The translations under genes were made by a program, and so were the position numbers. Below the pieces are notes generated by a model that was not told the DNA's origin, did no database searches, and saw only the letters and a program-made list of their open reading frames with translations. 64,000 bases of DNA from assembly GCF_036250675.1 (NCBI RefSeq), contig NZ_CP109592.1, positions 1,426,001 through 1,490,000 on the forward strand, written 5' to 3'. The DNA is from Streptomyces sp. NBC_01689 (GTDB taxonomy: Bacteria; Actinomycetota; Actinomycetes; Streptomycetales; Streptomycetaceae). Positions 1 through 64,000 of the stretch are shown here, one piece after another. How positions within the stretch are numbered: position 1 is the stretch's first letter; each line of letters opens with the position of its first letter.

Positions 1-1072
1 TCGCGGCGGGCCGGGGGAAGACCGTGCCGTCGAAGATCTTTCGTGCCGTGCGGACGACGGTGGTGCGCCGGGCCACCGGGCCTGCTCCGTCCGGTCGTTG
101 ATCGATGGCGGCCTCGATGTCGAGGAATCCCGTGGGGTGTTCGATGCGCAGCAGGTCCCCGTGCGCGGGAAGCCGGGCGAGTCCCTCACCGACGCCGCCC
201 GCGACGCGCAGGCCCGCGGCGACGCCGGCCGCGCCGAGCACACCGATCGAGGGGTGGCAGCGCACCGGGATGAAGGTACGGGTCATCACGGCGCCTCCGT
301 GCAACGGCGGGGCGAGCAGGCTGAGTTTGGGCACGGTGGCCGCCGTCGTGTCACCGAGGCCCATCAGCTTCCCCGCCTCACCCCGGATCGCGCGCAGCCG
401 GTCGGCGAGCGCGCGGTCCTCCTCCAGGTCCCCGGGTTCCTCGTAGCCGGTGACCTGAAGGGCGGACGCGGCGATCAGTACGGTCGGCATCCCGTTGTCC
501 ACGCAGGTCACCGGGGTGCCCGCCACGGTGTCGCGGGCGTGACCGGTGGGCAGCAGCGGACGGGGGCCCGGCGGGAACTCGATGAGCACGGGCGCGGCCG
601 TCCCGGGTACACCGGAGATCTCGGCCGTACCGCCGTAGTCGACGCGCCCGCCCGGCGTGGCGAAGGTGGCGACGGCCAGGTCGTCGGAGTTGACCATCCG
701 GATCCGTACGGAGGTCCGCTCCGGCCCCGCTCCCACCAGTCCGCGTTCGACGGCGAACGGGCCGACCCCGGCGAGCAGGTTGCCGCAGTTCTGCCTGCCG
801 GAGACCTCGGGCCGGTCGACTCCGACCTGGAGGAACAGGTAGTCGACGTCCGTCCCGGGGGCGGCCGACGCGGAGATCACGGCCACCTTGCTGGTCAGCG
901 GGTGCGCTCCGCCGAGGCCGTCGAGCTGGCGCGGGTCGGGGCTGCCCATGACCCGTAGCAGCAGGTCGTCGCGTGCGCCGGGGGCGGCCGGGAGGTCGTC
1001 CGCCAGGAAGTAGGCGCCCTTCGAGGTGCCTCCGCGCATGAGCATGCAGCGCACTTCCTCGCCGGCGCTCAT
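1..1072 (-). CDS. galD: PrpF-family protein, probable 4-oxalomesaconate tautomerase (3' end outside window)
   Basis: The frame is open from an ATG at 1072 to the window edge, about 357 codons, so the C-terminus is missing. The N-terminus reads MSAGEEVRCMLMRGGTSKGA; the RGGTSKG stretch is the PrpF-family signature, and a second conserved region (RQNCGNLLAGVGPFAVE, near residue 93) carries the catalytic Cys region of this isomerase fold. PrpF relatives isomerise unsaturated tricarboxylates: methylaconitate in propionate metabolism, or 4-oxalomesaconate (GalD) in gallate/protocatechuate 4,5-cleavage. The two upstream genes look like GalC and GalB, so the tautomerase role is the better fit (inference). 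The start ATG overlaps the aldolase stop (ATGA), indicating translational coupling. A methylaconitate isomerase cannot be excluded from sequence alone. Confidence 0.8.
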   Translation of the reverse strand, partial: MSAGEEVRCMLMRGGTSKGAYFLADDLPAAPGARDDLLLRVMGSPDPRQLDGLGGAHPLTSKVAVISASAAPGTDVDYLFLQVGVDRPEVSGRQNCGNLLAGVGPFAVERGLVGAGPERTSVRIRMVNSDDLAVATFATPGGRVDYGGTAEISGVPGTAAPVLIEFPPGPRPLLPTGHARDTVAGTPVTCVDNGMPTVLIAASALQVTGYEEPGDLEEDRALADRLRAIRGEAGKLMGLGDTTAATVPKLSLLAPPLHGGAVMTRTFIPVRCHPSIGVLGAAGVAAGLRVAGGVGEGLARLPAHGDLLRIEHPTGFLDIEAAIDQRPDGAGPVARRTTVVRTARKIFDGTVFPRPAA

Positions 1073-1788
1073 GACACGGTGCCGTCGCGGACGTCGGGGG
1101 CGCACTCCTCGTAGGAGCGGTACCGCACGCCGAGCCGTTCGAGGGTCTCCCGCAGGCCGTAGCGGTCCAGGCCCAACTGTCCCCCGGCGAAGGCGATCCG
1201 GGTGGCTTCCTCCTTGGCGGCGCGTGCCTCGGCCGCTCTGACCGCCGCACCGGACCGTTCGCGGGGCACGCACACCACTCCGTCGTCGTCGGCGACGATC
1301 ACGTCCCCGGGCCGCACGATCTGGCCGCCGAGCACCACGGGCAGGTTCACCGAGCCCGCCGTGGCCTTGACGGTGCCTCGCGCGCAGACCGCCGTCGACC
1401 ACACGGGGAAGCCCATCGCGCGCAGCCCGGCCGTGTCGCGTACGCCCGCGTCGATGACCAGACCGCGCACCCCGCGATGGCTGAGCGCGGTGGCGAACAG
1501 GTCGCCGAACATCCCGTCGGTGGAGGGCGAGGAGGTGGCGACGACGAGGATGTCCCCCGGCGCGCACTGCTCGACCGCCGCGTGGATCATGAGGTTGTCG
1601 CCGGGGGCGCAGAGCGCGGTCACCGCGGTGCCCGCGACGCGTACGTCCTGCTGGACGGGCCGGAACCCGGGGCCGAGGCTGCCCCGGCGGCCCATGCCCT
1701 CGTGCACGGTGGCCACCCCGTGGCCGGCCAGCGCCTCGACGTCCTCGGCGTGCGCGCGGGGCGGGTCGGTGATGATGAGACCGCTCAC
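1069..1788 (-). CDS. galC: RraA-like 4-carboxy-4-hydroxy-2-oxoadipate aldolase
   Basis: This 239-aa protein of the RraA/RraA-like fold would cleave 4-carboxy-4-hydroxy-2-oxoadipate to pyruvate and oxaloacetate, the last step of the 4,5-cleavage route. Family features visible: GDILVVATSS in the N-terminal half, the VRGLVIDAGVRD strand-loop with the Asp/Arg pair typical of metal and substrate binding, and VIVADDDGVVCVP near residue 180. The GTG start at 1788 overlaps the stop of the upstream hydratase (GTGA); longer in-frame starts would run into that gene and show no homology-like sequence. It lies in a tight three-gene operon with GalB- and GalD-like genes. Some RraA-like proteins are regulators of RNase E or demethylmenaquinone methyltransferase-like; the operon context argues against that here. 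Confidence 0.8.
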   Translation of the reverse strand: MSGLIITDPPRAHAEDVEALAGHGVATVHEGMGRRGSLGPGFRPVQQDVRVAGTAVTALCAPGDNLMIHAAVEQCAPGDILVVATSSPSTDGMFGDLFATALSHRGVRGLVIDAGVRDTAGLRAMGFPVWSTAVCARGTVKATAGSVNLPVVLGGQIVRPGDVIVADDDGVVCVPRERSGAAVRAAEARAAKEEATRIAFAGGQLGLDRYGLRETLERLGVRYRSYEECAPDVRDGTVS

Positions 1789-2531
1789 GCCAGTACCTCC
1801 GTGACCTGCGGGTAGGGGCGCATGTAGGCCTCGGCGTAAGCGGTGTGGGGCAGACCGAGGTTGGGGCCCGCGTTCCGCCTGAGCTGGACGCCGCGCCGTT
1901 TTCCCAGGTCCGTGTAGTACTCCCACAGGTGCTGCTGGGTGGTCAGGCGTTCCATGGCCGCGCGTTTGGTGTCCCACACCGGGGTGATGTCGAGGAGGAC
2001 CTCCGGCCTGAAGCCGCACATCTCCGGCTGGTGCGGTTCGAAGAGGAACACGGGAGGGGCGCCGATGACCTCGCCGTCGGACGGATAGCCGACGGCCTGG
2101 GCGAGGACGCGCGCGTCGAGCGCCATCCGTGCGGCGGCGGGGTGGTCGCCGTTGTACGGGTCGTCCGGGGGGTGGGTCAGCACCACGTCGGGCCGGGTGT
2201 CGCGGTAGATCCGGACGAGACGGTCGGTCAACTCCGGTGTCACGGGCAGGGGGTAGTCGCCCGCGTCGAGGAAACGGACCTCGGCCCCGAGGACCTGTGC
2301 CGCCGCCTCGGCCTCGGCCCGGCGTATCTCCTTGATCTCCGCCAGCTTCCGTCCCTCGCGCCAGGCTCGGGCGGACTCACCCCGCTCCCCGTAGGTGAGG
2401 CAGGCGATGGTCACCTTCTCTCCGCGGGAGGCGGCCAGGGCGACGGCCCCTCCGGCCCGCCAGACGAAGTCCCCCGCGTGTGCGGTGATGACGAGAGTCG
2501 ATCGTGCGATGGGCGCCTTGCCGTGCGTCAT
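1785..2531 (-). CDS. galB: PIG-L/LmbE-family 4-oxalomesaconate hydratase
   Basis: A 248-aa PIG-L (LmbE-like) zinc hydrolase-fold protein. The N-terminus has STLVITAHAGDFVWRAGG, in which AHAGD stands where most members have HPDD (metal ligands His and Asp), and a later HPPDDPYNGDH segment near residue 120 supplies further ligands. The family includes deacetylases such as MshB/LmbE as well as the GalB-type 4-oxalomesaconate hydratase of gallate catabolism. Because it is translationally coupled to an RraA-type aldolase and a PrpF-type tautomerase, the hydratase role is preferred (inference). The ATG at 2531 has a strong AAGGAG ribosome-binding site. Transcription from the upstream regulator gene is probably blocked by the hairpin at 2566-2616. 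Confidence 0.75.
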   Translation of the reverse strand: MTHGKAPIARSTLVITAHAGDFVWRAGGAVALAASRGEKVTIACLTYGERGESARAWREGRKLAEIKEIRRAEAEAAAQVLGAEVRFLDAGDYPLPVTPELTDRLVRIYRDTRPDVVLTHPPDDPYNGDHPAAARMALDARVLAQAVGYPSDGEVIGAPPVFLFEPHQPEMCGFRPEVLLDITPVWDTKRAAMERLTTQQHLWEYYTDLGKRRGVQLRRNAGPNLGLPHTAYAEAYMRPYPQVTEVLA

Positions 2532-2565
2532 GGCTCACAGCTCCTTGGTGGACGGACCGGTCGGC

Positions 2566-2616
2566 CCACCTCGCGGGGGTCATCGGCGCAGTGCGTCGAT
2601 GACCCCCGCGAGGTGG
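2566..2616 (-). terminator. 20-bp perfect hairpin spanning the GntR stop codon
   Basis: Left arm 2566-2585 (CCACCTCGCGGGGGTCATCG) pairs perfectly with 2597-2616, leaving an 11-nt loop. Half of the stem is made of the last codons of the GntR gene and half of sequence after its stop. There is no U-tract, as usual in Streptomyces. It would end or attenuate the regulator transcript about 35 nt before the galB-like start. Confidence 0.7.
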
Positions 2617-3230
2617 CCGCGGACGGCCGCCTCGGCCGCCTGCGGGTCCCGGGCCCTGATCGCGTCGATCATGGCCAGGTGCTCACTCAGGGACTGCTGG
2701 GGACGTCCGGGCCTCAGCGCGAGCTGGAAACGATGACGCACGAGTTGTCCGTTGAGCCGCTCCAGCAGTTCGACCGCGACCTGCTGGCCGGAGAACTCCC
2801 GGATCCGGCCGTGCAGTTCGTGGTTGAGCCCGGAGTAGACCAGCGGCTCGCCCTCGGCGACCGCCTTCGACATCGCGGCTCCCAGCTCGGCCAGTTCGGT
2901 GAGCTGGTCCTCGGTGGCGGCGACGGCGGCCTTGGCCGCGCACAGGCCTTCGAGAGCCATACGGCATTCGGTGATGGCCACCGCCTCCTCGACGGTCACC
3001 ACCCGCACCCGCGAGCCGCGGTTGCGGATCCGCTCGACCAGCCCCTCCGATTCCAGCTCGATCAGGGCCGCCCGGACGCTGGCACGGGTGACATCGAACC
3101 GCTCGGCGAGTTCGTTCTCCACCAGCCGTTGGGCCGGCACCATCTCGCCCAGCAGGATCGCCTGCCGCAGCTGGGCCAGTGCGTGCTTCCTGGCCTGCTC
3201 GCCGGTGCCCGGACGGGCTTCCTTCGGCAT
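2580..3230 (-). CDS. FadR-subfamily GntR transcriptional regulator
   Basis: A 216-aa protein with an N-terminal winged helix-turn-helix (about residues 10-75, including the AERFDVTRASVRAALIELES recognition region) and a C-terminal all-helical FCD ligand-binding domain with the usual His/Asp/Asn pattern (GLNHELHGRIREFSG, SEHLAMIDAI). FCD regulators commonly sense organic acids, so it probably controls the adjacent aromatic-acid genes (inference). ATG 3230 was chosen because GGGAGGG lies 6 nt upstream and the residues match the family N-terminus; the frame stays open further upstream but that part is Pro/Arg-rich and not coding-like. A palindromic FCD-type half-site pair lies in its own upstream region at 3283-3292, suggesting autoregulation. 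Confidence 0.9.
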   Translation of the reverse strand: MPKEARPGTGEQARKHALAQLRQAILLGEMVPAQRLVENELAERFDVTRASVRAALIELESEGLVERIRNRGSRVRVVTVEEAVAITECRMALEGLCAAKAAVAATEDQLTELAELGAAMSKAVAEGEPLVYSGLNHELHGRIREFSGQQVAVELLERLNGQLVRHRFQLALRPGRPQQSLSEHLAMIDAIRARDPQAAEAAVRGHLAGVIDALRR

Positions 3231-3282
3231 CGTGCCCTCCCTGATGTGAGTGCCTGTCGAACGTAGAACCAGGCCGCGAAGA

Positions 3283-3292
3283 TTGTCAACAA
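3283..3292. promoter_or_regulatory. Candidate GntR operator TTGTCAACAA
   Basis: TTGT and ACAA are inverted around a 2-bp centre, inside an AT-rich patch (3280-3300) that stands out from the GC-rich surroundings, 53 bp upstream of the GntR start. FadR-type operators are short palindromes of similar form. Assignment to this regulator is inference. Confidence 0.4.
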
Positions 3293-3465
3293 TTTTGTCC
3301 GGTATGTTGCCGACATGCGCGCCGGCAGGACGGCGTCGGTGACGAGGGTGCCGAACCGGCCAAGCGTCCCACGGGTGTTCGTGCGGATTCGCACCGGACT
3401 GGCACGATCGATGTGGCGGGAATGCGCCGGGCACGGGAATCCGCGAAGGCTGCGGAAAACGACTG

Positions 3466-3496
3466 AGCCCCGCCCTCGGGATGGGAGGACGGGGCT
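3466..3496 (-). terminator. Terminator downstream of the tRNA candidate
   Basis: A 12-bp stem (3466-3477 with 3485-3496, one G.U pair) and a 7-nt loop, starting 3 nt after the encoded CCA end of the tRNA on the minus strand. This position supports real transcription of the tRNA in that direction. Confidence 0.7.
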
Positions 3497-3499
3497 GTG

Positions 3500-3572
3500 T
3501 GGAGCGCCGGGCAGGCCTTGCACCTGCATTTCCCCGCAGGAAGCGGGGCGTCTTTCCTTGGACCACCAACGC
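3500..3572 (-). tRNA. Atypical tRNA-Gly (anticodon UCC) with encoded CCA
   Basis: Read on the minus strand from 3572, the sequence folds as a cloverleaf: acceptor 7 bp with two G.U pairs (GCGTTGG with CCGGCGC), U8, a 3-bp D stem with an 8-nt loop containing GG, anticodon stem CCCCG/CGGGG with loop CUUCCUG (U33, anticodon UCC), 4-nt variable loop, T stem GCAGG/CCTGC, discriminator U and encoded CCA. Odd features: position 37 is U instead of a purine, the T loop is UGCAAGG instead of UUCRANNY, and the discriminator is U. A terminator follows directly. It could be a specialised or degenerate tRNA-Gly, for example one used outside translation, or a pseudo-tRNA. The fold is visible; the identity is inferred. 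Confidence 0.55.
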
Positions 3573-3703
3573 CGGGCCCGCTGCCGGAGATCCGGCGGCG
3601 TGCTCAAGATCGACCATAGCCGAGAGGCGCCGCGGTTCACAACTCGAAGGGGAGGAGGGCCCGTTCCCCGCTCAGGACCCGTCGCCGGGCGCCCCCGGGG
3701 CGT

Positions 3704-4183
3704 TCAACCCGCGTGACGCGTGACGGTGAAGGTCGACGCCTTGGCGGAGAAGGTCGCGCCGTGGTCCTCGGCGGTGACGAGGACCGCCATGTACCAGGTG
3801 CCGGTGGGGATGTCGGCGACGTCCTTCCGGCCGGCGACCGGGGTCCGGTAGGCGCACACCGACGTGGTCGCCGAGGACGCCTCGCAGGTGGCGCTCTCCA
3901 CGGACACCATCTCCGACGCCCTGGGGGCCAGGTGCGAACTCTTCGGCCAGGCCAGCACCTTCACGCTCCTGATGCCCGAGTCGTCGGACACGGTCGTGGT
4001 GAACGTGAGGGCGTCGCTCCCGCCGTCTCCCAGGACCACCGGGTCCGAGGAGGACTTCCCGATCACCGGCTTCCCCGTCGGGCCGGCCGCGTCGGCGGTC
4101 CCGACGAGGGCGACGGTGGCAGCGGCGCCGCCACCCAGGACGACGGCACCGGCGAGCACGGAGACGGCGAGGCGCTTGGACAT
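3704..4183 (-). CDS. Secreted protein of unknown function (possibly DUF5707)
   Basis: A 159-aa protein starting MSKRLAVSVLAGAVVLGGGA, a clear Sec signal peptide with a cleavage region around GTADAAG (residues 28-34). The mature part is beta-rich and Ig-like in character (DALTFTTTVSDDSGIRSVKVLAWP), with two Cys residues (about residues 106 and 118) that may form a disulfide. The ATG at 4183 follows a GGGGGA ribosome-binding stretch; an in-frame extension to 4291 lacks signal-peptide logic. It resembles the Streptomyces DUF5707 secreted proteins as I remember them, but this is not verified. It stands alone, downstream of the ribosomal protein cluster. Confidence 0.75.
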   Translation of the reverse strand: MSKRLAVSVLAGAVVLGGGAAATVALVGTADAAGPTGKPVIGKSSSDPVVLGDGGSDALTFTTTVSDDSGIRSVKVLAWPKSSHLAPRASEMVSVESATCEASSATTSVCAYRTPVAGRKDVADIPTGTWYMAVLVTAEDHGATFSAKASTFTVTRHAG

Positions 4184-4402
4184 GTGGTTCCCCCAGGAGG
4201 AGTCGGTCGCGGCCCGACCACCGCACACGCGGCGTCGGTTCGGCACGGAGCACGACAAATCCTCGTGACCGAAAGGTGGCTGACGGTCCATCAGTCAGTG
4301 GATGCTTGTCGTGCCGTGTGACGTCCATGGTGTGGCCCGCCGCGACCGCCGGACATGAGTACCCCTACTCAACCCGCCTCGGTACGGCTCCGGTGAGTAC
4401 CC

Positions 4403-4508
4403 GGCGGCTCCCGGGAATCCGGCGGGCTCCCGTCCGCGGCAGCGGGCTCCCGAGAGGGCCGCGGGCTCCCGACGGGACTGCGGGCTCCCGACGGGCGGGC
4501 GGGTTCCG
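4403..4508. repeat. Six tandem copies of GCGGGCTCCCG, 19-20 bp period
   Basis: Copies start near 4403, 4421, 4441, 4461, 4480 and 4499; the first and last are imperfect. The regular spacing approaches two helical turns. The gene-free stretch 4184-4607 contains only this array and the palindrome at 4539-4576. Confidence 0.6.
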
Positions 4509-4538
4509 TGCCGCGCGGTCGCCGCGGCCGTACGCGAA

Positions 4539-4576
4539 CGGCCGGCCCGGTCCTCGCGCGAGGACCGGGCCGGCCG
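4539..4576. terminator. 38-bp perfect palindrome, bidirectional terminator
   Basis: CGGCCGGCCCGGTCCTCGCG is followed by its exact reverse complement, so the element folds as a long GC-rich hairpin with almost no loop. It lies 31 bp downstream of the rpmJ stop on the minus strand and probably ends the ribosomal protein transcript. Confidence 0.75.
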
Positions 4577-4607
4577 CCTGACTCGATGTCCGCCCCCGTG
4601 CGCTCCG

Positions 4608-4730
4608 TCAGCCCTGGCGGGCCTTGAAGCGCGGGTTCTTCTTGTTGACGACGAAGGTCACACCACGCCGGCGCACCACCTGGGCGCCGGGCTTCGACTT
4701 CATCGAACGCAGGGAATTACGTACCTTCAC
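4608..4730 (-). CDS. rpmJ: Ribosomal protein L36, zinc-independent paralogue
   Basis: A 40-aa protein starting at GTG 4730: [20 protein letters not shown] and ending [12 protein letters not shown]. The four zinc-binding Cys/His positions of normal L36 are absent, so this is the C-minus form that actinobacteria use in zinc shortage, when it replaces the zinc protein in the 50S subunit. It is the last of three C-minus ribosomal genes in a row, followed by a strong terminator. Such genes are normally under Zur control; I could not see a convincing Zur box. Confidence 0.93.
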
Positions 4731-4763
4731 AGCTCTGCTCTCCTTCTGCCGGACACGCCGCGT

Positions 4764-5024
4764 TCAGTGGCGCGGCGAGGCCGCGCGGCCGTAGCGGCGC
4801 TCGAAGCGCTCCACCCGGCCCGCACTGTCCACGACCCGCGACTTCCCGGTGTGGAACGGATGACTGGCCGACGAGATCTCGACGTCGATCAGCGGGTAGG
4901 TGTTGCCGTCCTCCCACTCGATCGTCCTCGACGAGTTCGCCGTCGAACGCGTCAGGAACGCGACGTCCGCCGACCGGTCGCGGAAGACGACCGGCCTGGA
5001 CTCGGGATGAATACGGGGCCTCAT
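4764..5024 (-). CDS. rpmE2: Ribosomal protein L31 type B (zinc-independent)
   Basis: An 86-aa protein beginning [20 protein letters not shown], with the conserved [14 protein letters not shown] motif of L31. The CxxC zinc site of the housekeeping L31 is missing and the length (about 86 aa) matches type B. The ATG at 5024 has a GGAGG-like site (AAGGAGGGAAC). An upstream in-frame ORF extension reads through the rpmG gene and is rejected. It should replace the zinc form of L31 on the ribosome under zinc limitation. Confidence 0.93.
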
Positions 5025-5071
5025 GCGTGTTCCCTCCTTGCCACTGTCCTCCCGGCCGGGCCGGGGTCGAT

Positions 5072-5236
5072 TCAGCGCTCCTCGCGGAACGGAACGTGCT
5101 CGCCGACCACCGGGTCGTACTTGCGCAGGACGAGCCGGTCGGGGTCGCTGAGACGGTTCTTGCGCGTCACGTAGGTGACGCCGGTCCCGGCGGTCGACCT
5201 GAGCGTGACGACGGGACGCGCGCTGCTGCGTGCCAT
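5072..5236 (-). CDS. rpmG: Ribosomal protein L33, zinc-independent paralogue
   Basis: A 54-aa L33: [20 protein letters not shown] with the family segment [20 protein letters not shown]. All zinc-ligand Cys residues are absent. The ATG at 5236 follows GGAGGAC. It is the first gene of the rpmG-rpmE2-rpmJ set. In other Streptomyces the C-minus S14 and L28 genes can be nearby, but neither is present in this window. Confidence 0.93.
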
Positions 5237-5358
5237 GAGGTCCTCCTTCCGCCCACACCGCGAGGATCTTGACTCGCGCATGTCAGCTACGTGGGGTGTA
5301 ACAGCGGACCCCCGCGTCGCATTCCCGCCGTGCCGGGCGTACCGGGAACCGGTCGCGG

Positions 5359-6678
5359 TCAGGCGAAACGTGCGCTCGGAACGGGTCCGGTGGAGGTCAG
5401 CCGGGCCCGGTCGCCGCGGAGCCAGGAGCCGCGGACCGCGGCGGCGAAGTCGGTGAGGGACGAGAGCGGGTCCGCGGGCGTCCCGCCGTCCCCCGCCTCC
5501 GGCGACGGATCGGCGCCCACGATCCCGGCGGCGATCCGCTCGGCCGGCCGGCCGTCGGCGGGCCCGCGCTCCACGTCGCCGTCGTCGCCCACCCGCATCT
5601 GCTCGCCCCAGGGCGTCACGGCCGACTGGTGCAGCAGCGTCACGCTGTCGGCGGTGATCACCGGGGCGTCGGTCCAGTTGCTCGCGTGTTCATGGAGCAC
5701 CTGTCCCGGTACGCGGGCGAAAAGCTGTTTCAGGATCTGCGGGCCCTCATCGGTCTCGGCCACCCCGTTCAGGTCGTACGCGACCACCACGGTGTCCTCC
5801 CGGCCGGGGGCGAACGCCTCCGCGGGGAGGCCGAGCACCTCGGCGGCGGCCAGTCCGAGGATCCGGCTGTCGCGGTCGGGCAGCAGCGACACCGACCGGG
5901 GGCACACCTCCGCGGCGTCCAGCAGCGCCCTCAGCCGCAGCAGACCCTCCAGGCACAGTGCGTAGGAGTCCTGCAGCCATGCGTACCGGCCGGTCATCCC
6001 GGCGCCGAAGCCGAACGGCGACAGGGTGCCGAGGACCGTGCCGCCCAGCACGAACTGCCAGCCGCGCAGGTCCGTCGGGCCGAGCCCGCTCACCGGCTCC
6101 GCGCTCGCGGCTCGCTCCAGCATGCGGTTCTGCCGGTCGCGCGGGGGCTCCCACAGGGCGTCCGCCGGGTCGGGCAGCAGCCCGTGCCGGCTCCGGGCCA
6201 GCGGGAGGTCACCCGACATGATCGCGTTGTGGACCAGGAGGTAGCGGTCCGGCCACGCCGCGAAGTCGTTCTCGTGCCGGGTCAGCACCTCGACGGCGTC
6301 GCCGTGCCGGCCCTCGCGCTCGTACGCGGACACGAGCTCACGCATCACCGTCAGCGCGCCCGGGTTTCCGAGCAGCGCCTCGCGCAGCGCGGGGATCGCG
6401 AGCGCGGGGAGTCCCCGTTCGACGCAGGCGTATCCGAAGTCGTAGAGCGCCTGTCCCCTCCCGGGATCGGCGACCAGCGCGGCCGCGGCCTCGCGGAGGT
6501 CGTCGAACCCGGCCATCTCCGCGGCGCGGCCGACCACGAGTGCCGTCTCCGCGAGCGGCTGGGTCCCGGCGCCCGGTTTCAGCAGCCGCAGGGCGCCGGG
6601 TATGTCTCCGGCGTCCAGGCACTCCCATGCCTTCAGCGGGTCGGCGGACTTCGGTCGGCGGAGCTTGCGAGAGAACAT
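5359..6678 (-). CDS. TPR-like repeat protein of unknown function
   Basis: A 439-aa soluble protein. The N-terminal half (about residues 15-170) is helical with tetratricopeptide character ([60 protein letters not shown]). The C-terminal half has a Gly/Phe-rich segment ([20 protein letters not shown]) followed by an alpha/beta part ([14 protein letters not shown]). No signal peptide or membrane segment is seen. The start is taken at ATG 6678; ATG 6690 is equally possible because GGAG abuts it. I do not recognise a characterised homologue. It lies 78 bp from the convergently placed end of the LysR gene, on the same strand. Confidence 0.75.
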
Positions 6679-6755
6679 GCCGGAGATCATCTCCGGCAGG
6701 AGCGGCGCTCTCAACAGATTTGTCGCCGCCCGGCTCCGGGACGTCCCGAGCGGGC

Positions 6756-7610
6756 TCAGCCGGCGCGATACAGCTCCGAGACCAGTTCGACGGCCGTCCG
6801 GGCCGAGGGGTGCGGGTCGTCGCGCCACCAGGCGAGGCGTACGGCGAGGGGTTCGGCGTCGCGCACCGGACGGTAGACGACGCCGGGGCGCGGATACTGG
6901 TGCGCGGTCGACTCGGCGGTCATGCCCACGCACCGGCCCGTGGAGATCGCGGTCAGCCATTCGTCGACGTCGTGGGTCTCCTTGGTGGCGGGGCGGGCGT
7001 CCGGAGGGAACAGATCCGTCGTGGTCGTGCCCGTCCTGCGGTCGACGAGCAGGACCCGGCCGGCGAGGTCGGCGAGCCGCACCGAACGGCGCCGGGCGAG
7101 CGGATCGTCCGCGGCCAGGGCGCACAGCCTCCGTTCCAGTCCCACGATGACCGTGTCGAGACGGCGGTCGTCCGGCACCCTGCGCAGCACGGCCATGTCA
7201 CAGGCCCCCTCAGCGAGCCCGGCGGTCGGGGAGTTGACCCGTACGAGCCGCAGTTCCGTCCCGGGGTGCGCACGCGCCCACTCGCGCTGGAAGGCGAGCG
7301 TGTGACGGCCCAGCGCCGACCACGCGTACCCGATCCGCAGCGAGGCACGTCCCGTGGTGGCCTCCTGGACAAGATCGGCCACCTCGCCCAGGACCCGCCG
7401 GGCGTGCGCCAGCACGCGCAGTCCGGTCGCCGTCGGCGTGACCTCGCGCGAGGTGCGCCTCAGCAGCCTTACGCCCAGGGCCCGTTCGAGCGAAGCCAGG
7501 GTGCGGGAGACCGCCGCCTGGGAGACACCGAGCGCGATGGCGGCATCGGTGAAGGTGCCCTCGTCGACGATCGCGACGAGACAGCGCAGCTGCCGCAGTT
7601 CGACATCCAT
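6756..7610 (-). CDS. LysR-family transcriptional regulator
   Basis: A 284-aa LysR protein: N-terminal winged HTH (ELRQLRCLVAIVDEGTFTDA to REVTPTATGLRVL, residues 3-70) and a C-terminal periplasmic-binding-like effector domain beginning at SLRIGYAWSALG (about residue 90). The ATG at 7610 lies 68 bp from the divergent EamA-type transporter start, the classical LysR-target arrangement. A T-N11-A site with ATGC/GCAT arms sits between them at 7638-7652. It probably controls the exporter and itself; the inducer is unknown. Confidence 0.92.
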   Translation of the reverse strand: MDVELRQLRCLVAIVDEGTFTDAAIALGVSQAAVSRTLASLERALGVRLLRRTSREVTPTATGLRVLAHARRVLGEVADLVQEATTGRASLRIGYAWSALGRHTLAFQREWARAHPGTELRLVRVNSPTAGLAEGACDMAVLRRVPDDRRLDTVIVGLERRLCALAADDPLARRRSVRLADLAGRVLLVDRRTGTTTTDLFPPDARPATKETHDVDEWLTAISTGRCVGMTAESTAHQYPRPGVVYRPVRDAEPLAVRLAWWRDDPHPSARTAVELVSELYRAG

Positions 7611-7637
7611 GAGTCCAGCGTATGCAGGTGCGGGCGG

Positions 7638-7652
7638 ATGCATTGTGCGCAT
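7638..7652. promoter_or_regulatory. LysR-type T-N11-A site
   Basis: ATGCATTGTGCGCAT has 4-bp inverted arms and satisfies the T-N11-A rule of LysR boxes. It lies in the 68-bp divergent spacer between the LysR gene and the EamA exporter gene. Confidence 0.5.
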
Positions 7653-7678
7653 GGGAGGCCCGGTCCGACGATCGGGGC

Positions 7679-8593
7679 ATGCGCGTACCCTCCGCACACC
7701 CGGAAGCCGTCGCCCGGCGCACTCACCCCGGGCCCGTGTCCCCCGTCGTCCGGCCGTACGGCGGCACGCGGCTGTCCGGCGTCGCCACCATGGTCGGCAG
7801 CGCCCTGTCCAACCAGACGGGTGCCGCCATCGGCTCGCTGGCGTTCCCCGTGCTCGGTTCTGTCGGTGTGGTCGCCGTACGGCAGTACGTCGCGGCGGTC
7901 GTCCTCCTCGCCGTCGGCCGGCCCGGGCTGCGGACCTTCACCCGGCGGCAGTGGTGGCCGGTCCTGCTGCTGGCGCTGGTGTTCGGGACGATGAACCTGT
8001 CCTTGTACACCGCCGTCGACCGCATCGGGCTGGGCCTCGCGGTGACCCTCGAGTTCCTGGGCCCGCTGGGGATCGCGCTGGCCGCCTCGCGCCGCCGGGT
8101 GGACGCGTGCTGTGCGGCGGTCGCGGTGGCGGGCGTCGTCACGCTGATGCGCCCGCGGCCTTCCGCCGATTTCCCGGGGATGGGTCTGGCGCTGCTCGCC
8201 GCCGGGTGCTGGGCGGCGTACATCCTGCTGAACCGTACGGTCGGGCGCCGCGTCCCCGGAGCCGGTGGGCCCGCTGCCGCCGCGGCGGCGTCGGCCCTGG
8301 TGTTCCTGCCCGTCGGGCTCACCGTGGCACTGCGGCATCCGCCGACGCCCGCCGCGGTCGGTTACGCGGTCGCCGCAGGGGTGCTGTCCTCGGCGGTGCC
8401 CTGCCTCGCCGACCTGTTCACCCTGCGCCGGGTGGCGGCTCCGGCCTTCGGTCTCTTCATGAGTGTCAATCCCGTGCTCGCCGGACTGGTCGGGTGGCTC
8501 GTGCTCGGCCAGGGGCTGGGCCCGGCGGAATGGGCGGGCATCGGCGCCGTCGTCGCCGCCAACGCGCTCAGCATCGCCGTGGCGCGGGACTGA
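7679..8593 (+). CDS. EamA/DMT-family exporter
   Basis: A 304-aa integral membrane protein with about ten hydrophobic segments in two halves, as in drug/metabolite transporters (EamA, RhtA-like). Typical pieces are TLEFLGPLGIALAASRRR at the end of the first half and LFMSVNPVLAGLVGWLVLGQ in the second. DMT carriers of this kind often export amino acids or metabolites. ATG 7679 (MRVPSAHPEAV) was preferred over an upstream GTG/ATG because the LysR operator would otherwise fall in the coding region. It is divergent from, and probably regulated by, the LysR protein. Confidence 0.88.
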   Translation: MRVPSAHPEAVARRTHPGPVSPVVRPYGGTRLSGVATMVGSALSNQTGAAIGSLAFPVLGSVGVVAVRQYVAAVVLLAVGRPGLRTFTRRQWWPVLLLALVFGTMNLSLYTAVDRIGLGLAVTLEFLGPLGIALAASRRRVDACCAAVAVAGVVTLMRPRPSADFPGMGLALLAAGCWAAYILLNRTVGRRVPGAGGPAAAAAASALVFLPVGLTVALRHPPTPAAVGYAVAAGVLSSAVPCLADLFTLRRVAAPAFGLFMSVNPVLAGLVGWLVLGQGLGPAEWAGIGAVVAANALSIAVARD

Positions 8594-8663
8594 GGACGCG
8601 TCGACTTCGCTCGGACGGAACCGGGGACGCGTCATCTCCGTGTCGCGGGACCGTGGACGCGCC
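8586..8663. repeat. Three imperfect 17-bp direct repeats, ~30 bp apart
   Basis: GGGACTGAGGACGCGTC (8586), GGAACCGGGGACGCGTC (8617) and GGGACCGTGGACGCGCC (8647) follow one another from the EamA stop. The rest of the spacer to 8983 shows no gene that I can support. Confidence 0.4.
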
Positions 8664-8983
8664 GGGGCGGGGCACCGAACAGACGTCGCCGAGCCGAACA
8701 GACTTCGCCGGACCGCGGGGCTCGCCGGCCCCGAACCCGGCTTCCCGGCACGGCTGTTGCGCGGGGCGTCGCGGACCCCGTTCGCGCAGGTCGCAGGGCC
8801 GGGGCCGGGGCGCCTGAACGACGTCCAGGCCGACCCACGGTGAACGCCGGCGCGCGCCACCCCTTCCGAAGAATAGAAATATCTACCAGCATGAGCACGC
8901 CGGGTCGCCGCCCGGGTGCGGGCCCGCAGCCGGGCGGCACTTCGCACACGCTCGAACAGCCTGTGAAGACACGGGAGTTGGTC

Positions 8984-9451
8984 ATGCCGGATGCAGCATG
9001 GAGGCAAGCCGTCGAGTGGCTCGCGGCCGCGGCCTCGGACCCCAGGGCCTGCAAGCGGGCGTGGGACCAGGAGCCGGGGACGGCACTGATGGAGGCCGGC
9101 CGTTTCTGGGACGTCCTGAGCGTTCCCGAGCAACTCGGGCTGCTCGCCCTGGACATCCTGTGGCACGACCCCCTGGACTCCCCGGGCCCGACCCTGGTGG
9201 ACACCGCCGCCCGTCGCGTCGGCTTCTTCCTGGCACCGGACCCCGAGAGCCGCTGGGTCGGATCCGGCATCCGGTACGTCGGCAGGGGGTCGTGGGTCGC
9301 CGTCCCACCGCCCTACCGCTCCGCGCGGGCCCTGGAGTGGCTCATCCCGCCCGACGGGACCGGCGACCTCCACTCCGCCACCAGACTGGAACTGGCCCTG
9401 CAGCAGGCCAACGGGACTCTCGCCGTCCTGGCTCCCTCGGAGGAGTGCTGA
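8984..9451 (+). CDS. Conserved-type hypothetical protein
   Basis: A 155-aa soluble protein with strong Streptomyces codon bias. The ATG at 8984 has GGGAG six nt upstream; a longer in-frame version from 8840 or 8891 is possible but Arg/Pro-rich. The N-terminal part is helical (AAWRQAVEWLAAAASDPRAC, LSVPEQLGLLALDILWHD) and the rest carries WVGSGIRYVGRG and ARALEWLIPPDGTGDLHSAT. I recognise no family. It converges with the PIYAQL protein gene at 9551-9991, so it is a single-gene unit. Confidence 0.65.
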   Translation: MPDAAWRQAVEWLAAAASDPRACKRAWDQEPGTALMEAGRFWDVLSVPEQLGLLALDILWHDPLDSPGPTLVDTAARRVGFFLAPDPESRWVGSGIRYVGRGSWVAVPPPYRSARALEWLIPPDGTGDLHSATRLELALQQANGTLAVLAPSEEC

Positions 9452-9550
9452 GGCATCGGGGACACCGGAGGGAACACCCCCTGGGGCACGGCGCCGAACA
9501 GCGCGGGCGACCACCCGGACGATCTCGACGGGGCCGTCCCGGGCAGGGGG

Positions 9551-9991
9551 TCAGTCGCCCGGCAGGCCACGCGGTACGGGCACGGCGGGCACGTGCTCGG
9601 CCTTGCCCTCGACGGCGGCCTCCGCCTCACCCCCGGCATCACCCGCGCCGCTGCCCGGCGCCGGATCCGTCTCGCGCGACTCCGTCTCACGCGAAGTCCG
9701 CTCCGTCCGGATGGCCGACGGCCGGGGCTGCGGTCCCGCCGGCCGGCGGTCCGCCCGGGAGACGGCCGGCCACGGCTCGCTCCCCAGCGGGTCGGGGGCG
9801 GCGAAGGTGGCCCACAGCACCTCGAAGACCTCGCGGTTCCCCGGGACCGTACGGCCCTTCGCCCGCCATTCCGCGACCAGTTGGGCGTAGATCGGCGGCT
9901 GCGCCTGGTGGGCGGCCGCCGGCTCCGCGTGAGGCCGGCCCGCGCTGCCCTCCTCCGGACGGCGCCGCCGGGCCGTGTGTGTGCTGTCCAT
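9551..9991 (-). CDS. Hypothetical protein with PIYAQL motif
   Basis: A 146-aa protein starting MDSTHTARRRRPEEG. Residues about 30-65 (PPIYAQLVAEWRAKGRTVPG, then NREVFEVLWATFAAPDP) form the only ordered-looking part; the remainder is Glu/Pro/Arg-rich and probably disordered. The same PIYAQL start of a short helix occurs in the 79-aa protein at 46965-47204 (APIYAQLISERGDIP), so the two belong to one small-protein family of unknown role. The ATG at 9991 was chosen because the upstream extension is not coding-like. Confidence 0.65.
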   Translation of the reverse strand: MDSTHTARRRRPEEGSAGRPHAEPAAAHQAQPPIYAQLVAEWRAKGRTVPGNREVFEVLWATFAAPDPLGSEPWPAVSRADRRPAGPQPRPSAIRTERTSRETESRETDPAPGSGAGDAGGEAEAAVEGKAEHVPAVPVPRGLPGD

Positions 9992-10166
9992 GACGGAGCA
10001 ACGGCGACGCGTACGCCGGTGGTACGCGCCGGTGCGGCCACTCACCGGGTCGGGTGAGGGCGCCGCCCGTTCGGAGTCATGGCCCGGTATCACCGTAGGA
10101 CAAGCATTCCGCCGCCCCGCGCGGTCACCGCTCGTCGTCCCACGGCGTTCCACGGGTCCCCGCGTC

Positions 10167-11615
10167 TCAGTTCCGCGCGCCGGAGGCGACGGCCTCGGTC
10201 TCCGGGCTCGGCAGGTCGGAGGCGGCACGGGCGGCGGGGATACGGCCCGTCCGGCGGGCCGGTACGAGGAGTGCGGCCAGCGCCGCGCCGAGGCAGAGCA
10301 ACGCGAGCAGGCTGAACCCGTGGGTGTAGCCGGACCCGTAGGGCAGGCCCGAGGGCTGCAGTCGGCCGGTCACCAGGACGCTGGTGACGGCCGCGCCGAT
10401 CGAGCCCCCGATCGTGCGGATGTTGGCGTTCATGCCGGTCGCGGCGCCGGTCTGCTCGGCCGGGACGCTGCCGACGATCAGGTTGGCCATCGAGGCGAAG
10501 GCCAGTCCGATGCCGAGGCCGAAGACACCCGCGGCGAAGGCCACCTGCCACTGGCGGTCGTGCCAGAGCGCGAGGGAGCCGCAGGCCACGGCGCCGAGCG
10601 CGGCACCGGTCGTGAGCAGCCTCTTGGCCCCCAGCACCGGCTCCAGCCGGCCGCTGAGCACTCCCGAGCAGAACATCGCGATCAGCATGGGCAGCATGAG
10701 CAGCCCGGCCCCGGTGACACTGGCCCCGAAGCCGTATCCCGCGGAGCGGGGGGTCTGCACGAAGCCGGGGAGGAAGGACCAGATCGCGTACATGCCCGCG
10801 CCGAACAGGAGGGCGGCGGCGTTGGTGGTCCACACCGCGGGCAGACGCATGACGTTCAGGTCGATCAGCGGGCTGGTGGAGCGGGCCTCGGCGTACAGCC
10901 ACAGCGCGAAGAGCGCCACGGCGGCGACGAACAGGCCGATCACCCGGCCCGATCCCCAGCCCCACCGGGTCGCCTGGCTGAGCGGGAGCAGCAGCGCGAC
11001 CAGCCAGCCCGAGAGCAGTACGGCACCGAGCCAGCTGACCCGCCCCTCGGCGCGCTTCGGGGACTCGGGGACACAGCGCAGCGCGATCACGGTGGTCACC
11101 GCGACGACGCCCACCGGCAGCCAGAACAGCCACTTGTAGTCGAGGGCCGACACGATGGGCCCGGCCGCCACCAGGCCGACACCGCCGCCCGCCGCGATCA
11201 CGGCGGACAGGTTGCTGATGCTCGGGCCGACCTCGGCCGCGGCGAACTCGTCGCGGATGATCCCGAAGGACAGGGGGAACAGCGCGCCGCCTATGCCCTG
11301 GACGACCCGGGCGACGATCAGTACGCCGATGGAGGGCGCGAGCGCGGCGAGGAGGCACCCGAGCGTCACGGTCACGAGGACGGCGACGAGCGTGCGCTTC
11401 TTGCCGACGAGGTCGCCGACCCGGCCGAGGATCGGGGTGAAGACCGACGCGGAGAGCAGGTACGCCGTCATCACCCAGGTCACGGTGGACTGCGAGGTGT
11501 GCATCGCGTGCTGCACGGTCGGCAGGGCCGGCGCGATCAGCGACTGGAGCATGGAGAACACCCCCGCGCCGGTCGCAAGGACCGCGAAGGTGAGGCGGGT
11601 GGACTTCCTGGGCAT
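10167..11615 (-). CDS. MFS drug-efflux transporter (EmrB/QacA type)
   Basis: A 482-aa major facilitator with about 14 hydrophobic segments, the DHA2 size. Family signs: TWVMTAYLLSASVFTPILGR (motif with TM2), GDLVGKKRTL (motif A, loop 2-3), VARVVQGIGGALFPLSFG (motif B), and GATGMNANIRTIGGSIGAA near the C-terminus (motif seen in DHA2). The ATG at 11615 follows GAGAGG. It is divergent from a TetR regulator with paired 20-bp operators between the two genes, the usual arrangement of a drug-inducible efflux system. Substrate unknown. Confidence 0.9.
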   Translation of the reverse strand: MPRKSTRLTFAVLATGAGVFSMLQSLIAPALPTVQHAMHTSQSTVTWVMTAYLLSASVFTPILGRVGDLVGKKRTLVAVLVTVTLGCLLAALAPSIGVLIVARVVQGIGGALFPLSFGIIRDEFAAAEVGPSISNLSAVIAAGGGVGLVAAGPIVSALDYKWLFWLPVGVVAVTTVIALRCVPESPKRAEGRVSWLGAVLLSGWLVALLLPLSQATRWGWGSGRVIGLFVAAVALFALWLYAEARSTSPLIDLNVMRLPAVWTTNAAALLFGAGMYAIWSFLPGFVQTPRSAGYGFGASVTGAGLLMLPMLIAMFCSGVLSGRLEPVLGAKRLLTTGAALGAVACGSLALWHDRQWQVAFAAGVFGLGIGLAFASMANLIVGSVPAEQTGAATGMNANIRTIGGSIGAAVTSVLVTGRLQPSGLPYGSGYTHGFSLLALLCLGAALAALLVPARRTGRIPAARAASDLPSPETEAVASGARN

Positions 11616-11862
11616 GGAAAGGCCTCTCGGAACGGGATGCGGCCGGATCGGCCGGCCGCGGTCGTACGACGGGGAGGGCCGACGGGCGGCCGTGGACAAG
11701 GCGCGTCCGCACGGAGCGGTCGCCAGGGGGAAGAGGACGGAACAGGGCATCCGGGACGGGCGGCACGGGACAGGGCCCGCCGCTCGTCGGCAGGGAGGGC
11801 GCGGACAGGTCGTCGGTGCGCGCGGCCGCACGCATCGACGGGAAGCTAGCCCCGACTGCTAA

Positions 11863-11904
11863 AGTGGAGGTATACCTCCACTGTACCGGAGGCCAACCTC
11901 CGGT
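11863..11904. promoter_or_regulatory. Two adjacent 20-bp TetR operators
   Basis: Site 1 (11863-11882) is the perfect palindrome AGTGGAGGTATACCTCCACT. Site 2 (11885-11904) is ACCGGAGGCCAACCTCCGGT, with 8-bp arms around CCAA. The shared core is GGAGGnnnnCCTCC; the centres are 22 bp apart, so two dimers would bind the same face of the helix. They lie 29 bp before the TetR start. Confidence 0.8.
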
Positions 11905-11932
11905 TCAACCACTTCGCTGCCGGGAGGCACTC

Positions 11933-12556
11933 GTGACGGCCCAGCCGCTCTCCATCAGCGGAATCGTGGCGTCCCAGCGCCCGCACCGGAAGGACGCCGC
12001 GCGCAACTACGACGCCCTGCTGGCGGCCGCGCGCGAGGCGTTCGCGGAGAACGGCGCGGAGGCCTCACTGGAGGACATCGCCCGCCGTGCGGGGGTCGGC
12101 ATCGGCACGCTCTACCGGAACTTCCCCACCCGCCGCCATCTCTTCGAGAGCGTCTACGCGGACGAGGTGGACGCCCTGTGCCGGGTGGCCCAGGACGTCG
12201 CCGGCGAGGAGCCCTGGGCGGCGCTGACCTCGTGGCTGCGCCGGTTCGTGGACTACACCGTGACGAAGCGGGCCATCCGCGAGGCGCTCAACAACGAGTC
12301 GGAGATCTTCCTCGCCTGCCGGGACTCGATGTACCAGGCGGGCGGCCCGCTGTTCGAGCGGGCCCAGAAAGCCGGCGAGGCACGCACGGACATGGACTTC
12401 GACGATCTCCTGCGCATGGTCGCCGGGATCACCTCGACCAATTTCCTCGACGACGCCCAGCGCGACCGCGTCCTCACCGTCGCGCTCGACGGCGTCCGGG
12501 CGGCGCACCGACCGATCGGCGCCCCGGCCGATTCGGCTTCGGGGCGGGGCCGTTGA
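11933..12556 (+). CDS. TetR-family repressor of the divergent efflux gene
   Basis: A 207-aa TetR protein. The N-terminal HTH is at about residues 20-65 (ARNYDALLAAAREAFAENGA, LEDIARRAGVGIGTLYRNFP). The C-terminal domain (EEPWAALTSWLRRFVDYTVT onward) resembles the SbtR-like C-domain found in many Streptomyces TetR proteins. GTG 11933 is preceded by GGGAGG; an extension to 11816 would include the operators and is rejected. It should bind the two palindromes upstream and repress both itself and the MFS exporter gene. Confidence 0.9.
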   Translation: MTAQPLSISGIVASQRPHRKDAARNYDALLAAAREAFAENGAEASLEDIARRAGVGIGTLYRNFPTRRHLFESVYADEVDALCRVAQDVAGEEPWAALTSWLRRFVDYTVTKRAIREALNNESEIFLACRDSMYQAGGPLFERAQKAGEARTDMDFDDLLRMVAGITSTNFLDDAQRDRVLTVALDGVRAAHRPIGAPADSASGRGR

Positions 12557-12666
12557 CGGCACGGTTCCGGACGTCCCGAAGCCGGGGCCGACAGGCCCTT
12601 GGTGGGGAACGGGACAGAGGCACATGCTGGAGGCGACAGGTCCGTCCGCCCGTCCTGGAGGCCGGC

Positions 12667-13131
12667 ATGAACGCTTCCCCCACGTCCAGCATGCTGCGGG
12701 CCCTGCCCGCCGAGCACCGGCAGCGGCTGATGCGCATCGCCCGCGAGGTGTCCTTCCCCCAGGGCGCCCGCCTCTTCGAGGAGGGCGGAACCGCCGACCG
12801 GTTCTGGATCGTCCGCACCGGCACGGTCGACCTGGACATGCGTGTGCCCGGCCGCCGGGCCGCCGTCATCGAGTCCCTCCGCCACAACGAACTCGTCGGC
12901 TGGTCCTGGCTGTTCGCGCCGCACGCGTACCACCTGGGCGCCGAGGCGACGACGCCGGTCCGCGCCCACGAGTTCGACGCCACCGCCGTGCGGGCGATGT
13001 GCCACGACGACCCCGCCCTGGGTCTCGCGGTCGCCGAATGGGTGGGCGGCATCCTCGCCCACCGTCTGCGCTGCGCCCGCACCCGCCTGCTCGACCTCTA
13101 CGCCCCCCACGGCAGCGGCAGCCTCCTCTGA
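12667..13131 (+). CDS. Stand-alone cyclic-nucleotide-binding domain protein
   Basis: A 154-aa protein that is a single cNMP-binding beta-barrel: FPQGARLFEEGGTADRFWIV, then RTGTVDLDMRVPGRRAAVIE and LRHNELVGWSWLFAPHAYHL, matching Crp/Fnr effector domains. The DNA-binding HTH of Crp is absent, so it is a sensor or partner module rather than a transcription factor. The phosphate-binding cassette consensus (GELAL) is replaced by NELVGWSWL, so cAMP binding is uncertain. The ATG at 12667 follows GGAGGCCGGC. It stands alone on the plus strand. Confidence 0.85.
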   Translation: MNASPTSSMLRALPAEHRQRLMRIAREVSFPQGARLFEEGGTADRFWIVRTGTVDLDMRVPGRRAAVIESLRHNELVGWSWLFAPHAYHLGAEATTPVRAHEFDATAVRAMCHDDPALGLAVAEWVGGILAHRLRCARTRLLDLYAPHGSGSLL

Positions 13132-13354
13132 GCGCCACCGCCGCGGGTCCCGCGACGCCCCTCGACCGCACACCTCGACCGCGCACTCCAACCCCGCACC
13201 TCGACCGGGGGTCGCACCGGCCCACGTCGAGCGATGCGAGCGATTCCCCGGAGCGCCGGCCGTGCCCTCCTCCTCGACGACGGATACGGAACCACCCGTC
13301 ACGCTTCCGCCTACCGTCCAGTAATATCTCGCGGAGACTCCAGGAGGAGGAACC

Positions 13355-13735
13355 GTGCCACGGTCGGAACGCTCAGCCCTGTTGCTCGCCGGTCTGCTGG
13401 CGACCGCGGGGGTCGGTCACTTCGCGGCGCCCGAGCGGTTCGACGCGACGGTTCCCCGCGTGCTGCCGGGAGCTCCCCGCGCCTGGACCTACGTCAGCGG
13501 GGCCGCCGAACTGGCGCTGGCCGCGGGGGTGGCGCTGCCCCGTACCCGGCGCGCCGCCGCGCTGGCCACGGCGGCATTCTTCGTCGGGGTGTTCCCCGCC
13601 AATGTGCAGATGGCCGTGGACTGGCGTCACCGTCCCGCGCCGCTCAAGGCCGCGGCGCTCGCCCGGCTTCCGTTGCAGGTACCGCTGGTGCTGTGGGCAC
13701 GCGGCGTCGCCAGGAGTGGGAAGGGCCGGTCATGA
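13355..13735 (+). CDS. DoxX-like membrane protein
   Basis: A 126-aa protein with four hydrophobic segments and the DoxX-family pattern GVGHFAAPERFDATVPRVLP, SGAAELALAAGVALPRTRRA and FPANVQMAVDWR. The GTG start at 13355 is preceded by a strong AGGAGGAGG. Its stop overlaps the start of a peroxiredoxin gene (ATGA), so the two are translationally coupled; DoxX proteins in actinobacteria have been linked to membrane-associated oxidative stress complexes, which fits this pairing (inference). The upstream spacer 13132-13354 holds three copies of CCTCGACCG and no gene. Confidence 0.88.
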   Translation: MPRSERSALLLAGLLATAGVGHFAAPERFDATVPRVLPGAPRAWTYVSGAAELALAAGVALPRTRRAAALATAAFFVGVFPANVQMAVDWRHRPAPLKAAALARLPLQVPLVLWARGVARSGKGRS

Positions 13736-14199
13736 GCCGTGCGGTGGAAGTGGGCGACAAAGTGGAGGACTTCGTCCTCCCGGACGAGACGGGCACGGAG
13801 CGGAGTCTGTCCGAACTGCTCGACGACGGACCGGTGGTGGTGTTCTTCTACCCCGCCGCCCTCACCGCCGGCTGCACCGCCGAGGCATGCCACTTCCGCG
13901 ACCTGGCCGCCGAGTTCGCCGCCGCCGGGGCCCGGCCGGTGGGCATCAGCGGTGACCCCGTCGACCGGCAGCAGGAGTTCGCCGGGCGCAACAGCCTGGG
14001 CTTCCCCCTGCTGTCCGACGTCGACGGGGCGGTCCGCGAACGGTTCGGCGTCAAGCGCGGCTTCTCGCTGGCCCCCACGAAACGCGTCACCTTCGTCATC
14101 GGCCGGGACCGCACGGTCGTGGAGGTCGTCCGCAGCGAACTGCGCATGAGCGCCCACGCCGACCGGGCCCTCGCCGCACTCCGCGCCGACAAGGGCTGA
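13732..14199 (+). CDS. bcp: Peroxiredoxin, Bcp/PrxQ type
   Basis: A 155-aa thioredoxin-fold peroxidase. The segment VVVFFYPAALTAGCTAEACH contains the peroxidatic Cys in the family position (usually P-x3-T-x2-C; here PAALTAGC) and a second Cys four residues further on, the PrxQ resolving position. It would reduce hydroperoxides in the cytosol with thioredoxin-like donors. It is coupled by a 4-nt overlap to the DoxX-like gene. TAGCTAEA deviates slightly from the usual TPGCTKEA (Pro and Lys replaced), which may affect rate but keeps the catalytic Cys. Confidence 0.92.
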   Translation: MSRAVEVGDKVEDFVLPDETGTERSLSELLDDGPVVVFFYPAALTAGCTAEACHFRDLAAEFAAAGARPVGISGDPVDRQQEFAGRNSLGFPLLSDVDGAVRERFGVKRGFSLAPTKRVTFVIGRDRTVVEVVRSELRMSAHADRALAALRADKG

Positions 14200-14253
14200 G
14201 CCGCGCGGGCACCCCGCTTCAGGGGCCGTTCGTCCCGGCCCGTGCGCGTGAGG

Positions 14254-14637
14254 TCAGCACCCGGCCGAGGCGGGCAGCCCCGCGCGGTCGTCCCCCAGAA
14301 GGAACACCACGTCGACGAAGCCTGCGGCGGTGTCCCTGTCGCCCAGCACATGGACCCACACGGCGCTCGTCCGCCCGTCGGCGGTCACGGCCTCGCCCAT
14401 GAGCCAGCAGTCCGCGGCGTACGCGTGTCCGGCGCGCAGCAGGCCCCGGCGCGGGGACGAGCCGGAGGGACCCGCGTGGACGTACGTGTCCGTGCGGGCC
14501 GTGACGGTGTAAGCGGCGGTGGGAACGGCGGTGCCGGTCCCGGCCGGTGCCGCCGACGCGGCGGGAGCGGTCAGCAGTCCGAGCGCGAGGGCTGCTGCGG
14601 CGAGGGCGGCGCGGGCCATGGGCCGGCTGTTCGGCAT
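14254..14637 (-). CDS. Small secreted protein (SH3-like), paralogue of next gene
   Basis: A 127-aa protein with a signal peptide (MPNSRPMARAALAAAALALG to PAASAAP, cleavage near residue 32). The mature part, about 95 aa, contains YTVTARTDTYVHAGPSGSSP, HAYAADCWLMGEAVT, AVWVHVLGD and ends GLPASAGC. The layout, with a Cys in the middle and one at the very C-terminus, matches its neighbour and bacterial SH3-type cell-wall-binding small proteins of Streptomyces. It lies 14 bp after the paralogue on the same strand, so the pair is probably co-transcribed. Function unknown. Confidence 0.8.
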   Translation of the reverse strand: MPNSRPMARAALAAAALALGLLTAPAASAAPAGTGTAVPTAAYTVTARTDTYVHAGPSGSSPRRGLLRAGHAYAADCWLMGEAVTADGRTSAVWVHVLGDRDTAAGFVDVVFLLGDDRAGLPASAGC

Positions 14638-14651
14638 GAGGATCTCCCGGC

Positions 14652-14996
14652 TCAGCACTGGGCGGAGGCGGGCAGGCCGGCGTACTGGTCGCCCTTGAAG
14701 TAGACCGCGCTGCTGTAGCCGTCGGCGAACCCGATCCAGATGTCGTTCGTGTAGCCGTGGTCCGTCACGGTCTGGCCGTGCGTCCAGCAGTACGCCTGGT
14801 AGGAGTGGCCCGCGGTCAAGGTGGCCAGATAGGCGCTGTCCTTGGTCGGCAGTTGGCGGACGTTGACGTTCTCGTACGGCACGACGGTGTACGACTGCTC
14901 GGCGGGCGCGGCCGGCGCGGCGGCGGCCAGGCCCGCGGGGACGAGGAGCGCGATCGTCGCCACGCAGGTGGCGACGGCGGCCGTGATACGGCGCAT
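14652..14996 (-). CDS. Small secreted SH3-like protein
   Basis: A 114-aa protein: signal peptide MRRITAAVATCVATIALLVP with Ala-rich cleavage region near residue 30, then YTVVPYENVNVRQLPTKDSA, a typical bacterial SH3 beginning (VNVRxxPxxxS), HSYQAYCWTHGQTVTDHGYT and the C-terminus GLPASAQC. SH3_3-like modules bind peptidoglycan cross-bridges. The two Cys residues probably form a disulfide in the mature protein. ATG 14996 follows GGGGGAACC. Tandem paralogue of the downstream gene, suggesting a local duplication. Confidence 0.82.
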   Translation of the reverse strand: MRRITAAVATCVATIALLVPAGLAAAAPAAPAEQSYTVVPYENVNVRQLPTKDSAYLATLTAGHSYQAYCWTHGQTVTDHGYTNDIWIGFADGYSSAVYFKGDQYAGLPASAQC

Positions 14997-15275
14997 GAGT
15001 GGTTCCCCCTGTGAGTGATGGTCCGTTGTCGGACACCGCCACAGTGGGCGCCGCGGCCACCGGGCGGCAACGGCTTTCCACCCTCGTCGAAGTGACCGCG
15101 TGGGCAGCGGAGTTGACGTTCGGATGTACTGCCGTCGACGTCCCGGTGGTCGCTGGACGTCCATCCGTCCGAGTCCGTGATCTTGTTCCCTGGCCGGCCG
15201 TCGCAGTGGATACGCTCCCGAGCGGATGGATCCGATGGGGCCGGGTGTGCCGCCCCGCGACGGGGACGGCTCACT

Positions 15276-18200
15276 GTGCGTAGGCAGCGGCAGACGTCGG
15301 GCGGCGACGGCGGGGCGGGTGACCGCGGCCGGGGGCCCGCAGGTACGGACACGGCAGGCGGGACCAACAGGATCCAGGCGGTGCGGCCGGCGTCCGCGGC
15401 GACGGCCCCCGGCATGACTCCTCAGGTGCTGCCGGCCCTGCAGCGGTCCGCCGGGAACGCGGCGACGGCCCGCGCGCTGCGCGGGCGCTCCCCGGCGGTC
15501 GAGGGCCCGGCCGGGACCGGGCTCGCTCCGCGCCCCGGGCCCGCCGTGCCGGCCACCGTCGAGGAACTCCCGGAGAGCGGGGCCGCCGTCAAGCTGCCCA
15601 CGGTGCTTCCGGCCCTCCAGGAGGAGGACGAGAGCGGGCTGGAGACGCGGACCGTTCCCCCGCGCGCCACCGCCGCTCGCGCGGGCCGCGGCGGCCGGCG
15701 GCGGCCCGGCACCCCGGCGGCCGCCACCGCCCCGGCCGCACCCCATGTGCCCCTCGGACTGCCGCCCTACCTCCGGGAGTTACGGGCCGCCGGCCTCTCC
15801 ACGGCGTACCGGCTGACCGGGCACGAGTTCGTCTCCACCACTCTCGCCACGGTCGTCGGCCGCTCCGACGGGGCGGTGGCCGAGATCCGCGAGGAACTGG
15901 CCGGTCGCCCCGAGAGCTTCTACGGCCAGGGGCGCTCCTTCACCGTCGAAGGGCCCGAGGGGAAGGGCTGGTACGACGTCACCGTCACCGTGTCCCGGGA
16001 CAGTGCCGACCTGCCCGAGACCTTCGTCCCACCCGAGGCGGCGGGGGCACGGGCCGCGGCGGCCGACCAGGACCGGGCCGTGGCCGCCCTCCCGGCCGCG
16101 GCGGAGACCTCCGCGGGCAAGGGCAAGGGCAGGGCCCGCGCCGACGACGGGCGCGACGGCGACGGCACCTCCGCGCCCCGGGCCGGGACCGACCCCCGGC
16201 AGGCGGCACAGGCGGCGCGCGAGGCCGAGGGGGCCGCCGTCAAGGTGGACGCCCAGCACGACACCTCGGGTGCGGTGAGCCACAGTTCGGGACGCTCGGC
16301 CGCGCAGGGGGCCAACTTCATGGCGTTCGGGCTGGCGCCGGTGGTCCCCGGTGTGTGGGCCGGCGGAGCCGTTTCGGCGAACGCGCAGCCGTTCCTGTCC
16401 AGCAGGGACACCCGGGTGCAGAAGGCCGTGTCCGAACCGCGTGTGCTGCGCAGCGACAAGGGCTCGGTCGAGATCCCGAGACGGGTGCGTTACGGCGTCC
16501 GGATCAGGCGGCAGGGCGAGCCCGCGCAGACCTTCGGCAGCGGCGGGGCGCTGACGATGCGGGTGCCCACCGAACACCTGGTGCCCGTCACCGCCGAGGC
16601 GCCCGCGCCGGACCGGCTGCGGCCCCTGGACGCCGTGTCGGCGAACCGGGTGCGGCTCGCGGACTCCCTGGCCCCGGTCGCGCTGGACGACGCGGCGGCG
16701 CCGGAACCGGGCGGCGGCGGGCTGTTCGACACCGTCCGCTCCGTGCTGCACCCTTCGCTGACCTCTCCGGGCGCGCCGGGGCGGGCCCGGTTGCACGACG
16801 CCACGTCCACCACGACCGTGCTGGAGGACCTGCCCCGGCTGCTGGCCGGCTGGGTGATGGGCGAGGACCTGGTGGCCAAGGACGGCAGCGCCACCGGCAG
16901 TTACCGGATGCGGGCCGATCTCACCGGCCTCGCACCGGCCTGGTCGATCGGCGGGACGCAACTGCGTACACACCAGCAGACACAGCACACGGTGTCCCAC
17001 TCGGCGGGCAAGGGGCGCGGCGGCGCCTTCGGCGCGGGTCCGGCGGCCGGGTTCGGCGTCCTCGGCGGCGCGGCGGCGGTGCGCGGGACGGTCATGCCCA
17101 CGGCGGCCGCACGCAAGGCGCGGTTCACCGTGGCCGAACAGACGGTGACGAGCCGTCAGGGGGCCGAGGTCCGGGGTGAGAAGGTGCTCTACTTCGGCCG
17201 GGTGCGGTTCCGTGCCGAGGGCACCGGGCCGCTCTCCCCCGCGATGAGGGTGCGCGCGGGAACGCGCGGCGCGCAGCACTCGATGGACGTCTGGGTCGGC
17301 TTGCGGGCCGACGAGGCCCAGGCGCTCGGGCTCCCGTTGCCGGACGGTGTCACCGCGAGCCCGATGGTCGCGGCGCCCGCCGGGGCCGACACCGGGGTGG
17401 ACTCCGGCTCCGCCGCCACGGACACCGCACCGGCCGGCCGGCACACCGGGGTGAGGAAGCGCGGTGGGAACACCGCGGCCCCCGGCGGCCCGGCCGGGGC
17501 GGAGACGGAAGCGGAGCCGGGCGGCTCGCACGCGGTCCGGGGCACCCGACGTCATCTGCCCTTCGGGGCCATGGGATCGAGCGTCACGATCAGCCGACTC
17601 GACACCGCGCCCCTGCTGTCCGGCATAGAACGCCTCTTCACCACCGATCCGCGGCTCGCGGGGTATCTGCCCTCCTTCGGCCCGGGGCCCGCGGCGGAGG
17701 TGAGCCGCGAGGAGGCCGAGGCGCAGCGCCGCAACTACCGCGAGCTCGTCACCGTGCTCTCGGAGACCAACCTGCGGGTGAACAAGGACCAGTTGCTCTC
17801 CTCCGGGATCCGTGTGCGGATGCGGCGCAAGAGCCGGTGGCACGCGCACGACGTGCAGGTCCGGGTCGTCGGCGCGCTCCGCGAGACGGGACATCTGGGC
17901 GACACCGCGGACTGGCTGGTGCGCAGCCACTCCGGGGTCAGCAGCACCTCCCAGAGCGGCCGTTCCAGTTCACGCTCGGTCGGGGGCCTCGCGCTCGGCC
18001 AGTTCCGGCTCGTTCCGGGAGTGCTGTCCGCCTCGGTGCGCGGCGAGCGGACCCGGCAGAGCTCCCGGCGCAACCAGGCGGGCCCGGCGACGCGTACCGA
18101 CGTGCTGACCAACGGCGGTGAAAGCACCAGTTCCTTCGGCGGAGCGCTGCGCCTCGACGTCGATGTCACCCTGACCACCCGCGAGCGGACCGCCCGGCGC

Positions 18201-20906
18201 GCCCTCACCCCAGGTGCCCCGGGCCGGGACGTCCCCGGGGCCGAACTCCTCGCGTCCAGCGCGGACACGGAAGCGCTGGCGTCGGCGGAACAGGACGTCC
18301 GCCTGCTCACGCCGACCGCGTTCACCCTGGACACGGAGACGAAGGACCGGCTGACGGCCCGTACCAGGACCCGCACGGCCGGACCGGGGACGCCCCAGCG
18401 GCAGTTCACCGCGTCCGGCATCGGCGACCTGTCCACGATGACGCCCCGGTCGATCGCGGGCCGGTCGGTCAGGGACTGGGCGCTGGTGGAAACCCTGGGC
18501 GACGGGGGTCCGGTCCGGGAGCTCGCCTTCCAGTTGCTGGCGCGGGCCGCGGCCCGCGGCCGGGAGACGCGTGCGGACCGGGCGCTGGAGACGGAGGGGC
18601 TCGCACCGCGGCTGGCGGTCGAGGAGCGCTTCAGCCCGCAGGCGATCACCTCGGCACTGCGCCAGGCCGTCTCCTCCGGCTGGGTGGTCAAGGGCCTGCG
18701 CCACCCGCGGAGGCTCACGGCCCTCGACGGCGCGGTGGGCACCCGGTTCGCCCTCGTCAACCCGGAGATCGTGGCGCGGGGCACCGGACCGGGGACCGAG
18801 ACGTTCGTCCTCGGCGGCCACCAGGCCGGCGGACAGGAGGGCCGCGGCACCACGACCACGGTGCAGGGAGGGCTCCTCGGCGCGGAGAACGGCGCCGAGT
18901 GGCGGATCGGCGAGGGGGTGTCGGCGGGCCGGAGCGTGAGCAGGGGCGGCGCCGTGGCGACGACGCTGAGCGGCAGCGTCGAGCGCAACGCCCACACCCC
19001 GCGCAGCCGCCCCCTCCACCTGGTCCACTGCGACCTGGTGGTCCGTATGGTCGCCGAGGTCAAGGTCACCGGAGGCGGCCCGTACGTGGCGAAGGGCGAG
19101 CGGACCCTGCCCGCCGCGGCGGCGGTATGGCTCACCGAGGAGCAGGTACGGGCCGCGGGTCTGCGGCTGCCGGGGGCGGCCGCGCGGAAACCCCCGCCCG
19201 CGGTGGACGCGCCCGGCTCCGCGGCCGTCGCGGGGACCTCGGCCGTCGACGGGCGCTCCGCACCGGGTGACCGGACCGGTCCGGAGCCGGCCGGCTCGTC
19301 CCGGACCGACCGCCGGGCGGACGGATCGACGACGCCCGCGGCGACCGCGCCCACCCTGGCCCGGGAACTGCCCCTCGGCTTCGGCATGATCGAGGAACTG
19401 CCCGATTTCGTCCCGCTGCTCGAACGGCTGCGGACCGACGTCGGGCGCCGCGACCGGGGTCTCGCGGACGCCCTGCTCCCCCGGCTGCAACTGGCCGATC
19501 CGAACGACAACATGCAGCGGCTGCTCCGCGTCCTGGACCGGGACGGATCCGCCGGACTGCTCTCCGGGGCCATGGACGGCGGTGTCCCCGTGGAGCTGTT
19601 CCACGGTCGCGGCACGCCGTACTGGGCGGTGTTCCGCGTACGGCGCACCCGGCCCGGCACGGGCGAGGGCGACGCGGCCGACGGCCGCGACATGGAGTAC
19701 ATCACCTCGGCCGCCGTGCAGAAGGCGCACAGCGCCGACGCCGGCGACGTACGCACCCTCGAAGGAGTCGTGGCCGGAGCGGGGAAACCGGAGGGCGGCG
19801 GGGGCCCGCTCCGGAGCGTCGGCGCCTCCGGCGGGCTCGGTGTCGGTGTCTCGGACGTGACCAGGTCCGCCGCCGTCGGACGCGGTCGGCTGGGCGTGAA
19901 GACCGTGGCCGAGGCCTCCGCACGTTCGGTCAGGATGCGTGTCCCGATCGAGGCGACCCTCGAACTGCACTCGTCCAAGGGGCGGGTGGGCCTCGCCAGG
20001 CTCGGCGGCCAGTCGCTGGTCCACCGTGTCCTGGCGCACGACCTCGAAGCGCTGTCCCGGTTGCGGCCGGTGCCGCGCGCCCGGACGGGACAGGCGTTCC
20101 TGCGGCCGGACGACGCCGCGGCGGACCGGCTGGGGGCCTGGCACGCGCGCGGGGTGAGCCTGCCGATGGAGGCACAGGTCAACGGGTTCCGCGGGGCGCC
20201 CGAGATCCGGCGGGTGATCGAGGACACGGTACGGGCGGCGCACGGGGGTGAGCGTTTCCGGCGGACGGGAGACGCGGCGGCGTACACCCAGCGCGAGGCG
20301 GTCTCCACCGAGTGGCTGATCTCCGCCCTGCCGCTGCTGACGGCGGCCGGCGCCGACCTGCCGCCCGTCCACGCCTCCGGCGCCCGTGGTCAGGACCTGC
20401 GCACCTCGCTGCACGCCAGGCTGCACGACGGACGGGTGCTGGGGGTGGGCGACAAGATGACCTTCGAGACGGTGGCGCAGAGCACGCTGGACGCTCCCCG
20501 TCCCACCGGCACGGACCATCAGCAGGCGACGGAGCACGGCACGGCGGTACGGGGGCTGGGGGGCGCGGGGGTGCTGAACGCGGACGAGTTCCGGATGAAC
20601 CAGTTCCTCGGCCACGCCGACCGCGCGGGCGGTGCCATCGAAGCGGCCGCCCACGGCTCCGGGTCCATGCCTCTGCACAAGCCGAAGGCCGAGTCGACGC
20701 TCGTCCAGTTCACCCTGGACGTACGGGTGGTGGCCCGGGTGAGCGACCGGGGGCGGTCCGGCGCCCCGTCCGTCGCCGTGCGGGATCTCACCCTGCCGGT
20801 CCCCGTGGTGGTGCGGATGCCCGCGCCGCAGGTGCGCCACCTGCTCCGGGACCCCGCCCTGCGGGGCCGGCTCCACGACCCGGACGGACGGCTCACCTCC
20901 TCCTGA
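15276..20906 (+). CDS. Giant repeat protein with eCIS LQRSAGNAA signature, candidate cargo
   Basis: A 1,876-aa protein (GTG 15276; an in-frame ATG at 15177 would add 33 residues, and ATG 15414 would cut the Arg/Gly-rich leader). Residues about 52-68 carry LPALQRSAGNAATARAL, the signature found at the start of eCIS-linked DUF4157 proteins, including the one at 29284-30927. The rest is built from about six diverged modules near residues 328, 570, 885, 1180, 1480 and 1725, each beginning Ser/Gly-rich (SHSSGRSAAQG, SHSAGKGRGG, SQSGRSSSRSVGG) followed by beta-rich stretches, and often ending in LPxxxAxxL/LGLPLPDG. Helical linkers (LLSGIERLFT, LLERLRTDVG) recur. No catalytic motif was recognised. 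Modules resemble scaffolds of large actinobacterial polymorphic toxins (from memory). It converges with the LAL regulator. Cargo or adhesin role is inference. Confidence 0.8.
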   Translation: MRRQRQTSGGDGGAGDRGRGPAGTDTAGGTNRIQAVRPASAATAPGMTPQVLPALQRSAGNAATARALRGRSPAVEGPAGTGLAPRPGPAVPATVEELPESGAAVKLPTVLPALQEEDESGLETRTVPPRATAARAGRGGRRRPGTPAAATAPAAPHVPLGLPPYLRELRAAGLSTAYRLTGHEFVSTTLATVVGRSDGAVAEIREELAGRPESFYGQGRSFTVEGPEGKGWYDVTVTVSRDSADLPETFVPPEAAGARAAAADQDRAVAALPAAAETSAGKGKGRARADDGRDGDGTSAPRAGTDPRQAAQAAREAEGAAVKVDAQHDTSGAVSHSSGRSAAQGANFMAFGLAPVVPGVWAGGAVSANAQPFLSSRDTRVQKAVSEPRVLRSDKGSVEIPRRVRYGVRIRRQGEPAQTFGSGGALTMRVPTEHLVPVTAEAPAPDRLRPLDAVSANRVRLADSLAPVALDDAAAPEPGGGGLFDTVRSVLHPSLTSPGAPGRARLHDATSTTTVLEDLPRLLAGWVMGEDLVAKDGSATGSYRMRADLTGLAPAWSIGGTQLRTHQQTQHTVSHSAGKGRGGAFGAGPAAGFGVLGGAAAVRGTVMPTAAARKARFTVAEQTVTSRQGAEVRGEKVLYFGRVRFRAEGTGPLSPAMRVRAGTRGAQHSMDVWVGLRADEAQALGLPLPDGVTASPMVAAPAGADTGVDSGSAATDTAPAGRHTGVRKRGGNTAAPGGPAGAETEAEPGGSHAVRGTRRHLPFGAMGSSVTISRLDTAPLLSGIERLFTTDPRLAGYLPSFGPGPAAEVSREEAEAQRRNYRELVTVLSETNLRVNKDQLLSSGIRVRMRRKSRWHAHDVQVRVVGALRETGHLGDTADWLVRSHSGVSSTSQSGRSSSRSVGGLALGQFRLVPGVLSASVRGERTRQSSRRNQAGPATRTDVLTNGGESTSSFGGALRLDVDVTLTTRERTARRALTPGAPGRDVPGAELLASSADTEALASAEQDVRLLTPTAFTLDTETKDRLTARTRTRTAGPGTPQRQFTASGIGDLSTMTPRSIAGRSVRDWALVETLGDGGPVRELAFQLLARAAARGRETRADRALETEGLAPRLAVEERFSPQAITSALRQAVSSGWVVKGLRHPRRLTALDGAVGTRFALVNPEIVARGTGPGTETFVLGGHQAGGQEGRGTTTTVQGGLLGAENGAEWRIGEGVSAGRSVSRGGAVATTLSGSVERNAHTPRSRPLHLVHCDLVVRMVAEVKVTGGGPYVAKGERTLPAAAAVWLTEEQVRAAGLRLPGAAARKPPPAVDAPGSAAVAGTSAVDGRSAPGDRTGPEPAGSSRTDRRADGSTTPAATAPTLARELPLGFGMIEELPDFVPLLERLRTDVGRRDRGLADALLPRLQLADPNDNMQRLLRVLDRDGSAGLLSGAMDGGVPVELFHGRGTPYWAVFRVRRTRPGTGEGDAADGRDMEYITSAAVQKAHSADAGDVRTLEGVVAGAGKPEGGGGPLRSVGASGGLGVGVSDVTRSAAVGRGRLGVKTVAEASARSVRMRVPIEATLELHSSKGRVGLARLGGQSLVHRVLAHDLEALSRLRPVPRARTGQAFLRPDDAAADRLGAWHARGVSLPMEAQVNGFRGAPEIRRVIEDTVRAAHGGERFRRTGDAAAYTQREAVSTEWLISALPLLTAAGADLPPVHASGARGQDLRTSLHARLHDGRVLGVGDKMTFETVAQSTLDAPRPTGTDHQQATEHGTAVRGLGGAGVLNADEFRMNQFLGHADRAGGAIEAAAHGSGSMPLHKPKAESTLVQFTLDVRVVARVSDRGRSGAPSVAVRDLTLPVPVVVRMPAPQVRHLLRDPALRGRLHDPDGRLTSS

Positions 20907-20909
20907 CCC

Positions 20910-20942
20910 GTGGGGCCGCGCCGTCACACGCAACGGCCCCAC
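20910..20942. terminator. Bidirectional terminator hairpin
   Basis: GTGGGGCCG (20910-20918) pairs with CGGCCCCAC (20934-20942), 15-nt loop. It separates the convergent giant-protein and LAL regulator genes. Confidence 0.75.
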
Positions 20943-20992
20943 CGAGGGGGACGCGAACAGCCCGGCCCGGTGCGGGCCGCGGGGCCGCCGTC

Positions 20993-23821
20993 TCAGGCGC
21001 CCGGCACCTCGGCCGGTTGCCCGGGGTCCGCGGCCCGTCCTTTGATCACGGCGGTGAGCTCCGCCCTGCGACGGATGCCGAGCTTGCGGTAGGCACTGGT
21101 CAGATGGGTCTCGACGGTGCGCCGGGCGAGGTGCAGCAGTGCGGCGATCTCGGCGTTCGTCCGGCCGCCGGCCGCCAGCGCGGCGATCCGGCGTTCGCTG
21201 CCGGTCAGGGCCTCCCATCCGGTGAGCGCCGTCGCCGCGCCGCGGGAACGGCCCTCCGGCAGGGCCTCCTCGGCCCGCGCCCGCAGCCGCGCGGCGCCCA
21301 GCCGTTCGGCCCGTCCGGCCGCCTCGCGCAGGGCGTCCCGGGCCCGCGCCCGGTCCCCCGCCGCGACGTACTGGCGCCCCTGCGCGATCAGGGCGGGGAT
21401 CAGCTCGGTCTCGACGGCCGCGTCCCGCAGCATGCGCACGCACCGGTCGGCGAGTTCGAGGCCGCGTCGGCCCCCGGTGGCGGTCGCCAGTCCGGACAGG
21501 GCCCGGCCCACCAGCCGCGGGGTGTCCCACACCTGGGCGAGCCGCAACTCCTCCCGGGCCAGCGCGAGTGCGTCCTGCGGCCTGCCGAGCGCGGTGTGGC
21601 AGACGGCGGCCGCCGTGCGCCAGGGCGTGACCACGGGGCTCAGCACGTCCCGCGCCGTCTGCCGCCGCCCGCATTCCAGGAAGTCGTCGAGGGCACCCGC
21701 CCGATCGCCCGTCGCCGACCGCAGGACTCCTCGCGCGTACAGGAACCGGTTGAGTTCCCAGGAGTCGTGGGCGTCCCGGAGATCGAAGCCGTCGGCGAGC
21801 CGGGACGCCTCCTCGGCGCGGCCGGCCTCGACGAGCGCCATCAGGGCGTGGGCATGCGCGTTGGACGGACCCCGGCGGGCCCGCTCGCCGCTCCGCCGGA
21901 CCTCGGGACCATCGAGCAGCTCCGCGTACCTTCCGCGGGCCGCGGCGATGTCCGCCCGTACGCTGAGCAGCGCGTCGTGCATCGGGTGGAGCAGCGAGAG
22001 CCGCTGCCGGGCCAGCCCCCGGCGCACCAGCGCCTCGGCCTCCTCCAGTTCGTCGGCCCACTGCGCGACGGCTGCCGCCGTGCCCAGCAGGAAGGGCTCC
22101 GCGAGCGCGTCGACCGGTTCGCCGAGCAGGGCGCGGATCCGTTCCATGGCCGTGGCGGCGGAGATCAGCCCGGCCGTCGCGTCATGGCGGACGAGGAGCG
22201 CCCGGCCGGCCGTGCCGACCAGGTCGGGGGAGCGTTCGGCGGCGCCGTACAGCCAGCGGTAGGCCTCCTCACGGATTCCGTGGTCGTGGTCCGAGAGGAG
22301 CGCGGAAGCGGTCTGCAGCAGCCGGATCAGGTCGGGGTGGTCCGCCAGTTGCTCGTCGAGGCCGCGCAGCACGTCCATCGCCGCGTGTGCCTTGCCGCGC
22401 CGGGCCAGTACCGTGCCGAGGGCCACCGCCGCGCGTACCCGGTCCTGGGGCATGCCCGGCAGCCGGGTCGCCTCGGTCAGCCGCGGGATCCCGGCGGACG
22501 AGCGGGCGACGGCGAACTCCAGGGAGCCCAGTTCGGTGAGTGCCGTGGTGCGGCGGGACGCCGTGAGGGGTTCGTCGAGCACCCGGCGCAAGAAGGCCAC
22601 GGCGTCGTCGGGCCGGGCGTCGCGCACCGCCAGGTCGGCGGCGTCCAGGAGGGTGGTCGCGGCCCAGGGAGCTCCGACGACCGGTGCCCGCAGGAGCTGG
22701 CCGGCGACCGTCTCGGCGCGATCGCCCCGGCGGAGCATCACCTCGGCCGCCGTACGGTGGGCGGTTCCCCGCCGAGCGCTCGGCCAGCCGCTCAGCACCG
22801 CGTCGCGTAAGAGGGGGTGGGCGTACCCCGGTCGTCCCCGGGCTCCGGGACGCAGCAGGCCGAGGTGGGTCATGGCGGTGAGCCAGCCGGGCACCCGGGC
22901 GGGGTCCGCGCCCGCCATCCGGGCGAGCAGTTCGGCCGTCTCCCGGGGGTGTTCGTCCTCCAGCGCGTCGTCATCGAGCGTCGCGAGGGCGCGGGCCACT
23001 CCCGCCGTGGCCGGTCCGGCGCTGTCCAGCCACCAGGTCACGGCGGCCGGGAACGCGCCCGGGTAGAGCGCCGCGCAGGACTCGGGCAGGGTGGTGGGCC
23101 GGGCACCGTCGGGATCGCGCGCGCGGAGGTCGTCGAGCAGGGCCCGCAGCAGCAACGGGCTGCCGGCGGCGGCCCGTACGCAGTCGTCCACCCAGCACGG
23201 CGGGGCGTCGGCGAACTCCGCGCGCACCAGTTGCACGGCGGCGCCGGCGCCGAGCGGGGCGAGGGTGTGGGTGCGGACGAGGGTGGGCGAGAGCGCGTGC
23301 GCCAGACCTGCCGGGGGCGGGTCGAGGTCGTACTGACTCCGCTCGGTGGCCACGAGCAGGACGGGGAGCCGGTCGATCCGGCGGGCGGCCTCGACGAACC
23401 AGCGGCGTGAGGATTCGTCGGCGCAGTGCACGTCGTCGACGGCCACCAGCACCGGTGACTCCACGGCGTAAGCGCGCAGTTGGTCCCACAGGTGTTCCGC
23501 GCGGGTCCAACGGTGCGGGGTGTCGGCGGGATCCGGGCAGGGTTCGACCCCGCTCTCGAACGCGCCGCCGGAGGCCAGCAGTTGACGGACCGGAGCGAAG
23601 GGGGCGGTGTCCCCGTCGGGCGAGCAGCGGGCGCGCAGTACGCGGGTGCCACGGGCCGCCGCCTGTCCGGCGACCGCTGCCAGGAGGGCGGTACGTCCCG
23701 TTCCGGTGGCGCCTCTGAGCAGCACCAGTCGGCCGGACCCGGCACGTGCCCGGTCCGCCTCGGCCGCCACCAGCTCCAGTGCCTCCCGGCGTTCCCGCAG
23801 CGTTTCGAGTCCGTCACCCAT
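20993..23821 (-). CDS. LAL-family (large ATP-binding LuxR) transcriptional regulator
   Basis: A 942-aa regulator. Residues 37-47 (GATGTGRTALL) are the Walker A loop and LVAVDDVHCADESS near residue 125 is Walker B, forming an AAA/STAND ATPase domain. A long helical region with TPR-like repeats follows, and the C-terminal LuxR HTH (ALTGSERRIAALAAGGRTNA, then EIAALLHLARRTVETHLTSA) occupies about residues 865-925. LAL proteins are typically pathway-specific activators of large Streptomyces gene clusters, so this one may switch on the injection system genes on either side (inference). It is divergent from a second LuxR gene; the spacer holds a 16-bp inverted repeat at 23870-23885. Confidence 0.92.
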   Translation of the reverse strand: MGDGLETLRERREALELVAAEADRARAGSGRLVLLRGATGTGRTALLAAVAGQAAARGTRVLRARCSPDGDTAPFAPVRQLLASGGAFESGVEPCPDPADTPHRWTRAEHLWDQLRAYAVESPVLVAVDDVHCADESSRRWFVEAARRIDRLPVLLVATERSQYDLDPPPAGLAHALSPTLVRTHTLAPLGAGAAVQLVRAEFADAPPCWVDDCVRAAAGSPLLLRALLDDLRARDPDGARPTTLPESCAALYPGAFPAAVTWWLDSAGPATAGVARALATLDDDALEDEHPRETAELLARMAGADPARVPGWLTAMTHLGLLRPGARGRPGYAHPLLRDAVLSGWPSARRGTAHRTAAEVMLRRGDRAETVAGQLLRAPVVGAPWAATTLLDAADLAVRDARPDDAVAFLRRVLDEPLTASRRTTALTELGSLEFAVARSSAGIPRLTEATRLPGMPQDRVRAAVALGTVLARRGKAHAAMDVLRGLDEQLADHPDLIRLLQTASALLSDHDHGIREEAYRWLYGAAERSPDLVGTAGRALLVRHDATAGLISAATAMERIRALLGEPVDALAEPFLLGTAAAVAQWADELEEAEALVRRGLARQRLSLLHPMHDALLSVRADIAAARGRYAELLDGPEVRRSGERARRGPSNAHAHALMALVEAGRAEEASRLADGFDLRDAHDSWELNRFLYARGVLRSATGDRAGALDDFLECGRRQTARDVLSPVVTPWRTAAAVCHTALGRPQDALALAREELRLAQVWDTPRLVGRALSGLATATGGRRGLELADRCVRMLRDAAVETELIPALIAQGRQYVAAGDRARARDALREAAGRAERLGAARLRARAEEALPEGRSRGAATALTGWEALTGSERRIAALAAGGRTNAEIAALLHLARRTVETHLTSAYRKLGIRRRAELTAVIKGRAADPGQPAEVPGA

Positions 23822-23869
23822 CGCTGCCTCCTGTCGTGGACTTCTTCATGATCGATCTCGTGGTACGTC

Positions 23870-23885
23870 TCGTGGTCGTCCACGA
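23870..23885. promoter_or_regulatory. Inverted repeat between the two regulator genes
   Basis: TCGTGG-TCGT-CCACGA, perfect 6-bp arms, preceded by an extra direct copy of CTCGTGGT at 23857. Located in the 158-bp divergent promoter region of the LAL and LuxR genes; a candidate LuxR-type operator. Confidence 0.4.
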
Positions 23886-23979
23886 TTGCGCGAGGCACAC
23901 CAGGCCCAGAAGTCTGGGACAAGCCCTTCGGCCACAGGCAGCACACGGGGCGACGAGTACGTGGATTTGGGAGAAACGG

Positions 23980-24675
23980 TTGCGCAGTTCATTACGGACC
24001 ACTGACGCAGACGTGTCACACCGACAGGCCGAATCCCGGTCCGTGGACTCGGGAAACCGCATCCCCGTGGTGGTCCAGGCACCCGATCCGATCTCCCAGG
24101 CCGGTGTCCGCAGCCAGTTGGACAGGCACCCGGTCATCGACCTCCTCGACGGCACGGAGGCGGGCCCCGGCGCGGTGGCCGTCCTGGTCAACGAGAGCCC
24201 GGACGAGACGACGCTCGCCCGGCTGCGCCGGCTGGTGCGCAGCGAAGGCGCACGCGCCGTCCTGGTCGTGGGCACGATCCGCGAGGCCGAGCTCCTGGAC
24301 GTCATCGAGTGCGGGGTCGGCGCCATCGTCTGGCGGCACGAGGCCAGCGCACACCGCCTGGTGCAGGCCGTGCTCGCCGCCTCGCGGGGCGACGGCGACC
24401 TGCCCGCGGACCTGTTGGGACGCCTCATCACTCAGGTGGGCTCGCTCCAGCGGACCGCGGCCGGACGGCCCGGAGCACCGCTGGCCGGCCTGGTACCGCG
24501 TGAGATCGACGTCCTGAGGCTCATCGCCGAGGGGTTGGACACCGGAGAGATAGCGAGCAAACTCTCCTACTCCGAACGGACCGTCAAGAACGTCATGCAC
24601 GGACTGACCACCCGGCTCCATCTGCGCAATCGCGCACACGCCGTGGCCTACGCCCTCCGGGAAGGCTACATCTGA
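23980..24675 (+). CDS. LuxR/NarL-type regulator with degenerate receiver domain
   Basis: A 231-aa protein if started at TTG 23980, which has GGGAG six nt upstream; GTG 24013 or 24043 are alternatives. The N-terminal domain (IPVVVQAPDPISQAGVRSQL to about residue 155) has the response-regulator fold but lacks the acidic pair (PDP instead of DD), the phospho-acceptor Asp (VAVLVNES where DVVLMD is expected) and the conserved Lys (GAIVWRHEA). The C-terminal LuxR HTH is intact (LVPREIDVLRLIAEGLDTGE, KLSYSERTVKNVMHGLTTRL). It is probably controlled by ligand, protein contact or abundance rather than phosphorylation. It precedes the Pvc16/Pvc15 genes on the same strand and likely regulates the eCIS locus (inference). 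Confidence 0.88.
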   Translation: MRSSLRTTDADVSHRQAESRSVDSGNRIPVVVQAPDPISQAGVRSQLDRHPVIDLLDGTEAGPGAVAVLVNESPDETTLARLRRLVRSEGARAVLVVGTIREAELLDVIECGVGAIVWRHEASAHRLVQAVLAASRGDGDLPADLLGRLITQVGSLQRTAAGRPGAPLAGLVPREIDVLRLIAEGLDTGEIASKLSYSERTVKNVMHGLTTRLHLRNRAHAVAYALREGYI

Positions 24676-24785
24676 GCCCGACGGCCCCTCGCACGCGGCC
24701 CGTCGCACGGGACAGGGCGGTGCGCGGCGAGAACCCGGCACCACACGGCACAGCACGACACAGCACGGCGCGGGGGAGCACGACG

Positions 24786-25565
24786 GTGATTCACGAGGTC
24801 GACGAGGTCCTCAAGCGACTGCTCGGCAGCGGTGCGCTCGCCGGGTCCGGTATCGACGTCTCCTTCGACGCGCCGACCCGCGAGTGGGCGGCCCGGCGCA
24901 ACGGACCCGCCGTCAACACGTATCTGTACGACATCCGCGAGGACGTCAGACGCCGTGAACGCGGTGCCATGGCCGTGCGCGACGAGCGCGGTGTCGTGCT
25001 GCGCCGCCGCCAGCCGCCCCGCTGGTTCCGGCTGTCCTATCTCGTGACGGCCTGGACCAAACAACCGCAGGACGAACACCGGTTGCTGTCCGCCGTACTG
25101 GCCACCCTGCTCCCCCACGAGGTCCTGCCCCCCGAGCAACTCCCGGGCGCGCTCGGCGCGCTGGGCCTGTCCGTGCCGCTGACCGTGGCGGGGCTGCACA
25201 CCGAGTCCAGGTCCCTGGCCGAGATCTGGTCCGCGCTCGGGGGCGAACTGAAGCCCTCGCTGGACCTGGTGGTGACCGCGCCGTTCCCCGCGTACCCGGA
25301 GTACGACGCGGGCCCGCCGGTCACCGAGGGCGCCGCGGTCCGCGTGCGCGGCATGGACGGCACGCTGGAGGGATCGCCCGAACGGCACCACCAGACACGG
25401 CACTTGGCGCGGACCCCGGCAGTTGCCGGCCCGGCCTCGTCCGCCGCTTCCTCGTCCGGCACCCCCTCGTCCGGCACGGCGTCCCGCCCCGTCCCGTCCG
25501 GCAGCGGGCCCGCCGAGGATCACGGCGCCACCGGTCGCCCCGACGGAGAGAAGCGCCCCGAGTGA
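24786..25565 (+). CDS. DUF4255 / Pvc16-type tube-terminator protein
   Basis: A 259-aa protein. Residues 1-190 are the DUF4255 (Pvc16_N) domain: IHEVDEVLKRLLGSGALAGS, a region with NTYLYDIREDVRRRE, WFRLSYLVTAWTKQPQDEHR and LLSAVLATLLPHEVLP. The Afp16/Pvc16 family caps the end of the inner tube and limits its length. The last about 70 residues are Ser/Pro/Gly-rich and probably disordered. GTG 24786 follows GGGGGAG. Its stop overlaps the GTG start of the AAA+ ATPase gene, as in other eCIS loci. Confidence 0.9.
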   Translation: MIHEVDEVLKRLLGSGALAGSGIDVSFDAPTREWAARRNGPAVNTYLYDIREDVRRRERGAMAVRDERGVVLRRRQPPRWFRLSYLVTAWTKQPQDEHRLLSAVLATLLPHEVLPPEQLPGALGALGLSVPLTVAGLHTESRSLAEIWSALGGELKPSLDLVVTAPFPAYPEYDAGPPVTEGAAVRVRGMDGTLEGSPERHHQTRHLARTPAVAGPASSAASSSGTPSSGTASRPVPSGSGPAEDHGATGRPDGEKRPE

Positions 25566-27604
25566 GTCCGTACGACCCGGGGGCCGTCGCCGCCTCCTCC
25601 ACGCCCGGTGAAGCGTACGGGGACCCGGCGGACCCCCTCCTCTCCCGGCTGTCCCTGCTGCGCGAGCGGGTGGCCCTGCTGGTGGAACGGCGCAGTGCCA
25701 CCGACCCCACCGCGACCGATCCGCTGCGCGGCCTGTACCTGTCCGAGGAAGCGGTCCGGCACCTGCTGGAACCGGCCGGGCAGGACCCGGTGTCCGAGGA
25801 CTGGAACCCCGAACGGGGCGACCGCCTGGACCTGCTCGCCGGACGTCTCGGACTGACCGAACTCGACGTCCGCATCCTGCTCATCGCCCTCGCTCCGGAC
25901 CTGGAGCGCACCTTCGAGCCGCTGTACGGCTACCTCAACGACGACGTGGGCCGCCGCCGGGCCACCACGGGACTCGCGCTCGACCTGTGCGGACTTCCCG
26001 CCCATCAGGCCGCCTCCCGGGCGCGCTTCCACCCTTCGGCACCGCTGTCCGCACTGGGCCTCGTGGTGGTCGAGGAGCCCGAACGCCCTTTCCTCAGCCG
26101 GTCGTTGCGTGTTCCGGACCGGCTGGTGGCGCATCTGCTCGGGGACGAGACACTCGACGCGGCGCTGAGTGGCCGGGTCCGCGGAGTGCGCGCGCCGGGG
26201 CGGGGCGAGCGGTACGACGAGGACTTCCTGCTCCGGCTCGCCGACCGGCTGGCCCGGGGACGGCTCCCCGTGTACCTGCGCGAGCACCGGGCCGGAGACG
26301 GTCTCGCCTGCGCCGCGGCCGCCCTGGGCCGCTCCGGACGGGAGGCGCTCCACCTCACCCCCGGCGGCACCGACGCTCAGGAGCCGATCGCCGAACTCCT
26401 GCGCGAGGCGCGGCTGCGGAACTGCGCGATCGTCGTGTCCCCGCTGCCGGAGGACCCCGCGCCGCTGATGCGGGCCCTGGCGGTGGAGGACGTGCCCGTC
26501 CTGTTCAGCGACGGCCGACCCTACGACCCGCACTGGTGCGATCACCGTGATCCGCTCGTCCTCGACGCGCCCCGGCTGCGGTCAGCTGCCGTGGAGGCGT
26601 GGGCGACGGCACTCGGCGAGGAGACCGCGCCCGGAGCCGGAACCGGCTTCGACCTCGCGCCGGTCGTCGCGCCCTACCGGCTCGGCGGCGACCGCATCGT
26701 ACGTGCCGCCCGTGCCGCGCGGGACCTCGCCGCGTTCGACGGCGGCCCGCTCACCCCGGCCCATCTGCGCCTCGCCGCCCGGCAGCAGTCGGCCTCGGGC
26801 CTCGAACAGCACGCCCGCCGGGTCCGTCCCGACGTCGGCTGGGACGACCTCGTCCTGCCCGACGGACCGCTCGGGCAACTGCGTGAACTGGCCCTGCGCG
26901 CCCGGCACCGCGACCGTGTCCTCGGCGAGTGGCGGCTGAGCGCGGGCGGCGGACGGGGCCGGGGTGTCCTCGGCCTGTTCGCCGGCGACTCGGGAACCGG
27001 CAAGACCCTGTCCGCCGAGGTCGTCGCCGCCGAACTCGGCCTCGACCTCTACGTGGTGCAGCTCTCCTCCGTCGTCGACAAGTACGTCGGCGAGACCGAG
27101 AAAAACCTGGAACGCATCTTCACCGAGGCCGACCGCACCGATGCCGTCCTCCTCTTCGACGAGGCGGACTCGGTGTTCGGCAAGCGGTCCGAGGTCAAGG
27201 ACGCGCACGACCGGTACGCCAACATGGAGAGTTCCTATCTGCTCCAGCGTCTCGAGTCCTTCGAAGGCATCGCGCTGCTGACCACCAACCTGCGCGCCAA
27301 CATCGACGAGGCGTTCACCCGCCGGCTCGACCTCGTGGTGGACTTCCCGTTCCCGGACGCGGACCAGCGGCTGGCCCTGTGGTGGCACGCCCTGACCCAT
27401 GTACCGCGTGCCGACGGCATCGACCCGCGGGCTGTCGCCCGGGACTTCGAGCTCGCGGGGGGTTCGATCCGCAGCGCCGTCGTCACCGCGGCCTACACGG
27501 CAGCGGGCCGTGACGCGGAGGTCACCACGGCGGATCTGCTGGAGGGCGCGCGGCGCGAGTACCGCAAGGCGGGGCGGCTGGTGCCGGGCGAGGGGAGCTG
27601 GTGA
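25562..27604 (+). CDS. AAA+ ATPase of the injection system (Pvc15/Afp15 type)
   Basis: A 680-aa protein. The N-terminal about 420 residues are the family-specific helical/alpha-beta part (LYLSEEAVRHLLEPAGQDPV, TELDVRILLIALAPDLERTF). The AAA+ domain has Walker A GDSGTGKT near residue 475, Walker B LLFDEADSVF near residue 530 and the Arg finger TRRLDLVVDFPFPD near residue 585. Pvc15-type ATPases are part of every eCIS locus and are thought to help assembly or loading of cargo. The GTG start overlaps the upstream stop (GTGA). A hairpin terminator at 27676-27714 ends this two-gene operon. Confidence 0.95.
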   Translation: MSPYDPGAVAASSTPGEAYGDPADPLLSRLSLLRERVALLVERRSATDPTATDPLRGLYLSEEAVRHLLEPAGQDPVSEDWNPERGDRLDLLAGRLGLTELDVRILLIALAPDLERTFEPLYGYLNDDVGRRRATTGLALDLCGLPAHQAASRARFHPSAPLSALGLVVVEEPERPFLSRSLRVPDRLVAHLLGDETLDAALSGRVRGVRAPGRGERYDEDFLLRLADRLARGRLPVYLREHRAGDGLACAAAALGRSGREALHLTPGGTDAQEPIAELLREARLRNCAIVVSPLPEDPAPLMRALAVEDVPVLFSDGRPYDPHWCDHRDPLVLDAPRLRSAAVEAWATALGEETAPGAGTGFDLAPVVAPYRLGGDRIVRAARAARDLAAFDGGPLTPAHLRLAARQQSASGLEQHARRVRPDVGWDDLVLPDGPLGQLRELALRARHRDRVLGEWRLSAGGGRGRGVLGLFAGDSGTGKTLSAEVVAAELGLDLYVVQLSSVVDKYVGETEKNLERIFTEADRTDAVLLFDEADSVFGKRSEVKDAHDRYANMESSYLLQRLESFEGIALLTTNLRANIDEAFTRRLDLVVDFPFPDADQRLALWWHALTHVPRADGIDPRAVARDFELAGGSIRSAVVTAAYTAAGRDAEVTTADLLEGARREYRKAGRLVPGEGSW

Positions 27605-27675
27605 CTCCCGCGCCACGGACCGCGGTCCCGCACACCGGGCCCGGCCCCGCTCCCCCGGCCCGCGCCGAGACGTAA

Positions 27676-27714
27676 CGGTGCCCGGCCGGTTCCTCATGGA
27701 CCAGCCGGGCACCG
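27676..27714. terminator. Bidirectional terminator
   Basis: CGGTGCCCGGC (27676-27686) pairs perfectly with 27704-27714, 17-nt loop. It lies between the convergent ATPase gene and the membrane protein gene. Confidence 0.8.
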
Positions 27715-27740
27715 ACGCGTCAGGTGGCGGACGCGTCCCG

Positions 27741-29144
27741 TCACACGGTGAACTTGACGGCTTCGAGCCAGAGCGACTGGTCCAGGGTGCCGCCGAAGAT
27801 GTACGAGGGCGGCTTGTTGCACTGCAGGCCGAGCCAGGCCCGGTCGTGGACGTGGGCGTTCTGGCAGATGGTCCCCTCACCCACGTTGATGCCGAAGGCC
27901 AGCATGTACGGGTCGTCGGCCTTGGTGGATCCGAGATACAGGTCGACGCCGTCGGCCACGCTCGTCCAGGGGTTCAGCCACTCCTTGACGTGGACGAACT
28001 CGTTGCCGTTCACGCCCTTGGTGCCGGACACGGCGAGGTTGAGGGACTTGATCGGCCGGTTCTGTCCCACCGTGCCCGCCAGCGCGCCGTCGCAGACCGG
28101 CTTCTGCCAGCCCTCGCCCGTCTCGTAGGCCCGGTAGCAGATGTGCCGGACGCCCGGGTCGTCGGCGGCGAGCCGGGTGACCGCGGTCGCCGCCGTCACC
28201 ACGGGGGCCTTGGTCTCCTCCTTCTTCTTCTCCTGACCGCCGCCCCCGCCGCCTCCGCCGGCCGGCTTCCCGGTCGGGGTCGGTGCGGCCTCCTGGGTCG
28301 GGGCCTGGGCGGGGATCGAGGGCGGCGGGAGCGGCAGGGACGGCGAGGGACTGGGCGGCAGGGTGCTGACGCCGGCTTCCTGGAGTTTCTCCGTGGCGGC
28401 GCTGCGGACCTGCGGCTTGTAGGCCAGCCACAGCATCACGAAGGTGATCGCGAGCGCCATGAACACCCCCAGGAACGTCGCCAGCCAGCGCGGCAGGAAA
28501 CCACGCTGGACATACGTCCCCTCCACCGGCTGGGCCTTGACCCCGGACCGCTGCACACTCAGCGCGTAAGGCCGCTGCTCCTTCGACCCGAACCAGATGA
28601 TCTGCCGCGGCCTCAACGTCGCCTTGACGAACGCCGCCCGCCCCGGTTCGATCTGCACATTCCCCGGATGGATGTCGTACGACAGATGATCCCCGGTATC
28701 GCCCCCACCCACCGACGCCGTCAACCGCGTATTGCCGAGGTTGTCGATCGCCAGCCTCGAACGCCCCCTGAACCGCCCCTTGACCGTCGGCGGCACCAGC
28801 TCCGCCCGCACCTCGGTGAAAGGCGTGATCGTCAGGTTGCCCTCAGGGACCGTCGTCGCCTCAGGATGCTCGGTCGGCGTGATCCGCACGGCGTACGGAT
28901 GAGGACCCGCGCTCGCGTCAGGACTGCGCGGCGGCGCGAACGTCAGCTCCACCGTCCCCGTCGTCCCCGGAAACAGCCGCAGACTCCGCGGCTCCACCGA
29001 CGTCCACGGAGCCACCTCACCCACCGGCTCGAAACGGTACTCGTCCACCACATCACCGGTATTGCGCAGACGCAGCCGCACCTTGGTACTGCCACCGGGA
29101 TCCACAGTGCTGGAGGCGGGCTCCAGCGAAGTCCATAGGCTCAC
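27741..29144 (-). CDS. eCIS-locus membrane protein with C-terminal ChW-like repeats
   Basis: A 467-aa protein. Residues 1-200 form two Ig-like, COG1470-type domains (SSTVDPGGSTKVRLRLRNTG, EVAPWTSVEPRSLRLFPGTT). One transmembrane helix follows at about 217-238 (WLATFLGVFMALAITFVMLW), then a Pro-rich stretch, an 8-Gly run and a Lys/Glu patch, and a C-terminal domain with two ChW-like repeats (GEGWQKPVCDGALAGTVGQN and KEWLNPWTSVADG). No signal peptide is seen, so the Ig part should be cytoplasmic and the ChW part outside. Similar genes occur in Streptomyces CIS loci, and one (CisA, as I recall) recruits particles to the membrane; that equivalence is inferred. It runs against the structural genes. 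Confidence 0.82.
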   Translation of the reverse strand: MSLWTSLEPASSTVDPGGSTKVRLRLRNTGDVVDEYRFEPVGEVAPWTSVEPRSLRLFPGTTGTVELTFAPPRSPDASAGPHPYAVRITPTEHPEATTVPEGNLTITPFTEVRAELVPPTVKGRFRGRSRLAIDNLGNTRLTASVGGGDTGDHLSYDIHPGNVQIEPGRAAFVKATLRPRQIIWFGSKEQRPYALSVQRSGVKAQPVEGTYVQRGFLPRWLATFLGVFMALAITFVMLWLAYKPQVRSAATEKLQEAGVSTLPPSPSPSLPLPPPSIPAQAPTQEAAPTPTGKPAGGGGGGGGQEKKKEETKAPVVTAATAVTRLAADDPGVRHICYRAYETGEGWQKPVCDGALAGTVGQNRPIKSLNLAVSGTKGVNGNEFVHVKEWLNPWTSVADGVDLYLGSTKADDPYMLAFGINVGEGTICQNAHVHDRAWLGLQCNKPPSYIFGGTLDQSLWLEAVKFTV

Positions 29145-29283
29145 CTGTCGACGCTATGACCGCGGGCGCGCTCCCGTCAGCAGGCGTCGGGGCACGGTGG
29201 GGTGCCCGAAGGACCGCGGCCCGCTGCCCTTGCCGGACGACCCGAACCGCCCGCGGCACCGGTGGAGTCCAGTCGGCCGCCGG

Positions 29284-30927
29284 TCAGCGCCGGGGCAGCG
29301 TCCCTCCGGTCGCCACGAGGACGAACTGCGCGTAGGAGTCGGCGTTCATCAGGGCCCGGCGGCCCATCGCGTACCAGTTCAGCTGCTTCGCGGGGTGGGC
29401 CGACTCGTCCTTGCCGGTGTACTGGTCCGCGTCCCGGGCGACCCGCTTGCCCAGCCGGTCCGCCGAGTAGTCGGCGAGCTCCTGCTGACTCCATCCCAGC
29501 GTCTGCGCCGTTCCCGTGTCGGCCCGGTCCTCGTTGAGTTCGTGCTCGTAGGGGCTGTACTGGTAGTCGAGCGTGCCCGCGAACCGGTGCGTGGCCTCGT
29601 GGATGATGTACCAGACGTTCTCGCCGAGGGCGCGCAGGTTGATCGGGCCGCCGCGCCCGGCGTCCATGGTCGGCAGTTCCTCGCTCTTCATGTCGTGCGG
29701 ACTGAGGCGTTCGCCGACGGTGGGGGCGACCCACCCGGCCACGTTGACCTGGTTGGATCCGAGCGCCCCGAGGTCGTACCAGGAGGTCTCGCCGGCCAGC
29801 GCTATCTGCGCGCCCGCCGCGTCCAGCCCCCGCTGGACGCGGCGGAGCACCTCGGCGACGTGGGGCAGGAGCGGCTGGATCTCCTGGGGCGTGGCCCGTT
29901 GGAAGGCCGGGAAGCCGGAGCGGAGCGCGTCGAGCACCGGTCCGCCGGGGGCGCCGCTCGCGCTCACCATGGTGAGGGCCGTGGCGAGACGCTGCTTGGT
30001 CTCCACCAGCGCTCTGCGTACGTTGGCCTCGCGCTCCTTGTAGGCGGTGCCGTCCCGGTGCGCCTGGGGCGTGTCGGGGATGGTGCCGCGCTGCGAGAAG
30101 GCGATGTTGCCGCTGCCGAAGTGACGTCCGGTGGCGTCGTCGAACGTGTCCCCGTGATGGGCACCGGGGGCGCCCAACTGGGCCGAGGTGGCGGTGCGGT
30201 GGGGATTCGCCTCGTCCTGCCAGACACCCTCCTGCTGCCCGCCCGTGACGCCGTGCGTCCGGGTGCTGGCGTTGTAGGTCCAGACGGTGCGCTGGATCGC
30301 CGGTGCCCCCGACGCCTGCCCGGGGCCGGTCGTCCCCGTGCCGTCGGCGACCGCGCGCTGCACCGGGGGCGCCCCGCTCATCACCCGCCGGGCGTTCTCC
30401 TCGGCCTGGACCTCGGCCCAGTCCCCGGTGTCGGACACCATCAGTCCGGAACCGTTGTCGGTGCCGGGGACGGGACCCCGGCTCTGCTGGCGGTAGTGGT
30501 CCAGCTCGTGGGCGAGGACGTGCTTGTCCTGGCCGTCCCAGACCACGTCGGCACCGGAGGTGAAGGCCTTCGCGCCGATCGCGGCCGCCGCCTGCCGGGC
30601 CGCCGCGTCGGTGTGGACGCGTACGCCGCTGAAGTCCTCACCGCCGTAACGGCCTTCCATCTCCGTCCGCAGCGGTGCGTCCAGCGGCCGCCCGGGAGAG
30701 CGCAGCACCTCGTGCACCGCGGAGCGCTGCACGGACGGGCCGTGTCCGCAGTCCGCGCCGTGCTCGTGGCGCTGCTCCTCGACGGCGCGGGCCACCGCCG
30801 CGTTGCCCGCGGCGCGCTGCAGCACCTGGAGCCGGCCGGCGGGTCCCGGCGCGGCGGCCCGTGCGGCCGGGCCGGCCGCACCCGCCCGGCCACGGGTCTT
30901 GTCGGTGTCCTTGTCCTGTGCGTGCAC
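29284..30927 (-). CDS. DUF4157 protein with C-terminal deuterolysin-like metallopeptidase, candidate cargo
   Basis: A 547-aa protein starting at GTG 30927 with GGGGAG upstream. Residues 33-49 carry VLQRAAGNAAVARAV; residues about 75-150 are the DUF4157 domain (FSGVRVHTDAAARQAAAAIG, HVLAHELDHYRQQ with a HELDH metal motif). The C-terminus has a second zinc motif HEATH at 443-447, followed by RFAGTLDYQY (third-ligand Asp region) and ALMNADSYAQF near 525-535. HExxH plus GTxD plus NADSYAxF is the pattern of M35 aspzincin / lysine-specific metalloendopeptidases. DUF4157 proteins accompany eCIS as cargo or cargo carriers, so this looks like a toxin protease to be loaded (inference). VQR/IQR motifs recur at about 66, 189 and 211. 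Confidence 0.85.
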   Translation of the reverse strand: MHAQDKDTDKTRGRAGAAGPAARAAAPGPAGRLQVLQRAAGNAAVARAVEEQRHEHGADCGHGPSVQRSAVHEVLRSPGRPLDAPLRTEMEGRYGGEDFSGVRVHTDAAARQAAAAIGAKAFTSGADVVWDGQDKHVLAHELDHYRQQSRGPVPGTDNGSGLMVSDTGDWAEVQAEENARRVMSGAPPVQRAVADGTGTTGPGQASGAPAIQRTVWTYNASTRTHGVTGGQQEGVWQDEANPHRTATSAQLGAPGAHHGDTFDDATGRHFGSGNIAFSQRGTIPDTPQAHRDGTAYKEREANVRRALVETKQRLATALTMVSASGAPGGPVLDALRSGFPAFQRATPQEIQPLLPHVAEVLRRVQRGLDAAGAQIALAGETSWYDLGALGSNQVNVAGWVAPTVGERLSPHDMKSEELPTMDAGRGGPINLRALGENVWYIIHEATHRFAGTLDYQYSPYEHELNEDRADTGTAQTLGWSQQELADYSADRLGKRVARDADQYTGKDESAHPAKQLNWYAMGRRALMNADSYAQFVLVATGGTLPRR

Positions 30928-31111
30928 TGGGACTCCCCTCGAACGCGGGTGCAGCAGCCTCCAAGGCCTACCGGACGGAGCGGCCCGGAGGGAACGTACT
31001 CGGGGGCAACGGCGGGGGCAGGGCCGAGGGGCGGCGGTACGGGCGGCACGCCGGGCTGCCCCTGCGGGCACCATCTCTGCCCCCGGGCAGGTACCGCAGG
31101 ACGTTTCGGCG

Positions 31112-31128
31112 CACGCGCTTCGCGCGTG
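31112..31128. promoter_or_regulatory. Inverted repeat in the sheath / DUF4157 divergent promoter region
   Basis: CACGCG-CTTCG-CGCGTG, 6-bp arms with a UUC-type loop, 44 bp before the sheath start. The 244-bp divergent spacer 30928-31171 must hold the main promoter of the structural operon; this is the clearest symmetric site in it. Confidence 0.35.
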
Positions 31129-31171
31129 AGGCTGAATGACGTCCCATCTCGTACCCCGAGGAGAGCAGAGC

Positions 31172-32752
31172 ATGCCGTCCTACCTGTCGCCGGGCGTCTA
31201 CGTCGAGGAGGTGGCCAGCGGCTCTCGTCCGATCGAGGGGGTGGGCACCTCGGTGGCGGCCTTCGTCGGGCTCGCCCCGTCGGGACCGCTCAACGAGCCG
31301 ACGCTGGTGACCAACTGGACGCAGTACGTCGCGGCCTTCGGTGAGTTCACCGACGGGTACTACCTCGCGCACTCCGTCTACGGGTTCTTCAACAACGGTG
31401 GCTCCGCCGCCTATGTCGTGCGGGTCGGCGGGGTGCCGGGCGGCGTGAACGGCGACGCGGCGGCTCCGGCCGCGGTGGCGGGTTCCGCGGCACAGGCCGC
31501 GCTGATGCCCGGGGAACCGCAGCAGCTCGGCACGTTCACGGTCAGCGCCGTCGCGGGCGGCTCGCTCAGCGTCGAGGTCGCCGACCCCGACGGCGAGGGC
31601 CCCGCGGAGCGGTTCAGGCTGATCGTCAAGGACGGCGAGAAGGCCGTCGAGACCTTCGACGTGACCGCGAAGAAGGGCGGCCGCACCTACGTGGTCACGC
31701 AGGTGAAGGAGCGCTCGAAGCTCATCACCGTGCAGGAGGCCGCGCCCGCCGCGCAGTTGGTCCGCCCCGACAACCAGACGGTGGCGCTGGCCGCCCCCGC
31801 GCCCTCGGCACCGGCCGTGCGGGACGAGGAGCGGGACGGTCACCCCGGCCCGGCGCAGTACCTCGGCGACTCGGCCGACCGCACCGGCTTCGGCGGCCTG
31901 GAGGCCGTGGACGAGGTCTCGATGGTCGCGGTGCCCGACCTGATGGCCGCCTACCAGCGCGGCGCGATCGACCTGGAGGCGGTCAAGGCCGTCCAGCTCG
32001 GTCTGATCGCGCACTGCGAGCTGATGGGTGACCGGGTCGCCGTCATCGACCCGCCGCCGAGCCTCAACGCCCGTCAGATCCGTGTCTGGCGCCAGGAGAC
32101 GGCGGGTTACGACTCCAAGTACGCGGCTCTCTACTACCCCTGGATCAAGGCGTTCGACCCGGCGACGGGCCAGACCAGGACGATTCCGCCGAGCGGCCAC
32201 GTCGCCGGCATCTGGGCCCGCAACGACTCCGAGCGCGGGGTGCACAAGGCCCCCGCCAACGAGGTCGTCCGCGGTGCGGTGGACCTGGAGCTGCAGATCA
32301 CCCGGGGCGAGCAGGACCTGCTCAACCCCATCGGCGTCAACTGCATCCGTGCCTTCCCCGGCCGCGGCATCCGCGTCTGGGGTGCCCGCACCATGTCCTC
32401 CGACCCGGCCTGGCGCTATCTCAACATCCGCCGGTACTTCAACTACCTGGAGGAGTCGATCCTGATCGGCACCCAGTGGGTGGTGTTCGAGCCGAACGAC
32501 CACGCGTTGTGGGCCCGGATCCGGCGCAACGTGTCCGCGTTCCTGGTCAACGAGTGGCGCAACGGCGCTCTCTTCGGCTCACGGCCGGAGGAGGCTTACT
32601 ACGTCAAGTGTGACGAGGAGACCAACCCGCCGGAGTCGGTCGACCTCGGCCGGGTCATCTGCGAGATCGGCATCGCGCCCGTGAAGCCCGCCGAGTTCGT
32701 GATCTTCCGGCTGGCCCAGTTCTCCAGCGGGAACGGCGAGTTGGAGGAGTAG
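31172..32752 (+). CDS. Contractile sheath protein
   Basis: A 526-aa phage-tail-sheath family protein. The start MPSYLSPGVYVEEVASGSRP is the canonical sheath N-terminus (YxxPGVYxEE), and the C-terminal domain has GRGIRVWGARTMSSDPAWRY, NIRRYFNYLEESILIGTQWV and FEPNDHALW, the most conserved sheath block. A variable insertion at about residues 110-235 includes Ala/Pro-rich linkers. Only one sheath gene is present, whereas Afp/PVC carry three. ATG 31172 follows GAGGAG; the ORF extension to 31136 is not needed. First gene of the main structural operon, with a hairpin downstream at 32778-32799. Confidence 0.97.
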   Translation: MPSYLSPGVYVEEVASGSRPIEGVGTSVAAFVGLAPSGPLNEPTLVTNWTQYVAAFGEFTDGYYLAHSVYGFFNNGGSAAYVVRVGGVPGGVNGDAAAPAAVAGSAAQAALMPGEPQQLGTFTVSAVAGGSLSVEVADPDGEGPAERFRLIVKDGEKAVETFDVTAKKGGRTYVVTQVKERSKLITVQEAAPAAQLVRPDNQTVALAAPAPSAPAVRDEERDGHPGPAQYLGDSADRTGFGGLEAVDEVSMVAVPDLMAAYQRGAIDLEAVKAVQLGLIAHCELMGDRVAVIDPPPSLNARQIRVWRQETAGYDSKYAALYYPWIKAFDPATGQTRTIPPSGHVAGIWARNDSERGVHKAPANEVVRGAVDLELQITRGEQDLLNPIGVNCIRAFPGRGIRVWGARTMSSDPAWRYLNIRRYFNYLEESILIGTQWVVFEPNDHALWARIRRNVSAFLVNEWRNGALFGSRPEEAYYVKCDEETNPPESVDLGRVICEIGIAPVKPAEFVIFRLAQFSSGNGELEE

Positions 32753-32777
32753 TCCGCGCGCCGGCGGTCCGCGTCGA

Positions 32778-32799
32778 GGTGACCGCCCCGGCGGTCACC
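32778..32799 (+). terminator. Hairpin between sheath and tube genes
   Basis: GGTGACCGCC followed after two C residues effectively by GGCGGTCACC; stem 9-10 bp. It lies 26 bp after the sheath stop and may attenuate transcription or protect the sheath mRNA 3' end, adjusting sheath against downstream expression. Confidence 0.55.
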
Positions 32800-32845
32800 G
32801 GCCGCACTTCGTACGTGTCAGAACCCTCAGAAGGACAGAGATCAG

Positions 32846-33289
32846 ATGAGTCTCCAGCCCGGTGACGCCCTCACCTCACACAATTTCGGCCTGCAGATCG
32901 ACGGTGTCATGGTCGAGTACCTCGCGGAGGTCAGCGGCCTCAGCATCGAGCAGGACGTCATCGAGTACCAGCAGGTCTCCTCGCAAGGCATCCCGGTCAC
33001 CAAGAAGCTGCCGGGTGTGAAGAAGGCCGGCACCTGCACGGTGGTGCGCGGCATGACGCAGTCGGCCGCCTTCAACCAGTGGATCACCGAGTCGGTCGCC
33101 GGTCAGATGAGCACCGCGCGCAAGAACGCCACCATCATGGTGATGGACTATCAGAACAACCCGGTCAAGCGGTACAACATGCGCAACGCCTGGTGCAGCA
33201 AGATCGACACCAGCACCGTCAAGGCGGGCGAGGCCTCCGCGCTCACCGAGACCGTCACGATCACCTTCGAAGAACTGGTCATCGAGTAA
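32846..33289 (+). CDS. Inner tube protein 1 (Pvc1/gp19 family)
   Basis: A 147-aa tail-tube protein of the T4 gp19-like/Pvc1 family: SHNFGLQIDGVMVEYLAEVS, GLSIEQDVIEYQQVSSQGIP, GTCTVVRGMTQSAAFNQWI and SALTETVTITFEELVIE. It polymerises as hexameric rings inside the sheath. It is distinct from the second tube-like protein at 37658, as usual in eCIS, where one forms the tube body and the other the initiator ring near the baseplate. An AGAAGGACAGAG site precedes ATG 32846. The stop overlaps the next start (TAATG). Confidence 0.95.
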   Translation: MSLQPGDALTSHNFGLQIDGVMVEYLAEVSGLSIEQDVIEYQQVSSQGIPVTKKLPGVKKAGTCTVVRGMTQSAAFNQWITESVAGQMSTARKNATIMVMDYQNNPVKRYNMRNAWCSKIDTSTVKAGEASALTETVTITFEELVIE

Positions 33290-33786
33290 TGCGCCGTACG
33301 GCTCCCAGGGCCGCCGGGGCCGCGGCCGTCGCCGAACCGGTGGCGGAGGCGGAAGCCCGGCCGGGGCCGGAGCAGTCCGCTGCTCCGGCCCCGGCCCCGG
33401 CCGCGTCACCGGAACCCCTGCGCACCGAGTTCGAGTTCGAGCTGCCGCGCGGGTACGTCGACGACTCCGGCACCGTGCACCGCCTCGGCGTGATGCGACT
33501 CGCCACCGCACGGGACGAGTTGATCCCGCTCCGGGACATGCGCGTCCAGGAGAACCCGGCCTACCTGTCCGTGGTGCTCCTCGGCCGGGTCATCACCCGG
33601 CTCGGCACACTGCCCCTGGTCCACGACGGGGTGGTGGAGAACATGTTCGCCTCCGACCTCGCGTTCCTGCAGGACTTCTACCGCCAGGTCAACGCCGAGG
33701 GGCACACCCGTGCCGCCGTCACCTGCCCGCACTGCGAGGAGCCGTTCGAGGTCGAACTCGGCGGGAGCCGCCTGGGGGAATCGTGA
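33289..33786 (+). CDS. Small Zn-knuckle protein, tail-assembly-chaperone-like
   Basis: A 165-aa protein. Residues 1-45 are Ala/Pro-rich; the ordered part begins LRTEFEFELPRGYVDDSGTV and includes LATARDELIPLRDMRVQENP, YLSVVLLGRVITRLGTLPLV and a C-terminal CPHCEEPFEVEL half zinc knuckle. Proteins with this conserved region directly follow the tube gene in Streptomyces-type eCIS and in many phages, where the small genes after the tube act as assembly chaperones for the tape measure. Role here is inferred from position. It starts inside the tube stop codon and its own stop overlaps the next GTG. Confidence 0.85.
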   Translation: MRRTAPRAAGAAAVAEPVAEAEARPGPEQSAAPAPAPAASPEPLRTEFEFELPRGYVDDSGTVHRLGVMRLATARDELIPLRDMRVQENPAYLSVVLLGRVITRLGTLPLVHDGVVENMFASDLAFLQDFYRQVNAEGHTRAAVTCPHCEEPFEVELGGSRLGES

Positions 33787-33941
33787 CGTACGCGACCGAC
33801 CGTATCCACGAGGAGATCGCGTACATCGCCTACCACTTCCACTGGAGCCTGGAGACCATCCTGGACCTCGAACACCGTGACCGGCGCCGCTGCACGGAGC
33901 AGATCGCGGCGCTCGTCCACCGCGGCTCCGGGGAGAGGTGA
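33783..33941 (+). CDS. 52-aa small protein (DUF6760-like) in the eCIS operon
   Basis: Reading frame GTG 33783 to TGA 33941 encodes VTYATDRIHEEIAYIAYHFH, WSLETILDLEHRDRRRC and ends HRGSGER. The motif HEEIAYIAYHFHWSxxxILxLEHxxRRxW is the small DUF6760-type protein seen in eCIS/phage-like loci (remembered family). The GTG overlaps the stop of the previous gene, and the next gene begins 6 nt later. Its place between tube and long protein corresponds to the second tail-assembly chaperone in phage tails. It is short enough to be missed by automatic annotation. Confidence 0.85.
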   Translation: MTYATDRIHEEIAYIAYHFHWSLETILDLEHRDRRRCTEQIAALVHRGSGER

Positions 33942-33947
33942 CGCGGC

Positions 33948-36900
33948 GTGGGCGTCTTTGACCGGCTGCGGAACGGCGGACGGGACCGGACGACGGGCGG
34001 CCTGCCGGTCACCGGCCCGGCCGACGGTCCCGTCACGGGCGACGGCACGGCTCCGTCCGCCGGTGTCGCCCCGGCGGCGAGTGCGTCCCCGGGGGCGAGC
34101 GATTCCGGCGGGGGAACGGGAGACCGGGTGGTGCGGTCCGCCGCCTGGTCCTCGATGCCGCCCATCCAGCGCGCCCTGGCCGGCCCTGGCTCCGTCGCCG
34201 ACTCCGGGTTCGGCGGCCGGCTGACGACCTGGCAGAACCCCTCCTTCACGGGCACCCTCTCGCACGCCGTGCTGGACGGTGCGCCCGGCGGCCTGGTGCG
34301 AGGCACGGCGACCACGTCCGCGCTGCCCGCCTCCGGCCTCGAACTCCCCTCGCTCTCCCTGCCGGTGGCGCCACCGGTGGACACGGCCGGCCCCGTTCCC
34401 GCGGGGCGCGCGGGGGTCCCGGTCGTGCCGACCGGCCCGAGCGTGACAGCGGTCCCGTCCGCGGCCACCCGACCCGCGGCCCCGGCCGGGCTCACCAGGG
34501 CGTCGGCCGCACCCGCGGTACAGCGGCGCGCGCTGCCGGTGGTGACACCGTCCGCGTCACGTCGTACCACGGCCGGCCCTTCGGCACCCACGGCGCCCGC
34601 TCCGCCGGTCACCGGCGAGGCCGGGTCCGGCTCCCCCGCTCCACGTGCCTTCTCCTCGGCCACGGACGCCACCGGCGCCGCCCCGGCCGCTTCCCACGGC
34701 CCGACCGCCGCCCCCGCCGGACCGGATGTGGCGTCTCCTGGTCACGCGGGCGGGTCCGCGGCGAACACCGGGCCGGCCCCTTCCGTCTCCGTCCAGCGGT
34801 CCCCGGTCCGCGGCGATGCCACGGACCCCGGCCTGCCGGCCCAACGCCGTACGTCCGGCGGTGCCGGGCCCATGGTGCCCGGTGCGACCGGGTCCGGTGG
34901 TCCGGCCCCGGCGACGGCGTCCCCGAACCCGTCCGCCGACGTCCCGGCCCCGGGCCGACCCCGCCGGCGCTCCGCACTGGGCGCGCCGCTGTCCTCCCCA
35001 CCCCCGGCCACGGCGCCTTCCGTACGGCTCGACCCGCCCGGGGTGGGTCCCGGTCCCGGAATCCCCGGTGCCGTGCGCGGAACGGGAGTCCCGGCGGAGC
35101 GATCGGGAGCGCCGGTCGGCGGGACGTCCCCGGCCACTCCGTCCGTCGGAGGGGAATCCCGGTCCGTGCCCCCGGCCGCGGGGCCGCCGGTGCAGCGCGC
35201 CGCCTCCGCCACGGCCCCGGCCTCGTCCGGCACCACCGGAACGCGTCGTGACCCGCACGAACCCCCGGCACGGAAGGATTCCGGTCAGTCCGCCGGGGCG
35301 GCCGTGCCGTCGCGCCCACGGGTACGTGCGCTCACCCCCGCCCGTGCCCTCACCTCGGCCCTGCCCGCCGTGCCCCCGGCCACCGCGGTCCAGCGCCGGA
35401 CCGCCCCCGCGGCCGTTCCGCTGCGGCGCGTCGCGCCCGCCGAGGGGCCTGCCCGTACCGGCGGTTCCCTGGGCCGCCGTCCCGCCCCGAGTGCCGAACG
35501 GTCCGGGAGCGCCGTGCCGGGCCCGCGCGACGGCGTCACCGGGGCCGTACCGCCACCCGTCGACGCCGTGACGGCGGCCCCGCCCGTCCAGCGCGTCCCG
35601 GCGACCGGCACCGGCACCGGAACCGGCTTGGACGCGGGCGCGGGCGCACCTGGTGACCCATCGGTGATCCGTCGTCCCGGCCCGTCGTCATCAGCGCCTT
35701 CGACACCCCGTGGCGGGCTGTCCGGTGCCGTGGGAGCCCTGGTCCGGCGGGCCGTGCCGGTACGGGGAACGGGCGGCGACCGTGGTCCGGCCGCCGCGGG
35801 GATCGACTCCCCTGCGGCACCGGGTGCCGCGGCGGCTCCCGGCGCTCCTGTCGTCCAGCGGTTCGCCACGCATACTCCCGCGCCGGCTCCCCCCGCGGAC
35901 CGGTCGCGTACCCGTGATCCTTCGGCGCGGGGCTGGTCGACGGCCGGAACTCCCGTGTCTCGCGCCGTCGTTGGCGCGGCGAACCCCGGCCCGACTGACT
36001 CGGGCACCCTTCCCCCGGCCGCGCACCCGACCGGTGGTCGCCCGGTGACCGGCCCGCGTCCGGACGGCCGCTCCCCCGCGTCCGGCACCGGTGGGGTGGT
36101 GGCCGGCCCGGTGACGGCCGGTGCCCCCGTCGTCCAACGCCTTGCCGCAGCGGCGCCCGCTCCCGGCTCCCCTTCGATCACCTCGTCGTCGCCACGCACG
36201 ACCGCGGCGCACACGGCGGGTAGCCCGGCAACGGGTGCGCCGACCAGGTCTGTTCCGGGCGTCCCCTTGCCCGGCCTCCGTGTCCCCGCGACGGGTCCTT
36301 CCGGTACCGTCCCGGCCGACCGCGTACCGTCCGTCGCGCCGGTCGGCCCGCACCCTGTCGCCCGGCCCGCCCCGGGCCGTTCCGGTGGCGCCGACCTGCC
36401 CGCCGTACAACGGTCGGCCGACGACAGCTCCCCGGGGTCCGGCGACCGCCCGCCGCCGGGTGCCCAACAGGCCGTCCCTGTCACGCCGTCGGACGCCGCA
36501 TCGGTCGCGACTGACAAGCAGTCACCGGTCCTGCAGCCCGGCCCGTCGGTCCCCGTTCCCTCGGGTGCGGCGGCACACCAGCCCGCCGTCTCCCGTCCCG
36601 GTGCCGGTTCTCGTCGGCCCGGTACACCCGTTCAACGGCTCGGCCTCGGTGCCCCCGTCGTACAGCGGGCCGCCACCGCGTCCGAGGCTTCCGGGGGCGT
36701 GCTGTCTCGCCCGCTCTCCGGAACACGGCACGGCGGAAAGCCGTCACCGAACGCGGCCACACCGGGTCCCACGGCGTCCACCGGCGCAACCACCGTGATC
36801 TCCCCCGAGGTTCAGCCTGCGGTGGCTCTGATCTCTTCACCGTCCGTGTCCACGGGCGACAGCGGCGCCGCGGAAGTCACCGGTCGGACACGGCGCGGCG

Positions 36901-37613
36901 ACGACCCGGTCGTGCAGCGCCTCACCGCTCCGGGCACACCCACCCTGCCGGCGAGCGTCCGGCGTCCCGTATCCGTGGTGCCGTACGCCCCGGCCGGGCC
37001 GTCGGCACGGTCGACGCCGAGCGCGCCGATCGCCGCGGCCCAGCACGGCGCCCACCGCTCCGCACCGCTGCCTCCGGCGAACCCGAACAGCCCATCCGGT
37101 ATGGCAAGTTCGCCTGCCTCCGCGCGCTCAGCGCGCCCGATCCACCCGACGCCCCCAGCGACTCCTTCGCCTCCTTCGCCTCCTTTGCCCCGAACGGGCG
37201 TGCCGCTCAACGCGGTTCCGGCCGCACCGCCCCTCGCCCTCCCGGTGCAGCGGGCCGTGGTGACGCCCCCCGCGCCGGTCGCCCCGAAGCCGGTCACACC
37301 CGCGGCACCCCCGCCCGTACAACGGGTCGTCAACCCGACGGCGCCCCCACCGCCTCCCCCTCCGTCCGGCCCCCCACCCGCGTACTCCGCGAGTGAACCC
37401 CCGCCCCCCTCCGCGCACTCGGGACACCGGGTTGCCGGCAGCCAGCAGGCTCCTCCCGCGTACACCCCCGTCGACTTCGATCCCCGGGCGTTGACCCCGG
37501 GACAGGTCGACGAGCTGACGCACAAGCTGGCCGGTCCGATCACCCGCCTGCTGCGGACCGAACTCCGTCTCGAACGCGAGCGGATCGGCAAGCTGCGCGA
37601 TCCCCGTCGCTGA
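33948..37613 (+). CDS. 1,221-aa Pro/Ala-rich protein with VQR repeats, candidate tape measure
   Basis: Starts at GTG 33948 (VGVFDRLRNGGRDRTTG). About 95% of the protein is Pro, Ala, Gly, Ser, Thr, Val and Arg, without predicted fold. Into this are set 13 VQR tripeptides and one IQR, usually preceded by Pro/Ala/Val (PVVQR, PPVQR). Only two ends look ordered: the first about 130 residues (SSMPPIQRALAGPGSVADSG, RLTTWQNPSFTGTLSHAVLD) and the last 50 (LTPGQVDELTHKLAGPITRL, LRTELRLERERIGKLRDPRR), a charged helix typical of the homologous proteins in Streptomyces eCIS. Its location after tube and two small chaperone-like genes is where phages encode the tape measure. VQR is shared with the candidate cargo proteins. 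Function is inference; the frame has excellent codon bias. Confidence 0.85.
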   Translation: MGVFDRLRNGGRDRTTGGLPVTGPADGPVTGDGTAPSAGVAPAASASPGASDSGGGTGDRVVRSAAWSSMPPIQRALAGPGSVADSGFGGRLTTWQNPSFTGTLSHAVLDGAPGGLVRGTATTSALPASGLELPSLSLPVAPPVDTAGPVPAGRAGVPVVPTGPSVTAVPSAATRPAAPAGLTRASAAPAVQRRALPVVTPSASRRTTAGPSAPTAPAPPVTGEAGSGSPAPRAFSSATDATGAAPAASHGPTAAPAGPDVASPGHAGGSAANTGPAPSVSVQRSPVRGDATDPGLPAQRRTSGGAGPMVPGATGSGGPAPATASPNPSADVPAPGRPRRRSALGAPLSSPPPATAPSVRLDPPGVGPGPGIPGAVRGTGVPAERSGAPVGGTSPATPSVGGESRSVPPAAGPPVQRAASATAPASSGTTGTRRDPHEPPARKDSGQSAGAAVPSRPRVRALTPARALTSALPAVPPATAVQRRTAPAAVPLRRVAPAEGPARTGGSLGRRPAPSAERSGSAVPGPRDGVTGAVPPPVDAVTAAPPVQRVPATGTGTGTGLDAGAGAPGDPSVIRRPGPSSSAPSTPRGGLSGAVGALVRRAVPVRGTGGDRGPAAAGIDSPAAPGAAAAPGAPVVQRFATHTPAPAPPADRSRTRDPSARGWSTAGTPVSRAVVGAANPGPTDSGTLPPAAHPTGGRPVTGPRPDGRSPASGTGGVVAGPVTAGAPVVQRLAAAAPAPGSPSITSSSPRTTAAHTAGSPATGAPTRSVPGVPLPGLRVPATGPSGTVPADRVPSVAPVGPHPVARPAPGRSGGADLPAVQRSADDSSPGSGDRPPPGAQQAVPVTPSDAASVATDKQSPVLQPGPSVPVPSGAAAHQPAVSRPGAGSRRPGTPVQRLGLGAPVVQRAATASEASGGVLSRPLSGTRHGGKPSPNAATPGPTASTGATTVISPEVQPAVALISSPSVSTGDSGAAEVTGRTRRGDDPVVQRLTAPGTPTLPASVRRPVSVVPYAPAGPSARSTPSAPIAAAQHGAHRSAPLPPANPNSPSGMASSPASARSARPIHPTPPATPSPPSPPLPRTGVPLNAVPAAPPLALPVQRAVVTPPAPVAPKPVTPAAPPPVQRVVNPTAPPPPPPPSGPPPAYSASEPPPPSAHSGHRVAGSQQAPPAYTPVDFDPRALTPGQVDELTHKLAGPITRLLRTELRLERERIGKLRDPRR

Positions 37614-37657
37614 TCTCCCCCGACCCGCCTGCCCGTTCCGAGAAAGGCCCACCTCCG

Positions 37658-38083
37658 ATGCCCACCGATCTCGACCCGGGATCCACCATCTTCTTCACCC
37701 TGACGATCGACGGCGAGAGCCTCGGCTACTTCAACGGGTGTGAGGGACTGTCGTCGCAGGTGGAGATCGAGCAGCGCCAGGAAGGCGGCAACAACGGGTT
37801 CGTGTGGCAGCTCCCGTCCCGCGTGACCTTCTCCAACATCCGGCTGACCCGCCCGCTCACCCCGGACACCGCCAAGGTCGCGGCCTGGATCTCGTCGGTG
37901 ACGACGGGGGTCGAGCGGCCGACCGCGCAGATCGCGGCCTTGCGCGCGGACGGTTCGGAGGTGGCGCGCTGGGGGCTGATCGACGTGCTGCCGGTGAGCT
38001 GGCAGGGGCCGTCCCTCGATCCGTCCAGTCCGGGTGTGGCCACGGAGGTCCTGGAGATCACCCACCACGGCTTCACGGACTAG
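37658..38083 (+). CDS. Inner tube protein 2 / tube initiator (Pvc5-like)
   Basis: A 141-aa tail-tube-family protein: STIFFTLTIDGESLGYFNGC, GLSSQVEIEQRQEGGNNGFV, SNIRLTRPLTPDTAKVAAWI and TEVLEITHHGFTD. It is a diverged paralogue of the tube protein at 32846, of the type that links tube to the baseplate spike. It is followed by the LysM baseplate gene, the standard eCIS order. ATG 37658 follows GAGAAAGG. Confidence 0.94.
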   Translation: MPTDLDPGSTIFFTLTIDGESLGYFNGCEGLSSQVEIEQRQEGGNNGFVWQLPSRVTFSNIRLTRPLTPDTAKVAAWISSVTTGVERPTAQIAALRADGSEVARWGLIDVLPVSWQGPSLDPSSPGVATEVLEITHHGFTD

Positions 38084-38142
38084 GCACGGACGGGGAGCGG
38101 TCGGGAACTCGGGGACTTCAGGGACTAGGGACGGCGAAGAAC

Positions 38143-38880
38143 ATGGCAGGCAAGGCAGGAAAGGGCGGCAAGGGCGGTGCGGGCAAGAGTCTCGTGCGCG
38201 CCACGCTGGCCATCCACGAGCCGCCCATCGGGCACAGCACGACACCGGGCGCGTTGATCAAGACGTTCAACTTCGACTTCAATCCGTCCACGCTCTCCCT
38301 GAGCCGCCGCGCCCGCTGGAAGACCACTCCGACCGCGGCCGTGCGGGACGGCTCCCTCCCTGAGTTCATGGGTCCCGAACCGCGCGAGCTGACCGTCGAG
38401 ATCTTCCTCGACTCCTCCGACGACCCGACCAGCAACACCGTGCTGAAGAAGGTCGAGTCGCTCTTCTCCTGCTGCGAGGTGACGACGAAGAGCATCGCCG
38501 CCAAGCAGCCGTCCACACCGTGGGTGGTCTTCCAGTGGGGGTCGTTCTCGACCGCGCGGTTCACGGCGTACGTCGGTTCCGTGGAGGCGAGTTACTCGCT
38601 CTTCGGCACGACGGGCGTGCCGATCCGGGCCACCTGTCAGGTGCATCTGCACGAGATCCCCAGCAGGACCAAGGGCCAGAACCCCACGTCGGGCGCGCTC
38701 ACGGCGCAGCGTGTGCACCGGGTCGTGGCGGGCGACTCGCTGCAGTCACTGGCCTGGCGGGAGTACGGGAACGCGTCCGCGTGGCGTGCGATCGCCGAGG
38801 CCAACGGCATCGACGATCCGTCCCGGCTGTCGAACGGTACGGAGCTCGTGCTCCCGGCCGCCGAGGAGGTCGGTCTCTGA
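38143..38880 (+). CDS. LysM baseplate hub protein (Pvc7/gp53-like)
   Basis: A 245-aa protein with a Lys/Gly-rich start (MAGKAGKGGKGGAGK), a beta-rich tail-hub domain (FNFDFNPSTLSLSRRARWKT, ELTVEIFLDSSDDPT, TPWVVFQWGSF) and a C-terminal LysM motif at about residues 188-240 (HRVVAGDSLQSLAWREYGNA, WRAIAEANGIDDPSRL, LVLPA). In eCIS this protein clamps the spike-tube junction in the baseplate. The stop overlaps the ATG of the spike gene (TGATG). Confidence 0.95.
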   Translation: MAGKAGKGGKGGAGKSLVRATLAIHEPPIGHSTTPGALIKTFNFDFNPSTLSLSRRARWKTTPTAAVRDGSLPEFMGPEPRELTVEIFLDSSDDPTSNTVLKKVESLFSCCEVTTKSIAAKQPSTPWVVFQWGSFSTARFTAYVGSVEASYSLFGTTGVPIRATCQVHLHEIPSRTKGQNPTSGALTAQRVHRVVAGDSLQSLAWREYGNASAWRAIAEANGIDDPSRLSNGTELVLPAAEEVGL

Positions 38881-40787
38881 TGGTGCAGGCCTCGTACTCC
38901 AGCGTCGTCCACGTCACGGTCGGCGGCAGCCCGCTCCCGGACAAGATCGCCTCCGATCTGGTCGGCTGCTGGGTCGATCTCGGAGCAGGCGTACCCGGCG
39001 CGTTCCGGCTCACCTTCCGCGACCCGGACCGGCTGGTGCTCGGCGATCTCGGCGTCCGGTGCGGCACCGAGGTGGTCCTCGCGCCGGTGGCCGACGGCCA
39101 GGGCGCCTCGTCCCCGCTGCTGACCGGCGAGGTCACCGGCATGGAGACCGACTACGACGGCACCGGGACCTTCACGGTCGTACGCGGTTACGACCTCGGG
39201 CACCGTCTGCTGCGCCGGCGCAGGGTGGCGGCCTACCGCAACCAGACCGCGTCGGACATCGTGCGCAAACTCGTCGCCCTGAACGGCGTCCCGGTCGGCC
39301 CCAAGGTCGGCTCCACCCGGACCGTGTACGAGTTCATCAGCCAGGCCAACGTCACCGACTGGGACTTCCTGGCCCGGCTCGCCGACGAGAACGAGATGGT
39401 GATGTCACTGGACTCCCGCGGGAGGTTCCAGTTCGCCGAGCCGGACCCGGCGTCCGGAGCGCCCTCCACGAGCACCCCCGGCGAGAAGAGCCCGTTCGTG
39501 CTCCAGGGCGGCGTGGACGTGCTGCGCTGCCGGGCCGCGGTGACCTCCGCCGACCAGGTCGCCAAGACCGAGGCCCGCGGCTGGGACGTGGTGACCAAGA
39601 AGAAGCTCGTCGCGACGGCTCCCGCCACGGCCAACGCCGGCTTCGCCATCGGCGTCACTCCCGAGGACACGGCGAAGAAGTTCAGGACCGCGAAACTGGT
39701 GGAGACCGACACGCCCTACGACCGCCAGCCCGAGGTCAAGTTCGCCGCCGAGTCCCTGGCCGACGACGTCACCTCGTCCTTCGCGGAGCTGGAGGTGGTG
39801 GTCTGGGGGAACCCCAAGCTGCGCCCCGGCGTGCCGATCGCCCTCACCGACGTGGGCAAACCCTTCGAGGGCCAGTACACGGTCACCTCCGTCCGGCACG
39901 AGTTCGGCAACGACGAGCCGTACCGGACCTGGGTGACCGTCAGCGGGAGGCAGTGGCGCTCGCTGTACGGCCTGGCCTCCGGTGGCGGCACGGCCGGCAC
40001 GCCGAAGCTGCCGAGCGTGGCCAACGCCCTGGTCACGAACGTCCAGGACCCGCTCAAGCAGGGCCGGGTCAAGCTGCAGTTCCCCTGGCTGGACGACCTC
40101 TACGAGAGCGACTGGACGCGAACCGTGCAACTCGGCGGCAAGGGCGGTGGCGGGGTGTTCCCGTACGACGTCGGTGACGAGGTGCTGGTCGCCTTCGACC
40201 GGGGCGCCCTGGACCACCCGTTCGTGGTCGGCGGCCTCTACAACGGCAGGGACACCCCGACCGTCGTCAGTGACGTGCCGCTGCACGACGGGGTCAGGAA
40301 GCAGGCGATCCGGCACACCCTGTCCGACCGCAGGGGCAACCGCGTCGACCTGCTCAGCCAGCAGACCGGGGCGCGCAGACAGGGTGTCCGCATCGCCTCC
40401 GGCAACGACAAGCTGACCATCAACCTCGACCGTACGAAGACCGAGATCACGGTGGACAGCAAGGGCTCCGTCACCATCAAGGGCAGCAGGTCGGTGTCGG
40501 TGGAGGCGGGCACGGACCTCACCCTGAGCGCGCGCCGGAAGCTGACGATCAAGAGCGGTGGACTGCTCGACATCGAGGGCCGCGGGCTGGTCAACCTGAA
40601 GTCCCTGGGCGGGGCGGTCACCGTCGACGCGATGGGTGCCCTCAACCTCAAGGCGCTCGGTGCCGCGATGCTCACCGCGGGCGGCACCGTCCAGGTCAAC
40701 TCCGTCGCCGCGGTCGGGATCCGGGCCGTCACCATCCCGCTGCAGGGCCTGGTGATGGTCAACAACAAGCCCTATCCACTGCCGTGA
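38880..40787 (+). CDS. Central spike protein (VgrG/Pvc8)
   Basis: A 635-aa spike. Residues 1-370 are the gp27-like hub (VHVTVGGSPLPDKIASDLVG, FEGQYTVTSVRHEFG); residues about 385-460 are the gp5 OB-fold (ALVTNVQDPLKQGRVKLQFP, GDEVLVAFDRGALDHPFVVG, GLYNG); the last 130 residues form the beta-helix needle (ITVDSKGSVTIKGSRSVSVE, LTLSARRKLTIKSG). No lysozyme domain is present. The C-terminus ends NNKPYPLP without a PAAR domain, and no separate PAAR gene follows. ATG 38880 was chosen by overlap with the LysM gene. Confidence 0.96.
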   Translation: MVQASYSSVVHVTVGGSPLPDKIASDLVGCWVDLGAGVPGAFRLTFRDPDRLVLGDLGVRCGTEVVLAPVADGQGASSPLLTGEVTGMETDYDGTGTFTVVRGYDLGHRLLRRRRVAAYRNQTASDIVRKLVALNGVPVGPKVGSTRTVYEFISQANVTDWDFLARLADENEMVMSLDSRGRFQFAEPDPASGAPSTSTPGEKSPFVLQGGVDVLRCRAAVTSADQVAKTEARGWDVVTKKKLVATAPATANAGFAIGVTPEDTAKKFRTAKLVETDTPYDRQPEVKFAAESLADDVTSSFAELEVVVWGNPKLRPGVPIALTDVGKPFEGQYTVTSVRHEFGNDEPYRTWVTVSGRQWRSLYGLASGGGTAGTPKLPSVANALVTNVQDPLKQGRVKLQFPWLDDLYESDWTRTVQLGGKGGGGVFPYDVGDEVLVAFDRGALDHPFVVGGLYNGRDTPTVVSDVPLHDGVRKQAIRHTLSDRRGNRVDLLSQQTGARRQGVRIASGNDKLTINLDRTKTEITVDSKGSVTIKGSRSVSVEAGTDLTLSARRKLTIKSGGLLDIEGRGLVNLKSLGGAVTVDAMGALNLKALGAAMLTAGGTVQVNSVAAVGIRAVTIPLQGLVMVNNKPYPLP

Positions 40788-40827
40788 TGACCGAGAAGAA
40801 CGTCAGGAACAGGCGGGTGTCCCACTG

Positions 40828-41268
40828 ATGGCCGAGCAGTTCGTCGGATCCGGCTGGGCGTTCCCCATGCGCATCGGCCCCACCGGGGGCATCGCGCTGG
40901 TCAGCGGGGAGCGGGAGATCGAGGAGGCCATCCGGCTGGTGCTGGCCACCGCGCCGGGCGAGCGGCCGATGCGGCCCGAGTTCGGCTGCGCCATCCACGA
41001 CCTCGTGTTCTCCCCGGTCAACGAGGCGACGGCGGGGCGCATCCAGCACGAGGTGTACACCACCCTGGACCGCTGGGAGCCACGGATCGAGGTCAACGAC
41101 GTCGAGGTGACGGCCGGCGCGGACCAGGGCGTGCTCTTCATCGACGTGCGCTACTCGATCCGGGGCACCAACAACCCCCGCAGCCTGGTCTTTCCGTTCT
41201 ACGTCATTCCCTCCCACGAGGATCCCGACGCCTCCGGCGCGGGCAACTCCCTTGAAAGCGACCGCTGA
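40828..41268 (+). CDS. Baseplate wedge protein, gp25/Pvc9-like
   Basis: A 146-aa gp25-family protein: GSGWAFPMRIGPTGGIALVS, EREIEEAIRLVLATAPGERP, MRPEFGCAIHDLVFSPVNEA with the conserved E-P-R segment DRWEPRIEVNDVEV. gp25 joins the first sheath ring to the baseplate wedge. The stop overlaps the next ATG (TGATG). The 40-nt gap before it contains only a 13-codon frame that I do not count as a gene. Confidence 0.95.
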   Translation: MAEQFVGSGWAFPMRIGPTGGIALVSGEREIEEAIRLVLATAPGERPMRPEFGCAIHDLVFSPVNEATAGRIQHEVYTTLDRWEPRIEVNDVEVTAGADQGVLFIDVRYSIRGTNNPRSLVFPFYVIPSHEDPDASGAGNSLESDR

Positions 41269-43226
41269 TGGCACTGCCTTCCCCGAATCTCGACGACCGC
41301 CGCTTCCAGCAGTTCGTCGACGACGCCAAGCGCTACATCCAGCAGCGCGCCCCCGAGTGGACCGACCACAACGTGTCGGACCCGGGCGTCACCCTCGTGG
41401 AGACGGTCGCCCACATGGCCGACCAGATCGTCTACCGGCTCAACCGGGTCCCGGAGAAGAACCACCTGGCCTTCCTGGATCTCGTGGGCATCACCCTCTT
41501 CCCGCCCTCGGCCGCCCGCACCGACGTCACGTTCTGGCTGTCCGCGCCGCAGGAGGAGCCGATCGTGCTGCCGGTCGGCACCGAGGCGGCGACACTGCGC
41601 ACGGAGAGCGAGGAGGCGGTCGTCTTCGCGACCGAGCGTCAACTGACCGTCGTCCCCACCGCGTTGCGTCATCTCGTGGTGCAGCACCACGGGCTTCCGG
41701 TCACCGACAGGACCGCCGACCTCGCCGAGGGCAAGGACGTGCTGTGCTTCGCGGAGGCGCCCGCCCCCGGTGACTGCGTGCTGTTCGGCCTCACCACGGC
41801 CGTGCCGCACTGCGCGGTCGCCCTGGAGCTCGACAGCCGCGTCGACGGTGTCGGTGTCGACCCGCGCCAGCCACCGCTGGTCTGGGAGGCCTGGTCCGAG
41901 GACGGCTGGACCGCCTGCGAGGTCGACCGGGACGGCACCGGCGGACTGAACCGGCCCGGCGACGTCGTCCTGCACGTCCCCGGCGGGCACACCCTGTCCC
42001 GCACCGGCGGCCAGGAGGCGGGCTGGCTGCGCTGCCGCGTCACCGACCCGTTGCCCGACCAGCCCTTCTACACCACCTCGCCGACCGTCCAGGCCGCCGC
42101 GGCGTTCACCCTCGGCGGCACCGCCTCGGCGATCCACGCGGAGACGGTCCACGACGAGGCGCTCGGCGAGTCCACCGGGCTGCCGGGGCAGCGGCTGCGG
42201 CTCACCCGCTTCCCCGTCGTCGGGGACACCCCGCCGGTCCTGCTGCAGACGGCCGAGCGGGACGGCTGGACCGACTGGGACGTCGTCCCGCACTTCGCCG
42301 CGTCCGGCCCCGGCGACCGGCACATCGCCCTGGACGCGGCGACCGGCGAGATCTCCTTCGGGCCCGCCGTCCGCGAACCCGACGGCACATTGCGCCAGTT
42401 CGGCTCGGTGGCGCCCAAGGGCGCCGTGATCCGCGCGCGCCGATACCGGACCGGCGGCGGCCGGGCCGGCAACGTGGCCCGGGGCGCCGTGCAGGTGCTG
42501 CGCAGTTCGGTGCCGTACGTCGCCGAGGTCGTCAACCGGGAGGCCGCGCGTGGCGGTGTCGACGGCGAGACCGTCGCGGAGGCCAAGACCCGGGCCCCGA
42601 TCACCCTGCGCGCCCAGGAGCGGGCCGTGACCCTGCGCGACTACGAGGAACTCGCCCGGCGCGCCGCCCCCGAGACCGCCCGGATCACCTGTCTGGAGGG
42701 CGACGAGGGCGAGCACGGCGCGTACGCGGTCCGTGTGCTGGTCGTCCCGCAGGCGGTGCCGGACCCGGGCGGGCGGCTGCGCTTCGAGCAACTCGTGCCG
42801 GGTGACAGCCTGTTGCGGCGCATCACCCGCTATCTCGACGAGCGGCGGCTGATCGGCACCCGGCTCGCGGTCGGGCCGCCCTTCTACCAGGGCGTCACCG
42901 TCGTCGCCACCGTGCACGCCTTCCGCGGGGTCGACACCGACCGGGTGCGCCGTCAGGCGCACGACGCCCTCTACCGCCATCTCGACCCGCTCACCGGCGG
43001 CGCGAACGGAACCGGCTGGCCCTTCGGCCGCCCCGTGCAGTCGGGTGAGGTCTTCGCGGTGCTGCAGCGTGTCCCCGGCGTCGAACTCGTCGACGCGGTG
43101 CAACTCCACCCCGCCGACCCCCTGACGGGCAAGCGGGGCGACCCCACCGACCGGATCGACCTCGAAGCCCCCTCGCTGGTCTTCTCGTTCGACCACCGGG
43201 TGCGCGTCATCGGAGACGGTTCATGA
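41268..43226 (+). CDS. Baseplate wedge protein, gp6/BaseplateJ-like (Pvc11)
   Basis: A 652-aa baseplate J-like protein: LDDRRFQQFVDDAKRYIQQR, PEWTDHNVSDPGVTLVETVA and MADQIVYRLNRVPEKNHLAF are the hallmark N-terminal block; the C-terminal part has LRDYEELARRAAPETARITC and RLAVGPPFYQGVTVVATVHA. It forms the wedge ring of the baseplate that transmits the trigger to the sheath. Coupled to genes on both sides by 1- and 4-nt overlaps. Confidence 0.96.
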   Translation: MALPSPNLDDRRFQQFVDDAKRYIQQRAPEWTDHNVSDPGVTLVETVAHMADQIVYRLNRVPEKNHLAFLDLVGITLFPPSAARTDVTFWLSAPQEEPIVLPVGTEAATLRTESEEAVVFATERQLTVVPTALRHLVVQHHGLPVTDRTADLAEGKDVLCFAEAPAPGDCVLFGLTTAVPHCAVALELDSRVDGVGVDPRQPPLVWEAWSEDGWTACEVDRDGTGGLNRPGDVVLHVPGGHTLSRTGGQEAGWLRCRVTDPLPDQPFYTTSPTVQAAAAFTLGGTASAIHAETVHDEALGESTGLPGQRLRLTRFPVVGDTPPVLLQTAERDGWTDWDVVPHFAASGPGDRHIALDAATGEISFGPAVREPDGTLRQFGSVAPKGAVIRARRYRTGGGRAGNVARGAVQVLRSSVPYVAEVVNREAARGGVDGETVAEAKTRAPITLRAQERAVTLRDYEELARRAAPETARITCLEGDEGEHGAYAVRVLVVPQAVPDPGGRLRFEQLVPGDSLLRRITRYLDERRLIGTRLAVGPPFYQGVTVVATVHAFRGVDTDRVRRQAHDALYRHLDPLTGGANGTGWPFGRPVQSGEVFAVLQRVPGVELVDAVQLHPADPLTGKRGDPTDRIDLEAPSLVFSFDHRVRVIGDGS

Positions 43227-43780
43227 GGGGCTCCGTCGACGGCCTGGAGTCCTCGGCGCCGATCGGCGCCATGCTCCCCGCGGTCTTCGCCGACGACGAC
43301 CTCGCGCTGCGGTTCGTCGCGGGCCTCGACGAGGTCGTGGCGCCGATCCTGCTCGCCCTCGACTGTCTGCACAGTTACTTCGACCCGGCGCTCGCGCCCG
43401 CCGACTTCGCCCGCTGGCTCGGCACCTGGGTCGGTGCCGAGCTCGACGGCTCCGAGCCGGACGACCGGCTGCGCGCGGCCGTCGCGGCCGCCGCGTATCT
43501 GCACCGGGTGCGCGGCACCCGTCGCGGTCTGGCCGAAGCGGTACGGCTCGCCTTCGGCGCCGAGCCGGAGATCACCGAGAGCGGCGCCGCCGCCTGGGAC
43601 CCCCGCCCGCTCGGCCCGGTCCCCGGCGACCGCCGTCCCCGGCTGCACGTCACCCTGCGGCTGCCCGATCCGACGCCGGCGGACGAGTACCGGCTGGAGA
43701 GCCTCGTGGCGGCCGCCCGTCCCGCCCACATGCCCTACACGGTCCAGGTGACCGCCGCCGAAAGGACTTCCGAGAGATGA
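43223..43780 (+). CDS. Baseplate protein, tail protein I-like (Pvc12)
   Basis: A 185-aa protein of the phage tail protein I family: DDLALRFVAGLDEVVAPILL, ALDCLHSYFDPALAPADFAR, WLGTWVGAELDG and LHRVRGTRRGLAEAVRLAFG are characteristic. It normally partners the Pvc11 wedge and contacts fibres in extracellular systems; no fibre gene follows here. It is much shorter than Pvc12 of Photorhabdus-type systems, as is usual for the Streptomyces subtype. Overlaps both neighbours by 4 nt. Confidence 0.93.
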   Translation: MRGSVDGLESSAPIGAMLPAVFADDDLALRFVAGLDEVVAPILLALDCLHSYFDPALAPADFARWLGTWVGAELDGSEPDDRLRAAVAAAAYLHRVRGTRRGLAEAVRLAFGAEPEITESGAAAWDPRPLGPVPGDRRPRLHVTLRLPDPTPADEYRLESLVAAARPAHMPYTVQVTAAERTSER

Positions 43781-45399
43781 CCACCCAGACCCCAGGCACC
43801 GAACCCGGGCGTGCCCCCGCCTGTGCCGAATGCGGCACGCGGGCGGAGCCCGGGCAGTCCTTCTGCGACGCCTGTGGCGCGGTGCTCGACTGGGCCGGGA
43901 GCCCGGCCGTGCCGGCCGGTGCCCGGGCGGTCGGTTCGCGGGCTGGGGAGGCGGCCGGGTCCCGGAGCCCCGGCGCCGTCGCCGTCGACGGGGCACCACC
44001 GGCCGCGGACGCCCGGGACGAACGGTCCACGGACGCCGACGCGTCCGGGGCCGGCGGCTCGACGGCCGGGTCCACCGCTGGTGAGCCGGGGCGGGACGGG
44101 TTCGCCGTACCGGCCGCGGGTACGGCGACGGCGCGTACCGCCCATGACCCCGGCGCCGGAGTCGCGCGGCGGCGGACGGGCACGGCCGGCCCGGACTCCA
44201 CGGACACGGACGGGCACACGGACGGGGCCGGGGCGGCCGACGCCGAAAGCACCGGCACCGGCACCAGCACCAGCACCAGCACCAGCACCAGCGGGACCGT
44301 GGGCCACAGCGACGCGGGCCCAGACGTCACGGCCGGTCCACGGGGTGCGGCAAACCCGGTCCACGGCGGCCCGGACGCAACCGTCGAGGACGTCCCGCGC
44401 GCCCACCCGACGCTCCCCGACGCACCCTCGGACGCCCCGACGCACGACGCCGCCGCGGACACCGAGCCCCTGCCGTCGGCGGCCCCCGACGTCTCCCGGG
44501 ACGTCGCGGCCGAACGCGCCAGGTCGCTGCTGGTTCCGGTGGCCGACCCCGAGGAGCGGCCGGCGGCGTCGTCGGTCGCACCCGTGCTGCCGGGCCTGCC
44601 CGTCGCGAACCGCCCGCAAGTCCGCGCCCCGGGTGCCGAACCCGGGACGGAGGGGGGTACACCCTGCCCCTGGTGCGCCACGCCCAACCGGCCGGACCGG
44701 CACTTCTGCGGCCGGTGCGCCCTGCCGATGGCCGGCGAGCGGCAGACCCCCGGGCGGCTGCCCTGGTGGCGACGGGTGCTCAACTCCCGTGACGGACAGC
44801 CCCCGTGGGCCGGCGACCGGCCCCGACTGCGGCACGGATTCGGCCGCGTCATGAACTGGGTGGTCGGAGCGGTCGTCCTCACCCTGGTGGTGGTCGCCGC
44901 CATGAACACCGGTACGGCGGTACAGGCCGTGAAGGACCACTTCGCCAAGCGGGCCCCGATCGGCCCCGACAGCTACAAGGCGTCCCGTTCCTTCCCCGGC
45001 CACGGCCCCGCGCTCGCCTTCGACAAACTCAACAACACCTGGTGGGGACCGGGCGTCTCGCAGTCCGGGGACGGCGAGTGGCTGGAGGCCCGCTTCGCGC
45101 AGCCGACCCGGCTCCTCGACCTGGTCATCACGCCGGGTGTCTCCACGCGCGCGGACCAGCTCTCGCAGTCGGCCCTTCCGCACCGCGTCGAGGCCCTCGT
45201 CACCACGGCCGACGGCAAGACCCGTTCCCGCTTCCTCACCCTCGACCAGGGCGCGGGCGGCCAGAGCCGCAAGTTCCGCGCCGGTGACGTCACCGCGGTC
45301 CGCTTCATCATTCGCTCGGCCTACGGCGCCGCCGCCTCCAAGCAGGTCTCCATAGCGGAGATCGAGTTCTTCGGCCCGTCGAACTCCAACGGCTCGTAG
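43777..45399 (+). CDS. Zinc-ribbon / transmembrane / discoidin-like protein at end of eCIS operon
   Basis: A 540-aa protein. Residues 16-34 are a zinc ribbon (CAECGTRAEPGQSFCDACG); a long Ala/Gly/Thr-rich linker follows, with a Thr-Ser dipeptide run; a second ribbon lies near 297-314 (CPWCATPNRPDRHFCGRC); a transmembrane helix at about 358-378 (MNWVVGAVVLTLVVVAAM); and a C-terminal F5/8C (discoidin)-like domain at about 395-535 (PALAFDKLNNTWWGPGVSQS, FIIRSAYGAA, SIAEIEFFG), similar to glycan-binding NADase-associated domains. Without a signal peptide, the ribbons should be inside and the discoidin domain outside. It overlaps the Pvc12 gene and may anchor or trigger the particle at the membrane (inference). 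Confidence 0.88.
   Translation: MTTQTPGTEPGRAPACAECGTRAEPGQSFCDACGAVLDWAGSPAVPAGARAVGSRAGEAAGSRSPGAVAVDGAPPAADARDERSTDADASGAGGSTAGSTAGEPGRDGFAVPAAGTATARTAHDPGAGVARRRTGTAGPDSTDTDGHTDGAGAADAESTGTGTSTSTSTSTSGTVGHSDAGPDVTAGPRGAANPVHGGPDATVEDVPRAHPTLPDAPSDAPTHDAAADTEPLPSAAPDVSRDVAAERARSLLVPVADPEERPAASSVAPVLPGLPVANRPQVRAPGAEPGTEGGTPCPWCATPNRPDRHFCGRCALPMAGERQTPGRLPWWRRVLNSRDGQPPWAGDRPRLRHGFGRVMNWVVGAVVLTLVVVAAMNTGTAVQAVKDHFAKRAPIGPDSYKASRSFPGHGPALAFDKLNNTWWGPGVSQSGDGEWLEARFAQPTRLLDLVITPGVSTRADQLSQSALPHRVEALVTTADGKTRSRFLTLDQGAGGQSRKFRAGDVTAVRFIIRSAYGAAASKQVSIAEIEFFGPSNSNGS
44251..44292 (+). repeat. In-frame hexanucleotide repeat (ACCGGC)2(ACCAGC)5
   Basis: Seven 6-bp units in the linker of the zinc-ribbon/discoidin protein, encoding a Thr-Gly/Thr-Ser run. 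Unit gain or loss would change linker length without shifting the frame. Confidence 0.85.
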
Positions 45400-45409
45400 C
45401 CCCGCGGTC

Positions 45410-45438
45410 CCGGCCCGGTGGGACAGCCACCGGGCCGG
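45410..45438 (+). terminator. Terminator of the eCIS structural operon
   Basis: A 12-bp perfect stem (CCGGCCCGGTGG with 45427-45438) around a GACAG loop, 10 bp after the last eCIS stop codon. Confidence 0.8.
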
Positions 45439-45532
45439 CACGGCGTATCGTCGACGCGATCGTGAAGGGCCGTCTCCGCAGGACTTCCGCGGACCGACAC
45501 CCCGCCGCAGTCGGCAGAAGGGCCGAACACCC

Positions 45533-46023
45533 GTGAGCGCCACGTCGATCCGCTTGATCGAGCCCTCCGACGGCCCCGCTCTCGCCGCCCTGCTGTCCCG
45601 GGACAGACAGACGTACGCGCGCTGGCTTCCGTCGTCGAATCCCTGCTGGCCTCCCACGGCCAGGGGCTCGCCTGGCCCGGTGTCGTGGTCGGCGACGGTG
45701 CCGTCATCGGGCAGGTCAGCATCAGCTCGATCCTGCGCGGCCCGTTCCAGAAGGGCTTTCTCGGCTACTGGGTCTCCTCCTCCCATCAGGGACTCGGGCA
45801 CACGAGCCGTGCGGTCGGTCTGGCGCTGCGGATCGCCGAGGACGAGCTGGACCTGCACCGGCTGGAAGCGCACACGCAACTGGAGAACCTCGCGTCCCAG
45901 GCGGTCCTGCGCAAGCACGGATTCAGCTCGTGGGGCATCGCCCACGACCACTTCTACGCCGACGGCGGGTGGCACGACGAGGTGTTCTGGGAGAGGAAGC
46001 TGACGCGGGGGATCTCCTCCTAG
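45533..46023 (+). pseudogene. Frameshifted RimJ/RimL-type GNAT acetyltransferase
   Basis: The GTG at 45533 begins a GNAT N-terminus (IRLIEPSDGPALAALLSRDR, then QTYARW), but the frame then turns into Pro/Ser/Arg-rich sequence. The rest of a GNAT domain continues in another frame: VESLLASHGQGLAWPGVVVG from about 45634, then GYWVSSSHQGLGHTSRAVGL (acetyl-CoA loop region) and LHRLEAHTQLENLASQAVLR to TAG 46023. About a dozen residues normally found between the halves are missing, so a small out-of-frame deletion near 45620-45640 is the likely cause. The C-terminal 112-aa piece from GTG 45685 could still be translated. A sequencing error is possible. Confidence 0.7.
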
Positions 46024-46586
46024 TGCTCACCGGGCTGAGCGGGCCGGTCGGCGGGCAGCGTGTAGTTCCATCCTGCTCGCCAGCTGGGGGGATCTTGGAG
46101 CAGGTCGTGCAGCCGGGCGCCGGTGAGCAGGCAGTCGAGTGCCCATCGGTTCGCCGAGTGGGCGATCAGCAGGATTCGTCTGCCGTCCCAGTGCCGGGCC
46201 AGGTCGTGGAGGAAGGCGTCGGTGGCCGCGACGACCTGCCGGTAGCTCTGGCCGCCGGGGAAGGGGTCGTCGATGCGTCGTACCCGCTGGGCGGCGATGA
46301 GGTGGACCGGGCCGCCATTGAGTTCACCGTAGTTGCACTCCCGCAGTCGGCTGTCCTGGTGGATGGGGGGTCGGCCGTCGGGGAAGGCGATGCGGGCGGT
46401 CTCCACGGCGCGCTGCAGGTCGGAGGTGAACACCGCCGCGATGTCGCCGGTGCGTCGCCGTTCGCCGAGTTCACGGGCCTGCCGACGTCCTTGCTGCGAC
46501 AGCCGGCCCGGGAACCAGCCGGTGGCGGTGCCCGCCTCATTGTCCGTGGTGGTGGAGTGGGTCTCGTAGATGATCTCTACTGCCAT
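46020..46586 (-). CDS. Histidine-phosphatase-fold protein with THS in place of RHG
   Basis: A 188-aa protein of the phosphoglycerate mutase-like superfamily. The N-terminus reads MAVEIIYETHSTTTDNEAGT; aligned with the usual LVRHGET, the catalytic His is kept but the preceding Arg is Thr and the following Gly is Ser. Other family marks are present: FTSDLQRAVETARIAF, the substrate Glu (LRECNYGELNG) and the second His (LLIAHSANRWAL). It could be a phosphatase with altered specificity or a non-canonical member. ATG 46586 overlaps a possible small upstream gene by 10 nt; its 3' end overlaps the GNAT pseudogene convergently. Confidence 0.85.
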   Translation of the reverse strand: MAVEIIYETHSTTTDNEAGTATGWFPGRLSQQGRRQARELGERRRTGDIAAVFTSDLQRAVETARIAFPDGRPPIHQDSRLRECNYGELNGGPVHLIAAQRVRRIDDPFPGGQSYRQVVAATDAFLHDLARHWDGRRILLIAHSANRWALDCLLTGARLHDLLQDPPSWRAGWNYTLPADRPAQPGEH

Positions 46587-46819
46587 GGCGGAGCTCCCGG
46601 GGTGTCCCGCCTGATCGCCGGGGTCATGCCGCTTCGGCGAGGGGGTGTCCTCCTCATCGGATGCCTTTCTCGCTGCGGATGCGCGTGCTCACGACGTCGG
46701 CCGGCGGCCTCCCGGCACCGCGCCTGCACGTCCTCGGACGTCCAAGCCCGCCATACCCCCGGAAAGCCACCGACAACCCGGTGCGCCTTGCGGTCACACC
46801 ACTTGGGACACTTCGCCAC
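46577..46819 (-). CDS. Possible 80-aa Cys/His small protein upstream of the phosphatase
   Basis: GTG 46819 opens a frame for MAKCPKWCDRKAHRVVGGFP and GVWRAWTSEDVQARCREAAG, with CxxxC and a His that could bind metal, then an Arg-rich tail ending 10 nt inside the phosphatase gene. The first about 45 codons have good Streptomyces codon use; the tail does not. No clear ribosome-binding site. The remainder of the gap 46587-46964 shows nothing else I can support. Confidence 0.35.
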   Translation of the reverse strand: MAKCPKWCDRKAHRVVGGFPGVWRAWTSEDVQARCREAAGRRREHAHPQRERHPMRRTPPRRSGMTPAIRRDTPGAPPWQ

Positions 46820-46964
46820 GTCTCGGGCCGGGACCGTCCCCCTGAACGTGCCACTCCGTGGTCGAGTTCTTCCGGTTCTGGCCGAACTGGGAGGATGACT
46901 CCCGTGAAGTCGCCGCGGCCTTACCGTAGAGGCACGGCACCAGACACGAGGAGAAGCGTCACCC

Positions 46965-47204
46965 GTGCACGAAGCACCGATCTACGCCCAACTGATCTCC
47001 GAACGCGGGGACATACCGCTTCAGGTCCGCAATGAGGCCCGCAGGATCCAACGCGAACTCGAATGGATCCTCAACACGGATCCCTCATCGGGCGGTCTCC
47101 TCCAGAGGCCCTCGGGTACGTCGGTCCCGAGCCCGCGCCCGCTGCCTCCCGCACTCCCGCCCTCGCTCCCGTCGGGCAACAGCGCGACCGGATGGCTCAG
47201 CTGA
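46965..47204 (+). CDS. 79-aa PIYAQL small protein
   Basis: GTG 46965 starts VHEAPIYAQLISERGDIPLQ and continues VRNEARRIQRELEWILNTDP, an amphipathic helical protein; the last 30 residues are Pro/Ser-rich. An AGGAGAAGCG site precedes the start by 5-6 nt. The PIYAQL motif recurs in the 146-aa protein at 9551-9991, so both belong to a small Streptomyces family of unknown role. It stands alone; 47205-47449 after it is empty. Confidence 0.65.
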   Translation: MHEAPIYAQLISERGDIPLQVRNEARRIQRELEWILNTDPSSGGLLQRPSGTSVPSPRPLPPALPPSLPSGNSATGWLS

Positions 47205-47449
47205 CGCCCCGCCACCTCACACGCCGGCCCGCGCCGCCCTCCGCGGCGCGGGCGGTGTTCCGCCGCCCAGGTCACCCATGGCCACCGCCGCGGGCCGGGC
47301 GACGCCGGCCGGCCTCCCGGAAGCCGACGGAAGTGGACGCTCCGGGAGCCGCGCCACGGGCAGGCAGTCCTCGGCGCGGGACGCGGAGAGCGCGTCCCGC
47401 CGGCGAGGTGACGCCGCCGAAGTCATGGTCCCGGAGCGGCACTTCAGGA

Positions 47450-48649
47450 TCAGCCCTTCGCCGACGAACCGTCCTGCGACTCGTTCCCGTCGGCACCCTT
47501 CTCCGGCGTCCGCAGGTAACCCGGCAGCTCCAGGAGCGCTTCCGACTTCTCGGAACGGCCGTCGGAGTTGTTGCCGTTCAGGTTCTGACGGACCGAGTCC
47601 AGGATCGTCAGACCCTGGGCGACCAGGCCGGCGGCGATCTCACCGAGGCCGTCCGCGCCGTTCAGGACGTTGACGTTGGCACCCGCGAGACCGCCCGCGG
47701 CCTCCTTCACGATCAGCGGGAGCTGGTCGATCAGCATCCGGTCCAGCGCCACCCGGTCGTGCGAGGCCGCGGCCTCGGCCTGGATCTTCATGCGCTCCGC
47801 GTCGGCGATGGCGAGCACCTTGATCCGCTCGGCCTCCGCCTCGGCGGGCTTCACGATCTCGGCCACCAGTTGCTGCTGACGCAACTGGGCCGCCCTCTGC
47901 GCCAGTTCGGTCTGCGCCAGCAGCACCTCCTGCTGCGCGTGGGCCTGCGCCAGCGGTCCGGCCTGGGCCGCCTGGGCCTGAGCGCGGTCCACCTCGGCCG
48001 AGTACTCCGCCTTCACTATCGCGGTCTGGCGGGCGTACTCGGCCTGGTTGCGCGCGGCCACCTGCTCCGCCTCGACCGACGCCTGGGTGGCCTGGGCCTG
48101 GGCGATCTGCGCCTGGCGCTGGATGGCGGCCTTGTGCGGCGCCGACATGGCCTCGATGTAACCGGTGTCGCCGTCGTCGATCGACTGGATCTGCAGCGAG
48201 TCCACGATCAGACCGATCTTGGCCATCTCGATCTTGGAGGTGTCCAGGACCTCCGCGGCGAGCTTCTGCCGTTCGGTGACGATCTCCTCGACCGTCATCG
48301 AGCCGATGATGGCCCGCAGATGGCCCGCGAAGATCCGCCCGGTCAGTACCGACATCTGGTCCTGGTCGGACAGGAACCGCTGGCCCGCGTTGATGATGCT
48401 CTCGTGGTCGTTGCCGACCTTGAAGGCGATCACGGCGCGGACGTGCAGCGCGATGCCCTGCTTGGTCACACAGGTCTCGGTGACCTCGGCCTCGCACATC
48501 GACAGGGTGAGAAAACGGGTCTTGCGGAAAACCGGGAGCACGAACTTGCCGTGCCCCGTCACCACGCGGAACGGCGCGCCCCCCAGTCCCCGCCTGCCGC
48601 CCGAGATCAGCATCGCCTCGTCGGGTGCGGGAACGCGGTAACCGAACAT
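47450..48649 (-). CDS. SPFH/flotillin-like protein
   Basis: A 399-aa SPFH-domain protein: MFGYRVPAPDEAMLISGGRR, GAPFRVVTGHGKFVLPVFRK, TKQGIALHVRAVIAFKVGND and GRIFAGHLRAIIGSMTVEEI (residues 1-180), then a long Ala/Gln/Glu-rich coiled coil (about 195-330) and a Gly/Ser-rich end. Flotillins scaffold membrane microdomains; this one lacks an N-terminal transmembrane helix, so it would attach peripherally or by a hydrophobic hairpin. It follows an NfeD-like gene by 11 bp, and NfeD/flotillin pairs are a classical two-gene unit in bacteria. Confidence 0.93.
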   Translation of the reverse strand: MFGYRVPAPDEAMLISGGRRGLGGAPFRVVTGHGKFVLPVFRKTRFLTLSMCEAEVTETCVTKQGIALHVRAVIAFKVGNDHESIINAGQRFLSDQDQMSVLTGRIFAGHLRAIIGSMTVEEIVTERQKLAAEVLDTSKIEMAKIGLIVDSLQIQSIDDGDTGYIEAMSAPHKAAIQRQAQIAQAQATQASVEAEQVAARNQAEYARQTAIVKAEYSAEVDRAQAQAAQAGPLAQAHAQQEVLLAQTELAQRAAQLRQQQLVAEIVKPAEAEAERIKVLAIADAERMKIQAEAAASHDRVALDRMLIDQLPLIVKEAAGGLAGANVNVLNGADGLGEIAAGLVAQGLTILDSVRQNLNGNNSDGRSEKSEALLELPGYLRTPEKGADGNESQDGSSAKG

Positions 48650-48660
48650 CGCTCTTCTCC

Positions 48661-48912
48661 TTAACCGGCGTCGGCGGGGTCCCCGCCCAACGCGTCCAAC
48701 GGATCGGTCCACTCGATGACGTCGACCTCACGGCATCCCCGGGATTCGATCACGAGCACGGTCGCCCCGATCGGGAGGGGCTCCAGCGACCAGGCGAGGA
48801 AGGTCTCGGATCCGCCTCTCACCCGCACCAGGATCTCGCCGGGGCCGGCGGTTCCCCGTGTGCCGACGAGGAGCTCCCCGATACAGCCGATCACGGCCTC
48901 GTCCTGCACCAC
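48661..48912 (-). CDS. NfeD-type OB-fold protein, flotillin partner
   Basis: An 83-aa protein: VQDEAVIGCIGELLVGTRGT, GPGEILVRVRGGSETFLAWS, LEPLPIGATVLVIESRGCRE and VDVIEW, matching the soluble OB-fold C-terminal domain of NfeD (G-x-V-x-P-G-E-V-R, then P-x-G-x-x-V-x-V). The usual membrane helices of NfeD are absent, the short form often found directly upstream of flotillin genes. The GTG at 48912 is weakly supported; a perfect AGGAGG plus ATG just upstream opens only a 13-codon frame that ends inside this gene. Confidence 0.8.
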   Translation of the reverse strand: MVQDEAVIGCIGELLVGTRGTAGPGEILVRVRGGSETFLAWSLEPLPIGATVLVIESRGCREVDVIEWTDPLDALGGDPADAG

Positions 48913-49015
48913 TGCCCGCCGCCCCCAATCATTCTGGTCCTCCTTCCGACCTTAGACCTCCCCGCGTCGGACGCATACGCTCCGGTCGGTCCCCCGTGTC
49001 GTGACCGGGGTGTGC

Positions 49016-49894
49016 TCAGCTCCTGGTGAACCGGTAGGTCTTGCTGTCGGTGAGCACGCAGAAGCCGGGCGACACCACGATCACCCGCAGGGTGCCGGTG
49101 CGCCGGTCGTAGTCGATGCCCTCCGCCTCGAAGCCGCCCGAGCAGGAGCTGCGCAGCGGGAGCTGGCGCAGAGCCGTGACGTGGCCGGTCACGTCGGAGG
49201 TGCCGGTCTCGGCGGACAGGTCGATCTGCAACAGCGGCTTGGTGATGCCGAAGAGCGAACCCTCCGGGTCGTCGGAGGCACACAGCAGCTGTGTCGACGT
49301 GACGAAGTCGCAGCCCTGGACGTCCCGCACGGCGTGGTCGAGGTTGATGCTGGAGGCCTGCGGGAGGTTCGCGGAGGGGGAGGTGGAGGGGTTCACCCCG
49401 GGGGTCGGGAAGACCAGCAGCCGGTTCATCGTGCCCCACTCGCCGGACACCATCCAGGAGCCGTTCGGCGAGATGGTGTCGAAGGAGTTGTTCAGCGCCT
49501 CCCCGGGACTCAGCGTGTGGACGTACTCCGACCAGGCGCCGCCCGGTGCCTGCACCCGGTACATCTTGGCGTTGCCGGAGTCGGCCTGGTACGGCTCGAT
49601 GTAGTAGCCGTTGTACGAGGCGTCGGGGTCGCCGACGTGGTTCCAGCCGCGGACGGTGAGACCGAACGGGATCGTGCCGATCCCCGTGTACCGGTTGGGG
49701 CTGCCGGCCGGGACCTCGACCGAGGCCAGGCCCTGGCTCTCGGTCAGCGGGTCGGCACGGTCGGAGCCGACCTCGGTCCAGGTGTCCGCGGCCGCGGCGG
49801 GCGCGGTGGCGGCGACCGAGAGGGCGGCCGCTGTGGCGAGGGTGACGAGACCGGCCAGAACGGCGTGACAACGATGCCGGGAAGGCAGGCGCAT
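49016..49894 (-). CDS. Secreted protein of unknown function
   Basis: A 292-aa protein with a twin-region signal peptide (MRLPSRHRCHAVLAGLVTLA to APAAAADTW, cleavage near residue 37). The mature part is beta-rich with many aromatic and Asn residues (NRYTGIGTIPFGLTVRGWNH, VGDPDASYNGYYIEPYQADS, GSWMVSGEWGTMNRLLVFPT), suggestive of a beta-propeller-like extracellular protein, and contains several Cys (CDF, LCAS, SSCSGG, GFCV). ATG 49894 follows GAGGAGCACCC. I do not recognise a family. Monocistronic. Confidence 0.8.
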   Translation of the reverse strand: MRLPSRHRCHAVLAGLVTLATAAALSVAATAPAAAADTWTEVGSDRADPLTESQGLASVEVPAGSPNRYTGIGTIPFGLTVRGWNHVGDPDASYNGYYIEPYQADSGNAKMYRVQAPGGAWSEYVHTLSPGEALNNSFDTISPNGSWMVSGEWGTMNRLLVFPTPGVNPSTSPSANLPQASSINLDHAVRDVQGCDFVTSTQLLCASDDPEGSLFGITKPLLQIDLSAETGTSDVTGHVTALRQLPLRSSCSGGFEAEGIDYDRRTGTLRVIVVSPGFCVLTDSKTYRFTRS

Positions 49895-51064
49895 GAGGGG
49901 TGCTCCTCGGGTGGGGGGTGCTGGTTTCGGCGCACAGTCTGGCCGGTGAAATTGGGCATGTACAGGCCAATGCGGGTCTCCTGCGGAATCATTGGCCGTC
50001 CACTCACCCTCCGGACCACGGCAGTTGCCCCGGCATCCGCCTGGCATCGGGCGGCCACGCCCCACACGGCACACGACGGCTCCACGGCACGGCGCACGGC
50101 GGTCCCAAGACCGCCCAGAAACACAGCGGCACAGCGGCACAGCGGCACAAGCAATCGGGCACGTAGCCACGTAGGCAGGCAGGCACACCGCCGGCTTCGA
50201 TCAGGCACGTTCCAGGCGCGGCGGGCGGACCGTGGCGCGTGCCGAGCCCGCGCCACGCGTCCGCGCGGCCGTCGTCGGCCCGACCGTCGCCGGTGCGAAG
50301 GCGGAGGGCGGACCGATCGGCACGGCGATCCGGGTCACGTATGCGTCGGCGGACCAGTCGGCTGTACATGGGCGACGAGGTGCGCGACCGCCCCCCGGTG
50401 AGCGTCAGCGATGTCTGCGGCGTGCTCTCGGCCGACGGCCACCACGAAGGGCCGGAAGGACCGCATGGGCGTCCGGGGCAAGGTTCGTACAGGAGGGGCA
50501 TCTCCCCGGAATGACTCCGGCCGCACGCGTCGGCGCCGCCGGCGAACGGTCCGCCGACGGCGCTGGTGACGGCGCGCGGCGGGCCGCACCACCACGGTTG
50601 TTCCGGTCCCGAACGGACGCGCTTTCAGGCGGAATTGACGCCGGCGTCGTGCGGTCCGGCCGCGCCGGCACCTCGGAGCCGGCACCGTCACGGTCGGCGC
50701 CCTCGCGGAGGCGGGCGGGAGCCGACGCGGAGGTCACGGTCGGCAGGTCAGGTGTCGGTTCCGGCGCCGACACAGGAAGGCGACGACCGGTCTCCGGGGC
50801 ACTCACCGGCCCATGGCGCGCATACGGTCCGGCGCGGGGAGGGACGGGCACTCCGGGCTCCGCGCCCTCCTGCGGGCGGCCGCGCCCGTGCGGGGTGGGC
50901 CGTCGCGCCCGCAGGACGGCGGGCTCCGCGAACGGCGGGGCGGGGAGGGCCTGGGAGGGACGAGGCGGGGTGGGGCCGGGAAGAGAGAGAATCGGCGGCC
51001 GGGCGGAGTCCGGTGACCGGACGCGCACCGCCGGGCAGGCTCCCTGCCCGGCGGCCCTGGCGGG
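49895..51064. other. 1.17-kb region without a supported gene
   Basis: Contains short tandem repeats (CACAGCGG in three direct copies at about 50122-50146; ACGTAGCC/ACGTAGGC and AGGC repeats at 50161-50184). Several long frames exist on both strands between 50.2 and 51.0 kb but all translate to Arg/Pro/Ala-rich sequence typical of non-coding high-GC DNA. A decayed gene (fragment GDEVRDR near 50370) is possible. Confidence 0.5.
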
Positions 51065-51301
51065 TCAGTTGTTCGCGCAGGCGTTTCCGAACGCCGGGTT
51101 CAGCAGGCCCACCACGTCGAGCGAGTTGCCACACAGGTTGAGGCCCAGGTCGACGGGGATCTGAATGACGTTGCCGGACAGGACACCGGGGCTGCCCACG
51201 GCGGCACCGACCGGGGTCGGGTCGGCGGCGGAGGCGGTCCCGGCGGTGGCGGCGAGGGCCACGCTCGCCAGCCCGGCGGCAGCCATCAGACGAATACGCA
51301 T
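51065..51301 (-). CDS. Short chaplin
   Basis: A 78-aa chaplin with signal peptide MRIRLMAAAGLASVALAATA, cleavage near TASAADP, and a single chaplin domain: VGSPGVLSGNVIQIPVDLGL, NLCGNSLDVVGLLNPAFGNA, CANN. The two Cys residues form the conserved intramolecular disulfide. Short chaplins (ChpD-H type) are secreted, assemble into amyloid fibrils at the air-water interface and help form aerial hyphae. ATG 51301. No sortase motif, as expected for the short class. This gene firmly places the DNA in the Streptomyces group. Confidence 0.95.
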   Translation of the reverse strand: MRIRLMAAAGLASVALAATAGTASAADPTPVGAAVGSPGVLSGNVIQIPVDLGLNLCGNSLDVVGLLNPAFGNACANN

Positions 51302-51546
51302 TACAAGCTCCGTTCAGTCGCAGGAGTGCGGTGCCTCCACCATCACCTGCGCTTCAGCCGACCGACATCGTTGTACGTCCGAACGGGTCGGCGGCCCCCG
51401 TGAACCGTCTCCCGACCCGCGACCGGGCGCCGGCGGACCGCCCAGGACGGGCACCGCGCACGCGCGGCACCCGTACCGGACGCGTCGCGCGGGGCGTCCG
51501 GTTTGCCCGTAGCGTGAGAACAGGTCAGGTGGAACAGGGAGAGATC

Positions 51547-51753
51547 ATGTCTACGAGCCAATCGGATTCGCCCGTGCCGTCCGACGAGAGGACGACCCCC
51601 GACGCACTGCTGCACACCGGCGCCGACGGCGAGGTGAGCGCGGAGGACCTGGTGCTCGCCGCGGGCCGGGACATCACCCCGGAGAGCCTCGCCTGGGCCG
51701 AACGCAAGCTGGCGCAGGAGGGGCCCGCCGCCCTCGACAAGCTGCTGCCCTGA
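51547..51753 (+). CDS. 68-aa conserved small protein
   Basis: ATG 51547 after GGGAGAG starts MSTSQSDSPVPSDERTTPDA, then LLHTGADGEVSAEDLVLAAG, RDITPESLAWAERKLAQEGP and ends DKLLP. It is acidic, soluble and has strong codon bias; small proteins with this pattern are common in Streptomyces (remembered), function unknown. Its TGA stop lies at the exact edge of a MITE end (51753-51792), so the C-terminus may have been fixed by the insertion. Confidence 0.75.
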   Translation: MSTSQSDSPVPSDERTTPDALLHTGADGEVSAEDLVLAAGRDITPESLAWAERKLAQEGPAALDKLLP

Positions 51754-51792
51754 GGGCTGTCCCGGTATCCCCGGCGGGCGCACGACGACAGC
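51753..51792. mobile_element. Solo end of a MITE related to the element at 53545-53712
   Basis: The 40 bp from 51753 match the reverse complement of the right end of the 53.5-kb MITE at 38 of 40 positions (AGGGCTGTCCCG, then TCCCCGGCGGGCGCACGACG). The similarity stops abruptly at 51792 and no opposite end is seen nearby. It overlaps the stop codon of the 68-aa gene. Confidence 0.75.
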
Positions 51793-51798
51793 CATCGA

Positions 51799-51832
51799 CT
51801 TGACCGGCTCCGATGCGGCAGAGCCGGTCAAG
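51799..51832. terminator. Bidirectional terminator
   Basis: CTTGACCGGCTC (51799-51810) pairs perfectly with GAGCCGGTCAAG (51821-51832), 10-nt loop, between convergent genes. Confidence 0.8.
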
Positions 51833-51879
51833 AACCCGCGGAGACCCGGGGTCGCCGGATCGGCGGCCCCGGGACACGG

Positions 51880-52524
51880 TCAGGGGCACTCCCTCCAGGC
51901 CAGGTGGTAGACGGTGCTGATGTCGCCGTCCGTGGAGTCCATGGTCATGAAGCTGGTACTGCCCGGCGCAGACGTGCCCGCGTTGACGCGCAGCTCGGTG
52001 TTGATGTTGAAGTTGCGCTGGACACCACAGGGCGCCCAGACCAGTTGGGCCCAGTCCGTGACGTCGGTGGCCTGCCAGTTGTCGTTGTACGGGCCGCCGA
52101 AGGGGTGGGTGATGGACGCCGTGTTCGAGGAGCCCTGGAAGTAGTACGAGGCCTTCTCGGTGCTGCTGGCGCCGCGCTGGAGCGAGGCGAAGCCGCGGTA
52201 GTCGGCGCTGGCGATGGCGTACGTGAAGCCCTGCGGCACGTGGACGATCAGATTGAGCTGGCAGTTCTTGCGGAACGCGGTGGGTTCGGAGGAGCCCCCC
52301 ACCTGCGCGAGGTAGTCACTGTACGTGACGGTGAAGGCAGTGTTGTCGGGGGACACCGCGACGGCGGCGGTGCCCTGCGGGCAGCCGGAGCCGTTCACGG
52401 TGGCCACCTTGATGACGATCTTGTCCGGAGGCGGGTCGACGATCCCGGAGGAGGGGTCGGGTCCGGGCAGTGCGGTGGCGAACAGGGCGGCTATCGCGCC
52501 ACCCAGAAGCAGCCCACCAGCCAT
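51880..52524 (-). CDS. DUF4360-family secreted protein
   Basis: A 214-aa protein. ATG 52524 follows GGGAGCACC and gives a signal-like hydrophobic start (MAGGLLLGGAIAALFATALP). The mature part matches DUF4360 in outline: VIKVATVNGSGCPQGTAAVA, SPDNTAFTVTYSDYLAQVGG, FRKNCQLNLIVHVPQGFTYA, SADYRGFASLQRGASSTEKA and a closing Cys near the C-terminus. Three or four Cys could form disulfides. DUF4360 proteins are secreted and of unknown function, common in actinobacteria and fungi. A 29-bp inverted repeat (52660-52688) lies in its upstream region. Confidence 0.85.
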   Translation of the reverse strand: MAGGLLLGGAIAALFATALPGPDPSSGIVDPPPDKIVIKVATVNGSGCPQGTAAVAVSPDNTAFTVTYSDYLAQVGGSSEPTAFRKNCQLNLIVHVPQGFTYAIASADYRGFASLQRGASSTEKASYYFQGSSNTASITHPFGGPYNDNWQATDVTDWAQLVWAPCGVQRNFNINTELRVNAGTSAPGSTSFMTMDSTDGDISTVYHLAWRECP

Positions 52525-52659
52525 GGTGCTCCCATCCGTTGCGTTGGCGTTTCCGGCGGCACGGATCGTGTGCCGCCGCGAATTGGGGGGTGCGGTGCCT
52601 TCCGCGTACGGGAGGCACCGTCGCAGACCAGTGCGTTGGATCAAGCGTGAACAGTTGAA

Positions 52660-52688
52660 CCATGGACATGACAAAACCATGTGCATGG
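52660..52688. promoter_or_regulatory. 29-bp inverted repeat upstream of the DUF4360 gene
   Basis: CCATGGACATG and CATGTGCATGG are inverted around ACAAAAC; 10 of 11 arm positions pair, with one G.G mismatch. The patch is AT-richer than its surroundings. It lies in the 475-bp gene-free stretch 52525-52999, which otherwise shows nothing I can name. Likely operator or promoter element. Confidence 0.45.
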
Positions 52689-52999
52689 GCGACCCGGAAA
52701 TGTGAAGGAGCCGTGAAGTCCGGGATCGACCGCATCGTATGTAGCCCGATGCCCGAGGGTCAGGGCGATCTCCGGCCATTCACACCGCGCGCCGTTCACG
52801 ACGCATGTCCGTTCACGTCCGTGACCGCCGTCCTAGGACGCCGGATCCCCGAGACACCGCGGCAAGTCCAACCGGAGCGGTGCGTACGGCGCCGCACGGC
52901 CGCTCGCGGGCCACGGTTCCGGCGGACATGTCCTGGGACTCTCCCCGAATCCCCCCGCCGCCGCACGGCTGCGCCATCGCTCCTGCGACACTGAACGTC

Positions 53000-53548
53000 A
53001 TGGAGTCCCGACACCTGCGAATCGGCCGCCGGCGCATATGGATGCTCAGCGGAGCCTGCTTCGTCGTGCTCGGCCCGGTCGGCTACGTCCTCGGCGGCTG
53101 GATCCCCGTGGCCGCCCTGTTCGTGGCGCTCGTCGCGGCCACCTCGGTCTCGCACTGGAAGGCCTCCTCGTGGCTCGGGCCCGCCGTGGCACGAGGGCAG
53201 CAGGAGAGCCGCCGGGACGTGGCGACGTTCTGCGTGGTGATAGCGGTCAGCGGCTACGCCCAGCCCCCCGCGCACACATCCCCCTCCGCTGGAGTCCCCG
53301 ACCTGGCGGCACTGCGCCTGGAGGCCTACCGGGCCGCGGCGCACGACGACCTCAGCGAGGAACTCCGGGGCCTCGCGGCCGACGCGCTCGCCGCCGCCGA
53401 CGCGGCACACACCGAGGACACCCCGGTGGCCTGGCGAGCGGCACGCGCGAGCGCCGAGCGGCTGGCGCACGCGGCGCAGGAGGGCAATCCCTACGTACGC
53501 AACCTGCTGATCCAGTGGGTCGAGGGAAACCCGGCCGCTGACCGCTAA
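53000..53548 (+). CDS. Membrane protein of unknown function
   Basis: A 182-aa protein with two hydrophobic segments near the N-terminus (IWMLSGACFVVLGPVGYVLG, WIPVAALFVALVAATSV, residues 13-50) and an Ala/Glu-rich helical cytoplasmic part (DLAALRLEAYRAAAHDDLSE, LAADALAAADAAHTEDTPVA). ATG 53000. The stop TAA lies within the left inverted repeat of the MITE at 53545-53712, so the element provides the end of the gene. I do not recognise a family. Confidence 0.75.
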   Translation: MESRHLRIGRRRIWMLSGACFVVLGPVGYVLGGWIPVAALFVALVAATSVSHWKASSWLGPAVARGQQESRRDVATFCVVIAVSGYAQPPAHTSPSAGVPDLAALRLEAYRAAAHDDLSEELRGLAADALAAADAAHTEDTPVAWRAARASAERLAHAAQEGNPYVRNLLIQWVEGNPAADR

Positions 53549-53712
53549 GGGCTGTCCCGTCATCCCCGGTGGATCAGCGCGCGGCGTCAGATGCGGTGCA
53601 TCGCAAGGCGGAGGGTCGTCCTCATACCGGGCGTATTCGGGCGATCCGACAACGAGGCGAGGTGCCGTAGCTGTCGTCGTGCGCCCGCCGGGGATGACGG
53701 GACAGCCCTTAG
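53545..53712. mobile_element. 168-bp MITE with 25-bp perfect terminal inverted repeats
   Basis: The left end CTAAGGGCTGTCCCGTCATC (continuing CCCGG) is repeated exactly inverted at 53688-53712. The 118-bp interior has no reading frame of note. The ends resemble those of Streptomyces IS5-like elements (GGGCTGTCCC), so it may be mobilised by such a transposase. The outer CTAA/TTAG is part of the symmetry. It replaces the stop region of the upstream membrane protein gene. Confidence 0.85.
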
Positions 53713-53997
53713 GCCGGGTCCGCAAGGTCTCGTCCGCCCGGCGACGCCCGGCCCGGCCTCCGGGCGCACGACGCGACTTCGCGGCCACGACCTGAACCGG
53801 GTCGGACCATCCGCCCGAAACAGGGACCTCGCGGCCGGTACGGTGGGCGCGGGCACCGCACGCTCCGGCAACTCCCGCCCCACGGCGCGCCATCGGACGA
53901 CCCGGCGACGCGACGCGCGGCGAACCCCGCCCCGGGACCTGCGAGTCGACGCGGTGCGGCAGGTCGGCGTCCACGACTCCCAGGGATCGCGAGGACC

Positions 53998-54768
53998 ATG
54001 GCGGACTTCTCCAGCAGGCCCGGCGCCGCGTTCGTCGCGGGCGGCACCGGCGGGATCGGCGCGGCCGTCGTCCGTACGCTGGCCGAGCGCGGCAGCGACG
54101 TGGCCTTCACCTACCGCACCGGCCGGGCCGGGGCCGACGCGCTCGTCACCCAGGTGCGCGAACACGGACGCCAAGTCCTCGCGCTGGCCCTCGACCTGAC
54201 CGACGAGACGGCCACCGCGGAGGCGGTCTCCGAGGCCGCGGACACCTTCGGCGGCCTCCACACGGTGGTGTACGCGGCCGGCCCGCACGTGCCGATGGTC
54301 CACCTCAGCCAGGTGACACCACGTCAGTTCCGTGCCCAGCTCGAGGCGGACGCTCTGGCCTTCTTCCATCTCGTCCATCCCGCGCTGCCACGACTGCGGG
54401 AGAGCCGGGGCAACATCGTCGCCGTGACCACCGTGGCCACCCGCCGTTTCCCGGTCCGCGACGGGCTCTCCTCGGGCACGAAGGGGGCGGTCGAGGCCGT
54501 CGCGCGGGCGCTGGCGGCCGAGGAGGGCCGGTACGGAGTCCGGGTGAACTGCGTCGCCCCGGGCATGCTGACCGACGGCATCGCCGCCCGGCTGATCGCC
54601 TCCGGCGAGCTCGACGAGACGGCCCTGCGGATCACCCGCCACAACATCCCGCTCCGCCGCTTCGGCGAGGCGACGGACATCGCCGAGGCGGTGGCGTTCC
54701 TGGCCTCGGACCGCGCCGGTTTCATCACCGGGCAGGCCCTCGGGGTGGACGGCGGCTACAGCGTGTGA
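53998..54768 (+). CDS. SDR-family oxidoreductase lacking the catalytic Tyr
   Basis: A 256-aa short-chain dehydrogenase/reductase. The cofactor loop is AFVAGGTGGIGAAVVRTLAE (residues 10-29), an NAxG-equivalent is VVYAAGPHVPM, and the C-terminus is FITGQALGVDGGYSV. In the active-site region GLSSGTKGAVEAVARAL the Lys is present but the Tyr of YxxxK is Ser, and the usual catalytic Ser position reads TTVAT. Such enzymes may be inactive or use another acid, or act as enoyl-reductase-like members. ATG 53998 with GCGAGGACC. Preceded by the MITE and an empty 285-bp spacer. Confidence 0.88.
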   Translation: MADFSSRPGAAFVAGGTGGIGAAVVRTLAERGSDVAFTYRTGRAGADALVTQVREHGRQVLALALDLTDETATAEAVSEAADTFGGLHTVVYAAGPHVPMVHLSQVTPRQFRAQLEADALAFFHLVHPALPRLRESRGNIVAVTTVATRRFPVRDGLSSGTKGAVEAVARALAAEEGRYGVRVNCVAPGMLTDGIAARLIASGELDETALRITRHNIPLRRFGEATDIAEAVAFLASDRAGFITGQALGVDGGYSV

Positions 54769-54871
54769 CCCCCCGGTCGTACGGCGGGGAACCGACCGGT
54801 CCCGCCGCGCGTCTCGCACTGGACGGCGAGGTCGCCGTCGGGTCGTGCGGTGTCCGGGAGGCGGCTGGAGT

Positions 54872-55372
54872 TTGTTCATCGTGCTGATGTACGGCGCTCT
54901 CCTCGCCGTGCCACTCTGGACCGTCGCGGTCCTGGTGAAGGGGATCTCCGTCGCCCTTCCGGGACGCCGGCCGGACTGGGCCAGGGACTTGGCGCTCTGG
55001 TGCGCGGCCATGGCGGCCGCGGCCGCCGTGATCGTCTACTCGATCGGGCTCGGCTCCGTCGACTGGTACGCCAACGCGGCGGAGTCCGGGGCGAGTTCGT
55101 CCCCGGCCGAACCCTGCCGGTCCCTGAGCGCCGACGAGCTCGACCATCTCGCCGGGCACGAACCGTCGTATTTCCCGCTGGGCTTCACCTGCGTCCTGGA
55201 CGACGGGAGCGTGGTCGCGGGCAAGGGCGACTACCCCTGGCTGAACGGCCTGGCCGCCGCGTTCGCCCTGGGGGCGGGGTCGCTGGTGCTCGGGGTACGC
55301 CTCCGGGACGGACTACGGACACGCGCCACCGCGAAGGCGCACCCCCGGCCTGCCCCTCAAGGCCGCGACTGA
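54872..55372 (+). CDS. Membrane protein of unknown function
   Basis: A protein of about 166 aa with three transmembrane segments: FIVLMYGALLAVPLWTVAVL, ALWCAAMAAAAAVIVYSIGL and LNGLAAAFALGAGSLVLGVR. Between the second and third is an about 60-residue external loop with two Cys (EPCRSLSADELDHLAG, FTCVLDDGSVVAGKGDY), probably a disulfide. The start is uncertain: TTG 54872, GTG 54845 or ATG 54887. It converges with, and overlaps by 16 bp, the TetR gene. No family recognised. Confidence 0.7.
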   Translation: MFIVLMYGALLAVPLWTVAVLVKGISVALPGRRPDWARDLALWCAAMAAAAAVIVYSIGLGSVDWYANAAESGASSSPAEPCRSLSADELDHLAGHEPSYFPLGFTCVLDDGSVVAGKGDYPWLNGLAAAFALGAGSLVLGVRLRDGLRTRATAKAHPRPAPQGRD

Positions 55373-55989
55373 GCGCTTCGACCGAAGGCCGGATGACCCG
55401 TGACGGCCGCCGCGTGGTCGAGCAGGCGACCCTCGATCTCCTGCGCGGTCGCGCTGCCGACCAGCAGGTCCATCGCGTAGCCGTCCTCCAGCGCCACGAA
55501 GGAGCGCCCGAGGATCCGCGCATCCCCGGAGAGTGTGAACTCGCCGCTCTCCCGGCCCAGTTCCAGTACCTGCCGGTAGAGCTCGCTCTGCTGATCGACG
55601 AAGGCGCGCTGCCGTTGGGCGGCACTCTCGTTGCGCAACGCCACCGGAAAGAGTTCGAAGAGCAGCCGGGTGCTCTCCTCGGCCTCTCCGGGCCACGGCA
55701 CGCCCGTGCGGATGCAGGCCCGCAGCCGCTCCACCGGGCCCTCAGCCCGCGCGATGGCGTCCTCGCGACTGACGAAGTACGTGGCCGCACTGCGCTCGAA
55801 CACGGCCGCGAACAGTTCATGGATGTCGGTGTAGTAGTAGAGCACCGAGGCGGGAGTGACGCCCGCGGCCTTCGCGACATCCCGCAGCTTGGTGGCTGTG
55901 GCCCCGAGGTCCACCACGGTCCTGGCGGTCGCGTCGATCAGCTGGGCGCGGCGCTCCACCTGGTTTCTTGGTCGGGCCATGGCTGACAT
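55357..55989 (-). CDS. TetR-family regulator of the nitrilase/permease operon
   Basis: A 210-aa TetR protein. HTH at about residues 10-58 (RRAQLIDATARTVVDLGATA, LRDVAKAAGVTPASVLYYYT); the C-terminal domain (VERLRACIRTGVPWPGEAEE, LGRSFVALEDGYAMDLLVGS) is BetI/TetR_C_6-like. ATG 55989 or 55980 (MARPRNQ). It is divergent from a nitrilase plus APC permease operon, and the spacer holds the inverted repeat 56040-56066, the likely operator. It should repress uptake and hydrolysis of an amide or amine compound until the ligand appears (inference). Confidence 0.9.
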   Translation of the reverse strand: MSAMARPRNQVERRAQLIDATARTVVDLGATATKLRDVAKAAGVTPASVLYYYTDIHELFAAVFERSAATYFVSREDAIARAEGPVERLRACIRTGVPWPGEAEESTRLLFELFPVALRNESAAQRQRAFVDQQSELYRQVLELGRESGEFTLSGDARILGRSFVALEDGYAMDLLVGSATAQEIEGRLLDHAAAVTGHPAFGRSAQSRP

Positions 55990-56039
55990 GCTCGCACACC
56001 CCCGGAAGACGACCGGTGCCGGCCATTGACCTGACTCCG

Positions 56040-56066
56040 TTCGTTAATTAAATTTCATTTAACGAA
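56040..56066. promoter_or_regulatory. TetR operator TTCGTTAA-N11-TTAACGAA
   Basis: Perfect 8-bp arms in a strikingly AT-rich 27-bp patch in the divergent spacer between the TetR gene (51 bp away) and the nitrilase gene (25 bp away). It likely overlaps the nitrilase promoter. Confidence 0.75.
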
Positions 56067-56090
56067 TTCCCGAGTCGGACCTGGTGAACT

Positions 56091-57029
56091 ATGTCCCGCG
56101 CTCTCCCCCTCGTCCTGGCCCAGGCCGCCCAGCGCGGCGCCGACGACCTGGACGGCCTGGCCACCGACGTACGCAGGCGCACGGCAGGGCTGCCCGCCAC
56201 GCCGCTGGTCGTCTACCCCGAGCTCCACCTGGGCGGGCCGGCCGCCGGAGCCGCGCACCCCACCCCCTCCGAGCTGCCGGAACTCCTCGCCGAGCCCATG
56301 GGCGGCCCGCGGGACCGCGCTCTCGCGGAGATCGCCGGTGACCTCGGCGTCTGGCTCGCCCCGGGCAGCGTCTACGAGCGTGCGCCGGACGGACGGATCC
56401 ACAACACCGCTCCCGTGTACTCCCCGCGCGGCGAGCGGGTCGCGGCCTACCGGAAGATCTTCCCCTGGCGGCCCTACGAGACGGTCTCCCCCGGCGCCGA
56501 GTTCACCGTCTTCGAGCTGGACGGCATCGGTCGCGTAGGGCTGTCGATCTGCTACGACGCGTGGTTCCCCGAGACCACCCGCCACCTCGCCTGGATGGGC
56601 GCCGAGCTGGTGCTGAACTTCGTGCAGACCTCCGGCAGCGACCGGTCCCAGGAACTCGTCCTGGCCCGCGCCAACGCCATCGTCAACCAGCTCTTCGTCG
56701 CCAGCGTCAACTGCGCGGCGCCCGTGGGCACCGGCCGGACCCTGCTCGTCGACCCGCAGGGCACCGTCCGGTCCGAAGCCGCGGGCGACAGCGACACCAC
56801 CCTCACCGACGTGATCGACCTGGACGAGGTCACCAACGTCCGGCGTCTGGGAACCGCCGCCCTCAACCGGCCCTGGCAGCAGTTCCGGGCCGACGACCGC
56901 CCGCTCGAACTGCCGCTCTACCAGGGGCGGATCGACCCCGCGACGTGGACCGGCGCCACCGCCCCGGCCCCTCTGCCCAGCCACCCCACCGAGACCGGTG
57001 GTCCCCGGACGGAAGAGAGAATGCCGTGA
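56091..57029 (+). CDS. Carbon-nitrogen hydrolase (nitrilase superfamily)
   Basis: A 312-aa CN-hydrolase. The Glu-Lys-Cys triad is visible: VVYPELHLGG (Glu near residue 44), AAYRKIFPWRPYE (Lys near 122) and GLSICYDAWFPETTR (Cys near 157). WFPE after CYD and the NxxY-like FVQTSGSDRSQE point to an aliphatic amidase / omega-amidase or N-carbamoyl hydrolase rather than a true nitrilase. The stop overlaps the GTG of an APC permease gene, so uptake and hydrolysis of the substrate are coupled. Regulated by the divergent TetR. Confidence 0.92.
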   Translation: MSRALPLVLAQAAQRGADDLDGLATDVRRRTAGLPATPLVVYPELHLGGPAAGAAHPTPSELPELLAEPMGGPRDRALAEIAGDLGVWLAPGSVYERAPDGRIHNTAPVYSPRGERVAAYRKIFPWRPYETVSPGAEFTVFELDGIGRVGLSICYDAWFPETTRHLAWMGAELVLNFVQTSGSDRSQELVLARANAIVNQLFVASVNCAAPVGTGRTLLVDPQGTVRSEAAGDSDTTLTDVIDLDEVTNVRRLGTAALNRPWQQFRADDRPLELPLYQGRIDPATWTGATAPAPLPSHPTETGGPRTEERMP

Positions 57030-58408
57030 CAGAACAGCCGGCCCGTATGCGTGGAGACCTCGGGCTCCTCTCCGTGGTCGCCTTCGGCGTGGCCTACATG
57101 GCCCCCGCCGTCGTCACCTCGATCTTCGGAGTGATCGCCGCCACCAGCAAGGGCGCCGCGCCCACCGCGTACATGATCGCCACGGGCGCGATGCTGCTCA
57201 CGGGACTCAGCTACGCGAAGATGGCCAAGGTCCACCCGAGCTCCGGGTCCGTCTACACCTACGCCCGCAAGGAACTCGACGCGCGCATCGGTTTTCTCGC
57301 CGGGTGGGCGCTGCTGCTCGACTACCTGTTCCTGCCGATGGTCGCCTGGCTGCTCCAGGCCATCTACCTCCACGCCCAGTTCCCGGCCGTCCCTGAGTGG
57401 GCCTGGCTCGTCATCAACGTGGTCCTGGCCACCGTCGTCAACGTCGTCGGCCTGAAGGCCGCCGACCGTGTCAACCGGATCCTGCTGGTCGGCGTGACCA
57501 CCGTCCTCGTCGTCCTCGCGGTGCTGTGCGCCCGCCACGGCCTCGGTCACGGGGGCGCCCCCGCCGCGGGCCACGCCTTCTGGAACCACGCGACCAGCCT
57601 GTCGTCCGTGACGGCCGCCGCCGCGGTGGCCGCCTACGCCTTCCTCGGCTTCGACGCGGTGAGCACGCTCAGCGAGGAGGTGCGTGACCCGCGCCGCACC
57701 ATCCCGCGCAGCATCATCCTGACCGTGCTGACCGGCGGCGGCATCTTCATCGCCATCTCCTTCCTCATGCAGTGGGCGCACCCCGGCGGCTCCTTCACCG
57801 ACGAGAACTCCGCCGGCTACCTGGTGTCCACCACCGTCGGCGGACACACCTTCGCGGACGTCGCCAACATCGTCGGCATGCTCGGCGGGTTCGCCTCCTG
57901 CGTCGCCATCCAGGCCAGCACCAGCCGCCTGATGTTCGTCATGGGCCGGGACGGCGCCCTGCCGCGGCGGATCTTCGGGCGCCTGCACCGGAAACTGCTC
58001 ACCCCCGTCACCAACGTGCTGGTCATCGGCGGGATCGGCCTGCTCGCGCTGAACCTGTCCCTCGCCGACGCCACCTCCTTCATCAACTTCGGCGCGTTCC
58101 TCGGCTTCGCCGTCGTCAACCTCTGCGTGATCGCCTACGCCGTGCGGCAGTGGCGTTCCGGAACCCGGCACTCACGCGTCCGCTACGTCCTCCTGCCCGC
58201 CGCCGGTGCCGCGGTGGACGTCTACCTGATCACCCAACTCGGCGGAACCGCCGTGCGACTCGGCCTCGGCTGGCTGATCCTCGGCATCGTCTGGCTGGCG
58301 GTGATCACCCGGGGCTTCCGCCGGCCGGCCCCCGAACTGCGGCTCCAGTCCACCGACGACACGTCCGCGCCGCCCGAGGCCACGGGCTCCCGCGTGCGAA
58401 CGGCGTGA
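57026..58408 (+). CDS. APC-superfamily amino acid/amine permease
   Basis: A 460-aa integral membrane protein with about 12 hydrophobic segments. Family marks: GLLSVVAFGVAYMAPAVVTS (TM1), ATGAMLLTGLSYAKMAKVHP then SSGSVYTYARKELDARIGFL (TM2-3 loop, conserved in APC), and FLGFDAVSTLSEEVRDPRRT (TM6 region), FVMGRDGALPR. GTG 57026 overlaps the nitrilase stop (GTGA). It resembles APC permeases for amines or amino acids (YjeH/PuuP-like in outline). Substrate presumably feeds the nitrilase-family enzyme. Confidence 0.92.
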   Translation: MTEQPARMRGDLGLLSVVAFGVAYMAPAVVTSIFGVIAATSKGAAPTAYMIATGAMLLTGLSYAKMAKVHPSSGSVYTYARKELDARIGFLAGWALLLDYLFLPMVAWLLQAIYLHAQFPAVPEWAWLVINVVLATVVNVVGLKAADRVNRILLVGVTTVLVVLAVLCARHGLGHGGAPAAGHAFWNHATSLSSVTAAAAVAAYAFLGFDAVSTLSEEVRDPRRTIPRSIILTVLTGGGIFIAISFLMQWAHPGGSFTDENSAGYLVSTTVGGHTFADVANIVGMLGGFASCVAIQASTSRLMFVMGRDGALPRRIFGRLHRKLLTPVTNVLVIGGIGLLALNLSLADATSFINFGAFLGFAVVNLCVIAYAVRQWRSGTRHSRVRYVLLPAAGAAVDVYLITQLGGTAVRLGLGWLILGIVWLAVITRGFRRPAPELRLQSTDDTSAPPEATGSRVRTA

Positions 58409-58975
58409 CACCGGCATGACGCCGGGGCGGGGGTTTCCGGTCACGGAGCCCCCGCCCGCGCGAGCGACAGCCGCGTGCGGCGGTCGGGCAACTGCTGCGC
58501 GGCACGCGGCGGATGCTTCACCGCGGCGTTCGCGCCCTGCCTTCGAGATGCGCGTGAGGTGTGTCCGCGCCTAGGCTGACAGGAGGCATGTGAGGGTCTC
58601 CGACCAGGTTCGATGCCGATTCTCCTGGCCGCCGCGGGGACGCCGTGCGGTGCTGTCCGGGGGAGGACTCTTCCGGGAGATCGCGGCAGCGGCGCCGGTC
58701 TCGTCAGCGCACCTCCACGACCGGCCCGTCACGGGCGCGCGGTCGGCGCCGCACCGCTCGCCACGGGTCCGTGCATCGACGAGGGCGAGCGACGGCCCGT
58801 GCCCGGAGGACGGCGAGTCCCGGGCTCCCCGCTCGCACACCTGCCACGCCCGAGCGCACACATGACGCGCCCGAGGCGATGGCGAGGCGTCCCACCCAGG
58901 TCGCGTCCGATCGGGCTTCGGCCGCGGACCGCACGGCACTTGGGCATGGGGCGGTGGTTCAGTCAGGAAGGGCAT
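58409..58975. other. 567-bp spacer with one doubtful ORF
   Basis: A promoter-like CCTAGGCTGACAGGAGGCATG segment at about 58570-58590 places a strong AGGAGG before GTG 58590, which opens a 91-codon frame to 58865 (VRVSDQVRCRFSWPPRGRRA...). Its translation is Arg/Ser/Ala-rich with poor codon pattern and matches nothing I know; it may be a decayed gene. Otherwise empty. Confidence 0.4.
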
Positions 58976-59992
58976 GTGGTGAAACTCGATCAGATCCTCC
59001 CGGCACACATAGGGTTCGGCAGCGCACCGCTCGGAAACATGTTCCGCTCGGTTCCCGAGGAAGAGGCCGCGGCCACGGTCGACGCCGCCTGGGAACAGGG
59101 CACGCGCTATTTCGACACCGCGCCCTTCTACGGCTCCGGACTGGCGGAGATCCGTCTCGGGAACGCGCTCTCCGGCCGTCCGCGCGACGAGTACGTCCTC
59201 AGCACCAAGGTCGGCCGGGTCATCCTGGACGAGGAGGAGGACCCGGCCGCACGTGATCTCGGCGAGAAGGGCAACCTCTTCGCTCACGGTCGCCCGAACA
59301 AGATGGTTCACGTGTGGACGGCCGACGCGACGAAACGCTCCATCGAAGACAGCTTGAAGCGCCTGCGGACCGACCGCCTGGACATCGTGTGGGTGCACGA
59401 CATCGCCCAGGACTTCCACGGCGACCTGTGGCTGGAGAAATTCGAGGAGGCTCGCACGGGTGCGTTCCGCGTGCTCACCGCGTTGCGGGACCAGGGTGTC
59501 ATCAAGGCCTGGGGACTCGGCGTCAACCGCACCGAACCCATCGAAATCACCCTGGCGCTGGACGAGCCGCAGCCCGACGGGTTCCTGCTGGCCGGCCGGT
59601 ACTCCCTGCTCGACCACGCGCACGCCCTGCAACGGCTGTTGCCCATGGCGGAGGAGCAGGGCGTCGGCATGGTCGTCGGAGGGCCCTACAGCTCCGGCAT
59701 CCTCGCCGGCGGCACCCACTTCGAGTACGTCACCGCTCCGCCCGCGATCGTGGCGAAGGTCGCACGGCTGAAGGAACTCACCGACAGCCACGGCGTGAGC
59801 GTCAAGGCCGCCGCCCTCCACTTCTCCCTCGCGCACCCCGTCGCCGAGGCGGTGATCCCGGGCGCGACCCGGCCCGCCCACACCATCGAGGACCATGCCG
59901 CGTTCAACGAGAAGGTGCCCGCCGGATTCTGGGCCGATCTGCGCGACTCCGGCCTGGTCAGCCCCCTGGCGCCCCTGCCGGACGGGGCATGA
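58976..59992 (+). CDS. Aldo-keto reductase, aldose 1-dehydrogenase type
   Basis: A 338-aa AKR: IGFGSAPLGNMFRSVPEEEA, AAWEQGTRYFDTAPFYGSGL (catalytic Asp and Tyr), VLSTKVGRVILDEEED (Lys), IVWVHDIAQDFHGD (His) and VIPGATRPAHTIEDHAAFN (NADP phosphate region). The long insertion after the Lys and the HDI motif are typical of the D-threo-aldose/L-fucose dehydrogenase subgroup. GTG 58976 follows AGGAAG; an upstream extension to 58613 is not coding-like. Followed after 48 bp by an SRPBCC gene on the same strand. Confidence 0.92.
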   Translation: MVKLDQILPAHIGFGSAPLGNMFRSVPEEEAAATVDAAWEQGTRYFDTAPFYGSGLAEIRLGNALSGRPRDEYVLSTKVGRVILDEEEDPAARDLGEKGNLFAHGRPNKMVHVWTADATKRSIEDSLKRLRTDRLDIVWVHDIAQDFHGDLWLEKFEEARTGAFRVLTALRDQGVIKAWGLGVNRTEPIEITLALDEPQPDGFLLAGRYSLLDHAHALQRLLPMAEEQGVGMVVGGPYSSGILAGGTHFEYVTAPPAIVAKVARLKELTDSHGVSVKAAALHFSLAHPVAEAVIPGATRPAHTIEDHAAFNEKVPAGFWADLRDSGLVSPLAPLPDGA

Positions 59993-60040
59993 GCCCGGTC
60001 GCCCGTCCACCGGCGTCCGAACGAGTTCTGGAGGAGCGAC

Positions 60041-60460
60041 ATGGCGTCCACATCGGTGAGCCGGGTCGTCCCGGCCTCTCCCGCACGCGTGTGGGAAGTC
60101 ATCGGCGGGTTCGGGTCACTGCCCGACTGGCTGCCGTACATCCCCGATAGCACCTTCACGGAGGGCGGTCGCGTACGGCACCTGAAGAATCCCGACGGGG
60201 AGGTCATCGTCGAGCGGCTGATGTCGTTCGACGAGGAACAGCGCTACTACAGCTACCACATCCTGCAGGCGCCCTTCCCCGTCGTCGACTACCTGGCGAC
60301 GGTGCGGGTCCACGGGATCAGCGGCGACGAGAACGCCGCGGAGGTCCAGTGGTCCGGCCGCTTCGTCCCCGTGGGGGCCACGGACGAGGAAGTGGTCGAC
60401 CTCTTCACCGGCATCTACCGCGACGGCCTGGACGCTCTGGCCAAGACGCTCGGCGCCTGA
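60041..60460 (+). CDS. SRPBCC-family protein (MxaD/polyketide cyclase-like)
   Basis: A 139-aa START-like fold protein: SVSRVVPASPARVWEVIGGF, GSLPDWLPYIPDSTFTEGGR, GEVIVERLMSFDEEQRYYSY, AAEVQWSGRFVPVG and TGIYRDGLDALAKTLG follow the MxaD-like subgroup pattern. These bind small hydrophobic ligands; some are polyketide cyclases, most have unknown substrates. ATG 60041 with GGAGCGAC. Likely co-transcribed with the aldo-keto reductase. Confidence 0.9.
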   Translation: MASTSVSRVVPASPARVWEVIGGFGSLPDWLPYIPDSTFTEGGRVRHLKNPDGEVIVERLMSFDEEQRYYSYHILQAPFPVVDYLATVRVHGISGDENAAEVQWSGRFVPVGATDEEVVDLFTGIYRDGLDALAKTLGA

Positions 60461-60567
60461 GGCCAGCAGCCCCCGCCCGAACCGTGTTACGCCGGAAAGC
60501 CGTGTCCTGGCACCACTCCGGACTCTGAACCCCCGGCGTCGGGATCCGCCGTTATCGTGCTCCCGTG

Positions 60568-61098
60568 ATGGGTTCCGTGGGTCGTCCGCTGCTCTTTCTC
60601 GATGTCGACGGGCCGCTCATCCCGTTCGGGGCGGTGTCCGGGCCGTATCCAACCTGGACGACGGCTCAGGAACCACCCGATGCCGACGCGAATCCACTCC
60701 TCGACCGGATCGATCCCGGGCACGGGATCCGGCTGGCCGCGCTCCCGTGCGAGCTGGTCTGGGCGACGACCTGGATGGCGGACGCCAACGAGTGCATCGC
60801 CCCTCGCATCGGTCTGCCACGGCTGTCGGTGGTGGTCTGGCCGGAGCCGTCCGGCATCGACGACCAGGACGAACGCGCCGGACTGCACTGGAAGACGCGC
60901 GCCCTGGTCGCATGGGCCGCCGGACGCCCGTTCGCCTGGGTCGACGACGAGGTCACCGACACCGATCGGTCCTGGGTCGCCGACCATCACCCGGGGCGCG
61001 CCCTCCTGCACCGTGTCGATCCCCGCCAGGGACTGGTGGACAGCGACTACGCGGCGCTCGACTCGTGGCTGCGGCAGACGGAGCACCCCGGCCGGTGA
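60568..61098 (+). CDS. HAD-like hydrolase
   Basis: A 176-aa protein with the HAD nucleophile motif FLDVDGPL (Asp near residues 12 and 14), WATTWMADANECIAP (motif II Thr), and AWVDDEVTDTDRSW (the acidic motif IV). The Lys of motif III may be WKTRALV. This is the short 'HAD domain-containing' type common in Streptomyces, substrate unknown. ATG 60568 (or GTG 60565 directly before). Converges with the NlpC/P60 gene across a strong hairpin terminator. Confidence 0.85.
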   Translation: MGSVGRPLLFLDVDGPLIPFGAVSGPYPTWTTAQEPPDADANPLLDRIDPGHGIRLAALPCELVWATTWMADANECIAPRIGLPRLSVVVWPEPSGIDDQDERAGLHWKTRALVAWAAGRPFAWVDDEVTDTDRSWVADHHPGRALLHRVDPRQGLVDSDYAALDSWLRQTEHPGR

Positions 61099-61145
61099 AC
61101 CTGAAGCAGCCGTGGGGCCGGGCCCGCGGCGCCCGGAAAACCGGA

Positions 61146-61176
61146 ACGGCTTGCCACCGTGGTGGTGGCAAGCCGT
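61146..61176. terminator. Bidirectional terminator
   Basis: ACGGCTTGCCACC (61146-61158) pairs perfectly with 61164-61176, 5-nt loop, between the convergent HAD-like and NlpC/P60 genes. Confidence 0.85.
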
Positions 61177-61195
61177 CGAAAGGGGACGCCGGGAA

Positions 61196-62251
61196 TCACA
61201 GCCTCTTCGCGCTGCGGAACAGCTTGGCGTAGAAGCCGTTGCCGTCGATGCGGGAGACACCACCCGCGTCGCCGATCGTGGGGCCGTTCTGCTCCTTGCG
61301 GCTGGAGATGAAGACCTTGTGGCCCTCGGTGTCCAGCCCCAGGTAGAGGGCGACGTGGTCGATGTGGTCGGCGGTGCGGTGGTCCATCTTGAAGAACAGC
61401 AGGTCCCCGGGCTGCAGCATGTCGGTGTTCTTCGGGCGGGTGTACCAGGGGGACGGGCCCTGGAGCTTGATGATGTCGACGCCGGTCTTGGACCGGGCCA
61501 TGCCGTTGGCCGAACGCGGCAGTCCGTCGCCGAGGGTGTCGCTGGCCATCAGCGGGTAGCGGGACCGGTAGCCCCACACCATCCGCATGAACCCCGAGCA
61601 GTCCAGCGCGCGGTAACGCTCCTGGCGCGGGCTCATCGTGGTCCCGCTGCGGAAGGTGTACGGGATGCCGAGGTAGTCGTAGAAGTCGTTCTGTTCCAGG
61701 CGGTCCACGCCGTCCGCCTTGTACGGGCCGAACACCGCGTCGCCCGCGTACGGTACGCCCGCGGAGTCCTTCTTGACCGGCACGCCCTGCACGTATTGGA
61801 AGGCGATCGCGAAGATGTCGTCTTCCTGGCTTCCGTAGTTCTGCTTGAACCAGTCCTTGAACCACTGCTGGTTCTCGGCGCCCTTGGTCCAGGGCTCCGA
61901 CATGAGCCGGACCCAGTCGTCGGTGATCACCTTGGTGCTGGTGTTCGCCGGTTCGGTGAACGTGCGGGACGGGCCCTTGAGGGTGGCGGTTCGGGCGCCG
62001 TCGGTGAAGGTGGCGATGATCGCGCCCTTGCCGTCGCGCAGCACCGATCGCGCCGGGTCGTTCAGGCGCTCCCAGGTCTGCTTGCCGGTGGCCTTGCCCG
62101 AGTTCTGCAGGGCGTTGTCGGTGACCGTCTGGGCGGCCGGGACCTTCGCCTGTTCGTCCTTGCGTAGTTCGTAGGTGAAGTACGCGCTGCCCGCGAGCAG
62201 CGCCAGCACCGTCGCCGTGTGGACGACGGGGCGGCCTTTGCGCTTCGGCAT
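61196..62251 (-). CDS. Membrane-anchored NlpC/P60 peptidase next to pgs genes
   Basis: A 351-aa protein. A signal anchor (VVHTATVLALLAGSAYFTYE, residues 9-28) is followed by an extracytoplasmic domain. The NlpC/P60 catalytic block is C-terminal: RALDCSGFMRMVWGYRSRYP (Cys near residue 216), MLQPGDLLFFKMDHRTADHI and DHVALYLGLDTEG (His near residue 299). P60 enzymes cut gamma-D-glutamyl bonds in peptidoglycan; PgdS-type members cut poly-gamma-glutamate. Position 37 bp after the pgsC-like gene suggests trimming or release of that polymer (inference). ATG 62251 follows GGAG. It ends the operon at a hairpin terminator. Confidence 0.88.
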   Translation of the reverse strand: MPKRKGRPVVHTATVLALLAGSAYFTYELRKDEQAKVPAAQTVTDNALQNSGKATGKQTWERLNDPARSVLRDGKGAIIATFTDGARTATLKGPSRTFTEPANTSTKVITDDWVRLMSEPWTKGAENQQWFKDWFKQNYGSQEDDIFAIAFQYVQGVPVKKDSAGVPYAGDAVFGPYKADGVDRLEQNDFYDYLGIPYTFRSGTTMSPRQERYRALDCSGFMRMVWGYRSRYPLMASDTLGDGLPRSANGMARSKTGVDIIKLQGPSPWYTRPKNTDMLQPGDLLFFKMDHRTADHIDHVALYLGLDTEGHKVFISSRKEQNGPTIGDAGGVSRIDGNGFYAKLFRSAKRL

Positions 62252-62288
62252 GGTGAGGGGCTCCAGGATTGCGTCGGGGACAGCGGAC

Positions 62289-62771
62289 TCAGGTGGAGGG
62301 CATGGCGCCGAGCAGGATGCCGGCGGTCAGCACCACATAGGTGGCGAGGGTGACCGAGCCGACGGACAACAGCGTCGCGCCCTTGGGCTGGCGGACCAGC
62401 TGGTAGCCGACCAGGCCGGGAACGATGAACCCGAGTGTCTGGTTGGCGTACAGCAGCGGGAACTCCATCTGCAGCACGATGATCACGGTCGCCTGGATGA
62501 GCACGCCGCTGAGCACCACGGCCGCGAAGAGCCGCTTGCCGTAGAGGATCACGAAGCGCTGCATCAACAGCGTGGCGAGGTACGTCAGTACGGTCACGCC
62601 GACCACCAGGGCGGCCCGCTGCAGGTCCTCGATGAGGGTGAGGGCGAGCCAGCCGGGAGTGATCATGCCGCCCGGCGACAGGTTGGTCGCCAGGTAGCAC
62701 ATCAACGAGAACATCAGGCCCAGGCCGATGCCGATCGCGGCGATCTCGGGGGTGAGGACGGAGGGGATCAA
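62289..62771 (-). CDS. pgsC: Poly-gamma-glutamate synthase subunit PgsC/CapC
   Basis: A 160-aa membrane protein with about five transmembrane segments: IPSVLTPEIAAIGIGLGLMF, the conserved NLSPGGMITPGWLALTL motif, then VVGVTVLTYLATLLMQRFVI, GKRLFAAVVLSGVLIQATVI and GFIVPGLVGYQLVRQPKGAT. PgsC forms the membrane complex with the ligase PgsB. TTG 62771 is the start: GGAG lies 8 nt upstream, and it overlaps the pgsB stop (TTGA), so the two are coupled. No PgsA (metallophosphatase-like) gene is visible downstream; the P60 gene takes that place. Confidence 0.92.
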   Translation of the reverse strand: MIPSVLTPEIAAIGIGLGLMFSLMCYLATNLSPGGMITPGWLALTLIEDLQRAALVVGVTVLTYLATLLMQRFVILYGKRLFAAVVLSGVLIQATVIIVLQMEFPLLYANQTLGFIVPGLVGYQLVRQPKGATLLSVGSVTLATYVVLTAGILLGAMPST

Positions 62772-64000
62772 CGCTGCTCTCCTGGGCTGTGCCACTGCTG
62801 GCTCTCGTCGGCGGAAGGCTGAGGGGGGATACGGGGTTCGAACAGCCCGCGGGGCGCGGCCTGTCCGGGTGCGGTACCGCTTTCCGGGCGCGCCTGCGGC
62901 GCGTGCGGAGCGGACTGGGCACCGTGGTGCTGCTGGGTCCGGGCGTCGTCCGGGTAGGGCCGGCCGTGTCCGGCGCGGTTCGCCCGCTGTTCCTGGTCCG
63001 GGTACGGATGTGCGGCGTCGCGCTGCACGGGAACCTGCGGGGCGACGTGCGGCTGCTGTCCGTAGCGCGACTCGTACGCCTCCGAGTACCGCTGGTAGGG
63101 GTCGATACGGGGCACGTACAGCTGCATGGTCTCGACGTGTTCGACCACGGCGGGCGCCGTCTCGGCCTTGCCGGCCGGGGCGGCGTCCACGACCTCGTCG
63201 GGGCTGTCGTCCGGCGGGAGTTCGGCGAGGTGCTCCAGCAGGATCTCGCCCTGGCCGTGGATGTTGCCGATCGCGACCAGTGAGGAGTCCGGGCCGAGCT
63301 GCTCCAGCATCCGGGCCATGAACTCCTGCGCGTCGCGCTTGTCGCCGCCGAGGTCGACGGCGCGTGAGCGGAACTCCGCGGGGATGGCGTCGATGGCGGA
63401 CTTGGCCGGGTGGCCGATGACGAAGACGCGCTCGGGGTCGAGGTCGGGGATGATCTCGCCCATCTGCCCGTTGCGTTCGACGCGGTCGGGGCGGCAGTTG
63501 ATGACCACGTTGACCGGGCGGTGGATGGCGCCGAGGTCGAGCAGCTGGTTGATGTTCATCAGCGTCGACTCGGGGTCGTTGGCCGCGAAGACGTTGGCGA
63601 AGCGCAGCTTCTTCCCCTCGGGCGTGACGTAGCGCTCGACGGAGAGGACACCCGGGTCCGGCGGCGCCTCGTACATGCCCTGCAGGGCCGTCTCCCGTTC
63701 GACACCGAGGAGTTCGGCCACCTTCAGCGCGATGGCCACGTTCTCCTTGAAGGTGAACCAGCTGAAGCCGCGCAGCTCCTCGTCGCTGACGATCTCCGGA
63801 TCGGCGTAGATGAGTTCGCAGTTCCGGGCGTCGGCCTCCTCCTGGAGGATGTGGAAGCGGTCCTTCTCGGCCGTGACGCAGATGCCGTCCTCCGGCATCG
63901 ACCGGCACAGGGAACGCGCCACGTCGTCCAGGGTGGGGCCCATCTCGGCGAGGTGGTCCTCACGGACGTTGCACAGCACGCCGATCGTGGAGCGGATCAG
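62768..64000 (-). CDS. pgsB: Poly-gamma-glutamate ligase PgsB/CapB (5' part outside window)
   Basis: The visible 410 codons cover the Mur-ligase-like central and C-terminal parts: LCNVREDHLAEMGPTLDDVA (conserved REDH...MGPT), FTFKENVAIALKVAELLGVE, FANVFAANDPESTLMNINQL, VNVVINCRPDRVERNGQMGE and FVIGHPAKSA. PgsB activates and polymerises glutamate by ATP-dependent gamma-amide formation; the P-loop is upstream of the window. After about residue 290 of the visible part there is a 120-residue Gln/His/Pro-rich tail (QQHHGAQSAPHAPQARPESG) not present in Bacillus PgsB, likely disordered. It is the first visible gene of pgsB-pgsC-P60. Confidence 0.92.
   Translation of the reverse strand: MIRSTIGVLCNVREDHLAEMGPTLDDVARSLCRSMPEDGICVTAEKDRFHILQEEADARNCELIYADPEIVSDEELRGFSWFTFKENVAIALKVAELLGVERETALQGMYEAPPDPGVLSVERYVTPEGKKLRFANVFAANDPESTLMNINQLLDLGAIHRPVNVVINCRPDRVERNGQMGEIIPDLDPERVFVIGHPAKSAIDAIPAEFRSRAVDLGGDKRDAQEFMARMLEQLGPDSSLVAIGNIHGQGEILLEHLAELPPDDSPDEVVDAAPAGKAETAPAVVEHVETMQLYVPRIDPYQRYSEAYESRYGQQPHVAPQVPVQRDAAHPYPDQEQRANRAGHGRPYPDDARTQQHHGAQSAPHAPQARPESGTAPGQAAPRGLFEPRIPPQPSADESQQWHSPGEQR

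What the first reader, a model, noticed from the sequence alone, without database searches (positions are those of the whole stretch)
33948..37613. Disordered VQR-repeat protein in the tape-measure position
Gene order tube, two small chaperone-like genes, very long protein, second tube, LysM hub mirrors phage tails, where the long gene is the tape measure. This 1,221-aa protein has a helical charged C-terminus and ordered N-terminus but a Pro/Ala-rich core instead of a coiled coil, with 13 VQR and one IQR motif.
Basis: inference. Interest (0 to 1): 0.8.

Follow-up and report, generated by a model that had tools for sequence, protein, structure and literature searches.

The report
Disordered tape-measure candidate with cargo motifs
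A long, floppy protein encoded inside a Streptomyces molecular-syringe gene cluster is a good candidate for the missing part that sets the syringe's length and holds its cargo, and it carries many copies of a short motif that also flanks the loading domain of the syringe's cargo proteins.

Summary
In detail: a 1,221-aa Pro/Ala/Gly-rich protein with 13 VQR and 1 IQR lies between the two tube genes of a type IId-like contractile injection system (CIS). It belongs to a family: same gene order, conserved start, conserved amphipathic C-terminal segment, free-drifting disordered core, in Streptomyces and other Actinomycetota. Proteins with a similar C-terminus sit near this place in Deinococcus, Nostoc, Paenibacillus, Paraburkholderia and Rhodococcus. 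VQR is by far its most over-represented tripeptide; VQR also flanks, as invariant residues, the eCIS-core (DUF4157) domain of cargo-type proteins, and a few relatives of the long protein contain a core-like domain. Three papers state that Streptomyces CIS lack a tape-measure gene. Best reading: this is it, anchored at the hub by its C-terminus, running up the tube, with VQR as a docking motif shared with cargo. Lengths fit at two genus-level points (about 0.2 nm per residue: S. coelicolor relatives, 268 nm; Deinococcus, 365 nm). Length control is not shown: ten pairs of near-identical systems differ by a median of 27 aa, one proteomics study does not name the protein among those detected, and no measured strain's own gene could be read.

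The parts
31136..32752 (+). contractile sheath protein (538 aa)
   Evidence: Pfam Phage_sheath_1 4e-32
32846..33289 (+). inner tube protein 1
   Evidence: Pfam Phage_T4_gp19 2e-30
33292..33786 (+). tail-assembly-chaperone-like protein (frame as searched; exact start not determined); conserved core 33424-33783
   Evidence: PHROG 508 tail assembly chaperone, 32 of 32 relatives at E up to 0.1, best 6e-8
33783..33941 (+). DUF6760 small protein (52 aa)
   Evidence: Pfam PF20546 E 1.6e-9
33948..37613 (+). tape-measure-position protein, 1,221 aa, Pro/Ala/Gly-rich, 13 VQR + 1 IQR
33948..33971 (+). conserved first residues (MGxxDRLR)
   Evidence: N-terminal alignment A7; listings
34146..34295 (+). conserved N-terminal island (W..xPPIQR...F...L.TWQNPSF...H.VL..AP.GL), holds the IQR
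   Evidence: alignment A7, 28 sequences; AlphaFold2 gives no confident fold
34518..37325 (+). disordered core with the 13 VQR motifs
   Evidence: core identity in 60 random clade A pairs 39% on average with 265 gap columns
37476..37610 (+). conserved, probably helical C-terminal segment (family anchor)
   Evidence: alignments A1 and A5; amphipathic moment
37658..38083 (+). tube protein 2 / tube initiator (Cis1b type)
   Evidence: Pfam Phage_T4_gp19; PDB 9gtp chain a, E 5e-79
38143..38880 (+). CIS_tube + LysM protein (Cis7 type)
   Evidence: Pfam; PDB 9gtp chain P, E 1e-116
38520..40787 (+). VgrG-like spike protein (frame as listed; the true start probably lies further in)
   Evidence: Phage_base_V, Phage_GPD
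29284..31173 (-). eCIS_core (DUF4157) cargo-type protein (frame as listed; a database copy starts 82 residues later) with [VI]QR on both sides of the core domain
   Evidence: Pfam PF13699 3e-20; positions; P0003 of 547 aa

Best explanation
The gene encodes the lumen protein and probable tape measure of this CIS. Shown here: a conserved family in a fixed place (tail-assembly chaperone, DUF6760, this protein, tube initiator, hub), with conserved ends, a Pro/Ala-rich core of drifting sequence, and [VI]QR motifs that rarely lie closer than about 20 residues. Inferred: the C-terminal segment is a helix that sits in the hub/spike cavity as CIS plug helices do, so that the N-terminal chain runs up the tube; tube rings assemble round it until the conserved N-terminal island meets the distal end and the cap binds. 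VQR is inferred to be a short docking motif for a CIS component, shared with eCIS-core cargo, so the chain would also thread or retain cargo. The core would span the tube as a half-extended disordered chain of about 0.2 nm per residue, instead of the coiled coil of classical tape measures.
For: Position and chaperone neighbour. Same order in 98 of 98 usable loci and in all five other-genus Actinomycetota loci that span the region, two of them with an extra tube-like frame. C-terminal profile hits 138 of 295 Streptomyces genomes and 7 genomes of other genera among 396 sampled in the phylum. [VI]QR observed/expected 637/9.5, 100/2.1, 310/7.7 and 76/1.6 in four clades (98 proteins; ten of 108 laid-out loci dropped). 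Gaps under 15 residues 1.4% against 16.9% under random placement. V66-Q67-R68 before and Q212-R213 after the core invariant in 43 aligned eCIS-core proteins; [VI]QR present in 120 of 120 listed of 3,787 found. Long protein with embedded core-like domain in L160 and Deinococcus. Length against particle length. Plug precedent: PMC8894135 and PMC8894136. Three papers state that the tape measure is absent.
Against: No homology to a known tape measure. Ten pairs with sheaths at least 98% identical differ by a median of 27 residues in this protein, the difference grows with divergence, and relative to the square root of length it varies more than a disordered linker of the neighbouring chaperone in all four clades. 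PMC10020575 does not name the expected S. [quoted passage not shown] the supplementary protein lists of other studies were not seen. The lumen looked mostly empty in an effector mutant whose particles were otherwise like wild type (PMC10066040), though a thin chain might be invisible. VQR spacing shows no periodicity near a ring's worth of chain. The length comparison rests on relatives of the measured strains; published S. coelicolor values range from about 230 to 295 nm; and only one of the four Deinococcus frames is annotated at full length.
Confidence: 0.55

Rival explanations
1. Cargo rack or loading scaffold without ruler function: a disordered chain fixed at the hub whose VQR motifs recruit or retain eCIS-core cargo in the lumen; length is set by something else.
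For: VQR shared with eCIS-core proteins; five Tme-type CIS loci have a long protein with the core in this region of the operon and no VQR; unequal lengths in near-identical systems; lumen filling depends on effectors (PMC10066040).
Against: A Haloferax eCIS-core protein has [VI]QR although no long protein lies at this position in the stretch read, so this chain cannot be the only VQR reader; Deinococcus chains have almost no VQR; the chaperone neighbour and two-ended conservation are not predicted.
Confidence: 0.25
2. Secreted effector: a tape-measure-derived cargo, like Tme of S. davawensis, expelled on firing and acting in the target, without role in assembly.
For: Tme lies just upstream of baseplate genes, is about 70% disordered and carries a DUF4157 domain (PMC11126660); Deinococcus and L160 members carry a core-like domain.
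Against: No Pfam, PHROG or NCBIfam domain in the window's protein, no sign of a folded C-terminal toxin domain, and the same short C-terminal segment in the aligned members.
Confidence: 0.1
3. VQR is a proteolytic processing site and the long protein is a precursor that is cut during assembly or after ejection.
For: [VI]QR lies in or at the edge of low-confidence linkers on both sides of the eCIS core in the AlphaFold2 model; a trypsin-like cut after R is plausible (recalled).
Against: Cutting does not explain the minimum distance between motifs or the preference for PP before and AA after them.
Confidence: 0.08
4. Another gene is the tape measure, for example the Sle1-type coiled-coil protein encoded upstream of the sheath.
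For: Sle1 has remote similarity to phage tape measures (PMC13277306).
Against: Particles of the sle1/sle2 double mutant showed no apparent structural defects, and only 62 close homologues were found among 754 Streptomyces species (PMC13277306).
Confidence: 0.05

Closest known systems
Phage/tailocin/eCIS tape measure proteins (Afp14/Cis14 type)
   Same: Largest gene of the tail operon read here, directly after a tail-assembly-chaperone-like gene and DUF6760 and before tube initiator and hub; length fits particle length at two genus-level points.
   Different: No sequence homology found, Pro/Ala-rich core without coiled coil or membrane segments, repeated VQR motifs, weak length conservation.
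Tme (BN159_7576) of Streptomyces davawensis, tape-measure-related effector
   Same: Large gene upstream of hub genes, largely disordered (PMC11126660); a DUF4157 domain is shared with the Deinococcus and L160 members.
   Different: Five Tme-type frames read here are 2,103-2,359 residues stop to stop, Pro 7-10%, no [VI]QR, in CIS whose sheaths are 33-43% identical to the window's.
CIS plug protein (Alg6/Afp6/Pvc6/Cis6)
   Same: Plugs end in an alpha-helix that sits in the spike; in Nostoc (annotated), Paenibacillus and Paraburkholderia (by eye) the long protein lies between tube initiator and LysM, the place recalled for Cis6.
   Different: Plugs are small; in the window tube 2 lies between the long protein and LysM; homology was not shown: PDB searches with C-terminal profiles found no CIS chain.
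eCIS-core (DUF4157) cargo proteins
   Same: [VI]QR motifs at conserved places; core-like domain inside some relatives of the long protein.
   Different: The window's long protein has no core domain and many more motif copies.

Membership tests
Tape measure protein (Afp14/Cis14 or phage type) | Gene order: after tail assembly chaperone, before tube initiator/hub; largest structural gene | tested here: met
Tape measure protein (Afp14/Cis14 or phage type) | Sequence or profile homology to known tape measures | tested here: not met
   No hit in Pfam, PHROGs, NCBIfam; C-terminal profiles without a meaningful PDB hit
Tape measure protein (Afp14/Cis14 or phage type) | Long alpha-helical coiled coil, often hydrophobic segments | tested here: not met
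   Longest Pro/Gly-free run 16 residues; no 19-residue window of the window's protein above 1.21 on the Kyte-Doolittle scale; 3 of 98 relatives reach 1.6. No coiled-coil program was run.
Tape measure protein (Afp14/Cis14 or phage type) | Protein length proportional to particle length | tested here: inconclusive
   Two genus-level points at about 0.2 nm per residue; drift among near-identical systems
Tape measure protein (Afp14/Cis14 or phage type) | Located in the tube lumen; deletion abolishes or changes length | not testable with these tools
   needs cryo-EM and genetics
CIS plug (Cis6/Alg6) | C-terminal helix; gene beside the LysM (Cis7) gene | tested here: inconclusive
   Amphipathic C-terminus in 96 of 98. 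Beside LysM in Nostoc, Paenibacillus, Paraburkholderia but separated from it by tube 2 in the window
CIS plug (Cis6/Alg6) | Sequence homology to solved plug chains | tested here: inconclusive
   no CIS hit in PDB sequences; the motif is short
eCIS-core (DUF4157) cargo protein | Carries the PF13699 domain | tested here: not met
   No Pfam hit in the window's protein. In relatives: L160 by eye, Deinococcus by annotation of three of four plasmids and by eye

The most novel reading that the evidence does not exclude
A two-anchor, intrinsically disordered tape measure: a plug-type helix fixes the chain in the spike, a conserved N-terminal island marks the distal end, and VQR is a cargo code: the same short motif that flanks the eCIS loading domain is repeated along the tape (on average 6 to 15 times per protein by clade, range 1-31), so that one polypeptide both sets the length of the tube and strings cargo inside it. 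In other lineages the loading domain has been fused into the tape itself.
Probability: 0.3. Interest if true: 0.87.

Novelty: new variant of a known kind. Interest (0 to 1): 0.72.

Why it matters
Papers on S. coelicolor, the CIS structurally best described in a Gram-positive among those read here, state that its particles are uniform (61 sheath layers, 268 nm) although no tape-measure gene is present. This gene would fill that gap and makes the question directly testable. If right, length control need not use a rigid coiled coil, and VQR would be a readable signature of cargo loading, for which a paper on CIS toxins says that no specific conserved sequence was detected in the loading signal (PMC11297309, passages).

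Tried and rejected
Protein-database search with the C-terminus of the window's protein reached only one relative and one with a relative's C-terminus five; loci were therefore collected through the sheath and the C-terminal profile. Alignment A2 was in a wrong frame and was discarded. A pattern for the C-terminus found nothing in the six plasmid loci it was run on, among them loci where the segment was afterwards seen by eye; it was too narrow. Ring-quantised VQR spacing was tested and not found. Strict length conservation was tested and not found. The Brasilonema plasmid locus showed no such protein in the stretch read, and the S. clavuligerus locus was not analysed further. The viral-contig loci gave nothing used. 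The Anabaena CIS (119 nm, 22 tube rings, PMC8894136) was considered as a third length point and dropped, because the Nostoc plasmid locus (524 aa) is not shown to be the same CIS type. AlphaFold2 of the N-terminus gave no fold, so no fold search was run. SCO4249 appears in one held paper (PMC13033682) only as a label for PhoP, apparently a slip of locus tag.
Full report
What is there. The window carries a type IId-like CIS: its tube initiator and LysM protein match chains of PDB entry 9gtp at E 5e-79 and 1e-116 (that 9gtp is the S. coelicolor CIS is recalled, not read). The forward operon runs Pvc16-type cap, AAA+ ATPase, sheath, tube 1, chaperone, DUF6760, the 1,221-aa protein, tube 2, LysM, VgrG-like, gp25, baseplate J, Tail_P2_I and a zinc-ribbon/NADase-type protein that looks like CisA (the CisA label is mine).

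It is a family. Eighty loci, nearly all labelled Streptomyces, were fetched through the sheath (best 80 of 320). All 80 show tube 1, 48 reach tube 2; the others mostly end too early. In the 48 a long frame was picked. After dropping five broken, masked or misfit frames (L013, L022, L023, L032, L072), 43 remained with mean length 1,225 and VQR 571 times against 8.3 expected, the most enriched tripeptide apart from runs of X. A profile of the C-terminus (16 sequences) hits 138 of 295 Streptomyces genomes; a sheath search hits 197 of 295, but that includes other CIS types. Sixty regions from unnamed Streptomyces genomes were read; 59 could be laid out. Of 108 laid-out loci, window included, ten were dropped (L006, L013, L022, L023, L032, L065, L072, L100, L105, L147) and 98 used; all 98 show the order sheath, tube 1, chaperone, DUF6760, long frame, tube 2. 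Clade A (sheath at least 85% identical) 42 proteins, 1,078-1,393 aa; B 10, 923-1,198; C 34, 809-1,204; D 12, 543-945. Clades were set by sheath identity, and D by its C-terminal motif.

Beyond the genus. In the phylum sample 13 of 396 genomes match, 7 of them outside the genus. Five of those seven have the whole order in the stretch read, two of the five with an extra tube-like frame; the other two are cut. [VI]QR there is 3 to 9 copies against 0.12-0.25 expected. A plasmid search with the chaperone core found 41 records from actinomycetes, cyanobacteria, Deinococcus, Paenibacillus, proteobacteria and a haloarchaeon among those listed. Twelve were opened. Four Deinococcus plasmids have the order sheath, tube, chaperone, small gene, tube 2, then one open frame of 1,506, 1,817, 1,831 and 1,973 aa from its first start codon (the 1,831 from the annotated start), Pro/Ala-rich, nearly free of VQR, with a DUF4157-like stretch near the end and a similar last segment. 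Only the 1,831-aa one is annotated at that length; in the other three the gene table holds a shorter product in the same stretch. Three of them share an N-terminal stretch, which supports the long reading. In one more opened Streptomyces plasmid the frame is 1,020 aa and annotated as hypothetical. In Nostoc (524 aa), Paenibacillus (a 534-residue frame; upstream frames look interrupted), Paraburkholderia (up to 905 stop to stop) and Rhodococcus (309-334, frame uncertain, no tube 2 annotated beside it) proteins end in a comparable segment, found by eye; the alignments are short (23-35% identity to the first of these four) and the relation is suggestive, not proven. Brasilonema showed none. Haloferax has no long protein at this place in the stretch read. 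For Halogeometricum borinquense, another haloarchaeon, a paper reports no tape measure and heterogeneous sheath lengths, mean 220 with 16 nm spread (PMC11566945, passages).

Conserved ends, free core. In 60 random clade A pairs sheaths are 89% identical on average, the core of this protein 39% with 265 gap columns. The N-terminal island is conserved but predicted without a fold; it may be a binding segment. The C-terminus is conserved and amphipathic as a helix would be (96 of 98); no structure was predicted for it.

VQR. The motif's surroundings prefer PP before and AA after (1,123 sites). Spacing has a median of 64 residues; gaps under 15 residues are 1.4% against 16.9% if placed at random and under 20 residues 2.7% against 22.2%; no period was found. 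The eCIS-core protein in the same cluster has [VI]QR before and after its core domain. Of 3,787 relatives 120 are listed; all 120 hold [VI]QR, 361 against 25.5 expected; being homologous, they are not independent. In 43 of them, aligned, V66-Q67-R68 and Q212-R213 are invariant, and AlphaFold2 puts the motifs in or at the edge of low-confidence linkers on both sides of the core. In 30 more varied eCIS-core loci, 7 labelled Tme-like by a pattern have none; 18 of the other 23 have some, and three of the five without have Tme-like open-frame lengths. Of eight eCIS-core proteins on plasmids outside Actinomycetota seven have at least one, 19 against 2.6 expected, but not always at the core; one further locus (L213) gave no core by my pattern and four Deinococcus loci were left out of that count. 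So VQR is tied to eCIS-core proteins more widely than to the long protein, which favours a common reader in the CIS.

Length. Papers give 268 nm and 61 sheath/60 tube layers for S. coelicolor with all particles alike (PMC12237407, section read), about 230 nm in vitro for a mutant (PMC10066040, section read) and 295 nm by TEM (PMC10020575, section read); 217, 238 and 365 nm for Roseiflexus castenholzii, Calidithermus chliarophilus and Deinococcus aquatilis (PMC12998442, passages and one section; genus Calidithermus expanded from memory). I could not read the gene of any measured strain. S. violaceorubidus (1,300 aa) and S. coelicoflavus (1,354 aa) have LysM proteins nearly identical to that of 9gtp over about 239 residues; four further named loci of similar sheath identity have 1,285-1,393 aa. 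At 268 nm this is 0.19-0.21 nm per residue (0.17-0.23 if 230 or 295 nm are used); the four Deinococcus frames at 365 nm give 0.185-0.24. Helix would give 0.15 and an extended chain about 0.35 (established values, recalled). Two genus-level points agree with a ruler but cannot prove it. Against: ten sheath pairs under 2% distance differ by a median of 27 residues, 610 pairs at 8-12% by 67, and the drift grows with distance; a ruler would then mean particles differing by one or more rings between sister strains.

Literature. Absence of a tape measure is stated in PMC10066040, PMC12237407 and PMC10286715 (passages). Searches for SCO4249-4252, for DUF4157 with tape measure, for disordered tape measures and for proline-rich with tape measure and contractile injection listed no paper that, from its title, abstract start or the passages I looked at, assigns this gene; most of the listed papers were not read. 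VQR is not mentioned in PMC11297309 or PMC10066040. Tme (PMC11126660, passages) and Sle1 (PMC13277306, passages and one section) are other proteins. The numbering SCO4249 for the S. coelicolor counterpart is inferred from gene order, not read; PMC12237407 modelled SCO4243-4248, SCO4252-4253 and SCO4260, which leaves SCO4249-4251 of this stretch unmodelled.

Mechanism and limits. The plug of AlgoCIS is a trimer in the tube-facing spike cavity, ends in a helix, and is needed for assembly (PMC8894135, passages). The Anabaena plug was only partly built and a flexible loop reaches into the lumen (PMC8894136, passages and one section). The C-terminal segment of this family in or near that gene position suggests the same seat; sequence homology could not be shown. 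Everything about seat, path and length control is inference.

Noticed in passing
window 15177-20906 (+): 1,909-residue frame without Pfam hit whose N-terminal part holds LQRSAGNAATARAL, like the conserved LQRAAGNAAV stretch of the eCIS-core cargo proteins; possibly a further CIS-linked protein outside the operon.
   Followed up: no
window 27741-29144 (-): 467-residue protein with Ig-like start, one hydrophobic segment by eye and a ChW match, beside the eCIS-core gene; resembles in layout the S. coelicolor effectors Sco4256-4258 as described in PMC10066040.
   Followed up: no
L160 (unnamed Actinomycetota genome): Tape-measure-position protein of about 750 residues with a DUF4157-like domain embedded in its middle, right after a VQR.
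   Followed up: partly
L201, L202, L204, Deinococcus plasmids: The long protein is annotated only in part in the plasmid gene table although one open frame of 1,506-1,973 residues is present.
   Followed up: partly
P0003 residues 53-62 and relatives (alignment A3): Invariant or nearly invariant His/Cys residues (R53, H54, H56, C60, H62) just before the first VQR of eCIS-core proteins; could bind a metal.
   Followed up: no
L206, 12279-13625: Haloarchaeal eCIS-core protein with four [VI]QR although its CIS shows no long protein at the tape-measure position in the stretch read.
   Followed up: partly
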